DNA from: Candidatus Lambdaproteobacteria bacterium
GTDB lineage: Bacteria; SAR324; JACQKK01
Length of the DNA stretch: 42,300 nt
Direction of reading: 5' to 3'
NCBI GenBank assembly: GCA_016204605.1
Contig: JACQKK010000138.1
Span: forward strand, 1-42,300
Shown: one piece after another, positions 1 through 42,300 of the stretch
Numbering within the stretch: position 1 is the first letter of the stretch
Layout: the number at the start of each line of letters is the position of its first letter
Program-made: the position numbers and the translations under genes
Notes under the pieces: model-generated
The model's database searches: none
The model's input: only the letters and a program-made list of their open reading frames with translations
Told to the model about the DNA's origin: nothing

Positions 1-60
1 CGCGGGCAGAAACCGCCGCAGCACCTCCCAATCCTCCTCCACCACCGGTCGCTCGCCCAT
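1..60 (-). CDS. N-terminus of a truncated gene, possibly an IS4-like transposase
   Basis: Read on the minus strand, an ATG preceded by a good ribosome binding site (GGAGGTGGCG) opens a frame of 20 codons, beginning MGERPVVEEDWEVLRRFLPA, that runs off the left edge of the window. The short segment resembles from memory the start of IS4-type transposases, which often begin with an acidic stretch followed by a W-x-x-L-x-x-F-L-P segment, but 20 residues are too few to name it. It could equally be an unrelated hypothetical protein. Confidence 0.4.
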   Translation of the reverse strand, partial: MGERPVVEEDWEVLRRFLPA

Positions 61-117
61 CGCCACCTCCCTGTGACTTGTGGTAACGAGACTCTACTCC
101 TTCAGCGATCCCCATGC

Positions 118-136
118 AAGCGTTATCTTAACGCTT
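118..136. repeat. Perfect 8-bp inverted repeat, operator- or hairpin-like
   Basis: AAGCGTTA (118-125) and TAACGCTT (129-136) are exact reverse complements separated by TCT. The site is AT-richer than its surroundings and lies about 58 bases upstream of the truncated minus-strand gene at the left edge, so it could be an operator, the end of an insertion element, or a small hairpin. Nothing in the sequence decides among these. The rest of the gap between the two flanking genes shows no gene. Confidence 0.45.
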
Positions 137-280
137 ATGCCACCAAGTGGGGAGGGGCAGGGGTGGGGACGCGCACGGCGAAAGGCCCACGTCACGCCCC
201 TTCGCCGCCCGACCCGCGGAAGAGCCACAGGAGCACACGCGAGCCATAGGCTAACACCTAGGGGGCCCGGGGGTGAGGTC

Positions 281-307
281 GCCGGAGGCTGGCGGCACGC
301 CTCCGGC
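281..307 (-). terminator. Hairpin just after the citrate synthase gene
   Basis: GCCGGAGGC (281-289) and GCCTCCGGC (299-307) form a perfect 9-bp GC stem with a 9-nt loop, starting 5 nt beyond the citrate synthase stop codon on the minus strand. No U-tract follows, so it may be an intrinsic terminator of relaxed type or simply an mRNA 3' end stabiliser. Confidence 0.4.
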
Positions 308-312
308 GCCGC

Positions 313-1503
313 TCAAGCGCTTGGGGCGAGCAGCGCCTTGTACTCGGCGCCGGTCGGCAAGGGCTTCACGCCGCCGGTGTAGGGGTAGCGGGGCCGATAC
401 AGGGGCACGTGATCCTCCGCCTCGTGGTGCAGTTGCGCCGCGATGCAGGGATTGCGCGCCAGCCCGAACAGCACCGTGAACATGCGCGGGTCCTTGAAGC
501 CGAGCTCGTACAGGATCGCACCCGAGACTTGGTCCACGTTCGGGTAGGGGTTCTGGATCTGGCTCTTGCCCTCCTTCGCGCGGGTGGGGTTGGCCACCTG
601 CTCGACGAATTCCGGCCAGCCCGTGCGCAACTGCTTGGCCACGGCCAGCAGCGGCGAATCCGGGATCAGCTCCTCGGCCAGCTTGTAGAAGATCTTGGCC
701 CGCGGGTCTTCCTTGCGGAGCACGGCATGGCCGAACCCGAACATCGGGTATTCCTTCTCGAAGTTCTCCTTGATCAGCTCCTTGGCCGATTTGCCGGAGG
801 ACTGCATGCGCTGGTGGAAATCGAGAATCTCCGCGAGCGACTGCTGGTTGGCCTTGCCATGGCGCTCGCCGTAGAGGCCGATCATCCCCGCGGCCAGGGC
901 GTACCACAGCTCGACGTGGCCGCTGCCCGCAGCCTTGGCGATGAAGGTCGAAAGGTTGCCCCCGCCGTGGTCGGCATGGACGGTGCAGAACTGGTCCAGG
1001 AAGCGCCCGACCTTGCTGCTCATCTTCATTTCGTCGGCCATGATCTGGCCGTAGCTCTGGTACGTGCTCGGGACGGCCGGGCGCTTGCCGGTGATGGCGG
1101 CGGCGCAGATCAGGGGCATCCACGCCACGCACTCCTTCACCCCCTCGAGGAACTGAGGCCGGCCCGTGGTGTACCGCCCGCGCTTCGTGCCCGCGAGGCA
1201 CAGCCCCTGGATCATCTTCTCCATGGGGTGAGCCTCGGGGATCGCGTTCATGATATCGCAAATCTCGAGCGGGAAATTCTTGCGTCGCCGCACGACGTCG
1301 TCCTTGAACTCCGCCATCTGCTTGGCGTTGGGCCAGTTCCGGTTGATCATGGCGAGGTACACCGCCACCACATCGAGGTCGTACAGATCGAAGATGGGAA
1401 TGCCGAGATAGGTGACACCTGTGTCGGGGTTGACGTCGCTCGTGAACGAGCTTCCGACGATGACTCCGCGTAAGCCTATGTTCTTGTGAATGTCTTCAGC
1501 CAT
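313..1503 (-). CDS. gltA: Citrate synthase, eukaryote-like type
   Basis: 396 residues. Citrate synthase condenses acetyl-CoA and oxaloacetate to citrate in the cytosol at the entry of the TCA cycle. All active-site signatures are visible: HADHGGGN (176-183, equivalent of pig His238), GERHGKANQ (His215, equivalent of His274), GFGHAVLRKEDPR (His259, equivalent of His320), NVDQVSG (Asp324, equivalent of Asp375) and YRPRYPYTG near the C-terminus. The HxDHxGGN and GHAVLRK signatures match the mitochondrial-type enzyme better than the E. coli hexameric type, recalling the eukaryote-like synthase of Geobacter. The start was placed at MAEDIHKN; an in-frame ATG 96 codons upstream would add low-complexity sequence typical of non-coding DNA. 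The gene stands alone, divergent from the motor-like operon. A 2-methylcitrate synthase activity cannot be excluded. Confidence 0.93.
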   Translation of the reverse strand: MAEDIHKNIGLRGVIVGSSFTSDVNPDTGVTYLGIPIFDLYDLDVVAVYLAMINRNWPNAKQMAEFKDDVVRRRKNFPLEICDIMNAIPEAHPMEKMIQGLCLAGTKRGRYTTGRPQFLEGVKECVAWMPLICAAAITGKRPAVPSTYQSYGQIMADEMKMSSKVGRFLDQFCTVHADHGGGNLSTFIAKAAGSGHVELWYALAAGMIGLYGERHGKANQQSLAEILDFHQRMQSSGKSAKELIKENFEKEYPMFGFGHAVLRKEDPRAKIFYKLAEELIPDSPLLAVAKQLRTGWPEFVEQVANPTRAKEGKSQIQNPYPNVDQVSGAILYELGFKDPRMFTVLFGLARNPCIAAQLHHEAEDHVPLYRPRYPYTGGVKPLPTGAEYKALLAPSA

Positions 1504-1854
1504 CGGTTCACCCGATTCGTGTGGTTTACCCTTCCCCCCTTTCCATCGTGCGCCGCTTTCCCCGGCCCCGGCAAGCGACTGTTTGGTTTCTGTGCTTAGC
1601 CAGGACCGTGCTAAAAGACAAGCACAACCTGGCATCAGGGGCGCACCCCGCCCGCAAAGCCGCCACTGGCGCGCGAAATTGTTTGATCGCCCGCGCCGGA
1701 CGTGCGATGGTGGGCTGAGAGCCGGCCGGAGTTTGGTATGCCGTTTGCTTTCAAGCCGGGCAGGTTTCAACCGTATGAAGCCAAAGGACAAAATCGCGTC
1801 CCCGCTGCCTCGCGCGATCCATCATCCGTGTGCACGCTTCGGTAAGGCTGCCCC
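1504..1854. other. Divergent intergenic region, citrate synthase / motor-like operon
   Basis: About 350 bases separate the two divergent start codons and must hold the promoters of both the citrate synthase gene and the 8.5-kb operon. Open frames crossing it have arginine/proline-rich composition typical of non-coding GC-rich DNA. It is less GC-rich around 1580-1690 and 1735-1800, but I could not find a convincing pair of -35 and -10 boxes in either direction. Confidence 0.6.
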
Positions 1855-2820
1855 ATGATCGACAGGCTCGGGACCCTGGTTGGATTCTTCGTCGGTGTGT
1901 TCCTGATCGTCTTCGGCATCACATGGCCGGATCAGCTTTCGAACTACTACGTCTACCGGATCGCCCAGTACGAGCAGGAGGTCAACGATCTGCGCGTGCG
2001 AGGCGCCACGCGGGGCGAGGTGGCCCAGAAGCAGGTGGAGATCCAGCAATTCAAGAGCTCATGGGTGGCGGGCATCACCCGGTTTCTCGACCTGAAATCG
2101 GTGCTGATCGTGCTCGGGGGCTCCTACGCCGCGATCCTGATCGCGTTTCCGTTCCGGCGCGCATTGGCGACGTTCGCCTACATCGGCATGGTGTTCCAGC
2201 GGGAGCGCACCGAGGAGGAATTCGAGACCGTCTACAAGCACCTGATGGAGTTCTCCCAGTACCGGTTCGACAAGGAGATCATCCCCGACGAGAAGGTCGC
2301 CGTGGTGCCGCTTTACTTCCTGCGCGACAGCCTCGAGAACTTCATCCAGGTGGACTGGGTGAGCGAGGAGATGGTGCAGGAGATCGTCTCCTCCGAGATC
2401 GAGAACTACGCGTACCAGGAGGACCAGTCCATCGCCGTGATGGCCTACATGGGCCGGGTCGCCCCGGCCTTCGGCATGCTGGGCACGGTGGTGGGGCTGA
2501 TCCTGCTGATGGGCTCCGCCGGGGAGAACGCCTCGATCGGACAGATCATGGGCGGCATGTCCGTGGCGCTGATCACCACCCTCTACGGCGTGCTGCTGGC
2601 GCAGCTGATCTTCCTGCCGGTGTCGGCCAAGATCACGCGCAAGAAGGAAAGCTACATCCGGCTCTATGAGATGATCCGGGAAGGCATCCTGTATCTGCAC
2701 CGCCGGGAGCGCCCCGACGTGATGCAGCAGGACCTGGAGATTTACCTCTCCAAGAAGCGCAGGCTCAAGATGAGGGATGAACGCAGGGCCGCGCTGGCCC
2801 GGGGCGAATTCAACCTATGA
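1855..2820 (+). CDS. MotA/TolQ/ExbB-type proton-channel (stator) protein
   Basis: 321 residues, inner membrane. Four membrane segments: 5-24, 82-100, 202-219 and 231-256. The last two carry the MotA signatures APAFGMLGTVVGL (203-215) and the VALITTLYGVLLAQLIFLP hairpin (237-255) with the two conserved prolines. The segment FLDLKSVLIVLGGS before helix 2 is also typical MotA. Unlike ordinary MotA, about 50 residues of hydrophilic, probably helical sequence (25-77) separate helix 1 from helix 2. The cytoplasmic loop (101-200) lacks an obvious copy of the R-E-G-x-x-x-L-E segment that carries the two FliG-contacting charges of E. coli MotA. Its stop overlaps the start of the MotB-like gene (ATGA), so a stator complex is expected. 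It heads an operon with a FliG-like gene, arguing against a TolQ or ExbB role. Confidence 0.9.
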   Translation: MIDRLGTLVGFFVGVFLIVFGITWPDQLSNYYVYRIAQYEQEVNDLRVRGATRGEVAQKQVEIQQFKSSWVAGITRFLDLKSVLIVLGGSYAAILIAFPFRRALATFAYIGMVFQRERTEEEFETVYKHLMEFSQYRFDKEIIPDEKVAVVPLYFLRDSLENFIQVDWVSEEMVQEIVSSEIENYAYQEDQSIAVMAYMGRVAPAFGMLGTVVGLILLMGSAGENASIGQIMGGMSVALITTLYGVLLAQLIFLPVSAKITRKKESYIRLYEMIREGILYLHRRERPDVMQQDLEIYLSKKRRLKMRDERRAALARGEFNL

Positions 2821-3473
2821 GCGAACGGAAACGCCGACCCTTCATCAGCGAGGAATCCGGCGAGCAGATGGAGGAATGGGTCGTCACGTTCGCCGACCTG
2901 ATGTCGCTGCTGTTCAGCTTCTTCGTCCTGCTGACCACGCTGTCCACGTCGCCGAAGAACTGTAGCGATATCGCCAGGTACCTGGAGGAGAACCGGCCCT
3001 TGTACAAGGATTTCGAGCTGCGCAACTCGAAGCTGGAATGCGTGATCACGCTGCCCTCGGACTTCCTGTTCCAGACGGGGCAGGATCAGGTGCAGCCGGC
3101 GGCGCTCACGCGCCTGAAGCCCCTGTTCACGACGATCAAGGGCATCAAGGCGCACAAGGACGATCTGCTCGTGGTGGAAGGCCACACGGACGACGTGCCG
3201 ATCAAAACCGCCAAGTTTCCCTCGAACTGGGAGCTATCCTCGGCGCGGGCAACCAACGTGGCCAGCTTCCTGCGCGAGGTGGGCATGAACTCCTCGCAGT
3301 TGTCGATCCGGGCCTATGCCGATCAGCGGCCGCGGGTGGCCTACAAGGACGAGGCTGGCCAGCCGCTCAAGGGACGGGAGCTGCAGCAAGTCCGCCAGCG
3401 CAACCGCCGTGTGGAAATCTATCTGATCGATCAGCCGAAGCGCATCGAGGACTACGGCGTGCTGTTCCGATAG
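2817..3473 (+). CDS. MotB-type stator protein with OmpA-like peptidoglycan-binding domain
   Basis: 218 residues, clearly shorter than enteric MotB (about 300). The N-terminus EEWVVTFADLMSLLFSFFVLL is the MotB proton-channel helix; Asp27 is the equivalent of the essential Asp32 of E. coli MotB. An OmpA C-terminal fold follows (about 74-205) with EGHTDDVP (121-128), NWELSSARA (137-145) and RNRRVEI (195-201), the residues that hold diaminopimelate in peptidoglycan. The linker between helix and OmpA domain is only about 25-30 residues, so the plug/linker region of classic MotB is reduced. The gene overlaps the MotA-like gene by 4 bp, indicating translational coupling. The two proteins should form an ion-driven stator anchored to the cell wall. 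Confidence 0.92.
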   Translation: MSERKRRPFISEESGEQMEEWVVTFADLMSLLFSFFVLLTTLSTSPKNCSDIARYLEENRPLYKDFELRNSKLECVITLPSDFLFQTGQDQVQPAALTRLKPLFTTIKGIKAHKDDLLVVEGHTDDVPIKTAKFPSNWELSSARATNVASFLREVGMNSSQLSIRAYADQRPRVAYKDEAGQPLKGRELQQVRQRNRRVEIYLIDQPKRIEDYGVLFR

Positions 3474-3505
3474 CGATGATGGACTGGACCAGGGAGGGTC
3501 ATTCG

Positions 3506-4648
3506 GTGAAACCGCTCAGGATGGGGTCAAGCTTGCGCCGCCGCATGGGGCAGGCCTTGGGCATTGCCTGCGGCCTGGCGATCTGGGCGGGCGCGGCGCT
3601 GGCCCAGGCGCCCACCGCCCCCGGCGCTCCGCGCCCCGCGGCGCCCGGCGCTGCGCCTGGTGCCGTGCGCCCCACGGTGCCCCCCGCCGGCACGGGTGGC
3701 GCGCAGGCGCGGCAGGAGGGCTTTTCGATCGTCCAGGACGAGCGCCTGTACCAACTGGAGGAGGTGATCTCGCTGATCGCCGGTTCGGTGGGCAAGGTGG
3801 CCGACAAGGTCAAGACGCTCGCCATCAACTCCTTCTATTTCGGCCACGATGTGGATCCCGATTTCCGCCGCAAGGCGGAGATCATCATCATGGATCGCCT
3901 GCTCAACGCCAACCCCAACGTGCGCCTGATCCAGTGCCAGGAATGCCAGCGGCTGGAGACGAAGATCGTCCGCGGCATCCTGCGCCTGCGCAAGGGCATC
4001 CCCAGCGGCGAGACGCGGCGCGAGCTGGCGAAGACGCTGGGGGCGGACGGCTTCATCGATATCGGCCTGTTCCAGAGCGGCGGCCAGATGACGGTCTACC
4101 TCAAGGTGGTCGAAGCCGAATCCGGGGCGATCATCCTGGTGGATGAGCTGGCCGGGCGGGTCGCCTTCAAGCGCCGCGCCCTCACCTTCTCCTTCGGCGA
4201 CATGACCTTCCCGATCAAGGTGGGCACCAAGACCGTGCAGCACAACGCGCTTGTGCTGGGCGTCAGCGAATCGGCCCAGCTCACCGGCCGCTTCTCCTTC
4301 ACCGTGGACCTGGCCGCCTACGCCGACAACAACGAGCTCAACACGAGCAAGTACCTTACTCTCGACGCTGGCCTGGTGCTGAGACCCACGCTCGGTTTCG
4401 ACATCCTCCAGATGCCCAGCAGCACCTCGCGCCTGCTTTTCTACTTGGGGGTCGGCAAGCTCTTGTCGCCCCAGTTGAACTACGCCACGCTGTTCTCGAC
4501 GGGGTTGCAGTACGTGGTCGGCGACCGGCTGGTGGTGCAGTTCGGTGTGAACTCCTTCCCCGACACGAACGTCAAGGTCGCCTCGGGATCGTCGGCAGCC
4601 ACGCTCACAGGAGTCGGCAATGAATTGCGCTTCGGCTACCGGTTCTAA
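3506..4648 (+). CDS. Outer-membrane protein: CsgG/FlgO-like periplasmic part plus C-terminal barrel
   Basis: 380 residues from the GTG start, chosen because AGGGAGGG (3491-3498) sits 7 nt upstream; an in-frame ATG pair at 3476/3479 has no ribosome binding site. Signal peptide 1-33 (ends GAALA-Q), an Ala/Pro-rich linker 34-66, then a mixed alpha/beta region (about 75-235) with LYQLEEVISLIAGSVGKVADKV and a segment where a small protein sums subunits and residues much as in CsgG/FlgO-type lipoprotein folds. Cys144 and Cys147 form a CxxC pair within it. From about 250 the sequence turns into alternating amphipathic strands ending in RFGYRF, with terminal phenylalanine, the signature of an outer-membrane beta-barrel. 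Family assignment of the middle domain is tentative. Position in the operon suggests an outer-membrane collar or anchor for the inner-membrane motor. Confidence 0.7.
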   Translation: MKPLRMGSSLRRRMGQALGIACGLAIWAGAALAQAPTAPGAPRPAAPGAAPGAVRPTVPPAGTGGAQARQEGFSIVQDERLYQLEEVISLIAGSVGKVADKVKTLAINSFYFGHDVDPDFRRKAEIIIMDRLLNANPNVRLIQCQECQRLETKIVRGILRLRKGIPSGETRRELAKTLGADGFIDIGLFQSGGQMTVYLKVVEAESGAIILVDELAGRVAFKRRALTFSFGDMTFPIKVGTKTVQHNALVLGVSESAQLTGRFSFTVDLAAYADNNELNTSKYLTLDAGLVLRPTLGFDILQMPSSTSRLLFYLGVGKLLSPQLNYATLFSTGLQYVVGDRLVVQFGVNSFPDTNVKVASGSSAATLTGVGNELRFGYRF

Positions 4649-5405
4649 GGCTCGGGCCGGTTCGCGGTCTGGGGCCGGTTCGCGGTCGGCGGCCTGGCGT
4701 TCGCTCCGGCCGGCGCCGGGGCTTGCCGCGCTCGCGCTCGCGCTGGCGTTGGGGGCATGCGCGAAGAAGGACGCCGCGAAGGGCCCGGAGACGACCGTGC
4801 TCACCACGCGCAGCGGCGAGACCGGCATCCAGGTCGTCGAAGGCGAGCGGGCCGGCAGCAAGACCGTCAAGGTGACCACCACCTACCGCGGCCAGGAATC
4901 GAACATCGTCATCAACATCGAAGACCCGGTCTACGAGATCGAGATCCCCCTCTCCATCGAGCAGCAGTTGCCCGCGGCGGCGCGAGGAGCCCCCGGAGCG
5001 GCGGGAGCCGGCGGGGGCGCCGGCGACTTCCAGGACCTGCTGATCGCGCAATATGTGGAGAAGGCACAGGAGGCCATGCTCGAGGGCGATTACAACCGCG
5101 CCCTGCGCCAGGTGAACCTGGTGCTGCTGGTCAGGCCCGATCACGTCAAGGCCCACGAGATGAAGGGCTCGATCTATTACGCGATGGGGAACTACCAGCT
5201 CGCCAACGAGGAATGGGAGCAGGTGCTGGCCAGCGATCCCTCGAACCAGGAGGTGCGGTCGTTCCAGGAGTTCCTCAAGAGCCGGGGCGGCGCCCCGCAG
5301 CCGCCGCTGCCGGGCGTGCCCGCCGGCGCGGCCGGCCCAGCGGCTCCCGCCAAGGTGCCGGGCAAAGGCGCCGCGCAGCCTCCCAAGCCGGAGCCGCCGC
5401 GATGA
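4620..5405 (+). CDS. TPR lipoprotein of the motor-like operon
   Basis: 261 residues. A basic N-terminus and hydrophobic stretch end in the lipobox ALGAC, giving lipidated Cys47. A beta-rich segment (55-115) is followed by an Ala/Gly linker and one or two tetratricopeptide motifs (about 140-225) with the sequence GSIYYAMGNYQLANEEW; a Pro-rich tail closes it. The start lies 29 bp inside the upstream gene with CACAGGAG (4606-4613) as ribosome binding site. The same TPR signature recurs in the next two proteins, so the three probably share a partner or stack together in the periplasm. The N-terminal Ser/Arg/Gly-rich residues come from a short direct repeat (GCCGGTTCGCGGTC, twice) near 4656-4690. 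Outer- or inner-leaflet sorting cannot be told; the residue after Cys is Ala, which in enterics favours the outer membrane. Confidence 0.82.
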   Translation: MNCASATGSKARAGSRSGAGSRSAAWRSLRPAPGLAALALALALGACAKKDAAKGPETTVLTTRSGETGIQVVEGERAGSKTVKVTTTYRGQESNIVINIEDPVYEIEIPLSIEQQLPAAARGAPGAAGAGGGAGDFQDLLIAQYVEKAQEAMLEGDYNRALRQVNLVLLVRPDHVKAHEMKGSIYYAMGNYQLANEEWEQVLASDPSNQEVRSFQEFLKSRGGAPQPPLPGVPAGAAGPAAPAKVPGKGAAQPPKPEPPR

Positions 5406-6364
5406 GCCGCCACGCTTCCGACCGGCCTGGTCGCCGCACCGCGGCACGTGGGGCGGCGCCCGTGCTCGCGCTGGCGCTGCTGCTGGCGTGGGCGGTCCTC
5501 CCGGTTTCCGCCCGCGCGCAGACCGAGAACCTGCTGGACCGGATCACCAACGCCAGGATGGTGCAGTTCGAGGAGCGGCTGACGCGGGAGCTGAACGCGG
5601 CGATCTCGCGCTACATCTCCGATAAGCAGTACGTGCTGCGGGTGAACGTGATCTGGAACCGCGACGTGATCCCCGCGGCGCCTGGGCCGGCCCTTTCGCC
5701 CGATCGGCAGAAGCTGCCCGGCTTCCCCATCTTCGTGCGCAGCCCGGACGCGCCGGCGGTGGACGAGACCGTCCCGCCGTTCGTGCGGATGGTGGTGCGG
5801 GTGCTGATGGACGAGACGCTGCCCGAATACTACGAGCTGTTCCTCCGCAAGATCGTGCCTGTCGTGGCCCGCTTCGATGAGAGGCGGGGCGATCAGGTGA
5901 TCGTGCTCAAGGAGACCTTCCCGCCGGCGGCGCGTCAGGAACTGCCGCCCACCCTGCCGGAGAAGGAGCTGATGCAGCAGTTGGGCGGCGCGCCGCAGCC
6001 CCCTCCGGCGGCCGCCCCCCCGCTGCCGGGCGCAGCGCCCGCGGCGCCGTTCGCGCCGGAACCGCCGCCCCGCGCGGCCGCAGCCGCGCCGCGCATGTCG
6101 GAAATGCAGGCGGCCCAGATCGCCTTCGACGAGCAGCGCTACACCGACGCGCTGCGGATCGTGCAGCAGGGCTTTCAGCGGGCGGAAACCAACCGCAGCC
6201 GGGGCGAGTTCCTGGCCATGGAGGGCTCCGTCTATTTCACGATGAAGAACCTGAGCGCGGCGCGGGAATCGTGGAAGCGCGCCCTCGTGTTCGATCCGAC
6301 CAATCTCGATGTGCATCGGGCGTTGACCCTGGTGGAAACCCAACCGAGCAAGGTGGCGCCATGA
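5402..6364 (+). CDS. Secreted FliF RBM3-like ring domain plus TPR protein
   Basis: 320 residues. Signal peptide 1-39 (VSARA-Q). Residues about 45-173 read like the third ring-building motif of the flagellar MS-ring protein FliF: an N-terminal helix (FEERLTRELNAAISRYI), a strand (VLRVNVIWN), the family-specific LPGF motif (105-108), then a strand-helix-strand ending FDERRGDQVIVLKETF (158-173), which parallels the FliF GFxxxRGDxxxVVN ending. A Pro/Ala-rich linker (185-230) leads to a TPR (235-310) with GSVYFTMKNLSAARESW. There is no second membrane helix, so the protein is periplasmic. ATGA overlap with the preceding gene. Homology to FliF is my reading of the motif pattern, not a database result. 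Confidence 0.75.
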   Translation: MSRHASDRPGRRTAARGAAPVLALALLLAWAVLPVSARAQTENLLDRITNARMVQFEERLTRELNAAISRYISDKQYVLRVNVIWNRDVIPAAPGPALSPDRQKLPGFPIFVRSPDAPAVDETVPPFVRMVVRVLMDETLPEYYELFLRKIVPVVARFDERRGDQVIVLKETFPPAARQELPPTLPEKELMQQLGGAPQPPPAAAPPLPGAAPAAPFAPEPPPRAAAAAPRMSEMQAAQIAFDEQRYTDALRIVQQGFQRAETNRSRGEFLAMEGSVYFTMKNLSAARESWKRALVFDPTNLDVHRALTLVETQPSKVAP

Positions 6365-7242
6365 ACCGAGCCCCCGCATCGCAGCCCGCTCCCGGCGCCC
6401 GCCGGCGCTGGGGCCCCCTGCTCGCCCTGCTGCTGCCGCTGCTCGCGGCGCCGGCGGGCGCGGCCGAATTCGCCACGCCCCCCGGCCAGAACGTGGCCCT
6501 GCAGGAGGATCTGCTGCGCGAGAACGTCACCAAGCTGGCGCGCGATCTGGTGGGTGAACGGCTGCTCGATGTCAACGTCCACATCGGCTACGTGCGCACC
6601 GAAGCGCGCAGCCAGGCGGCGGGGCCCGAGCGCATCAAGCTGCCCGGCTTCAACAGCTTCATCGATGTCGGCACCCAGGGCCAGCCCCAGGTGGTGCCCG
6701 ATTTCGCCCGCGTCCGTCAGATCACGGTGATCATGCGCGCCGATCCCGAGCTCAAGCCCGACGCGATCGAGCGCGAGCTGCAATCCCAGGGCAAATTCTT
6801 CCAGGAGAAGGGCGACTGGCTCCAGGTGGTGGCCGTGGCCCCGCTGGCGGAGAAACCCGAAGCGGGCGCTGCGGCGAAGGGGGCGCGGCCGGCCGAGACC
6901 GGCGAAGGCAAGCCCAAGCCCCCCGCGGAGCCGCCGGCGGTCATGGCCAGGCGACCCCCGCCGCTCTCGCCCGAAGAAGCCTTGCGCGAGCCGCGGAGCA
7001 CCATGAACCTGATCCAGGCCCGCGATTCGTACTTCAAGGGGGATTTTCCGCGTGCGTTGGACCAGATTCTGCAAGCCATCCGGGAGCAGCCCGAAAATGC
7101 CCAGGCCTATGCCATGCTCGGCTCGATCTACTACACGATGAACTGGCAGAGCCTGGCGCTCAAGTATTGGGAGAAATCGCTGGCGTTGGATCCCGACAAC
7201 CGGGAAATCGCGCAACTGGTCGCCCAGCTTCACGATCGCTAG
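6361..7242 (+). CDS. Second secreted RBM3-like ring domain plus TPR protein
   Basis: 293 residues. Signal peptide 1-34 (PAGA-A). The ring-like domain (45-162) has the same order as in the gene before: a helical start, a strand (LLDVNVHIGYVR), the LPGF motif (94-97), and a strand-helix-strand ending EKGDWLQVVAVAP (149-161). A Lys/Pro/Ala linker (163-205) connects to a TPR (212-290) containing GSIYYTMNWQSLALKYW. It overlaps the preceding gene by ATGA, and 68 bases separate it from the FliG-like gene. Being a divergent paralogue of its neighbours, it is more likely to co-assemble in a heteromeric ring or stack than to be redundant. Confidence 0.75.
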   Translation: MNRAPASQPAPGARRRWGPLLALLLPLLAAPAGAAEFATPPGQNVALQEDLLRENVTKLARDLVGERLLDVNVHIGYVRTEARSQAAGPERIKLPGFNSFIDVGTQGQPQVVPDFARVRQITVIMRADPELKPDAIERELQSQGKFFQEKGDWLQVVAVAPLAEKPEAGAAAKGARPAETGEGKPKPPAEPPAVMARRPPPLSPEEALREPRSTMNLIQARDSYFKGDFPRALDQILQAIREQPENAQAYAMLGSIYYTMNWQSLALKYWEKSLALDPDNREIAQLVAQLHDR

Positions 7243-7310
7243 CCCATCCGCACCGGCGGATGGCCTTGGGGGCGGCCGACCGTCATGTCATCGGAGACCC
7301 AGGCGCAACC

Positions 7311-9155
7311 ATGGATGTGCTGAAACGGCGGATCGCGTTCCCCATCGCGCTGCTCGCGCTCGCGGCCTGCCTGGCCGGCACCCCGGCCGAGGCCCAGCAG
7401 CAGGGCGGGGCCCAACTGGTGGATTCCGCGGAGGTCTACCAGCGCCGCATCGAGGCGTTGGTGGCCGAGCGGCTTTCGGCCCTGTTCCCCAGCCAGAGCT
7501 TCGTGCTGCGCGCCTTCGTGGTGGGCGAGCGCACCCGCGTCCCCGTGGTGGCCGCCGCGCCGGGGGTGTTCGAGCTGCCGGGCTTCCGGCGCACCCAGGG
7601 CGAGCAGCCCCGCAGCGAGGAGAAGTTCCGGGTCGATCAGGTGGTCGTGCGGGTGGTGCTGCACGAGGACGTGGCCCCGGCCGATCTCCAGTACATCCGC
7701 ACCGTGGTGCCGCTGCTCGCCGACTTCAGGGCGGAGCGCGGCGACCGGCTCGACGTGCAGGTGGTGGCGCCCAAGCCGCCTCCGGCCCCCCCTGCCGCCG
7801 GGGTCGCGCCCGAAGCGGCCAAGGCCGAGGCCGCCGCGCCCGAGGCGGCTCAGCCGGAGGCCAAGGAGCCGGCCGTCAAACCGGGCGAAGGGATGGCCAA
7901 GCCCCCCGTGCCCCCCGAGCCGCAGGGCTTCACCGTGCGCGACTGGATCGTGCTGGGGCTGCTGGGGCTGATGCTGCTGGTGCTGCTGATCGTGCTGCTG
8001 CGGGTGTTCCTGATGCGGCTCCAGCCGGCGCAGCCGGCGGTCGCGCCGCCGCTGCCCGCCCTGGCCCATCCGCCGCCCCCCGTGCGGCGGCCCGAGGACG
8101 AGAAGCGGGAGCAGGAGCTGGCACAGGCCCGGGAGCAGCAGGAACGGATCGACAGCCTGCGCGCCACGGTGGTCAAGGGCCTGTTCGCCCGCAGCGATAT
8201 CGGGCGCCAGCTCGTCGTGGCGTGGCAGAGCGAAGGCGACAAGCTGGCCGCGCTGATCCACTGCCTGGGCCCCACCGTCGCCCGGCAGGCCCTGCTGCCC
8301 CACCTGGACCGGGAACGCTACCGGAGCCTGGAAGAGCAGGTGGCCCAGGAGGAACGGCCCTCGAACGCCGACCTGATCGAGGTGCTGCGCGAGGCGAACC
8401 TGTTCCTGCTGGCCAGGGAGATCACCGAACCGGAGCGCTTCTCCGAGGATCCGTTCCCGTTCCTCCGTGAGCTGAGCCGGGGCCAGATCGCGCACCTCAT
8501 CAAGGAGGAGCCGGTGCGGGTCAAGGCGATCGTGCTCAGCCGCATCGATCCCGACGATACGGCCGCCATCATGGATCAGATGCCCAGGGAGCTCCAGTTG
8601 GAGGTGGCCGTCCAGATCGGCAACCTCCAGTCGCTGCCGCTCGACATGCTCTCCGACGTGGCCAAGGCCCTGGCCGACAAGTCGCGCCACCTCCCCGACG
8701 CCAAGTCGGTGGATATCGAAGGGCCCAGGGCGCTCGTGGACGTGATGGGCCGCGCCGCCCCGGAGACCAGCCGCTACCTGCTGCAAGCCATGAAGACCAA
8801 GGACCGGCGCCTCTCGGAGGTCGTCGAAAAACGATTCTTCATGTTCGAGTTCATCCCCGAGGTGGCGGAGGAGCTGTTGCCGCAGGCCGTGCGGGCGGTC
8901 GCCAGCACCACCGTCATTCAGGCGCTCCAGGGCGCCGAGCCCGAGCTGCAGCGCAAGGTGATCCTGGCCTTCCCCGAGCAGGCGCGCACGGGGCTGGTGA
9001 CTTCGTTGCGCTCCGCGAAGTACGATCGGCAGACGATCCTGGAAGCCCGGCGCCAGGTGGTCGCCCGCTTCCAGCAACTGGCCGAGCAGGGCAAGATCGA
9101 CCTCAAGCAGATCAGCGATGCCTGGCAGGCGCAGCAAACGAAGGCCGCTTCCTGA
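7311..9155 (+). CDS. RBM3-like ring domain, membrane helix and FliG-like rotor domains in one protein
   Basis: 614 residues. Order: signal peptide (1-28); FliF RBM3-like ring domain (39-153) with LPGF (89-92) and the ending AERGDRLDVQVVAP; Ala/Pro/Glu linker (154-207); one membrane helix (211-233); cytoplasmic coiled-coil (about 260-285); then the three FliG regions: FliG_N-like (310-362, KLAALIHCLGPTVARQALLPHL), FliG_M-like (393-455, EEPVRVKAIVLSRIDPDDTA) and FliG_C-like (470-600, RFFMFEF ... ALQGAEPELQRKV). In a flagellum FliF and FliG are separate and the FliG torque helix carries Lys264, Arg281, Asp288 and Asp289 (E. coli). By ungapped alignment here these are Gln540, Gln557, Thr564 and Ser565, and EHPQ reads EEPV. 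It would place a rotor-like domain under a periplasmic ring, next to the MotA-like channel. The start ATG has only a weak ribosome binding site. Confidence 0.85.
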   Translation: MDVLKRRIAFPIALLALAACLAGTPAEAQQQGGAQLVDSAEVYQRRIEALVAERLSALFPSQSFVLRAFVVGERTRVPVVAAAPGVFELPGFRRTQGEQPRSEEKFRVDQVVVRVVLHEDVAPADLQYIRTVVPLLADFRAERGDRLDVQVVAPKPPPAPPAAGVAPEAAKAEAAAPEAAQPEAKEPAVKPGEGMAKPPVPPEPQGFTVRDWIVLGLLGLMLLVLLIVLLRVFLMRLQPAQPAVAPPLPALAHPPPPVRRPEDEKREQELAQAREQQERIDSLRATVVKGLFARSDIGRQLVVAWQSEGDKLAALIHCLGPTVARQALLPHLDRERYRSLEEQVAQEERPSNADLIEVLREANLFLLAREITEPERFSEDPFPFLRELSRGQIAHLIKEEPVRVKAIVLSRIDPDDTAAIMDQMPRELQLEVAVQIGNLQSLPLDMLSDVAKALADKSRHLPDAKSVDIEGPRALVDVMGRAAPETSRYLLQAMKTKDRRLSEVVEKRFFMFEFIPEVAEELLPQAVRAVASTTVIQALQGAEPELQRKVILAFPEQARTGLVTSLRSAKYDRQTILEARRQVVARFQQLAEQGKIDLKQISDAWQAQQTKAAS

Positions 9156-10353
9156 CCCGGCGCGCGTTTCCCTCGCCCTGCTTGCGCTGGGGACGCTGGC
9201 CTGCGTCCTGGTCGCCACCGCCCTGCCGAGTCCCGCGGCGGCGAAGAGCCTGCGCCGCTCGGCGCCCTTCATCCGCGCCCTGCTGATGAGCGATGCCTAC
9301 ACCGCCGTGGCCGACGAGGCCTCGGCGGTGCAGTACAACCCGGCGGGCATCGCGGGGCTGGCGGATGGCTCGCTCGAAGCGTTCGTGCCCGCGTTCTACT
9401 TCGACGACAAGATCAAGACGGCGATCCTGGAGCCCGAAAAGCTCCAGGCGCGCTACCAGAACCTCACCGATGCCGACTTCGAGAAGCTGCTCGGCGAGCA
9501 CATCTTCGCGCAGATCAACATCCGCATGCCGGTGGTCACCCTGGCCGGCCCCCACCTGGCGATCGGCCTGATCGCCGACGCGTTCAGCTTCGTCGAGATT
9601 CTCCAGAACCCCGTGCTGCCCGGGCTGCACATCGAGTTCTACGCGGACGAGGTGCTGTTCTTCGCCAAGGCCTGGAACCTGACCGAGAGCCTCGCCTTCG
9701 GCATCACCCCCAAGGTCATCAACCGGATCGGCCTGGACAAGACGTTCACCTTTGCCGAGCTGTTCGCCAGCGGGGGCACGCTGGACCTGGAGAGCCAGCC
9801 CGCCTTCCAGCAGCTCCTGGCGGGCACGTCCTACCAGGCCGGCGCGCTGGACGTGGGCTTCCTCTACCGCTTCCCCTTCCTCGAAGGCTGGCAGCCCCGG
9901 ATGGGCATCGCCCTGCTGAACATCGGCGGCTACAGCGCCAAGGATGGGTTGCGCGGCATGAAGTTCGGCAAGCGCCCCAGCGGGTTCGAGCCGCCCATCG
10001 CCGGCGAGATCCCCCAGATCAACACGGTCGGCTTCGCCGTCTCGCCCGCCTGGGCGGGCGTGCGGGTCACCCTGGCGCTGGATGTGGTGGATGTCACCCG
10101 CAGCGCCACCCCCGGCAGCGACTGGATCAAGCGCACCCGGCTCGGCCTCGCCGCGGAGGTCTTCCCCCACGAGGACGGCACCGCGCTGTTCTCGCTGCTG
10201 GCGGGGCTGGCCGGCACCCGCCCCAGCTACGGCGTGATGTCGCGCGTGTTCGTGTTCGAGATCGGCTTCGGCCTCTACGATGTCGAGCTCGGCAACGCCG
10301 ATGGCGACCGGGTCGACCACCGCACCGCCTTCACCTTCGGCTTCCGCTTCTGA
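9118..10353 (+). CDS. PorV/FadL-like outer-membrane beta-barrel protein
   Basis: 411 residues. A basic N-terminus and hydrophobic segment (18-42, ending PAAA-K) form the signal peptide. The segment SDAYTAVADEASAVQYNPAG (58-77) is the hallmark of PorV/PorQ and FadL-like barrels, in which a small hatch precedes the strands. The remainder alternates short amphipathic strands with loops and ends FTFGFRF with terminal phenylalanine, as needed for barrel insertion. The start codon lies 38 bp inside the FliG-like gene, so it belongs to the operon. PorV-type proteins act as surface anchors or shuttles in type IX secretion and gliding systems, and related barrels occur in the Myxococcus Glt machinery; a comparable outer-membrane terminus of the motor is plausible but unproven. 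Confidence 0.8.
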   Translation: MPGRRSKRRPLPDPARVSLALLALGTLACVLVATALPSPAAAKSLRRSAPFIRALLMSDAYTAVADEASAVQYNPAGIAGLADGSLEAFVPAFYFDDKIKTAILEPEKLQARYQNLTDADFEKLLGEHIFAQINIRMPVVTLAGPHLAIGLIADAFSFVEILQNPVLPGLHIEFYADEVLFFAKAWNLTESLAFGITPKVINRIGLDKTFTFAELFASGGTLDLESQPAFQQLLAGTSYQAGALDVGFLYRFPFLEGWQPRMGIALLNIGGYSAKDGLRGMKFGKRPSGFEPPIAGEIPQINTVGFAVSPAWAGVRVTLALDVVDVTRSATPGSDWIKRTRLGLAAEVFPHEDGTALFSLLAGLAGTRPSYGVMSRVFVFEIGFGLYDVELGNADGDRVDHRTAFTFGFRF

Positions 10354-10366
10354 GGCGGCCGGCCTC

Positions 10367-10528
10367 ATTCCATTTCCAATTCAACAATGCATGAACCCGC
10401 GTGCCTGAGGAGGCCCGCGCAGCGGGCCGTCTCGAAGGCCGCGGCCTGCGCCCCCGCGCCCTTCGAGACGCGCTTCGCGCTCCTCAGGGACGCGGGATTT
10501 TCATCCACGATCGAATGCGAAATGGAAT
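10367..10528. repeat. 162-bp imperfect palindrome, REP/MITE-like
   Basis: The two ends are exact reverse complements (ATTCCATTTC 10367-10376 and GAAATGGAAT 10519-10528). Nested inside are further matched pairs: CCTGAGGAG (10404-10412) with CTCCTCAGG (10480-10488), and GTCTCGAAGG (10429-10438) with CCTTCGAGAC (10460-10469). The inner CCTTCGAGAC-GCGCTTCGCGC-TCCTCAGG core is a motif recalled from repetitive extragenic palindromes in GC-rich proteobacteria. As RNA it would fold into one long cruciform-like stem after the operon, so it may terminate or protect the transcript. Confidence 0.75.
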
Positions 10529-10538
10529 CACCCCCCGG

Positions 10539-10565
10539 CCCCCTCTCCAATTCTTGGAGAGGGGG
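10539..10565 (+). terminator. Perfect 12-bp GC hairpin
   Basis: CCCCCTCTCCAA (10539-10550) and TTGGAGAGGGGG (10554-10565) pair perfectly around a TTC loop. Similar CCCTCTCC/GGAGAGGG hairpins occur at 24645-24732 and 30424-30557, so this is one member of a dispersed family. Placed 185 bases after the motor-like operon it could act as a terminator, although no U-tract follows. Confidence 0.5.
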
Positions 10566-10654
10566 AGCGGCACCGGAGCCTGTCCCCGAGGCGATCACCG
10601 TCCACTCGACGGCAAGTCACCGCAGATCGGCTCCAGGTGCGCTTTCGCGCGCTA

Positions 10655-10683
10655 TTGATTTTCGCGATGGCTGGTCCTAATGT
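10655..10683 (+). promoter_or_regulatory. Candidate sigma-70-type promoter for the large lipoprotein gene
   Basis: TTGATT (10655-10660), a 17-nt spacer and TAATGT (10678-10683) stand about 70 bases before the start codon. The spacing is ideal and the first box is close to consensus; the second matches less well. The region is AT-richer than its surroundings. Confidence 0.35.
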
Positions 10684-10752
10684 GGGTAGGAGGAATTTTT
10701 TGCGACCATACACGCCCACGCGGCGTTGCGCTGCTCAAAAGGAGTCCGCGCC

Positions 10753-13700
10753 ATGTCCCGATCGATCAAGCCACGCAGAAACAGTGCCGGTTTGTGGAGC
10801 CTCGCGCTCGGGCTGAGCGTGGTGGTGGCGATGGCGGCCTGCGGTACGGGCAGCAAGAAGTCGGAACCCGCGCCCATCACGCCGCTCAACACCGTCGCGG
10901 CGCGATCGGCCACCCTGCCCGTCGGCGATGCGACCTGTCCCTACGGCGGCATCTCGGTGCAGACCGGCGTGGACCGGAACGGCGACGGGACCCTCCAGGA
11001 TTCCGAGGTGCAGCAGACCCAGAAGGTCTGCAATGGGGCGCCCTCGCTCATCAAGACCACCGCCAGCGCGGCGGATGGCGGGGCGACCGACGGCGTGAAC
11101 GGCTGCCTCTACGGCGGCTGGAAGATCGAAACGGGTCTCGACGACGGCGCGGGCGGCGGCATCGCCGGCGACGGCCTCCTGCAGGCCGGCGAGGTCACCG
11201 GCACCAGCTACGCCTGCGCCGGCGCGCCCGGCAGCACGGGAGCAGCCGGCGTGCCCGGTGCAACCGCGCTGATCAAGACCACCGCCATCTCGGCAGATGG
11301 CGGGGCGACCGACGGCGTGAACGGCTGCCTCTACGGCGGCTGGAAGATCGAAACGGGTCTCGACAACGGCGCCGGCGGCGGCATCGCCGGCGACGGCATC
11401 CTGCAGGCCGGCGAGGTCACCGGCACCAGCTACGTATGCGCCGGCGCGCCCGGCAGCACGGGAGCAGCCGGCGTGAATGCGCTGGCGAAGTTCACGGCGG
11501 AGCCGGCGGGAACGAACTGTGCCACGGGCGGCGTCAAGATCGAGATCGGGCTCGACGACGGCACCCCCGGCGGCACGGCCGGCAACGGGGTGCTGGAGAC
11601 CGGCGAGGTCGATCAGACCAGCTATGTCTGCAACATCGGCACGGGCTCCTCCGACGGGGCGGCGGCCTCGCCGGTCACGCTGGCCGTCAATGCCGCCAAC
11701 TCCGCCGGAGTGGCGGCCTTCGGCGCGAGCCACTACCGCTTCACGACCCTTGGCGCGACCTCGTACAGGATTACGCTCTCGGACACCGCGTCCGACCTGA
11801 AGTGGACGCTATACGGCGACGCGGGGTTCTCGGCGGTCGTCGCGACGTGCGACGGGGGGACCAGCGGCGACGAGTCGTGCACGACGCCCCTCCTCACCAG
11901 CGGGGCGATCTACTACCTGAAGGTCGAGGAGAAGAGCAACATCCCCAACCTGTTCCGGCTGCGTATCGCGGAGCCTTTCCTGCTTCTGGCCGCTGACAGC
12001 GCGACGGGCGATCTGGTGCGGCTCGACCCGCTCACCGGCGAGTCGACCACGTTCCTCAACACGTTCGTCGACTGTGAGGGCCCCTGCGATATCGGCCCGG
12101 TCAGCGGCATGGTATACGACCAGGCCAGCGGCAAGCTCATCGCCGGCATGGGCGGCCAAGCGACTTGCTATGGCTGCATCTTGTCGATCGACCCTGCGAC
12201 GGGCGAGGCCACGACCCTGATCGACCGTGCGGATTTCGAGGGCACGGCGAATGCGGTGCCCGGCCTGGCGATGCGCGCGGACGGCACCATCTTCGCGGCG
12301 GTGAAACGCGGCGCCTGGTCCACGACCTTCTTCAGGTTCACGTCCGCCGCACCCACACCGACGCTGCTGGCCATGATGGATTCGACCGTGAATGGCGGCG
12401 GCAACGGACTCGGGTTCGACGAGGCCGGCACGCTCTGGCTGAGCAACGAGTTCGGCCTGTTCCGCGTCGATCCCGCGACGGGAGCGGCCACGTTCACCGG
12501 CAAGCTGCGCTCCGTGGGATTCAGCGGCAGCGGCGGCGGCGGCGGTGTCATCGATTTGGCGCTGATCGCGGACAGCAGGGCCTTCGCGTCGCTCGCGTCG
12601 AACCCGGGCGATGGCCGCATGTATGGGACTTCCAGCTGGGTCTGCTGCGATACGCACCTGGCCACGCTGGATCCGGCGAACCGCTTCGCCTATGACCAGG
12701 CTGCGCTCGCGGTGGATGCGGACGGGCTCGGGTTCGTCCCGCTGCGGGTGTTCCGCCCGCTGCTCACGCCCAAGGGTGCCGTGGCGTACAACCTCGGCTC
12801 GGGTCGCGTGGCGGTCACCTGGAGCCCCGTGCCGCTGGCCACCGGCTACAACGTGTATTGGTCACCCTCACCCGGCGTGACGCCGCAGACCGGCACCAAC
12901 CTCGGCCCCGTCACAGGAACCTCGGTCGTCCATGACGGTCTGGCCGATGGAGTCACGTACTATTATGTCGTCACGGCCATCGTGGCGGGCTTGGGCGAAT
13001 CCGCTCCCTCGCCCGAGGCGACGGTTACGGTCGGCCCGGTCACGGATGCCTTGCTCGCGGCGGACCGCAACGGCGATATCTACCAGCTCGACCCCGTCAC
13101 GGGGAGCCCGACGCTGGTGCGCGACACCTTCAAAAGCGATGGGCTCGGCGGGTTCACCAGCCTGGGGAACCTGAGCTCGATGGTCTACCACCCGCAGACC
13201 GGCAAGCTGTTCGCCGGATCGGCGGCGCAGTCGACCACGACGCCGGGCAGCATCTTCACGGTGAACCTGGCCACGGGCGAGGCGACGTTCCTGGCCGACA
13301 ACTCCAGTATCGACTATGGCGTGGCCGACATGGCCGTCCGCCCTGATGGCACCATCTATGCGTTCTACGAGGCGGGTCAGAACCTGACCACGGTGGACCC
13401 CACCACCGGGGTGGCGACCTGGCTCGGCTATGCCAACGGGATCGGCTGCTGCGGCAACGGGCTCACCTTCGATGGCGCCGGCACGACGCTCTACCTGGCC
13501 GACGACATAGGGCTGCACGTGCTCGACCAGGCGACGGGGGCGGTGCTCTCGAGCACGCCCATCACCTACACCGGGTTCCCGACGCTGACGGCCCCCCGCA
13601 TCAGCTCGATGAGCACCCGGCTCAGCAGCGGGGTGGTGTACGGCATCCTCAACGACGGCAGCGGCGGCACGGGGCCGCGCTACCTGGTGACGGTCAACCT

Positions 13701-14484
13701 CGCCACCGGGGACGTGGTGAACCTCGGCGAAATCGGCCTGCCGCTCGACGGGCTGGCCTGGGTGCAGGAGGCCACCACGCTCGGCGACACGGGCACCATC
13801 ACGGGGACGGTGGTGGATTCGGGGACCACCCTGCCGCTTGCCGGCGTGACCGTGAGCGGCACGGGGGGGCTGGTCCCCGTGATCACCGATGAGACGGGCG
13901 CCTTCCAGTTCACCGGGGTCACGCCCGGCATGCACACGCTGACGTTCACGTTGGCCGGTTACACCAGCGCCAACGTCACGACGATCGTCGCGGCCGGCCT
14001 GCCGACGGCGCTGGGCAACGTGCCCCTGTCTCCGCCGCTTCCGTCCATCACGTACAATTTCGACGATGGCACTCTTGGAGGGGCCACGGTCACGGGAACC
14101 TGGGGGGTGACGACTTCGACGTCCCACTCCGCATCGTATTCCGTGACGGATTCGCCGGGAGGCCTCTACACCAATTCCGCGGATTCCTCCCTCACGCTGC
14201 CGGCCGTCGATCTTTCCGCCTCGACGGCGCCGAGCTTGTCATTCTGGCAGAGCTACGAGATGGAATCCGGTTACGATAACGCCCGCCTGGAAGTTTCAAC
14301 GGACGGCGGAGCGATATTCACCCAGATCCAATCTTGGACCGGGACGAACCTCGCCTGGACGCAGCAGACGTTCGACCTGACGCCGTACAAGTCCGCGCAA
14401 ACCGTGATCCGGTTCCGATTTACAACGGACGGCAGTGTGGTCTATGACGGCTGGTACCTCGATGACATCGTGATCACGCCGTAG
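10753..14484 (+). CDS. Large multidomain surface lipoprotein
   Basis: 1243 residues. Signal peptide with lipobox AMAAC, lipidated Cys30. Then Gly/Asp-rich repeats of the type found in bacterial DUF7151-like modules (about 48-296), each with a G-D-G-x-L-Q-x-x-E-V segment and paired cysteines; two units are almost identical in DNA. A beta-rich domain (300-395) is followed by two propeller-like blocks of D-P-x-T-G repeats (about 400-670 and 765-1010) separated by a fibronectin type III domain (673-760). A carboxypeptidase-regulatory-like beta-sandwich (1015-1090, GTITGTVVDSGTTLPLAGV) and a C-terminal jelly-roll of the choice-of-anchor J/MAM-like kind (1098-1243, ending GWYLDDIVITP) complete it. 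Start: AAAAGGAG 9 nt upstream of the ATG. Adhesion or carbohydrate binding is a guess; no catalytic motif is visible. A hairpin follows the stop. Confidence 0.85.
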   Translation: MSRSIKPRRNSAGLWSLALGLSVVVAMAACGTGSKKSEPAPITPLNTVAARSATLPVGDATCPYGGISVQTGVDRNGDGTLQDSEVQQTQKVCNGAPSLIKTTASAADGGATDGVNGCLYGGWKIETGLDDGAGGGIAGDGLLQAGEVTGTSYACAGAPGSTGAAGVPGATALIKTTAISADGGATDGVNGCLYGGWKIETGLDNGAGGGIAGDGILQAGEVTGTSYVCAGAPGSTGAAGVNALAKFTAEPAGTNCATGGVKIEIGLDDGTPGGTAGNGVLETGEVDQTSYVCNIGTGSSDGAAASPVTLAVNAANSAGVAAFGASHYRFTTLGATSYRITLSDTASDLKWTLYGDAGFSAVVATCDGGTSGDESCTTPLLTSGAIYYLKVEEKSNIPNLFRLRIAEPFLLLAADSATGDLVRLDPLTGESTTFLNTFVDCEGPCDIGPVSGMVYDQASGKLIAGMGGQATCYGCILSIDPATGEATTLIDRADFEGTANAVPGLAMRADGTIFAAVKRGAWSTTFFRFTSAAPTPTLLAMMDSTVNGGGNGLGFDEAGTLWLSNEFGLFRVDPATGAATFTGKLRSVGFSGSGGGGGVIDLALIADSRAFASLASNPGDGRMYGTSSWVCCDTHLATLDPANRFAYDQAALAVDADGLGFVPLRVFRPLLTPKGAVAYNLGSGRVAVTWSPVPLATGYNVYWSPSPGVTPQTGTNLGPVTGTSVVHDGLADGVTYYYVVTAIVAGLGESAPSPEATVTVGPVTDALLAADRNGDIYQLDPVTGSPTLVRDTFKSDGLGGFTSLGNLSSMVYHPQTGKLFAGSAAQSTTTPGSIFTVNLATGEATFLADNSSIDYGVADMAVRPDGTIYAFYEAGQNLTTVDPTTGVATWLGYANGIGCCGNGLTFDGAGTTLYLADDIGLHVLDQATGAVLSSTPITYTGFPTLTAPRISSMSTRLSSGVVYGILNDGSGGTGPRYLVTVNLATGDVVNLGEIGLPLDGLAWVQEATTLGDTGTITGTVVDSGTTLPLAGVTVSGTGGLVPVITDETGAFQFTGVTPGMHTLTFTLAGYTSANVTTIVAAGLPTALGNVPLSPPLPSITYNFDDGTLGGATVTGTWGVTTSTSHSASYSVTDSPGGLYTNSADSSLTLPAVDLSASTAPSLSFWQSYEMESGYDNARLEVSTDGGAIFTQIQSWTGTNLAWTQQTFDLTPYKSAQTVIRFRFTTDGSVVYDGWYLDDIVITP
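11047..11481 (+). repeat. Two near-identical tandem coding repeats (222 and 213 bp)
   Basis: Unit 1 (11047-11268) and unit 2 (11269-11481) share almost every base over about 200 positions, for example GCGGGGCGACCGACGGCGTG in both. A degenerate third unit follows (11482-11640) and an older one precedes. They encode repeat modules of the lipoprotein (residues 99-172 and 173-243). The near-identity points to a recent duplication, and copy number could vary between strains. Confidence 0.85.
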
Positions 14485-15048
14485 CGGCAATGGGCGGGTG
14501 GTGCACGACCCGCCCGCTCGCCATCGTGCGCTTCCGGGTCGCAGGCCGGTTACGGTCTGCGACTCGGGGCGGCGGGACGTTGCCACAGCCTGCGCCGGGA
14601 AGCAGGGCGCATTTCACGCAAACTACGTATCGGCGATCGCGTTCGCGGCAAGACCCCCGACGCCACGGCGGGCTGGCTTGCGACCCGCGACGACTGCCTC
14701 GAAGGCCCGTTGCCGAGCGGCGTCAACGCCTTCCGGCCGAAGATCCCCGCCCTTTGACGCCGCCCGCTGCCTGCGCTTCCCGGCGGAGGTTGGGCGGCGT
14801 GGCGTTCGATCGGCCGGCGGCCGTGTCGCGGCAACCGTTCCCTCCGTGGGGCCAGAGCTCCTCGCCCGCCATATCGGCCCCGCCGCGACCGCGCTCTTTG
14901 CGGGCGGGCGCCGGGATGCTAAGCTGCGCCCATGGTACGCTGCAGCGCCGAGCGCCGGCGGCGGGCGCGCGCAAGACGATCGCCGGCGCGAACAAGGTCG
15001 CCGGTACGGGGGCGCGGCGCCCCCCCGACAAACCCGCTTCCCCCGAGC
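14485..15048. other. Intergenic region without visible gene
   Basis: About 560 bases of very GC-rich sequence. It begins with a terminator-like hairpin (listed separately). Open frames through it are arginine- and proline-rich, with no recognisable motif and no good ribosome binding site. An upstream in-frame ATG at 14932 could extend the following cytochrome gene by 39 codons, but the added residues look non-coding. Confidence 0.55.
14492..14515 (+). terminator. Hairpin after the large lipoprotein gene
   Basis: GGGCGGGT (14492-14499) and ACCCGCCC (14508-14515) pair perfectly around an 8-nt loop, 7 nt beyond the stop codon. No U-tract follows. Confidence 0.45.
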
Positions 15049-15876
15049 ATGTCCATGGCCGCCTCCGTCCCAACCTCCGCGCCCCTGACCTTCCGCCGGA
15101 GGCGCGCGCACCCTCGGGTTCCTTGCGCATCGCTCGCCGCGGCCCTGGCGTTGGCCCTGCTGCCGGCGTTGCTGGTGCCGTGGGCGCCCGCCTTCGGCCA
15201 GGGCGCCGGGAGCGGGGCGCGGGGTGCGGGGGGCGCGCAGGCGGGCGCTGCCCCGGCCGCCCCGGGCGCGAAGCCGGCGACGGAGGCGAAGGCTGCGCCG
15301 GCCGCGTTGCCCGCGCAAGGCGCCATGCCCGCGCCAGGAGCCATGCCCGCGCGGGGCGCCGTACCGGCTTCACAGCCGGGAGCGGGAGCCATGCCGGCCA
15401 ACGCCATGGCTGCTCCGGCGGGCGCGCCGCCCGGGCCCGCGGGCGGGCCCATGACCTACGGCAGCGACTATGCCAGCTACGAGCAGGTGACCGGCTACGT
15501 GATCAGCGCGGCCCACGGCAACCGCTATGTCGTGACCTACATCTATCCGCCGGCCGCGGCCGAGCTGTTCCGGGAAAACGCGAAGCTGGTGCGGACGGGC
15601 AGCGGCAAGGGGTTCAATCCCTATCCCGTGGGGACGGTGCTGGTGCAGGCGTCGTGGCAGAAGGCGCCCGATGGTCGCCCCGGCCCCCCCGCCCCGTTGT
15701 TCCTGATGAAGAAGGAGCCCGACGGCTTCGACCCCACCGGCGGCGACTGGCGCTACGGCATCGCCCGGCCGGGCATGGTGCTGGTGGGCGATGGCATCGC
15801 CGGGCCGGTCGATTTCTGCAAGCAGTGCCACGCCGCGGCGCAGGTCCGCGACCACGTCTACGCCGTGGACCGTTAG
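15049..15876 (+). CDS. Cytochrome P460-like secreted c-type heme protein
   Basis: 275 residues from MSMAAS. Signal peptide to about residue 50 (PAFG-Q); then an 80-residue Ala/Pro/Gly linker with MPAPGAMPARGAVP-type repeats (55-133). The folded domain (135-275) has the features of the cytochrome P460 family: the sequence YPVGTVLVQASWQ (192-204), a long strand with LFLMKKEPDGFDPTGGDWRYG (217-237), and a single C-terminal heme attachment motif CKQCH (257-261). P460 proteins carry a modified c-heme and oxidise hydroxylamine or detoxify NO; other members have unknown substrates. The heme Cys-Cys-His is intact; whether the cross-linking lysine is present cannot be told by eye. Alternative start at the in-frame ATG 14932 is less likely. 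Confidence 0.8.
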   Translation: MSMAASVPTSAPLTFRRRRAHPRVPCASLAAALALALLPALLVPWAPAFGQGAGSGARGAGGAQAGAAPAAPGAKPATEAKAAPAALPAQGAMPAPGAMPARGAVPASQPGAGAMPANAMAAPAGAPPGPAGGPMTYGSDYASYEQVTGYVISAAHGNRYVVTYIYPPAAAELFRENAKLVRTGSGKGFNPYPVGTVLVQASWQKAPDGRPGPPAPLFLMKKEPDGFDPTGGDWRYGIARPGMVLVGDGIAGPVDFCKQCHAAAQVRDHVYAVDR

Positions 15877-16112
15877 CAACCCCGGCGCTCTTCCCGGCAG
15901 CGCGCGGAAGCCAAGGCGGTGCCCCGGCTGCCGCGGGGCCGGGCCCGCCCGGTGCGGCAGGCGCAAAAAGCGCAATCCGTTCGGCCCTTTCCCACCAAGG
16001 TTGCTCCGGTTGTGCCATCGCCTGTAGAATAGCGTGGTTTTGTCCGGAGCTCATCCCTCACTCGGCCTCCGCGTTCCCTGGAGGCGGTTTCCCCCCTGGA
16101 AGGAGAACGTGC

Positions 16113-16523
16113 ATGGCGGCGTTTCACGCGGCGGGACGCTCCTGGCTCATGCGCCTCGCGCTGGCTGCGGTACTCGTGCTGGGCTTGGCCCAGGCTGTGC
16201 GGGCCCAGAAGCTGGAGATCGTGTTCCGCGACGGCTTGTGGGGCTTGGCCATCGGCGCCCTGGTGGGAGCGGCTCAGATCGCGTTGGATGAGAACGACCC
16301 GGAGAAAGAGTTTCCCCGCCGGATCGTGCAAGGCGCGGCCATCGGCGTGCTGGTCGGGGTGGCCTATGGCGTGGCCGACGCCTATGGCGTCTTCAAAGGC
16401 GGGCCCCTCGCCCTGTATGAGCCGGGGCAGAACCGGCTCACGCTCGGTGCTCCCCTGCTGACGGTCTCGCGCGACGAGCGGGGCGGTTCGGTCGCCGCGG
16501 AACTGTTCCAGCTGCGGTTCTAG
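16113..16523 (+). CDS. Small secreted glycine-rich protein of unknown function
   Basis: 136 residues with a good ribosome binding site (GGAAGGAGAA) before the ATG. Signal peptide 1-31 (AVRA-Q). The mature part has two Gly/Ala-rich hydrophobic stretches (GLAIGALVGAAQIAL 44-58 and GAAIGVLVGVAYGVADAYG 74-92) in glycine-zipper style, separated by a charged segment, and a beta-rich end finishing with phenylalanine (LFQLRF). It may insert into the outer membrane or line a small oligomer. I do not recognise the family. It converges on the M14 peptidase gene with a 12-bp gap. Confidence 0.7.
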   Translation: MAAFHAAGRSWLMRLALAAVLVLGLAQAVRAQKLEIVFRDGLWGLAIGALVGAAQIALDENDPEKEFPRRIVQGAAIGVLVGVAYGVADAYGVFKGGPLALYEPGQNRLTLGAPLLTVSRDERGGSVAAELFQLRF

Positions 16524-16535
16524 CCCCATCCGCGC

Positions 16536-17294
16536 TCAGGGGCGTTTGGGCGGCGGGACGAAGCGGTGGCGGTTCAGTTCCGTGACGAACGCCAGCACCT
16601 GCGGCAGGATGGCATAGAGCTCGCCATGCGATATGCCCCGTCGCAGCTCCCAGGTGAACACGAGCAGATCGTTTTCCATGGCGAACGAGCCCAGCGCGCC
16701 CGGGGTGGGATAGCCCACCGACGGGCGGCGCTCGATGCCCACCGCCGCGGTGAACGTGGCGACGGCCCGGTTGATCGCGGCGGGCAGGGTCTCGGGCGGG
16801 CGCTCGATCTCGACGAAGCTCTCCTTGTAGCTGTGGAAGGAGAGCACCATCGAGGGCCGCACCCGGGCCAGGGCGGCGAAGAAGGCCTGGTTCTCCGGTT
16901 CGGAGCCCGGCGCCGAGCCAGGCGGGTAGCGCGGGTTGAGAGGCTCCGGCTTCCAATCCCGCGAGGGCAGGTTGCGGTTGAGATCGACGTTGCGCGCGTT
17001 CCAGCGCTGCCGCAGCAGCGCTCCATCGGGGTTGAGGCAGGGGATGAGCGGCAGCGCGCAACCCGTGGCCAGCAGCAGATGGGCGAGAAAGACGCCCTCC
17101 GACTCGTCGCCGTGGACGCCGCCCATCAGCAGCAGGTTGGCGGGGGCCGGATTGAACAGGCTGATCGGGTGGCCCAGCACCGATTGGCCCACCCGCTCGG
17201 GGCGGCCCTGGGGCCGGTTGGCATCGTTCCAGGGGGGCGGGTCGGCCAGCAGCGGCATGGCCGGATAGGGGAGCACGGGGATCGCGATGGCCAT
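16536..17294 (-). CDS. M14-family zinc carboxypeptidase / murein peptide amidase-like
   Basis: 252 residues, cytosolic by the lack of a signal peptide. Zinc ligands are visible as H61-x-x-E64 in GGVHGDESEG and H154 in LSFHSYKES; the substrate-binding Asn-Arg pair is in NVDLNRNLP (103-110), and the catalytic glutamate is E216 in FTWELRRG. Length and the HGDE motif resemble MpaA, which cleaves the gamma-D-Glu-mDAP bond of recycled murein tripeptide, though other M14 specificities are possible. The start was set at MAIAIPVLPYP because upstream sequence is low-complexity. Convergent with the small secreted gene. Confidence 0.85.
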   Translation of the reverse strand: MAIAIPVLPYPAMPLLADPPPWNDANRPQGRPERVGQSVLGHPISLFNPAPANLLLMGGVHGDESEGVFLAHLLLATGCALPLIPCLNPDGALLRQRWNARNVDLNRNLPSRDWKPEPLNPRYPPGSAPGSEPENQAFFAALARVRPSMVLSFHSYKESFVEIERPPETLPAAINRAVATFTAAVGIERRPSVGYPTPGALGSFAMENDLLVFTWELRRGISHGELYAILPQVLAFVTELNRHRFVPPPKRP

Positions 17295-17573
17295 GGCCGG
17301 TGCGCTGGTTCGGGGTTGGGCGGAACGCGCACGCCGTCCGCACCGGGCGGTGCACCGTTCTCTACGGGACGTGCGCCGTGCGCGCGGTATCGTAGCGGAA
17401 CTGGGCGCCGCTCCGCAACACCGACCGGTGCGGGCGCGAAACGTCAAAAGGGCCCGCGGGCGACGGGCGAGGGCTGTCCTCTCCCGTGATTTGTAACCTG
17501 CGGGCGACTGTGCGACAAGAAATGCGCCGCCGGGGGCGGTGGCGTTCCAGCGGGGGCGAGGATCGGAGGAACC

Positions 17574-19592
17574 ATGTCTCATGAAGTCCACGCAGCGCTG
17601 ACGGCCATTCGCAATCGCCTCGACCATTTCGTCGTGGGCCACGGCCAGGTCAAGGAGGCCCTGCTGCTGGCCCTGATCGGCCGGGAGCACTTCTACCTGC
17701 AGGGCGAGCCGGGCTGCGCCAAGACGCTGCTCGCGGAGGTGGCCGGCCACGCCGCAGGGCTCGCGTTCGAGTTCTGCCAGTTCCACCGCGATACGCGCCT
17801 CAACGACCTGCTCGGCGACGTGGTGCTGCGCCGCAGCCGGCAGGCCGATGGCGGGGAGATCATCGAGCAGACGCTGCGCCACGGCGGCTTGCTGCGCGCC
17901 CAGATCGCGGTGCTCGACGACATCACCCGCGCGCCCGGCGAGGCGCTCAACGTGCTGCTGCGGCTGCTCAACGAGCGCGAGTACCTTTCGCAGCGCATCC
18001 CGCTGATGTCGGCCATCGCCACCACCAACCCCACCGGCGACGAGTACTACAACGAGCCGCTGGACCCCGCCAACCTGGACCGCTTCACCCTCCAGTTCAA
18101 GGCCAAGGGGGCGCTGGGCGGCAGCGACTTCGAGCTGGCGCGCAGCATCATGGATCGCTACGACGGCTTCCAGCCGAACATGGAAGAAGGCGAACAGGTG
18201 AGCGCGGAGCTGCTCGAGCGGGCGTACCAGGCCCACCGCCAGGTGAAGCTGCCGCGGTATGTGCTGCGGGCCTACCTCAAGTTCGTGCACGACCTGGTGC
18301 ACAAATATGGCTGCACGCCGGCCAACTCGCTGCTCACCGACCGCACTATGCTGGTCAAGGCGCCGCGCATGATCAAGGCCATGGCGCTGCTGCAGGGGCG
18401 CACCAGCGCCACCCCCGACGACCTGCGCGTGCTCAAGTACATCCTCACCTTCCGCATTCCCGAGGAGCTCTACGAGCAGCTCGATGAGCTGCTGGAGCAG
18501 TTGATCGAGGAGGCGGAGCAGGCCGATGCGGGCGAGCAGGATTCGGCCGAAAGCGAGCAGATGGAGGGCATCCGCGGCCAGGAGGAGGGCGAATCGGAGG
18601 GCGACGAGCAGCAGCAGCAGGATGCCGGCGACAGCGCGCTGGCCGATGAGATCCTCGAATCCGTCCAGTCGCAGCAGGGCGACGCGGAGAACCTGCACTC
18701 CATCCAGCAGCAGGCGCAGGGCGGCGACGACAATCAGTCGAAGTTCCAGCGCAACCAGATGCAGCCGGTGACGAACATCGAGCTGCTGATGAACAAGATC
18801 AAGGGGCGGCTCGAGGAGAACCCGGCCGAGTCGGAGCAGCACCCCGGCGGCTCGCCGCGCACCTACAAGCGCATGAAGACCTTCGAGGAGTTCCTCGATT
18901 CGGACCCCGTCGAGACCTCGATCTGGCTGGAGCGCACCCACCCCACGCTGCCCCGCGCCTTCCGGCGAGAGAAGAAGCACCTGGGCGGCAAGGTGGTCAT
19001 CATCCGCGACGTGAGCCAGTCGATGGAGGGCCGCTATGCCCGCTGGACCTCCTCGGTGGTGACGCGGCTCGTCGATATGGTGCGCAAGAAGCGCATGCGC
19101 ATCGGCTATATCGAGTTCAACCACGTCTCGCACAAGTACCACCACGACGGTCGGTTCTTCACGCGCGACTACGACAAGATCGTCGAGATCGCCACCAACG
19201 TCTCGTGCTCGGGGGTGACCAACTACCAGTTCCCCCTGCGCGATGCGCTGGACGAGCTGCGCGCCGGGGCGACCCACAACAAGCACATCGTGTTCCTCAC
19301 CGATGGCGAACCCACCCAGGGCGATTGGCTGGTGCGGGAGGAGCGCCGCATGGCGCGCGTCTCTGGGGTCTCCATCCACACGCTGTTCATCGGCACCAGC
19401 GAATGCCCGGAAATCCTCGATATCCTCTCGGAGGAGAGCGATGGCTTCCGGTTCCTGGCGATCCCCGATGACAAGGGCGGCCTGAACCTGCAGGAGCGCA
19501 CGCCGCGCACCCCGGTCGGGCCGCAGCCGATCAGCACCCTGGGTCCCGAACCGCTCAAGGGGTCCGGCACTCGCGCCCGCTCCCGGCGCTGA
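17574..19592 (+). CDS. MoxR-type AAA ATPase fused to a VWA domain
   Basis: 672 residues. N-terminal MoxR AAA+ module: Walker A GEPGCAKT (44-51), Walker B VLDD (113-116), then ATTNPTGDEYYNEPLDPANLDRF with sensor 1. A very acidic, Gln-rich linker (about 315-410) joins it to a C-terminal von Willebrand factor A domain whose MIDAS metal site is complete: DVSQS (479-483), SGVTNY and LTDGEPTQGD. Usually MoxR and its VWA partner are separate proteins; here they are one chain. MoxR-VWA systems act as chaperones inserting metals or maturing large complexes. A CGGAGGA ribosome binding site precedes the ATG. The next gene is a second, stand-alone MoxR, so the two ATPases may form a mixed hexamer. Confidence 0.92.
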   Translation: MSHEVHAALTAIRNRLDHFVVGHGQVKEALLLALIGREHFYLQGEPGCAKTLLAEVAGHAAGLAFEFCQFHRDTRLNDLLGDVVLRRSRQADGGEIIEQTLRHGGLLRAQIAVLDDITRAPGEALNVLLRLLNEREYLSQRIPLMSAIATTNPTGDEYYNEPLDPANLDRFTLQFKAKGALGGSDFELARSIMDRYDGFQPNMEEGEQVSAELLERAYQAHRQVKLPRYVLRAYLKFVHDLVHKYGCTPANSLLTDRTMLVKAPRMIKAMALLQGRTSATPDDLRVLKYILTFRIPEELYEQLDELLEQLIEEAEQADAGEQDSAESEQMEGIRGQEEGESEGDEQQQQDAGDSALADEILESVQSQQGDAENLHSIQQQAQGGDDNQSKFQRNQMQPVTNIELLMNKIKGRLEENPAESEQHPGGSPRTYKRMKTFEEFLDSDPVETSIWLERTHPTLPRAFRREKKHLGGKVVIIRDVSQSMEGRYARWTSSVVTRLVDMVRKKRMRIGYIEFNHVSHKYHHDGRFFTRDYDKIVEIATNVSCSGVTNYQFPLRDALDELRAGATHNKHIVFLTDGEPTQGDWLVREERRMARVSGVSIHTLFIGTSECPEILDILSEESDGFRFLAIPDDKGGLNLQERTPRTPVGPQPISTLGPEPLKGSGTRARSRR

Positions 19593-19633
19593 GCGGCAGG
19601 CGGGCATCCCACCCCCACGCCGCGGGAGCGAGC

Positions 19634-20656
19634 ATGGCCACGCGATCACGAGCCACCTCAGCCAAACGAGGAAGGAGAACACCGTTGGAAGGCAACACGG
19701 AAATTCAGACGATCGCCCGGCGCTTCGGCGGACTGCGGCGCGAGATGGACCGGTTCGTGATCGGCCACGACGAGGTCAAGGCGGGATTGATCCTCGGGCT
19801 GCTGGCCCGGGAGCACATCTACATCGAGGGGCCGCCCGGCATGGCCAAGACCATGCTCTCCGAGATCGTCTCGGCCGCCTCGAACCTCAAGTTCTACTTC
19901 TACCAGTTCCACCGCGACACGCGCCTGGCGGAGCTGGTGGGAGATATCGTCATCCAGCGCGAGCAGGAGGCGGGGGCGGGCGAGCTGATCCGGCAGTCGA
20001 TCCGCCGGGGCGGGGTGCTCACGGCCGAGCTGTGCGTGCTCGACGACATCTCGCGGGCGCCCGGCGAGGCGCTCAACGTGCTGCTGCGCATCCTCAACGA
20101 GCGCGAGTTCCTCGACGAACCGATCCCGCTCCTGACGGCGATCGCCACCAGCAATCCCACCCTGGACGAGTACTACAACGAGCCGCTGGACCCGGCGAAC
20201 CTGGACCGCTTCACCATCCAGCTCCGCTCCCACGGTCTGATCCAGGAGAACCAGTGGGACAACGTGCAGAAGGTGATCGATCTCTACGCGGCCAGCACGT
20301 TCAGCGAGGAGGTGCAGCCCGACCCGATCCTGAACCGGGAGGTGTTCGACCGCGGCTACGAGCTGCTGCGCCAGGTGGAGGTGCCCGAGACCATCAAGCG
20401 GGCGCTGATCGACCTGCTCTCGCGGTTCGTGAACCAGTTCAAGCTCGATCCGAGCAACTCGCTCATCACGGATCGCAGCTTCCTCGTCAAGGCGATCAAG
20501 ATCTTCAAGGCCAACGCGCTGCTCCATGGGCGGAGCCAGGTGAGCCCGGAGGATCTGAGCGTGCTGCGGTTCCTCACCACGTTCCGGGTGCCGGACGAGA
20601 TCGACCGCAACATGCCCACGCTGATCGCCGAATCGATCCAGCGCGTGGCGGAGTGA
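19634..20656 (+). CDS. MoxR-family AAA ATPase
   Basis: 340 residues. Walker A GPPGMAKT (66-73), Walker B VLDDISRAPGEALN, sensor segment ATSNPTLDEYYNEPLDPANLDRF. It is a close paralogue of the ATPase half of the upstream fusion protein (QFHRDTRL, RAPGEALNVLLR and EPLDPANLDRFT are shared) but has no VWA domain. The gap to that gene is 41 bases, so they are co-transcribed. Two starts are possible: the ATG used here (GGGAG upstream) or a TTG at 19685 with a stronger AGGAAGGAGA, which would remove 17 basic residues. Confidence 0.9.
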   Translation: MATRSRATSAKRGRRTPLEGNTEIQTIARRFGGLRREMDRFVIGHDEVKAGLILGLLAREHIYIEGPPGMAKTMLSEIVSAASNLKFYFYQFHRDTRLAELVGDIVIQREQEAGAGELIRQSIRRGGVLTAELCVLDDISRAPGEALNVLLRILNEREFLDEPIPLLTAIATSNPTLDEYYNEPLDPANLDRFTIQLRSHGLIQENQWDNVQKVIDLYAASTFSEEVQPDPILNREVFDRGYELLRQVEVPETIKRALIDLLSRFVNQFKLDPSNSLITDRSFLVKAIKIFKANALLHGRSQVSPEDLSVLRFLTTFRVPDEIDRNMPTLIAESIQRVAE

Positions 20657-20720
20657 GCCCCGCTCCCGCCGCGCCGGCGCCCGGCCGCGCCGCATGACGG
20701 GCACGGGGCGGGACGATCCC

Positions 20721-21113
20721 TCAGCGGCGGAGGGGGCGGCGCCGCCCCCCGGCGCCGCACCAGGCAAGCACGCCCCAGGCGACGAGCCAGACCGTCCCGC
20801 CGGCCGGCGTGATCCAGGCGAACACCCACAGGTCGGTCAGTGCCAGCGCGTAGAGGCTGCCCGAGAACAGCACGATCCCCGCGCCGAAGCCCCAGGCCAC
20901 CCAGGGCAGCCGCGGCTCCCGCGGCCAGAGCTCCGCCAGCACGCCCGTGGCCAGCAACGCCAGCGCGTGCACCAGATGGTACTGCACGCCGGTCTGGAAG
21001 ATCGTCACCGCCTGCAGCGGCAGGACGGCCCTGAGCGCGTGCGCGCCGAACGCCCCCAGGGCGACCCCGAGCCCCCCCAGCGCGCCCGCCGCCAGCAGAA
21101 TCGGTCTGTCCAT
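20721..21113 (-). CDS. DUF423 family small membrane protein
   Basis: 130 residues with four predicted membrane helices (about 4-26, 40-62, 68-90 and 96-118). The N-terminal helix with GALGGLGVALGAFGAHAL and the middle QTGVQYHLVHALALL segment are typical of the DUF423/YgdD/TMEM256-like family; its function is unknown. The start follows AAGGGG at suitable distance; an in-frame ATG 7 codons upstream is less well placed. It converges on the MoxR gene. Confidence 0.85.
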   Translation of the reverse strand: MDRPILLAAGALGGLGVALGAFGAHALRAVLPLQAVTIFQTGVQYHLVHALALLATGVLAELWPREPRLPWVAWGFGAGIVLFSGSLYALALTDLWVFAWITPAGGTVWLVAWGVLAWCGAGGRRRPLRR

Positions 21114-21247
21114 GGGAAATCCCCTTCCGCGCATGGGTCAATTCGAGTAATGAGAGGAGTGATCGGGGGCTGTCCCCCCGGGCGTCGTCTTCGCGCCGCA
21201 GCTCGTCGAGCGGCGCCTATCGAGACGTGGTACCGCCGCCGAGCGCC

Positions 21248-21928
21248 ATGGCCGATATCGATCAAGTCGCCGCAGCCAGGGCCGGCCTCCAGTTGATGCT
21301 GGAGGGCAACCAGACGCTGCTGGAGCATTTTCAGGGCCTGCTGGATCGGCTCCTCGCGATCGAGGCCCTGCCCCCTGCAGAGCGCCAGGCGCAGTTCGGC
21401 GAGCTGGTCGCCTCCGGGGGGCTGATGGTCAACGGCGTGGACGTGCGCCGCTACGCACAGACCGACAGCGCGAAGCCGCTCAAGCCGCACCAGTTCCTGC
21501 GGCGCACCCATCGCCGCATGGTGAACACGGTGCTGCTGATCACCGAGTTCCGCAAGCGCAACCTGTTTCCGGCCGGCCAGACGCTGATCGCGCAGATCGA
21601 CGATATCACCGGCGCGCTCGTCGACGAGAGCAACCCCCGGGCCGTGCTCGCGTTCCGCGCCAAGGTCGAGGCCATCCGGCAATCCACGCTGTTCCAGGAT
21701 TACCTCGGCGCCAAGAAGGCCTTCGTCAACGTGGACCCCGACCTGCGCAACCACGCCGAGGTGATCGCCACCCGGGAAGCGGTGGAGGAGGGCAAGGACG
21801 CCCTCGAATACCGTGCCGATGAGCTGCAGCAGATGGGCGACCGGATGGAGCAGGGCGAACTGGCGCCCGACGATGTCCTCAAGCAGCTCGAAAGCTTCGC
21901 GAGCGGCTTGGGCGAAAAGGACGGCTGA
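21248..21928 (+). CDS. Unrecognised soluble helical protein
   Basis: 226 residues, acidic and almost wholly helical, without signal peptide or membrane segment. Visible features are a heptad-like N-terminal helix (LLEHFQGLLDRLLAIEAL), a basic patch KPHQFLRRTHRRMVN (79-93), and a strongly acidic C-terminal third (AVEEGKDALEYRADELQQMGDRMEQGE). I do not know the family. It lies alone between a DUF423 gene and the UDP-xylose synthase gene. Upstream an in-frame GTG at 21227 would add 7 residues. Confidence 0.65.
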   Translation: MADIDQVAAARAGLQLMLEGNQTLLEHFQGLLDRLLAIEALPPAERQAQFGELVASGGLMVNGVDVRRYAQTDSAKPLKPHQFLRRTHRRMVNTVLLITEFRKRNLFPAGQTLIAQIDDITGALVDESNPRAVLAFRAKVEAIRQSTLFQDYLGAKKAFVNVDPDLRNHAEVIATREAVEEGKDALEYRADELQQMGDRMEQGELAPDDVLKQLESFASGLGEKDG

Positions 21929-22046
21929 CCCTTTTCCGCGCACGCGGCAGCACACCTCTCGGGGCGAGTGGGCAAAGTGTGGCACGCCCGCCCCCGGCCC
22001 ATGCGCGGCGCTCGTCGACCGAGTGCCCTGGCGGCAACCCCGCCCG

Positions 22047-23003
22047 TCAGGGGGCCTTGCCCTCGCCGGCACCGAGCAACCGATCGAAGTAGGCGATGGT
22101 CGGGCCGAGCCCCCGTTCGAGCGACACGCTCGGCGCCCAGCCCAGCTCGGCGCGCGCCAGGGAGATATCCGGGTCCCGTTGGACGGGGTCGTCCGCGGGC
22201 CGGGGCAGGAAGCGCAGCTCCGAGCGTGACCCCGTCTGGGCCAGCACCATCTCGGCCAGGCGCAGGATCGGCACGGCGCCGGGGTTGCCGAGGTTGACCG
22301 GCCCGATGAAGCCGGGCTTGGCCATCATGCGCACCATGCCTTCCACCAGGTCATCGACGTAGCAGAAGGCGCGGGTCTGCCGGCCATCGCCATGGATGGT
22401 GAGGGGCTGGTTGCGCAGCGCCTGGATGATGAAATTGCTCACCACCCGGCCGTCGTCGGGCTGCATGCGCGGGCCGTACGTGTTGAAGATGCGGACGATC
22501 TTCACCTTGACCCGATGCTGGCGGTGGTAATCCATCAGCAGGGTCTCGGCGACGCGCTTGCCCTCGTCGTAGCAACTGCGGATGCCGATCGGGTTCACGT
22601 GGCCCCAGTAGGTCTCCTTCTGCGGGTGCTCGACCGGATCGCCGTACACCTCCGAGGTGGAAGCCTGGAGCAGCGTGGCGCCCGTGCGCTTGGCCACTCC
22701 CAGCATGTTCATGGTGCCCAGCACGCTCGTCTTGACCGTCTTGATGGCATTGTACTGGTAGTGCACCGGGGAGGCCGGGCAGGCCAGATTGTAGATCTGC
22801 TCCACCTCCAGGTAGATCGGATGGACGATATCGTGGCGGATGGCCTCGAAGCGCGGATTGTCGCGCAGGTGAGCAATGTTGGTCTTCGATCCGGTGAAGT
22901 AGTTGTCCAGGCACAGCACCTCGTGGCCTTCGGCCAGCAGCCGCTCGCAGAGATAGGAGCCGATGAAGCCGGCCCCGCCGGTGATCAGGATTCGCTTTGG
23001 CAC
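22047..23003 (-). CDS. uxs: UDP-glucuronate decarboxylase (UDP-xylose synthase)
   Basis: 318 residues, extended SDR fold. Converts UDP-glucuronate to UDP-xylose with tightly bound NAD. Evidence: Rossmann motif GGAGFIG (9-15), ASTSEVYGD (114-122), catalytic Y145-DEG-K149 in [11 protein letters not shown], and [18 protein letters not shown] (175-192), a string characteristic of UXS rather than of UDP-galactose epimerase. The start is the GTG at 23001-23003 preceded by GGAGAGG; a longer frame upstream adds an Arg/Ala-rich stretch of 18 residues that looks untranslated. It is divergent from UDP-glucose dehydrogenase, which makes its substrate. Confidence 0.93.
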
Positions 23004-23198
23004 GCGTCGCCTCTCCGTCTGAGCCCGTGCAGCGCCGGGGACGCCGCGGCCCGCCATCCGCGCGTGGCGTACCGCTTGCGCTTTTCGTCCCGGCTGTTAG
23101 CTTCTAGAGCGCCACGCGGCGCCCTGCCGGGCGGGTGCGCCCGGCGATTTGGCGCCAGGGTGGGGGCGCCGCGGATCCGAAAGCCAGCCGGTCAAACC

Positions 23199-24572
23199 AT
23201 GAACGTCACCAACATCGTCTGTATCGGAGCGGGGTACGTCGGCGGACCCACCATGGCGGTGATCGCCGATCGCTGCCCCGAAGTCAACGTCACCGTGCTC
23301 GACGTCGATCCGCAACGTATCGCCAGATGGAACTCCGGGAGCTTGCCGGTCTTCGAGCCCGGGCTGATAGAGGTCGTGGCGCGCACGCGGGGGCGCAATC
23401 TCTCCTTTCAGGTCATGGCGCCCGAGCGGCTGGCCGAGGCCGATCTGGTGTTCGTGTGCGTGAACACGCCCACCAAGGATTACGGCGAGGGTGCCGGGCT
23501 GGCCTCCGATCTGCAGCACTGGGAACGCTCGGCGCGCATGATCCTCGCATCGTCGAAACGGGGGGCGATCGTGGTCGAAAAGAGCACCGTCCCCGTGCGC
23601 ACGGCCGAGGCGATGTCGCGCATCCTGCGCGGCAGCGGAGACGGGCGCCAGTTCGCCGTGCTCTCCAACCCCGAGTTCCTGGCCGAAGGCACCGCCATCG
23701 CGGACCTGGAGCGGCCCGACCGCGTGCTGATCGGCTGCGAGCCCTCCGCCGAGGGTCGGGCCGCCGCCGAGGCGCTGGCCGCGCTCTACCGGCGCTGGGT
23801 GCCCCGCGAACGGGTGCTGCTCACCAACGTCTGGAGCAGCGAGCTGGCCAAGCTCGCCGCCAACGCCATGCTGGCCCAGCGCGTCTCCTCGATCAACGCG
23901 CTCTCCGCGCTGTGCGAGAAGACCGAGGCCGACGTCACGGAGCTGAGCCGCGCCATCGGCATGGATTCACGCGTGGGCGCCCGGTTTCTCGAGGCGGGGG
24001 TGGGCTTCGGCGGCTCGTGCTTCCGCAAGGACATCCTGAGCCTGGTCTACATCTGCGGGCAGTATGGCCTCGACGAGCCGGCCGCCTACTGGCAGGCGGT
24101 GGTCGAGATCAACGACTTCCAGATGGGCCGGTTCGTGCGGAACGTGCTCGACGCCATGTTCAACACCGTTGCCGGCAAGCGTCTGGCCGTGTTCGGGTTC
24201 GCCTTCAAGCCCGACTCCAACGACACCCGGGATTCCCCGGCGATCCATATCTGCACGCGCCTGCTGGCGGAGCGGGCGCACCTCGTCATCAGCGATCCCC
24301 AGGCGCTCGACAACGCCCGCGCGACCCTGCAGGGCCTCGCGGGCACCGTGGCCTACGAGCCCGATCCGTACGCGGCCGCGCAAGGCGCCCACGCGATCCT
24401 GCTGCTCACCAAATGGCGCGAGTACGCCGGCCTCGACTACCGCCGCATCTACGCGGCCATGGCGAAACCCGCGTTCTTCTTCGATGGCCGCAACGCGGTG
24501 AACCCCGACGAGCTCCACCGCATCGGCTTCAACGTGGTGCCCGTCGGCCGGCGGCCGATGTTCCACTTCTGA
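23199..24572 (+). CDS. ugd: UDP-glucose 6-dehydrogenase, eukaryote-like
   Basis: 457 residues. Oxidises UDP-glucose twice with NAD to UDP-glucuronate. NAD site GAGYVGGP (10-17); SNPEFLAEGTAI (156-167); catalytic Cys274 in GFGGSCFRKDIL; substrate-binding region around LKLAAN-like ELAKLAANA (215-223); and the C-terminal GFAFKPDSNDTRDSPAI (333-349). The strings KDILSLVYIC and AAYWQAVVEINDFQ are far closer to animal/plant UGDH than to the usual short bacterial Ugd/TuaD forms. The ATG follows a gap of about 195 bases shared with the divergent UDP-xylose synthase gene. Confidence 0.95.
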   Translation: MNVTNIVCIGAGYVGGPTMAVIADRCPEVNVTVLDVDPQRIARWNSGSLPVFEPGLIEVVARTRGRNLSFQVMAPERLAEADLVFVCVNTPTKDYGEGAGLASDLQHWERSARMILASSKRGAIVVEKSTVPVRTAEAMSRILRGSGDGRQFAVLSNPEFLAEGTAIADLERPDRVLIGCEPSAEGRAAAEALAALYRRWVPRERVLLTNVWSSELAKLAANAMLAQRVSSINALSALCEKTEADVTELSRAIGMDSRVGARFLEAGVGFGGSCFRKDILSLVYICGQYGLDEPAAYWQAVVEINDFQMGRFVRNVLDAMFNTVAGKRLAVFGFAFKPDSNDTRDSPAIHICTRLLAERAHLVISDPQALDNARATLQGLAGTVAYEPDPYAAAQGAHAILLLTKWREYAGLDYRRIYAAMAKPAFFFDGRNAVNPDELHRIGFNVVPVGRRPMFHF

Positions 24573-24614
24573 GCGGCAGCGCATGGCCGCCCCCTGCCCG
24601 TGCACCGGCGTACC

Positions 24615-24751
24615 GCGGCCTCACCCCCGCCGCTGGCGCGGCTGCCCCCTCTCCTGGGGGAGAGGGGGCAAGCTGCATGCCGCCCCGTTGGCTGAACCGG
24701 GGCTCCCTCCCTCTCCTCCTGGAGAGGGAGGGTCGGGGTGGGTGAGGCCGC
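24615..24751. repeat. 137-bp repeat element with 12-bp inverted termini (copy A)
   Basis: Exact 12-bp terminal inverted repeats GCGGCCTCACCC (24615-24626) and GGGTGAGGCCGC (24740-24751) enclose two perfect hairpins: CCCCCTCTCC/GGAGAGGGGG (24645-24654 with 24659-24668) and CCCTCCCTCTCC/GGAGAGGGAGGG (24705-24716 with 24721-24732). A second copy of the same layout is at 30388-30517. It looks like a non-autonomous, MITE-like element. Its right end overlaps the start of the downstream gene. Confidence 0.8.
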
Positions 24752-25536
24752 TGGCGCTGCGGCTCGCGGCCGTGCTGATCGCGCTGGCGATGGGCGCCGG
24801 GCCCGCCCGGCTCGCCGCGCAACCGCTGGTCGCCCCGCCCGGGCGCGACCTCGCCTACATCGAAAGCCTGTACCAGGCGCGCGAGGCGTTCCGGGCGGAG
24901 ACGGAGATGCTGCGCTTTCTGGCGGCCCACCCCGAGAGCGCCCAGCGCAACGAGGTGGAGCTGGCGCGCGCCAAGCTGTACTACCGCGAGGGGCGGCTGG
25001 GCGAGGCGACAGTGATGGCGATCTCGCTGTTCGATCGGGCGCCGCGCACTGCCGCCGGCCGCGATGCCGAGCGGCTGCTGGCCCTGGCGCTGATCCGGCA
25101 GGGTCGGCTGGCGGAGGCCGGCGCCCGGCTGGGCGCGCTGGCCAGCGCGGGTGAGCCCGCACCCTCGCTGGAGGTGTTGCGGGGTGCACCGCCGGGCGCC
25201 CTCGATCCGGAGCGGGCCGTCGCCTGGTCCACCTGGTTGCCCGGCGCGGGGTTTCTGCTGCTGGATCAGCCCGCCAAGGCCGCGACCGCTCTCACGCTGA
25301 ACCTGGCGTTGCTGGGCGGCGCCGCGCTGGCCTACCTGCAGGACAATCCGGGCGCGGCGCTGGCGCTGCTGCTGATCGAGATCGCGCTCTACCGCGGCGG
25401 GCGCGAGGCCGTGCGGGAGGCCGCCGGGGAGGTCAACCGCCGGCTCGACCGGGAGCGGGTCGAGAGCTGGGCGCGGCGCCACGGCGAAGGTGAGCTGCTC
25501 GCGGTAGGGTTCCGCATCGCGTTCGGCGGCCCGTGA
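24742..25536 (+). CDS. Secreted TPR-like protein with C-terminal membrane segments
   Basis: 264 residues. GTG start chosen because GGAGAGGGAGGG (24721-24732) stands 9 nt upstream; both the start codon and the ribosome binding site lie inside the repeat element. Signal peptide 1-26 (RLAA-Q). Residues 35-140 are helix-turn-helix pairs of TPR type (LYYREGRLGEATVMAISLFDRAP). From 163 the motif STWLPGAG introduces two hydrophobic segments (180-200, 203-218) as in proteins with a TPR followed by an LPGAGQLY-type membrane hairpin. Function unknown; envelope assembly is likely given the neighbours. Confidence 0.65.
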   Translation: MRPLALRLAAVLIALAMGAGPARLAAQPLVAPPGRDLAYIESLYQAREAFRAETEMLRFLAAHPESAQRNEVELARAKLYYREGRLGEATVMAISLFDRAPRTAAGRDAERLLALALIRQGRLAEAGARLGALASAGEPAPSLEVLRGAPPGALDPERAVAWSTWLPGAGFLLLDQPAKAATALTLNLALLGGAALAYLQDNPGAALALLLIEIALYRGGREAVREAAGEVNRRLDRERVESWARRHGEGELLAVGFRIAFGGP

Positions 25537-25654
25537 GGCCCGGCGGGGCCGGCTGCGCGGCAGGCTCCCGATTTGACATCGCGGGGGAGATTGCCGAGCA
25601 TGAAACCCGCTTCCCGAACCGTGGCTTCGACCCGTGCACCCCCGCTGGCCTGTC

Positions 25655-26122
25655 ATGAACACCGCCCGTTGCCTCCTGCTTGCCCTGGCGCTCGCCGTGA
25701 CGCAGGGGGCCGGGGCCTATGCCCAGCAGGCTCCGCAGTACTTGTGCGTCAAGTTGCCCCGGGCCAACCTGCGCGCCGGCCCCGGCACCAAGTTCCGGGT
25801 AAGCTGGGAGGTGCACCAGTACATGCCGCTCGTGCAGATCGGCCGGACGGGCGATTGGCTCAAGGTGCGCGATATCGACGGCGACATCCACTGGGTGCAC
25901 GAAAGCGTCGTGGATGCGCGCATCAGGTGCGTGACCGTCGCGGCGCCCAAGGCCAACATCCGCAAAGGCCCTGGCGGCCAGCACGAGCGCTGGTTCACCG
26001 TCGAGCGGTACACGTCCTTCCGCAAGACCGACGAGCAGAAGAACTGGGTCAAGATGGAATGGGAGGGCGAGGAGCTGTGGGTCTATGCCCCGCTGGTGTG
26101 GCCCAGCGGGGATTCTTCCTGA
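25655..26122 (+). CDS. Secreted double bacterial SH3 domain protein
   Basis: 155 residues. Signal peptide 1-23 (GAYA-Q). Two bacterial SH3 (SH3_4/SH3-like) modules: residues 30-88 with RANLRAGPGTKFRVSWEV and GDWLKVRD, and 91-150 with KANIRKGPGGQHERWFTV and NWVKMEWE. Such modules bind peptidoglycan or cell-wall peptides. A GTG seven codons upstream is a possible alternative start. The gene converges on a lytic transglycosylase gene with 18 bases between, suggesting a cell-wall theme for this segment. Confidence 0.85.
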   Translation: MNTARCLLLALALAVTQGAGAYAQQAPQYLCVKLPRANLRAGPGTKFRVSWEVHQYMPLVQIGRTGDWLKVRDIDGDIHWVHESVVDARIRCVTVAAPKANIRKGPGGQHERWFTVERYTSFRKTDEQKNWVKMEWEGEELWVYAPLVWPSGDSS

Positions 26123-26140
26123 CGCCGGCCTGGCCCGCGC

Positions 26141-26797
26141 CTAGCGCGCCGCGAGGCGCAGCGGGGCCCGCTGGCGCGCCCAGGAGCGTGTGATCTGGCG
26201 CATTTTCTCCGAGACGTCCTTGCAGTACCGCATGTTCACCTCCGCCGATTCCCCGGTGTTGTACAGGCAGAGCAGGGGATAGACGAACCGCCGGCGCACC
26301 AGCTCCTGGTAACGATCCGTGGCCCGGTAGTACTCGAGCACGCCCGCCACCCGTTCCGCCGCGAGCGTGGGGTCGTAATAGCGCGAGCGGGGATCGCCCA
26401 CGATCGGCTCCCAGAGCCGGCGAATCTGGAACGGCCCATAGGCGCCGCCGCGATCGAGCAGGCTCTTGGCGTGGCAGTCGAAGTCGGATTCCTGCCAGGC
26501 CAGGACGAACATCATCCGCCAGTCGAGCTTGCGCGATTCCGCCTGCCGGTAAATGGACCAGGGCAGCATCCGCACGCAATGCTCGTCCTCGACGATCAGC
26601 GCGGGGTTGATGCGCTGGATGTGCTGCTGCATGAAGCGCACTTCGGCCGGCTGCGCGCGCACGTCCTGCTCTTGCGGCGGAAAGCTGGCGCCGGACGCCA
26701 CCAGCGCCGTGACCACCACGAGACCGTGCGCATACCAGCGCGCTCCGCTCCGGCGGCGTGGCCGCGGGGCGCGTATAAACCCTGTTTGTCCGATCAT
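26141..26797 (-). CDS. Lytic transglycosylase-like protein (SLT fold)
   Basis: 218 residues. A basic N-terminus and one hydrophobic segment (23-36) act as signal anchor or uncleaved signal. The SLT domain spans about 90-205: catalytic Glu103 in LAWQESDFD, GGAYGPFQI (117-125) and the LYNTGES segment (178-184). It would cleave the MurNAc-GlcNAc bond in peptidoglycan to leave 1,6-anhydroMurNAc. Cys residues at 74, 108, 177 and 192 could form disulfides. A candidate promoter lies about 220 bases upstream. Confidence 0.8.
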   Translation of the reverse strand: MIGQTGFIRAPRPRRRSGARWYAHGLVVVTALVASGASFPPQEQDVRAQPAEVRFMQQHIQRINPALIVEDEHCVRMLPWSIYRQAESRKLDWRMMFVLAWQESDFDCHAKSLLDRGGAYGPFQIRRLWEPIVGDPRSRYYDPTLAAERVAGVLEYYRATDRYQELVRRRFVYPLLCLYNTGESAEVNMRYCKDVSEKMRQITRSWARQRAPLRLAAR

Positions 26798-27146
26798 GCC
26801 TCTTGCGCAGTATGGAGGGTGGAACCCTGATGCCAGGGAGGCCGGGAAGGCCGGGCTTTGTGCGGTTTGGGGGGAACGCCCGTCGCCTGAACGTGAGGAC
26901 GGCGCGAAAGAGACCCGAAACGGACCGGCACATCAGGCCGCGACCGCCGCTGTGACGGCGAATCCGGGGCGGGCCGCCGGCCCGCCACCCGCGCGGCTCA
27001 ATCGACTCGGTGAATTTTACCATCCGCTCGGCGACCGCGTCAAAGCCACTGTCGCGAACAATCCCGGAAAAAGAATTATTGGAGAGAAAATGGAGCGCTT
27101 GAGGTATGCAAGACTGGCGGTGCAGTTCCCCTCGCAGCGGGCGCCT
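26798..27146. other. Intergenic region with a candidate minus-strand promoter
   Basis: About 350 bases between two minus-strand genes. It is AT-richer than its surroundings at 27012-27019 and 27070-27090. A minus-strand promoter-like pair is listed separately. An ATG at 27090 on the plus strand with a good GGAGAG site leads only into sequence antisense to the CoA-transferase gene and is not called. Confidence 0.5.
27014..27043 (-). promoter_or_regulatory. Candidate sigma-70-type promoter for the lytic transglycosylase
   Basis: On the minus strand, TTGACG (27043-27038) is followed after 18 nt by TAAAAT (27019-27014); five of six bases match consensus in each box. Transcription would start near 27007 and run about 210 bases before the transglycosylase start codon. 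It lies downstream of the CoA-transferase stop, so it would uncouple the two genes. Confidence 0.45.
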
Positions 27147-28370
27147 TCATGTCGCCGGCACGCCCACCACGCGGCGTTCCCGCAGGTGGCGCACGCGCGC
27201 CTCGTCGTAGCCGATCTCGCGCAGCACGTCGTCGGTGTGCTGGCCGATCTGCGGGGCCGAGCGCGTGGGTGCGGGCAACCCCTCGCTCAGGTTGAACGGG
27301 GCCGCCAGGGTGGTGAAACGACCGTGGACGGGATCGTCGAGGTCCGTGTACCGGCCCATCCGGCGCGCCTGCTCGTCGGCGGCCACTTCCGTGACGAGCA
27401 GCACAGGGTCCCAGGGCAGGCCCGCCCCATCGAGGAGCGGGCGCCAGTCCTCCAGCGGGCGGGTGGCGAAGGCGGCCTCGAGCTCCCGCACGAGAGCCGC
27501 GGCGTTGCGCTGGCGCCCGTCGGCCGTGGCGAACCGCACGTCGGCGACGAGCGCCTCGCGCCCCAGCGCCCGGCACAGCGCCGGCCACAGGGGTTGCGAC
27601 TCCGCCAGCCCCAGCACCAGCCAGCGTCCGTCAGCCGTCGGGTACGAGTTGACCAGCGGATCGGGCGGCGCGCGCCGGTCGTGGCGTGGCGGCTGGCGGC
27701 GATCGACCAGGGCCTGCGCGATGTTCGCGCCCAGCACCCACAGCCCCGTGTTGACCAGCGAGACCTGCGCCCGCTGGCCGCGCCCGGTGGCATCGCGCAG
27801 GCGCAGGCAGGCCAGGATCGCCGTGAGCACGTTCAGGGCCGTGGTGTGATCGCCCATCCCCCCGCGTTGGGAGGCCGGCGAGCTGCCCTCCTCGCCGATC
27901 AGCGTCATGATGCCCGCCCGGCCCCAGAACGCCGCGAAGTCGAAGCCGGGACGGTTGCGCTCGGGGCCGCTGGCGCCGTACCCGGTCAGCGAGATATCGA
28001 TGATGCGCGGGTTGCGCGCCGCGATCTCGTCCTCCGCGAGCCCGTACTTCTCGCGCCGCTCGGGCAGCAGATTGCAGAGGAACACGTCGCAGCCGGCCGC
28101 GATGTCGAGGATCACGGCGACGGCCTCCGGCCGCCGCAGGTCCACGGCGATGGAGCGCTTGCCGCGGTTGCCGAGCTGAAAGTTGGGGCTGTACGTGAAC
28201 GGGAACCCCATCTCCTTGACGCGATGGGTCATCACCCGGTAGGGGTCGCCCTCCGGCGGCTCGACCTTGATGACATCGGCCCCCAGATCCGCCATCAGCG
28301 CGGCCGCGGTGGGCGCCGCGATCCAGTTGGCGATTTCCAGCACCCTGACGCCACTCAACATGCCCGGCAT
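27147..28370 (-). CDS. CaiB/BaiF-family (family III) acyl-CoA transferase
   Basis: 407 residues. Transfers CoA between carboxylic acids in the cytosol. Family features: N-terminal LSGVRVLEIANWIAAP and ADLGADVIKVEPPEGDP (28-42), RSIAVDLRRPEA, and MGDHTTALNVL where Asp174 aligns with the acyl-carrying aspartate of formyl-CoA transferase. The substrate cannot be inferred. The start was placed at MPGMLSG, preceded by GGGAG; an in-frame GTG four codons upstream is the alternative. The neighbouring hydrolases, 3-hydroxyacyl-CoA dehydrogenase and SDRs suggest catabolism of a branched or aromatic carboxylate. Confidence 0.9.
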   Translation of the reverse strand: MPGMLSGVRVLEIANWIAAPTAAALMADLGADVIKVEPPEGDPYRVMTHRVKEMGFPFTYSPNFQLGNRGKRSIAVDLRRPEAVAVILDIAAGCDVFLCNLLPERREKYGLAEDEIAARNPRIIDISLTGYGASGPERNRPGFDFAAFWGRAGIMTLIGEEGSSPASQRGGMGDHTTALNVLTAILACLRLRDATGRGQRAQVSLVNTGLWVLGANIAQALVDRRQPPRHDRRAPPDPLVNSYPTADGRWLVLGLAESQPLWPALCRALGREALVADVRFATADGRQRNAAALVRELEAAFATRPLEDWRPLLDGAGLPWDPVLLVTEVAADEQARRMGRYTDLDDPVHGRFTTLAAPFNLSEGLPAPTRSAPQIGQHTDDVLREIGYDEARVRHLRERRVVGVPAT

Positions 28371-28773
28371 GTGCGCTCCCACGTAAGGTTCGCCGCCTTC
28401 CGCGCCCGGTGGCGCAACGGCTGGCTCCGCCGGCGGTCGCGGCCCGTTCCGCGCGATTCTTCTCCCAACCGACGCCGCAGGTCAATGGCGCTTGGGCGGT
28501 CCGGACGCCACCACGACCCCAGGCGCCCAGCGCAGCGCGCGAAGAGGCGTTTCCCGGGCGGATCGCAGCCACGCAGCGCCCAGTCGCGACAGATTTCCGG
28601 CCGAGTTGCGTTTGACCCGGAGAAGGCGTTGAATCGGGCCGCCGAACCTGTTAGGCAGGGGTGACGCACGTTCGGTGCTGAGCATGCCCGCTGCTTGTCT
28701 GCACACCGGTGGCCTTCGCCGGGCGGAGAACCGCAACCGGCGGCCGCGCCACACCACAGGGGGAGGAGCGAAA
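28371..28773. other. Divergent intergenic region, CoA-transferase / hydrolase
   Basis: About 400 bases between divergent genes. It must hold promoters for both directions, but I see no clear -35/-10 pair and no strong hairpin. The only long frames are antisense-like, arginine-rich ones. Confidence 0.5.
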
Positions 28774-29580
28774 GTGACCGAGCACAAGGGAGTTTCCCGG
28801 CGCACGTTCGTCAGGGCGGCCGCGGCGGCCGGACTGGCAGCCGGACTGGCGCCATTGGCCACCCCGCGGCGCGCCCACGCGGCCAAGACCGAGTGGATCA
28901 GCATCACCAGCCGGAACGGCACCTTCGACGGCTACCTGGCCACGCCCGAGGCCGAGGGCCCCCGCCCGGGGGTGGTCGTGATCCAGGAGATCTTCGGCGT
29001 GAATGCCCACATCCAGGACGTCACCCGGCGCTACGCGGGTGCCGGCTATGTGGGGCTGGCCCCCGACCTGTTCTGGCCCGTGCAGCCCCGGTTCTCGACG
29101 GGCTATACCCCGGCGGATTTCGACAAGGGCCGCGCCGCACGCGCCAAGATTTCGAACGACAAGGCCGCGGAAGACATCGGCGCCGCGATCGCGACGCTGC
29201 GGGCGCGACCGGAGGTGCAGGGACGCAAGGTCGGCGTGGTGGGCTACTGCTGGGGCGGCCTGATGACCTACCTCGCGGCGGTGCGCTACCATCCCGACGC
29301 CGCGTCCGCCTATTACGCCGGGGGCATCGCCAACTACCTGGGCGAAGCCAAGAACCTGACCAAGCCGATCATCTTCCATTTCGGCGACAAGGACGCGGGC
29401 CTCCCGAAGGCGGTGGTGGACAAAGTCAAGGCCGCCGTGCAAGGCAAGGACGCCCAGGTGTACGTGTACGCAGGCGCGCAGCACGGCTTCAACTGCAACG
29501 AGCGGGCGAGCTACCATCCCGAGGCCGCGAAGGTCGCCGCCCAGCGCACCCTGGACTTCTTCGCCCAGCACCTCGGGTAG
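28774..29580 (+). CDS. Dienelactone hydrolase family protein, Tat-exported
   Basis: 268 residues, GTG start after GGGGGAGGAG. N-terminal twin-arginine signal SRRTFVRAAAAAG (8-20), cleavage near AHA-A (37). The alpha/beta-hydrolase core carries the dienelactone hydrolase catalytic set: nucleophile Cys159 in GYCWGG, Asp207 in FGDKDAGLP, His237 in AQHGFNC, and Glu72 in IQEIFGVN, the residue that holds the cysteine charge relay. Known DLHs open dienelactones in chlorocatechol breakdown, but this subfamily (with LFWPVQPRFSTGY) is of unknown substrate. A cytosolic paralogue follows 95 bases downstream. Confidence 0.92.
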   Translation: MTEHKGVSRRTFVRAAAAAGLAAGLAPLATPRRAHAAKTEWISITSRNGTFDGYLATPEAEGPRPGVVVIQEIFGVNAHIQDVTRRYAGAGYVGLAPDLFWPVQPRFSTGYTPADFDKGRAARAKISNDKAAEDIGAAIATLRARPEVQGRKVGVVGYCWGGLMTYLAAVRYHPDAASAYYAGGIANYLGEAKNLTKPIIFHFGDKDAGLPKAVVDKVKAAVQGKDAQVYVYAGAQHGFNCNERASYHPEAAKVAAQRTLDFFAQHLG

Positions 29581-29675
29581 CGGCCCGAGGACTTCGGCGC
29601 GGGAGGTGGCGGGTTTCGCGCGACCCGCCCATCAACGCGCCAACGGCGCAACCAGCAAAAGGGAGGATCAGCACC

Positions 29676-30380
29676 ATGGCCACCAAGACCGAGTGGGTCG
29701 ACATCGCCGGAAAGCACGGCACGTTTGGGGGATTCCTGGCACATCCCGGCAAGACACCTGCGCCGGGCGTGATCGTGATCCAGGAGGTCTTCGGGGTGAA
29801 CCCCCACATCCAGGAAGTGACGCAGCGCTTCGCCGAGGCCGGCTATGCCGCGCTGGCGCCCGATCTGTTCTGGCCCGTGCAGCACAAGTTCTCGACCGGC
29901 TACTCGGGGGAGGATCTGGAGAAGGCGCGTGCGGCGCGCGCCAAGATTTCACCCGACAAGGCGGTGGACGACGTGGCTGCGGCGATCCAGTTGCTCCGGT
30001 CGCGACCGGAGGCGAAGGGTCGCAAGATCGGCGTGGTGGGCTACTGCTGGGGCGGGCTGATCACCTACCTGACCGCCGTCCGCCATCAGCCCGATGCGGC
30101 TGCGCCCTACTACGGGGGCGGGATCGTGAACTACCTGGGCGAGGTCAACAACCTGAAGAATCCCACCATGTTCCACTTCGGGGAGAAGGACGCCAGCATC
30201 CCGCTGGATCAGGTGGAGCAGATCAGGAAGGCGGTGCAGGAGAAGAAGGACGTGCAGGTGTTCACCTACAAGGACGCCCAGCACGGCTTCACTTGCGACC
30301 ACCGGGCGAGCTTCCACCCCGAAGCCTCGAAGGTGGCCATGCAGCGCACCCTGGAGTTCTTCGGCAAGCACCTGAAGTGA
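29676..30380 (+). CDS. Dienelactone hydrolase family protein, cytosolic
   Basis: 234 residues, start preceded by AGGGAGGA. Same fold and catalytic residues as the preceding protein: Glu37 (IQEVFGVN), Cys124 (GYCWGG), Asp172 (FGEKDASIP) and His203 (AQHGFTC), but no export signal. Long shared strings (LAPDLFWPVQ, FSTGY, ARAARAKIS) show the pair arose by duplication. Together they would act on the same or a related ester/lactone on both sides of the inner membrane. Confidence 0.92.
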   Translation: MATKTEWVDIAGKHGTFGGFLAHPGKTPAPGVIVIQEVFGVNPHIQEVTQRFAEAGYAALAPDLFWPVQHKFSTGYSGEDLEKARAARAKISPDKAVDDVAAAIQLLRSRPEAKGRKIGVVGYCWGGLITYLTAVRHQPDAAAPYYGGGIVNYLGEVNNLKNPTMFHFGEKDASIPLDQVEQIRKAVQEKKDVQVFTYKDAQHGFTCDHRASFHPEASKVAMQRTLEFFGKHLK

Positions 30381-30387
30381 CCCCGCC

Positions 30388-30517
30388 GCGGCCCCACCCC
30401 CGCCGGCTGGCGCCGGCTGCCCCCTCTCCTGGGGGAGAGGGGGCGTCTTTCAGCCCTTGCCGGTGGCTCGTTCGGGCTCCCTCCCTCCCCGCCAGCAGAG
30501 GGGGTGGGTGAGGCCGC
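30388..30517. repeat. 130-bp repeat element with inverted termini (copy B)
   Basis: Left end GCGGCCCCACCC (30388-30399) and right end GGGTGAGGCCGC (30506-30517) are inverted repeats with one mismatch. The internal CCCCCTCTCC/GGGAGAGGGGG hairpin and the GGGCTCCCTCCCTC segment match copy A at 24615-24751 closely. It lies between two convergent genes, where it may also end both transcripts. Confidence 0.8.
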
Positions 30518-30532
30518 GCAGACGAACCTCAC

Positions 30533-30557
30533 CCCCTCCCCAATGCTTGGGGAGGGG
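30533..30557. terminator. Perfect 11-bp GC hairpin between convergent genes
   Basis: CCCCTCCCCAA (30533-30543) and TTGGGGAGGGG (30547-30557) pair exactly around a TGC loop, close to the hairpin at 10539-10565 in sequence. It lies 17 bases beyond the stop of the 3-hydroxyacyl-CoA dehydrogenase gene and could serve as its terminator. Confidence 0.5.
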
Positions 30558-30574
30558 CCGGGGGGAGAGGTTGC

Positions 30575-31453
30575 TCACAGCGACGGTGCGGGCGGCGTTT
30601 TCGTGTAATCGTAGAAGCCGCGCTTGCTCTTGACGCCGAGCCAGCCCGCCTGCACCAGCCGCACCAGCAGCGGGCAGGGCCGGTACTTGGAATCGCCGAA
30701 CTCGTTGTGCAGCACGCGGCAGATGGCGAGCAGGGTATCGAGGCCGATGTAGTCGGCCAGCGTCAGGGGCCCCATCGGGTGGCGCATGCCGAGCTTCATG
30801 GCCGCGTCGATGCCCTCTACCGTGCCGACGCGCTCGTGCAGGGCGAAGATCGCCTCGTTGAGCATGGGGATCAGGATGCGGTTGGCGATGAAGCCGGGGG
30901 AATCGCCGGCGTCGATGGGCGTCTTGCCCATCTTCTCGGCGACGGCCCTGACCGCCTGATGGGTCTCCGGCGCCGTGGCGAGGCCGGGGATCAGCTCCAC
31001 CAGCTCGATCATCGGCACGGGGTTGAAGAAGTGCATCCCCATGAACCGCTCCGGATGCGGCGTGTGCGAGGCCAGCAGGGTGATCGGCAGCGCCGAGGTG
31101 TTGGTGACGAACAGCGCGCCGGCCTTCAGATGGGGCGTGACCTGGGCGTACACCTCCTGCTTGACGGGCAGGCTTTCGGGGACGGCCTCGATCACCAAGT
31201 CCATCGCGGCGAGCGCTTCCACGTCCACCGTCGCCCGGAGCCGCGCCAGGGCTTCGGTGCGCTGCGCCTCCTCGATCTTCCCGCGCTTGACCTCGCGGCT
31301 CATGTTGGCGGCGATGGCCTGGGTGGCGCGATCGAGCATGACCGGCTGGATATCGCAGAGGATCACCTGGTAGCCGGACTGCGCCGCCACGTGGGCGATC
31401 CCGTTGCCCATCTGGCCCGCACCGAGTACGCCGATGGAGAGAATGCTGGTCAT
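30575..31453 (-). CDS. 3-hydroxyacyl-CoA / 3-hydroxybutyryl-CoA dehydrogenase
   Basis: 292 residues, the normal length for stand-alone enzymes of this family (Hbd/PaaH/FadB2 type). NAD-binding GAGQMGNGIA (11-20), catalytic Ser120 (TNTSALPI), His141 (MGMHFFNPVPM), Glu153 and Asn191 (ANRIL). It oxidises a 3-hydroxyacyl-CoA to the 3-oxoacyl-CoA. Start preceded by AGGACA. It is divergent from an SDR gene and close to CoA-transferase and hydrolase genes. Confidence 0.93.
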   Translation of the reverse strand: MTSILSIGVLGAGQMGNGIAHVAAQSGYQVILCDIQPVMLDRATQAIAANMSREVKRGKIEEAQRTEALARLRATVDVEALAAMDLVIEAVPESLPVKQEVYAQVTPHLKAGALFVTNTSALPITLLASHTPHPERFMGMHFFNPVPMIELVELIPGLATAPETHQAVRAVAEKMGKTPIDAGDSPGFIANRILIPMLNEAIFALHERVGTVEGIDAAMKLGMRHPMGPLTLADYIGLDTLLAICRVLHNEFGDSKYRPCPLLVRLVQAGWLGVKSKRGFYDYTKTPPAPSL

Positions 31454-31685
31454 GACTTGTCCTCGCTCTGCAGGAGACTGGGATCGGCGGCGGCGCGGGC
31501 GGAGCTGCGCCCCGGCGCACGGCGCCTGCGGCCTCGCCCCGCCGCGCCACTCGCTCTGCGGTGGCGGCGCTCCGCCCGCCCGCTTTCCATCGCCGGAGCG
31601 GTCTGCTAAGGGGTGAGGCACCGCGGCGATTACGCAGCAACGCGCCATCGCTGTCAACCACTGCGCACGAACACGAGAGGCCGCC

Positions 31686-32597
31686 ATGCTCGAGGGAAAA
31701 GTCGCAATCGTCACCGGCGCGGGCCGGGGGATCGGGAAGGAAATCGCAAAGCTGATGGCCAAGTACGGGGCGAAGGTCGTCGTGAACGACCCCGGCCGCG
31801 CCCTCGATGGCGCCGGTGACGACAAAGGGCCCGCCGACGAGGTGGTCGCCGAGATCAAGAAGGCCGGCGGCCAGGCCGTCACCAACTACGGCTCCGTCAC
31901 CAGCTTCGAGGACTGCACCGGCATGGTGAAGCAGGCCATCGACACGTTCGGCGGGCTGCACATCCTGGTCAACAACGCCGGCATCCTGCGCGACCGCATG
32001 CTGCACAAGATGTCGCCCGAGGACTGGAAGGCCGTGATCGACGTGCACCTGAACGGCCACTTCAACACCATCCGCGCCTGCATCAACCACTTCCGCGAGC
32101 AGCAGTACGGCCGTATCATCAACTTCAGCTCGGGCTCGGGGATGATCGGGCAGGTCGGGCAGACCAACTACGGCGCCGCCAAGCTCGGCACCACGGCCCT
32201 CGTGCGCATCCTGGCCAAGGAATCGGAGGGCAAGAACATCACCGTCAACGCCGTCTGCCCCTCGGCCGCCACGCGCATGACCGAAAGCGTGCCCATGCCC
32301 AAGGACCCCGTGCTGGCCGAGGCGCGCCGCAAGCGCATGGCCTCGACCGACCCCTCGCGCATCGCGCCGCTGGTGGTGTACCTGGCCTCGGAAGACGCGA
32401 AGGACATCACCGGGCAGGTGCTGGGCATCCGCGCCGGCGAGCTCTACTGCTACAATCTGGCCGCCCCCGGCCGCATGCTCCACCACGAGGGCGGCTGGAC
32501 GCCGGAGATGATCCGCGACGTCGGCATCAAGGCCCTGATCCCCTTCCTGACCCCGGTGCGCATGTCGCGCGACGTGATGCCGAACCCGTTCGTGTGA
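31686..32597 (+). CDS. SDR-family oxidoreductase (MFE-2-like), copy 1
   Basis: 303 residues. Short-chain dehydrogenase with cofactor site TGAGRGIG (10-17), NNAG (96-99), catalytic Ser149/Ser151, Tyr162 and Lys166 (NYGAAK). The VHLNGHF segment (120-126) and a C-terminal extension of about 50 residues after the usual SDR end (GGWTPEMIRDV and following) set it apart from FabG and resemble the dehydrogenase part of peroxisomal multifunctional enzyme type 2, which acts on (3R)-hydroxyacyl-CoA. Start after GAGAGG. First of three paralogues in this stretch. Confidence 0.9.
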   Translation: MLEGKVAIVTGAGRGIGKEIAKLMAKYGAKVVVNDPGRALDGAGDDKGPADEVVAEIKKAGGQAVTNYGSVTSFEDCTGMVKQAIDTFGGLHILVNNAGILRDRMLHKMSPEDWKAVIDVHLNGHFNTIRACINHFREQQYGRIINFSSGSGMIGQVGQTNYGAAKLGTTALVRILAKESEGKNITVNAVCPSAATRMTESVPMPKDPVLAEARRKRMASTDPSRIAPLVVYLASEDAKDITGQVLGIRAGELYCYNLAAPGRMLHHEGGWTPEMIRDVGIKALIPFLTPVRMSRDVMPNPFV

Positions 32598-32674
32598 TTC
32601 CTGCCTCAGGCCGCCGGCGGGTGGAACGACGCCCCGCCGACGCGGCTGTGCGAATTCTACCCCGGCACAGCATC

Positions 32675-33007
32675 ATGAAGGCAGCCAAACACGAATCCGT
32701 CGAACGCGGGTCGGGCAACGTGTTTGCCGACCTGGGCCGCCCGGCCGCGGATACCCACCTGCTCAAGGCGGAACTGGTGAGCCGGATCGACGTGATTCTG
32801 CGCCGGCGCCGGCTCACGCAGGCCGAGGCCGCGGGAGTGCTGGGGCTCTCGCAACCCGACGTGTCCCGGCTGCGCAAGGGAGAGTTCCGCGACTACTCGG
32901 TGGAGCGGCTGCTCCGCCTGTTGCTGGTACTGGGGCGCGACGTGGAGATCACGATCCGCCGGCCGAGAACCAAGCGCCAGGGTCGATTGCAGGTCGCGGC
33001 CGGGTGA
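32675..33007 (+). CDS. HigA-like XRE-family transcriptional regulator, orphan
   Basis: 110 residues. A helix-turn-helix (about 46-72: RLTQAEAAGVLGLSQPDVSRLRKG) with the short N-terminal VFADLG motif and the FRDYSVERLLRLLLVLGRDVEI end is the pattern of HigA-type antitoxins and related XRE regulators. In HigBA-type modules the toxin gene sits immediately upstream; here that space is only 77 bases and holds no toxin. It may be a degenerate module or a stand-alone regulator of the flanking SDR genes. Confidence 0.85.
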   Translation: MKAAKHESVERGSGNVFADLGRPAADTHLLKAELVSRIDVILRRRRLTQAEAAGVLGLSQPDVSRLRKGEFRDYSVERLLRLLLVLGRDVEITIRRPRTKRQGRLQVAAG

Positions 33008-33224
33008 GTCTTTCTCTCCGCATTCTGGCCCATCGTGCGAGCGCCGCGTGGGTCTTGCTTCGCGAGAGCAGCCGCCTTTGCCGTGCCTCCCTACGCCTTT
33101 GCATTCGCCGGCTTTTTTGCTAAGCAGGGGTCGTCTCCAACGCTGGGCGTCCGGGGACGGGAACCGAACGGGGAAGAGGGCGCCATTCCATGAAGGGTGA
33201 GGGTTTCAGAAGGGAGAGGGTTTC

Positions 33225-34145
33225 ATGGGTATTCTAGAGGGCAAGGTCGCCGTCTGCACCGGATCGGGTCGGGGCGTCGGGAAGGAAGTGGCGAAGCTGA
33301 TGGCGAAATGTGGCGCGAAGGTAATCATCAACGATCCCGGCACCGCTGGCGACGGCAAGGGCCACGACAACGGCCCGGCCGCCGAGACGGTCGCGGAGAT
33401 CAAGGCCGAAGGCGGTCAGGCGGCACCCAACTTCGATTCGGTGGCGACTTACCAGGGCGCGACGAACATGGTGAAGCAGGCGCTGGACACCTTCGGCGGG
33501 CTGCACATCCTGTTCAACCCCGCCGGCATCCTGCGCGACACGATGTTCCACAAGATGTCGCCCGAGGACTGGAAGGCGGTGCTCGACGTGCACCTGACCG
33601 GCCACTTCAACATGTGCCGGGCCGTCATCAACCACTTCCGCGACCAGAACTACGGCCGCATCATCACGGTCACCTCGACCTCGGGGCTGCTGGGCAACAT
33701 CGGCCAGGCCAACTACGCCGCGGCCAAGCTGGGGATCGTCGGGCTGACGCGCATCCTCGCCATGGAGTCGGCCAACAAGGGCGTCACCGTCAACGCGATC
33801 GCGCCTTCGGCCAACACGCGCATGACGCAGTCGGTGCCCACGCCCAAGGACCCCAAGGCCGCCGAGCAGCGGCGCATCCGGCTCGAGCGCAGCCGAGCCG
33901 ATTCGATCGCGCCCCTGTGCGTGTTCCTGGCCTCCGAGCTGGCCAAGGATGTGACGGGGCAGGTGTTCCACCAGCGGGCGGGCGAGATCACGATGTACAG
34001 CCAGCCGCGGCCGCGCCGCAGCCTGCACCGCACGGGCGGCTGGACGCCGGAGCTGATCGCCGAAGTGGCCATGCCGGCGCTGAAGAACGAGTTCACGCCG
34101 CTGGGGGATTCCCGCGCGCACCACACCGGCCTGCCGATGGATTGA
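33225..34145 (+). CDS. SDR-family oxidoreductase (MFE-2-like), copy 2, altered NNAG motif
   Basis: 306 residues. Cofactor site TGSGRGVG (12-19), catalytic Ser151 and Ser153 region (TSTSG), Tyr164 and Lys168 (NYAAAK). The usual N-N-A-G that stabilises the central sheet reads N98-P-A-G, a rare change next to otherwise intact residues. C-terminal extension as in copies 1 and 3 (GGWTPELIAEV). Start preceded by AGGGAGAGGG. 106 bases separate it from copy 3. Confidence 0.9.
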   Translation: MGILEGKVAVCTGSGRGVGKEVAKLMAKCGAKVIINDPGTAGDGKGHDNGPAAETVAEIKAEGGQAAPNFDSVATYQGATNMVKQALDTFGGLHILFNPAGILRDTMFHKMSPEDWKAVLDVHLTGHFNMCRAVINHFRDQNYGRIITVTSTSGLLGNIGQANYAAAKLGIVGLTRILAMESANKGVTVNAIAPSANTRMTQSVPTPKDPKAAEQRRIRLERSRADSIAPLCVFLASELAKDVTGQVFHQRAGEITMYSQPRPRRSLHRTGGWTPELIAEVAMPALKNEFTPLGDSRAHHTGLPMD

Positions 34146-34251
34146 GCCGGCGCGGCTCAGAGCACCCGACCCCGCCCGAGCCGCCACCGGGGAGCGACCC
34201 GTTCCCCGGCGCCCGGGCCTCCCGCTTACGACGCACCAGAGGTCACTCCGT

Positions 34252-35157
34252 ATGCTGCAAGGCAAAGTCGCTATCGTCACCGGTTCCGGGCGCGGCGTGG
34301 GCCGCGAGATCGCCATGCTGATGGCGAAGTACGGGGCCAAAGTGGTCATCAACGATCCCGGCGTGGCCGGCGACGGCACCGGGAAAGACCAGGGCCCCGC
34401 GGCCCAGACCGCCAACGACATCAAGGCCGCCGGCGGCATGGCGGTGCCGAACTTCGATTCGGTCACCAGCTTCGAGGGCGCCACCAACATGGTCAAGCAG
34501 GCGTTGCAGGAGCTGGGCGGGCTGCACATCGTCGTCAACAACGCGGGCATCCTGCGCGACCGCATGCTGCACAAGATGTCGCCCGAGGACTGGCAGGCGG
34601 TGATCGACGTGCACCTGACCGGCCACTTCAACATCTGCAGGGCCGCCATCAACCACTTCCGCGAGCAGAACTACGGCCGCATCATCAACGTCACCTCCAC
34701 CTCGGGCACGATCGGCAACTACGGCCAGGCCAACTACGGGGCGGCCAAGCTGGGAATCGTGGGGTTCACCCGCACGCTGGCGATGGAGAACGGCCAGAAG
34801 GGCATCACCGTCAACGCCATCTCCCCCTCGGCCTGGACGAGGATGACCCAGTCCATCCCGCCCAAGGACGAAGCCGGCAAGGCGCGCGTCGAGAAGCTCA
34901 AGCGCATGAAGGCGGAGGATATCGCCCCGCTCGCGGTGTTCCTGGCCTCGGAGCAGGCGGGCTACGTGAACGGCCAGGTCTTCGGTCAGCGCGCCGGCGA
35001 GCTGGCCGTGTACGACCTGAACCGGCCGGTCATGATGATCCACGACCACGCCTGGACGCCGGAGCTGGTCGGCGAGAAGGCCATGCACGCCTTCCGCTCG
35101 CGCATGACCCCGCTCCAGGTCACGACCGACGTGTTCCCGTACGACCCGATGGATTGA
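34252..35157 (+). CDS. SDR-family oxidoreductase (MFE-2-like), copy 3
   Basis: 301 residues. TGSGRGVG (10-17), NNAG in VVNNAGILRD, NYGAAK with catalytic Tyr and Lys, and VHLTGHF. C-terminal extension with HAWTPELVGEK. It shares long strings with copy 2 (INDPG.AGDG, HKMSPEDW, INHFREQNYGRII) and has the canonical NNAG. Co-transcription with copy 2 is likely. The three enzymes probably serve steps with different chain length or branching, in the same acyl-CoA pathway. Confidence 0.9.
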   Translation: MLQGKVAIVTGSGRGVGREIAMLMAKYGAKVVINDPGVAGDGTGKDQGPAAQTANDIKAAGGMAVPNFDSVTSFEGATNMVKQALQELGGLHIVVNNAGILRDRMLHKMSPEDWQAVIDVHLTGHFNICRAAINHFREQNYGRIINVTSTSGTIGNYGQANYGAAKLGIVGFTRTLAMENGQKGITVNAISPSAWTRMTQSIPPKDEAGKARVEKLKRMKAEDIAPLAVFLASEQAGYVNGQVFGQRAGELAVYDLNRPVMMIHDHAWTPELVGEKAMHAFRSRMTPLQVTTDVFPYDPMD

Positions 35158-35491
35158 GCCGGTTCCTCCCGGACCGGGGGTGCCGTTGGGCAGCCCCGGC
35201 CGCTTCCGCCCGTACTCGCTGCGACCCTGTCGATCCGCTCGTCCAGCCCCCGCTCGTCCAGCACATTGTCCGGCGGCTCGTCATGGCTGCCCGGGCCACG
35301 GCGATTTCGCGCTGGCCTCCGCCCGCGACTGTGATAGGTGTTCCCCAGGGCCGGTCGCCGAAGGGCAGGCCAACGATCAGGGGGCACGCGGCGTGCCCCG
35401 CTCCGGCGCGAGACCCCGCACCGACGCGCCGTCGCGTGCGCGTATCGTGCGCGATCCGCGCCATCGCACCCACGACGATAGAGGGGGCCAC
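35158..35491. other. Intergenic region, SDR / solute-binding protein
   Basis: About 330 bases, no gene seen. The last part contains the GAGGGGG ribosome binding site of the next gene. No convincing promoter boxes or strong hairpin were found; Arg/Pro/Ala-rich frames in it look non-coding. Confidence 0.5.
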
Positions 35492-37087
35492 ATGCGAACA
35501 CTGAGAGCGATGCTCGCGCTGGGAATCGGCTTGACGATCGTCGGCTGGGGCGCGCCCCAGCTTCACGCGCAGAAGTACGGGGGTGTGTTCAGGACCATGC
35601 TGGCCGCGAACCCGCCCAGCCTCTCGATTCACGAGGAATCCACGATTTACACGGTCATGCCCATGATGCCGGTCTACAGCAATCTCGTGCTGGTGGACCC
35701 GCTCATCGCGCAGGAAAGCATCAATACGATCATCCCCGAGCTGGCCGCGCGCTGGAGCTGGTCCGCCGACCACCGGGCGCTGACCTTCACGCTGCGGGAA
35801 GGCGTGCAGTGGCACGATGGCAAGCCGTTCACGTCGGCGGACGTGAAGCGGACGTTCGATACCGTGCTCGGGCGCGCGCCGCAGCGCTTCAAGCTCAATC
35901 CGCGCAAGGTCTGGTACGCCAACGTCAAGGAGGTGGTCACCAACGGCGACCGCGAGGTGACTTTCCACCTCAAGAACCCGCAGCCGGGGTTGCTGGTGAT
36001 GCTGGCGTCGGGCTTCACCCCGGTCTATCCGGCCCACGTGCCCGCTGCGGAGCTGCGCACCCGCACCGTCGGCACGGGCCCGTACGTGCTCAAGTTGTAC
36101 GCCCGGGACAAGTCGGTGGAGCTCGAGAAGAATCCGGACTACTTCGTGAAGAACCGGCCGTACCTCGACGGCATCCACATGGCGATCATCGCCAGCCGCG
36201 CTACCCGCATCGCCAACCTGATCGCCGGCCAGGCCGATATGGAGGTGCCCTACCTCGTCATCGAGCCGATCAAGAAGCAGCTCCAGGAGAAAGTGCCGCA
36301 GATGCAGTTCCAGCTCAACAGCAACAACGTCTCCGGCAACCTGATCTTCAACACCAAGAAGCCGCCCTTCAATGACGCGCGGCTGCGCACGGCCGTCTCC
36401 CTGGCGATGGACCGGCGAGCCCTCGTCAAGGGCTTGTACGACAACGTCGCCATCGTCGGCGGCGGGGCCTTGCTGCCGGCACCCAATGGCGCCTGGGGCA
36501 TGACCGATGAACAGATGGCACAGGTGCCGGGCATGGGTGATGGCGTTGCGAACAAGGAACGCGCGCGGACGATCATGCGCGAGCTGGGCTACGGTCCCGA
36601 CAAGCGCCTGCAAGTCAAGCTCTCGAGCCGCAACCTGATCACCTACACCGATCCGGCCGCCTGGGTCATCAGCGAGCTGAAACAGGTCTTCGTCGATGCC
36701 ACGCTGGAGGTGATCGAATCGGGCAATTGGCATGCCAAGGTGGCCCGGCGCGACTATCAGATGGGGATGAACCGCACCGCCAACGGCGGCGACGACCCCG
36801 ATATGGCCTTCTTCGAGCACTACACCTGCGACTCGCAGCGGAACTACACCGACTACTGCGACCGCCAGCTCGAGAAGAAGTTCTACCAGCAGTCGATGAT
36901 GATCGATCAGGTACAGCGCAAGCAGTTCGTCAACGAGATCGATCTGGAGCTGCAGAAGGCGGTGGCCCGGCCCATGCTGATGTATACGACGTCGTACGTG
37001 GCCTACTACCCCGTCCTGAAGAATTTCGTGCTGCACCAGGTGAGCTACAGCCAGTACCGCTTCCAGGAAGTCTGGCTCGACCGGTAG
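35492..37087 (+). CDS. Family-5 (peptide/nickel type) ABC solute-binding protein, copy 1
   Basis: 531 residues. Signal peptide 1-26 (QLHA-Q). SBP family 5 motifs: LREGVQWHDGKPFTSADVKRTFD (100-122), GTGPYVLKLY, NPDYFVKNRPYLDGI and FNDARLRTAVSLAMDR. Delivers a solute, usually a peptide or other large polar compound, to an ABC permease; no permease or ATPase gene is in the window. Near the C-terminus are cysteines in CDSQRNYTDYCD. GAGGGGG precedes the start. A paralogue follows, and both sit before the UGSC gene pair. Confidence 0.9.
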   Translation: MRTLRAMLALGIGLTIVGWGAPQLHAQKYGGVFRTMLAANPPSLSIHEESTIYTVMPMMPVYSNLVLVDPLIAQESINTIIPELAARWSWSADHRALTFTLREGVQWHDGKPFTSADVKRTFDTVLGRAPQRFKLNPRKVWYANVKEVVTNGDREVTFHLKNPQPGLLVMLASGFTPVYPAHVPAAELRTRTVGTGPYVLKLYARDKSVELEKNPDYFVKNRPYLDGIHMAIIASRATRIANLIAGQADMEVPYLVIEPIKKQLQEKVPQMQFQLNSNNVSGNLIFNTKKPPFNDARLRTAVSLAMDRRALVKGLYDNVAIVGGGALLPAPNGAWGMTDEQMAQVPGMGDGVANKERARTIMRELGYGPDKRLQVKLSSRNLITYTDPAAWVISELKQVFVDATLEVIESGNWHAKVARRDYQMGMNRTANGGDDPDMAFFEHYTCDSQRNYTDYCDRQLEKKFYQQSMMIDQVQRKQFVNEIDLELQKAVARPMLMYTTSYVAYYPVLKNFVLHQVSYSQYRFQEVWLDR

Positions 37088-37453
37088 CGCCGCTCCGCTC
37101 GCCCCGCCACGGCGGCGTCGCTCGCGTGGACGCCGCCCATCGCTCCCCCTCGGCTCAGTCGTGCTGCCGCCTGCTCCCAGAGCGCCTCGGCGGCAGTGTC
37201 GCACGCCCAGGAGGGCCGCCGCCTCTGTCCATGGCCACGCCGAACGCGACGCCGGGGCGTCGCGGGTCGGCGATCCTTGTCCGGGGCTGCTACGCGGGCC
37301 AGGAAGCGGTTGTTCCAGGGAGATGAGCGTGTTAGACTCCCCGCGAGCGCCGTCCATTGCGGCACTCGGAGCGGCACCGGCGATGCAGCTGAGCGCGCGC
37401 CACCACGATGAATGAGGCAGACGGCTCTTGAACCTGTCCTGGAGGAAGGAACC
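37088..37453. other. Intergenic region between two solute-binding protein genes
   Basis: About 365 bases without a gene. A perfect 9-bp hairpin (listed separately) lies 24 bases after the upstream stop, so the two genes probably have separate transcripts. A GGAGGAAGGA ribosome binding site ends the region. Confidence 0.5.
37111..37137 (+). terminator. Hairpin after solute-binding protein gene 1
   Basis: GGCGGCGTC (37111-37119) and GACGCCGCC (37129-37137) pair perfectly around a 9-nt loop. No U-tract follows. Confidence 0.45.
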
Positions 37454-39046
37454 ATGACCAACCGGAGAATCGTAACGGCCTTGATGCTGGGCCTGTTGGC
37501 CGCATTCGCCGCGACAAGCGACGCATGGGCTCAGAAATACGGCGGCACGCTGGTGATGCTCCACCGGGAAAGCCCGCCGAGCCTTTCGGCGCACGAGGAG
37601 GCCACGATTTCCACGGTCTATGTCGTGATGCCGACGTACAACAACCTGGTGCTGTTCGATCCGCTCAAGGCCAGGGAGAGCCTGGAAACGATCATCCCCG
37701 AGCTCGCCACCAGCTGGTTCTGGAGTGACGGCGGCAAGCGGCTCACCTTCCGGCTGCGGCGCGGCGTGAAGTGGCACGATGGCAAGCCTTTCACGGCGCG
37801 CGACGTCAAGCACACCTTCGACGTGGCCCGCGAGGTCTCCAAGCAGCACTTCAAGGTGAACCCGCGCAAGGAGTGGTGGGAGAATATCGCCGATGTCGCC
37901 GCCGCCGGCGACCACGAGGTGACCTTCCGGCTGAAGCGGCCCCAACCTTCCCTGGTCGTGATGATGGCTTCCGGCTATGTGCCGATTTACCCCGCCCACG
38001 TTCCGCCGCAGGCGCTGCGCACCAAGATCGTGGGCACCGGGCCTTTCAAGCTGAAGACCTACGAGCGCGAGAAGTCCGTGTCGCTGGCCAAGAACCCGGA
38101 CTACTTTGTGAAGGGCCGGCCTTACCTCGACGGCATCGACATTCCGATCATCAAGGCCCGGGGCACGCGCGATGCGGCGCTGCGTGCCAAGCAGGCCGAT
38201 GTTTCCTTCCCGTACGACATCACCGAATCCATCAAGCGGCAAACGCAGGAAGCGGCGCCGCAGATCATCCACGACCGGAACGCCGACACCGTCTCGGAGA
38301 ACATGATCGTGAACATGAAGAAGCCGCCCTTCAATGATGCCAAGCTCCGGCGCGTGGTGGCCCTGGCCATGGACCGCACGGCGCTGATCCGCGGCGTGCA
38401 CCAGGGACTGGGTCAGCCCGGCGGGGCCAATCTGCCGCTGCCCCACGGGGTGTGGGGGCTGCCCGAGGAGATGCTGGCCAATGTGCCGGGCATGGGCGAG
38501 GGCGGCGCGGAGAAGGAGAAGGCCCGCCAGATCATGCGCGAGCTGGGGTACGGGCCGGAGAAGCCGCTCAAGGTGACCATGTCCACGCGCGCCATCGTCA
38601 TCTTCGTGGACGTGGCCGTCTGGGCGATCGACCAGCTCAAGCAGGTCTGGATCGACGCCACTCTGGAGCAGGTGGAAACGGGCAACTGGCATCCCAAAGT
38701 GACCCGCCGCGATTACCAGATCGCCACCAACCTCACTGGAGTCGGCGTGGACGATCCCGATGCCAACTTCTTCGAGAATTACACCTGCGGCTCTCCGCGC
38801 AACTACTCGGACTACTGCAGCCCGGAACTGGAAAAGAGAATGGTGCAGCAGTCCATGGAAAGCGACCCGCAGAAGCGCCTGAAAGCGGTGCACGAAATTG
38901 ATCTGCAACTCCAGCTCGATGGCGCGCGGCCCATTCTCCGCCACCGCATCGCGTACACCTCCTATTGGCCGTACGTGAAGAACTACATGAACCACCAGAA
39001 CACCTACAACAACTACCGGATGCAGGAGGTCTGGCTCGACAAGTGA
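37454..39046 (+). CDS. Family-5 (peptide/nickel type) ABC solute-binding protein, copy 2
   Basis: 530 residues. Signal peptide 1-26 (DAWA-Q). LRRGVKWHDGKPFTARDVKHTFD, GTGPFKLKTY, NPDYFVKGRPYLDGI and FNDAKLRRVVALAMDR are shared with copy 1, so the two are paralogues of equal length, both ending QEVWLD plus one basic residue. CGSPRNYSDYCS near the end is the equivalent cysteine pair. Ligand differences are probable because the central region (residues 220-330) diverges most. Excellent ribosome binding site. No permease genes nearby. Confidence 0.9.
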   Translation: MTNRRIVTALMLGLLAAFAATSDAWAQKYGGTLVMLHRESPPSLSAHEEATISTVYVVMPTYNNLVLFDPLKARESLETIIPELATSWFWSDGGKRLTFRLRRGVKWHDGKPFTARDVKHTFDVAREVSKQHFKVNPRKEWWENIADVAAAGDHEVTFRLKRPQPSLVVMMASGYVPIYPAHVPPQALRTKIVGTGPFKLKTYEREKSVSLAKNPDYFVKGRPYLDGIDIPIIKARGTRDAALRAKQADVSFPYDITESIKRQTQEAAPQIIHDRNADTVSENMIVNMKKPPFNDAKLRRVVALAMDRTALIRGVHQGLGQPGGANLPLPHGVWGLPEEMLANVPGMGEGGAEKEKARQIMRELGYGPEKPLKVTMSTRAIVIFVDVAVWAIDQLKQVWIDATLEQVETGNWHPKVTRRDYQIATNLTGVGVDDPDANFFENYTCGSPRNYSDYCSPELEKRMVQQSMESDPQKRLKAVHEIDLQLQLDGARPILRHRIAYTSYWPYVKNYMNHQNTYNNYRMQEVWLDK

Positions 39047-39234
39047 CCCGCCGGCCGGTGGCTGCCGGGGGCCGGACGCTTCTGCGCGGACTCCGGCGGG
39101 GCCGCCATCGGATGGGAACATGCGGGTGCGCCCCGCTCCGCCGGCGCATGGGTATCTTTCGCCGGGCGGGGCGTGGTATCGTCCCCCCAGGTGAACGGCC
39201 CCGCGCCATTGCCGGCAGACCCCAAGGACAGCCC

Positions 39235-40281
39235 ATGACGACCACCGCCGCTTCGCACCTTTCCGATCCCAGTGACCCGGCCGCGCTGATCGAGACATAC
39301 TACGAGCGCGGTTGGACCGATGGCCTGCCCGTCGTTCCGCCCAGCCGCGGCGCGATCGAGGCCATGCTCGCCGCGGGCGGACTGCGGGCGAGCGATCTGC
39401 TCGGGGTGATCGATACGCGCAACCAGCGCATCCTGGCGGATAAGGTGGCGATCAACGCCGTGATGGCGGGGTGCAAGCCCGAGTATATGCCGGTGGTGGT
39501 GGCGGCGATCAAAGGGCTGTCCCACCCGGATTTCCACTACCACGGCCCCGCCACCAGCACGGGCGGCTCGAACATCGTGGTGATCGTGAACGGGCCCATC
39601 GCCCAGCGCATCGGCGTGAACGCGAAGGACAACGCGTTCGGGCCGGGCTTCCGCGCCAATGCCACCATCGGCCGGGCGGTGCGGCTGGTGATGATGAACG
39701 TGCTGAACACGCGCCCCGGCGGGCTGGACCGCTCGGCCCTGGGCACCCCCGGCAAGTACTCGTTCTGCTTCGCCGAGAACGAGGCGGAATCGCCCTGGGA
39801 GCCGTTCCACGTCGAACGCGGCTTCAAGCGCGAGCAGAGCACCGTGACCATCTACGCGGCCGAGGGCGTGATCCAGGTCAGCAACGGCATCTCCAACCGC
39901 CCGGAGCCCCTGCTGCAGGGCATGGCCGACGCGATGGCCAACCTGGGCTCGCGCAACATCACGGGCCAGGGCGACTATGTGGTGGTGTTCGCGGGCGAGC
40001 ACAGCGCCCTGCTCGGCAAGAGCGGCTGGAGCAAGAAGCAGGTCAAGCAGTACCTGTACGACCACGCCAGGCGCACCCTCGCCGATCTCAAGCGGGTCGA
40101 GCGGCTGCCGGGCCCCAGCGAGCCCGGCGACGAGAACCGCTGGCTGCACGCCACCGAGAGCTGGGAGACGGTGCTGGTGTTCTGCGCCGGCGGCGCGGTG
40201 GGCACCAAGTCGGCATGCCTGCCCGCCTGGGGATCGCCCAAGAGCGGGCGCACCGTGACCACGCTGGTCGTGGAGCCCTGA
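39235..40281 (+). CDS. Conserved protein of unknown function upstream of the UGSC gene
   Basis: 348 residues, no signal peptide or membrane segment. Characteristic strings are GWTDGLPVVPP (26-36), INAVMAGCKPEYMPVV (73-88), IVNGPIAQRIGVN (117-129), ANATIGRAVRLV (141-152) and ALGTPGKYSFCFAENE (168-183). Cysteines 80, 178, 317 and 328 are candidates for redox or metal roles. From memory, proteins with the WTDGLPVVPP string occur next to UGSC-family genes, but I know no assigned activity. AAGGAC lies 6 nt before the start. The gap to the UGSC gene is 124 bases. Confidence 0.75.
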   Translation: MTTTAASHLSDPSDPAALIETYYERGWTDGLPVVPPSRGAIEAMLAAGGLRASDLLGVIDTRNQRILADKVAINAVMAGCKPEYMPVVVAAIKGLSHPDFHYHGPATSTGGSNIVVIVNGPIAQRIGVNAKDNAFGPGFRANATIGRAVRLVMMNVLNTRPGGLDRSALGTPGKYSFCFAENEAESPWEPFHVERGFKREQSTVTIYAAEGVIQVSNGISNRPEPLLQGMADAMANLGSRNITGQGDYVVVFAGEHSALLGKSGWSKKQVKQYLYDHARRTLADLKRVERLPGPSEPGDENRWLHATESWETVLVFCAGGAVGTKSACLPAWGSPKSGRTVTTLVVEP

Positions 40282-40405
40282 GCGGGCCCGGCCCGCGCAC
40301 GGGCGGATGGACGCATGAGGAGGAGTGGCCCTGCCGGAGAGCGTCCCGGCAGACGTTTCCGGTCGGGCGCGAGCCGCGGCCGGGCACCCTGAGGAGGAGA
40401 ACGCC

Positions 40406-40948
40406 ATGACCGTGGAGATTTTCGATCCCACCGTGTCCCGGGAGGCGAAGGCGTCGATCGCCTGGCCGCCCCGGCCCACCAAGCTCGACAAGCTGCGGGT
40501 GGGGCTGGTGGAAAACACGAAGTTCAATGCGGAGAAGCTCCTGCTCAAGATTGCCGAGCGCCTGCGCACCCGCCACGGCATGACGGTGGTGCACCTGGCC
40601 CACAAGCAGTCCTCCGGCCACTCGGTCGAGGAGCGCGACATCCGCGAGTTCAAGACCAAGGCGGATTTCGTGATCGCTGGGGTGGGCGACTGAGGGTCGT
40701 GCAGCTCGGGCAGTGTGCTCGACGGAATCCTTCTCGAAAAGGCCGGCATCCCCGCGGTTTCCATCATCACCGAGCCGTTCCGCCCAACCGGCAAGGAGAT
40801 GGCCACGAACTGGGGCGTGCCGGAGTACCGCTTTCTGGAGATGCGCCACCCGATCTCCAACCTGACCGAGGCGCAGCTCGACGCCCGCGCCGATGCCATC
40901 ATCGACCAGGTGCTGTGGCTGCTCAAGACCGGGCAGGCGCCGGAGTGA
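40406..40948 (+). CDS. UGSC-family selenoprotein with in-frame TGA (Sec96)
   Basis: 180 residues if the TGA at 40691-40693 is read as selenocysteine. Without readthrough the frame stops after 95 codons inside a conserved core; the reading frame continues unchanged for 84 more codons. The residues around the TGA are GVGD-U-GSCSSGS, the motif that names the UGSC family, with U96 and Cys99 forming a U-x-x-C redox pair; cysteine replaces U in other members. The upstream half has the GLVENTKFNAEKLL segment, and the downstream half GIPAVSIITEPF and the end typical of the family. The start ATG follows GAGGAGGAGA. Its biochemical role is unknown. A weak hairpin follows the TGA (listed separately), and a strong one follows the stop. 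Confidence 0.9.
40696..40723 (+). promoter_or_regulatory. Candidate bacterial SECIS hairpin
   Basis: Three bases after the TGA, GTCG (40696-40699) pairs with CGAC (40720-40723), then after a mismatch GCA (40701-40703) pairs with TGC (40716-40718). The apical loop (40704-40715) contains GGG about 15-17 nt beyond the TGA, which fits the place where SelB contacts a loop guanine in bacteria. The stem is short and interrupted, so this is a candidate only. Confidence 0.45.
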
Positions 40949-40967
40949 CCCTCCGGGTTGCATGACG

Positions 40968-40993
40968 GGCCCGACCCCCAGGGGGGTCGGGCC
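40968..40993 (+). terminator. Perfect 12-bp hairpin after the UGSC gene
   Basis: GGCCCGACCCCC (40968-40979) and GGGGGTCGGGCC (40982-40993) are exact reverse complements with only two bases between; the innermost pairs must open to form a loop. It begins 20 nt beyond the UGSC stop. No U-tract follows. Confidence 0.6.
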
Positions 40994-41043
40994 GCCCGCT
41001 CCCGCCTGAGGTCGCCGCGGTGCCCGATCGTGCCCAATAGTGC

Positions 41044-41967
41044 ATGGCGCCCAGGCTCCCGATGGCCGAATCGGCCTTATCGAAGTTACTCGTCCGGGCG
41101 GATGGACCCAACGGCATGGCCCGCGACTTGCCCTACCGCTATCTGCTGATGGACCTGGACGGCACCCTGCTCGATAGCCGGGGGCGCATCTCCGGACGCA
41201 ACCGGCGCGCGCTGGCGCTCGCCAGCTCGCGGGGGCTCACGCTCGTGCTGGCCTCGGGGCGCACCTATCCTTCGCTGTACCGGGTGGGCCGGGAACTGGG
41301 GCTGCCCTTCCACCTGATCGCGAACGGGGGCGCCGTGGGGCTGGGGCCCGGCCTGGCCTCCGTACTCCACACCAGCCCGCTCCCGGCCGACCTGTGGCCG
41401 GAGGTCGTCGCGGCGCTGGAGCGCGAGGCGCTCCCGGCGGTGGTGTTTTCCCATCGCCATCCGGAGCCGCCGCTGTTCTACGCCGGCGCCGCCAACGGCC
41501 ATTCCCACTTCGAGGCGTACCTGGGCCGCCACCGGGAGCACGCCCGCGTCCTGCCCGCCCTGGCCGGGGCCGAGATTCCCTGCGTGGTCGAGGTGGCGGC
41601 GCTCGGCGCGGGTGCGCACTTCGAGGCGGCGTCGCGGCGGGTGATGGCGCGCTTCGCGGGCCGCGCCCGCACGCACTCGATGGTGCTGTTTCTCAGCGCC
41701 CAGTACGGCAGGATCACCGAGTTCTTCGCGGCCGGCACCTCGAAGTGGCACGCCTTCCTGGCGATGTTCCCCGACGCCGCCCGCCACCCCGAGACCGTCA
41801 TCGCCCTCGGCGACGAGGCCAACGACCACGAGATGATCGCCACGGCCGGGCTGGGCATCGCCATGGGCAACGCCACCCCCGAGCTCAAGGCCGTGGCGCG
41901 CCGCGTTTCCGCCGACCACGACCACGACGGCGTGGCCGAGGCCCTCGAACCGCTGCTGCTCGCGTGA
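41044..41967 (+). CDS. HAD-superfamily phosphatase, Cof type
   Basis: 307 residues. Motif I DLDGTLLD with nucleophile Asp37 and acid/base Asp39; motif II Ser71 in ASGRTY; motif III Lys234 in GTSKWHAF; motif IV GDEANDHEM with Asp257 and Asp261. The large C2-type cap (about 95-225) places it with Cof/YidA-like sugar-phosphate or nucleotide phosphatases, substrate not predictable. The cap sequence has His-rich segments (FSHRHPE, HSHFEAYLGRHREHAR). An ATG at 41116 (MARDLPYRYLL) would give a start closer to motif I, as usual in this family, and may be the real one. Confidence 0.88.
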   Translation: MAPRLPMAESALSKLLVRADGPNGMARDLPYRYLLMDLDGTLLDSRGRISGRNRRALALASSRGLTLVLASGRTYPSLYRVGRELGLPFHLIANGGAVGLGPGLASVLHTSPLPADLWPEVVAALEREALPAVVFSHRHPEPPLFYAGAANGHSHFEAYLGRHREHARVLPALAGAEIPCVVEVAALGAGAHFEAASRRVMARFAGRARTHSMVLFLSAQYGRITEFFAAGTSKWHAFLAMFPDAARHPETVIALGDEANDHEMIATAGLGIAMGNATPELKAVARRVSADHDHDGVAEALEPLLLA

Positions 41968-42103
41968 GCGGCGCAGCGACGTCCCCAAGCGTAGACGCCG
42001 CACCACCCGGATTGCCGGCTGCGGCCGATCCGCGCTAAGGGTGGCGGGTCGGGCGCGCGCCTCCGCCGGGACTCGGGCGTTCCGACCCAACACGGGGGCG
42101 CGG

Positions 42104-42300
42104 GTGTTCACCGGAATCGTCGAGGAAGTCGGGGAGGTGGTGGCGCTCGCCGAGCGCGAAGGGGGCTGGCACCTCACCGTGCGGGGGCGGCTGGCCCACC
42201 AGGGCACCCGGCTCGGCGACAGCGTCGCCGTGAACGGCGCCTGCCTCACCGTCACGCACATCGAGGGCGCGGCGCTCAGCTTCGGGCTCGCCCCCGAGAC
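42104..42300 (+). CDS. ribE: Riboflavin synthase alpha chain, N-terminal part
   Basis: 65 codons before the right edge. The GTG start gives (M)FTGIVEEVGEV, the invariant N-terminus of riboflavin synthase, followed by LGDSVAVNGACLTVT, which lines the first 6,7-dimethyl-8-ribityllumazine site. The enzyme dismutates two lumazines into riboflavin and a pyrimidine. No FMN riboswitch is visible in the 136 bases upstream. Confidence 0.93.
   Translation, partial: MFTGIVEEVGEVVALAEREGGWHLTVRGRLAHQGTRLGDSVAVNGACLTVTHIEGAALSFGLAPE

Follow-up and report, generated by a model that had tools for sequence, protein, structure and literature searches.

An eight-gene operon of SAR324 bacteria combining a MotA/MotB-type stator pair with a predicted ring domain joined to FliG: a candidate rotary machine beside the flagellum

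An operon of eight genes, referred to here as A to H, joins a MotA/MotB-type stator pair to a membrane-anchored, predicted ring protein with FliG domains and to predicted periplasmic and outer-membrane proteins. The set is real and conserved. The literature search gave no paper describing it, in keeping with the initial annotation, which knew of no such system; a chlamydial FliF–FliG fusion was the closest arrangement. On balance, and by some way short of certainty, the operon probably encodes an ion-driven rotary machine that is separate from the flagellum, has no export gate and would transmit its torque through the periplasm as far as the outer membrane. The genes, their families and order, the co-existence with flagellar genes, the clade of the FliG region and its residues were observed; from these parts we infer the machine.

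The window is the whole stretch of DNA analysed, 42,300 nucleotides, and makes up all of contig C5 in an assembly of 3.84 Mb (80 % complete) from the phylum SAR324. The eight genes occupy positions 1855 to 10353, all on the + strand and all with ATG starts.

A, 1855..2820, + strand: MotA-type stator subunit, 321 aa (PF01618, NCBIfam MotP, solved MotA/PomA, tree)
B, 2817..3473, + strand: MotB-type protein carrying a plug and a peptidoglycan-binding OmpA domain, 218 aa (PF13677, PF00691, TFADLM motif)
C, 3476..4648, + strand: predicted outer-membrane barrel with N-terminal periplasmic domain, 390 aa (length counted from the first ATG)
D, 4620..5405, + strand: TPR lipoprotein, 261 aa (TPR_2, lipobox LGAC, orthologues in order)
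E, 5402..6364, + strand: secreted protein, likely RBM3-type ring domain and TPR-like end, 320 aa (profile–profile matches)
F, 6361..7242, + strand: secreted protein, likely RBM3-type ring domain and TPR, 293 aa (profile matches, TPR_2)
G, 7311..9155, + strand: signal peptide, RBM3, membrane helix, coiled coil, FliG N, M and C domains (Pfam, model, fold matches)
H, 9118..10353, + strand: likely PorV/FadL-type outer-membrane barrel, 411 aa (PorV_fam NF033709, below cut-off)

These coordinates are exactly those first annotated, and the operon was confirmed. Neighbouring genes overlap by 4 (A/B, D/E and E/F), 29 (C/D) and 38 (G/H) bases; gaps are present at B/C (2 bases) and F/G (68 bases), the latter being the only sizeable one. 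GC3 lies between 0.87 and 0.95 for all eight genes, and a citrate synthase gene is located upstream of A in divergent orientation. Further ATGs are present in C at 3479, 3521 and 3545. A tandem hydrolase pair was also considered as a candidate feature and was dropped; its second frame has no Pfam match.

In G, the RBM3 domain (residues ~38–155) is followed by a membrane helix (209–234), a coiled coil (261–293) and FliG N, M and C domains (~306–598). The region called FliG-like in the initial annotation has a FliG fold according to Pfam, sequence and fold matches. FliG_M (PF14841, 52.6 bits), FliG_C (PF01706, 49.3 bits) and FliG_N (29.4 bits) all score above cut-off, and FliG_M and FliG_C do so in one G from each of the three families scanned (f1, f2 and f3; the window belongs to f1). 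The solved FliG 3hjl is matched by sequence with an E value of 7e-16, and the fliG equivalog in NCBIfam gives 78.2 bits against a cut-off of 226.7. Because the Pfam match to FliG_N sits on the FliG_M stretch, the FliG_N call is taken from the fold comparison only. An MgtE-type transporter in place of FliG was rejected, the MgtE_N score of 15.5 bits being under cut-off and far weaker than those of FliG_M and FliG_C. Fold comparison of the model of G matched both RBM3 and FliG folds, and SpoIIIAG (5wc3) is in the Foldseek list with an E value of 0.096; the pTM of the model is 0.38, therefore the arrangement of its domains is not reliable. A FliF profile built from three sequences matched G weakly (52 %), and it is the Pfam scan of relatives and the fold match, not this profile, that carry the RBM3 assignment. 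RBM1/RBM2 (PF01514) were not detected in G or in the locus, and the only PF01514 match of the genome is its canonical FliF, on another contig.

The initial annotation had proposed three proteins with RBM3-like ring domains. Fold matches uphold this for G, while for E and F the assignment is less firm, coming from profiles and sub-threshold Pfam matches, and an RBM3-type ring domain in both is considered likely. In hhalign comparisons E matched the RBM3 part of G at 97.9 % and F at 99.3 %, and F matched the RBM3 part of G at 92.5 %. PF08345 (YscJ_FliF_C) was found below threshold in five of ten E proteins, with no match in the E of the window and in three other f1 E proteins, and the three-sequence FliF profile was weak against E (25 %) and F (0.7 %). 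TPR_2 scores are above cut-off for D (30.5 bits) and F (30.9 bits) and under it for E (21.9 bits); the lipobox LGAC of D was identified by reading. C contains an LpoB/TolB-like domain. The match of H to PorV_fam has an E value of 2.4e-4, under cut-off, and a sequence search gave no solved relative of H. Together, the predictions support the layout across inner membrane, periplasm and outer membrane that had been expected from domain order.

The FliG regions of 13 G proteins were compared with 24 canonical FliGs (22 from the same phylum, one from Escherichia coli and one from another phylum), using E. coli numbering. In the tree, all 13 G are on one side of a branch with support of 100/100 and the 24 canonical FliGs are on the other, and on this evidence G was rejected as a young duplicate of the FliG in its own genome; with its long deep branches, the tree does not date the split. 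In flagellar motors, the motif EHPQR binds FliM. EHPQR is described as a motif of the FliG middle domain (PMC6290876), and EHPQ is present in 24 of 24 canonical FliGs and in none of the 13 G, in which only the E remains. The same division, 24/24 against 0/13, applies to K264, to D or E at position 288, to D289 and to a basic residue (R/K) at 297. At position 281 the canonical proteins have R (22) or K (2), and G has Q (7), K (5) or R (1). G is not a FliG with EHPQ and K264, R281, D288, D289 and R297. F278, P279, E280 and R283 can be read in the alignment in all 13 G; the structural alignment, which ends with G 598 paired to 323, is consistent with this register. The MotA residues R90 and E98 are reported to contact FliG D289 and R281 (PMC7564593); all seven A sequences retain R90 and have D in place of E98. 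With the stator-contact charges mostly lost, it could be that G is not driven in the flagellar way.

The stator pair named from the sequence alone is supported by Pfam, NCBIfam, solved chains and a tree, and A/B is of the flagellar MotA/MotB type. A matches PF01618 (MotA_ExbB) above cut-off, at 85.7 bits. Its closest NCBIfam relatives are the flagellar MotP, MotA and PomA, all below their equivalog cut-offs, with MotP best (132.6 bits, cut-off 394); A is not of the TolQ/ExbB type, its TolQ score being 30.2 bits against a cut-off of 221. Solved MotA/PomA chains match A with E values down to 3e-27, in alignments offset by 42–50 residues, which corresponds to extra sequence ahead of the matched part; by reading, this is placed between the first two membrane helices. 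B matches PF13677 (MotB_plug, 44.9 bits) and PF00691 (OmpA, 54.4 bits), both above cut-off, contains a readable TFADLM motif and is closest to MotD/MotB types among the best 25 of its 37 NCBIfam matches, below equivalog cut-offs. By homology only, A/B would resemble the MotAB-type 5:2 rotary motors, with a pentamer of A around a dimer of B. In a recent study, flagellar stators group in one clade that is distinct from generic ion transporters (PMC12505986).

The stator alignment comprised 16 rows: seven A, MotAs including that of E. coli, two TolQ and, from the same genome, two other MotAs and the ExbB-like C150. A is on the MotA side of a branch (97/93) that separates the two TolQ and C150; the branches are long, and a finer placement of A is unsafe. 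P222 is kept in all seven A and in the MotAs and is absent from the three TolQ-side rows, while P173 and T209 are present in all 16 and do not discriminate. Tree and residue both argue against a non-rotary or short-stroke energiser of outer-membrane work such as transport, secretion or maintenance, similar to Tol-Pal, Ton or the type IX motor, with G serving as a fixed scaffold ring and A/B acting on the periplasmic proteins. The LpoB/TolB-like domain of C, the weak likeness of H to PorV, the TPR matches of D, E and F (that of E under cut-off) and the loss of most stator-contact charges from G would all suit such an energiser, but a scaffold needs no cytoplasmic FliG_C, and FliG_M and FliG_C were above cut-off in the single G scanned per family. 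The energiser is considered improbable.

The locus had initially been described as lacking a flagellum, which is true of the locus and not of the cell. FliP, FliQ and other flagellar references have no match in the window, and neither FliM, export gate and flagellin genes nor a FliF with RBM1/RBM2 were found in the locus. Elsewhere in the same genome there are canonical FliG, FliF, FliM and FlhA genes, flagellin N-domains at six places and four further MotA/ExbB genes; PF02154, PF00771 and PF00669 match other contigs and none of them matches C5. The flagellar families covered genome-wide were FliG, FliF, FliM, FlhA and flagellin. Since the flagellar genes are elsewhere in the genome, A to H are an additional device. 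Complete flagellar loci, with A to H as known accessory parts, had been named as a finding that would overturn the first interpretation; of this, the flagellar genes were found and a report of an accessory role was not.

Decay of a second flagellar system could likewise have left a stator and rotor without export, rod, hook or filament genes, none of which was found in the locus among those sought, and the reading frame of G is broken in one f2 genome (G031). Such a relic is rejected as very improbable on grounds of conservation: frames of G are intact and gene order is maintained in three families, the new residues are invariant in 13 of 13 G, and we know of no complete flagellum with the RBM3–FliG fusion architecture. 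In a 2022 survey of SAR324, flagellar motility genes are reported in all genomes, and its text contains no mention of MotA, FliG or gliding (PMC9031357).

The search of other genomes that the initial annotation called for showed the gene set to be conserved. Of the 52 genomes searched from the phylum, 27 carry G at E < 1e-100 (f1, 7; f2, 17; f3, 3), with the caveat that a gene may be missed in a draft genome; none was found in a sample of 151 genomes from one other phylum. Six contigs encoding G are named, five as SAR324 cluster or Candidatus Lambdaproteobacteria and one as Deltaproteobacteria. Neighbourhoods were read for 24 of the 27 genomes (all except G019, G025 and G034), and loci L018–L023, which are apparently the same as L054–L058 and L026, were counted once. 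The order is kept in f1 and f3: A to H are complete in three of seven f1 loci, including the window, while the remaining four keep the order as far as their contigs extend, and A to G are present in all three f3 loci, with H absent. An orthologue of H is in seven of seven f1 loci, including the window, and none was detected in the 17 f2 and f3 loci. In f2, C-E-F-G is found in 11 of 14 loci, the other three being cut at contig ends, and A-B follows C-E-F-G in one case only (L063). For f2 genomes with G and no adjacent A, an A was found elsewhere in 10 of 12 (at least 60 % identity, one partial). Counted over all 15 f2 genomes searched, A at this identity is present in 12, once only in part. G is present in 13, of which 11 also have A; no A orthologue was found in the other two G-bearing genomes, G016 and G030. 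B adjoins A in all five separate f2 A loci read; four of these belong to genomes that have G, and the fifth to G010, which does not.

The f2 neighbourhoods provide the strongest point against independence, and for this reason a lineage-specific flagellar accessory, though unlikely, is retained as the leading alternative to a separate machine. In it, G, E, F, C and D would surround the normal basal body as additional rings, a collar or a stator cage, and A/B would supply that flagellum with a further set of stators. In f2, fliQ is ~5–6 kb beyond C in six of the ten loci that extend 5 kb in that direction (six of 14 overall), accompanied by fliP where the stretch extends to it, and flagellin is separated from A-B by one or two genes in four of five loci; the genes between fliQ and C-E-F-G are non-flagellar by reading. 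FlhA is present in 51 of 52 genomes of the phylum, including all 27 with G, therefore the distribution does not prove independence from the flagellum. TPR proteins occur in the flagellar cages of Campylobacter and spirochetes; here, NCBIfam matches to FlcA were sub-threshold only. Conversely, in the 18 genomes that are at least 90 % complete FlhA is universal and G is present in seven, leaving 11 with FlhA and no G. Likewise, 23 flagellar references had no match in three of three f3 loci and six of seven f1 loci, including the window, the only match in the seventh being to FliF (28 % over 102 residues), while the two flagellar loci used as positive controls gave 11 matches each. A membrane-anchored FliG of its own would also be superfluous in an accessory, and this one has lost EHPQ, K264 and D289 in all 13 sequences.

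Among known systems, the operon would work like the flagellar motor as far as the shaft; several of the flagellum-defining features tested are absent. FliG M and C domains, an RBM3-type domain as in FliF and a membrane-anchored ring protein beside a MotA/MotB stator with plug and OmpA domains are shared. Unlike in the flagellar motor, RBM3 and FliG are in a single protein, genes for RBM1/RBM2, FliM, an export gate or a filament were not found in the locus, G has lost EHPQ and most torque charges, and the locus has periplasmic and outer-membrane proteins of its own. The chlamydial fusion also has a FliF-like periplasmic part joined to FliG across the membrane (PMC4768692), an arrangement that the model and fold matches indicate for G. 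The chlamydial protein is described as having no SpoIIIAG-like (RBM3) domain and an incomplete SctJ-like region (PMC4768692). G is the reverse, having RBM3 and no SctJ-like (PF01514) match, and a paired stator operon is not mentioned in the available parts of that report (PMC4768692).

In the Agl-Glt gliding machine of Myxococcus, a MotA/MotB-like stator is coupled to periplasmic and outer-membrane proteins (PMC9389320). A to H also pair a MotA/MotB-type stator with such proteins. The distinction from Agl-Glt drawn in the initial annotation holds, no Glt family being above cut-off in NCBIfam and GltJ the only one listed, at 13.6 bits against 450; to our knowledge the Agl-Glt system has neither FliG nor RBM3. 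The GldLM/type IX motor with its PorV shuttle is similarly an ion-driven motor acting on the outer membrane, and H is weakly PorV-like, but the A/B stator is of the MotAB type, and the NCBIfam matches listed for A to H, which in the case of B were the best 25 of 37, include neither GldL or GldM nor any other Gld or Spr family. The SpoIIIAG sporulation ring shares an RBM3-type ring domain outside flagella; we know of no FliG or stator in it. Rotor proteins have been reported in species without filament genes, with another function suggested (PMC12199754, a survey).

For the favoured rotary machine, the RBM3 domains of G are predicted to form a periplasmic ring and its FliG parts a cytoplasmic fringe, so that one protein would provide the rotor for which the flagellum uses FliF and FliG. 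G has no detectable RBM1/RBM2 with which an export gate might be held, and a FliM gene was not found in the locus. A/B would be anchored to peptidoglycan through the OmpA domain of B, and ion flow would turn or push the G ring. E and F, each with likely RBM3 and TPR parts, may be stacked on this ring as a periplasmic shaft or collar, and D and C, with H in f1, would couple the assembly of G, E and F to the outer membrane. The likeliest use, put forward tentatively and at well below even odds, would be gliding-like work such as surface movement or adhesion.

Rings of FliG and FliF are known from the flagellum; for stators and export gates, non-flagellar relatives are familiar. The locus is a concrete candidate for a rotor and stator without export, rod and filament genes beside them, found in about half of the genomes of the phylum, and makes the existence of a rotor without a propeller a testable question. 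It is also a natural experiment on the FliG–MotA interface, with the same folds and changed charges, and points to an envelope machine, so far unseen, in uncultured bacteria that are widespread.

A second module was identified in f2. Its protein G2 (543–565 aa) combines a periplasmic part resembling F with a membrane helix and a FliG region that is weakly matched, and in three of three loci read it adjoins its own MotA and a MotB of 522–523 residues. Of three G2 scanned, one passes the FliG_M threshold (26.0 bits) and two fall below it (20.9 and 19.4 bits), and MgtE_N scores are similar, under the MgtE_N cut-off. A profile of f1 G alone reaches G2 at 1e-9 to 3e-12; stronger scores stem from a profile containing G2. 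When genomes with G2 matches were searched for A, an A2 was found in eight of ten, always on the G2 contig, and none in G026 and G033. Genome G010, with A-B and G2 and no G, counts against the favoured machine, as do G016 and G030, with G and no A found. It may well be, with the chances slightly under even, that the flagellar rotor family has another branch, a propeller-less rotary motor in which FliF and FliG are fused into one ring protein and a stack of RBM3/TPR rings is the shaft to the outer membrane, present in one or two paralogous versions beside the ordinary flagellum in SAR324. As G and G2 each have a MotA/MotB, a ring–FliG-like protein beside a stator pair occurs in two paralogous modules.

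The second module, in which G2, the diverged RBM/FliG-like paralogue of G in family f2, is encoded beside its own MotA and MotB, lies at about 6-12 kb in loci L078, L079, and L080. At each of these loci the MotB is 522-523 aa long and contains an additional middle part. A gene for a putative outer-membrane protein follows G2-MotA-MotB in all three, as does, in L078 and L080, a protein that reads as FecR-like.

Another membrane-anchored FliG is P0047 (447 aa), in which a FliG_M domain and a FliG_C domain (the latter at 92.6 bits) are followed by TPR repeats and an N-terminal membrane helix was recognized by reading; this architecture differs from that of G. Two proteins of similar size were also noted in family f3; that of L077 has a FliG_C match slightly below the cut-off (21.5 versus 23.3 bits):

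L076, 7360-9153: protein of about 600 residues, f3 genome, near pst/phoU-type genes
L077, 6641-8461: protein of about 600 residues, second f3 genome, near pst/phoU-type genes

In genome G031 (locus L074), G is split by stop codons within an otherwise conserved C-E-F-G locus; it is either a pseudogene or an assembly error.

In the window's own genome, canonical fliG is on contig C73 (68354-69367), apart from fliF-fliH-fliI on contig C43, and the main FliM is on contig C124. A second FliM-domain protein (38.6 bits, exceeding the cut-off of 27) is preceded by a MotA/MotB pair, a few genes away:

Contig C76, 7068-12285: MotA/MotB pair and second FliM-domain protein

Outside the operon, the window encodes:

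10726-14484: large protein in which DUF7151 repeats are combined with carboxypeptidase-regulatory and MAM-like domains
17574-20656: two adjoining MoxR-type ATPases
33225-35157: two similar, adjacent short-chain dehydrogenases

The DUF7151-repeat protein is the first long frame downstream of the operon, the first MoxR-type ATPase is a fusion with a von Willebrand A domain, and the dehydrogenase pair is likely to be a tandem copy.
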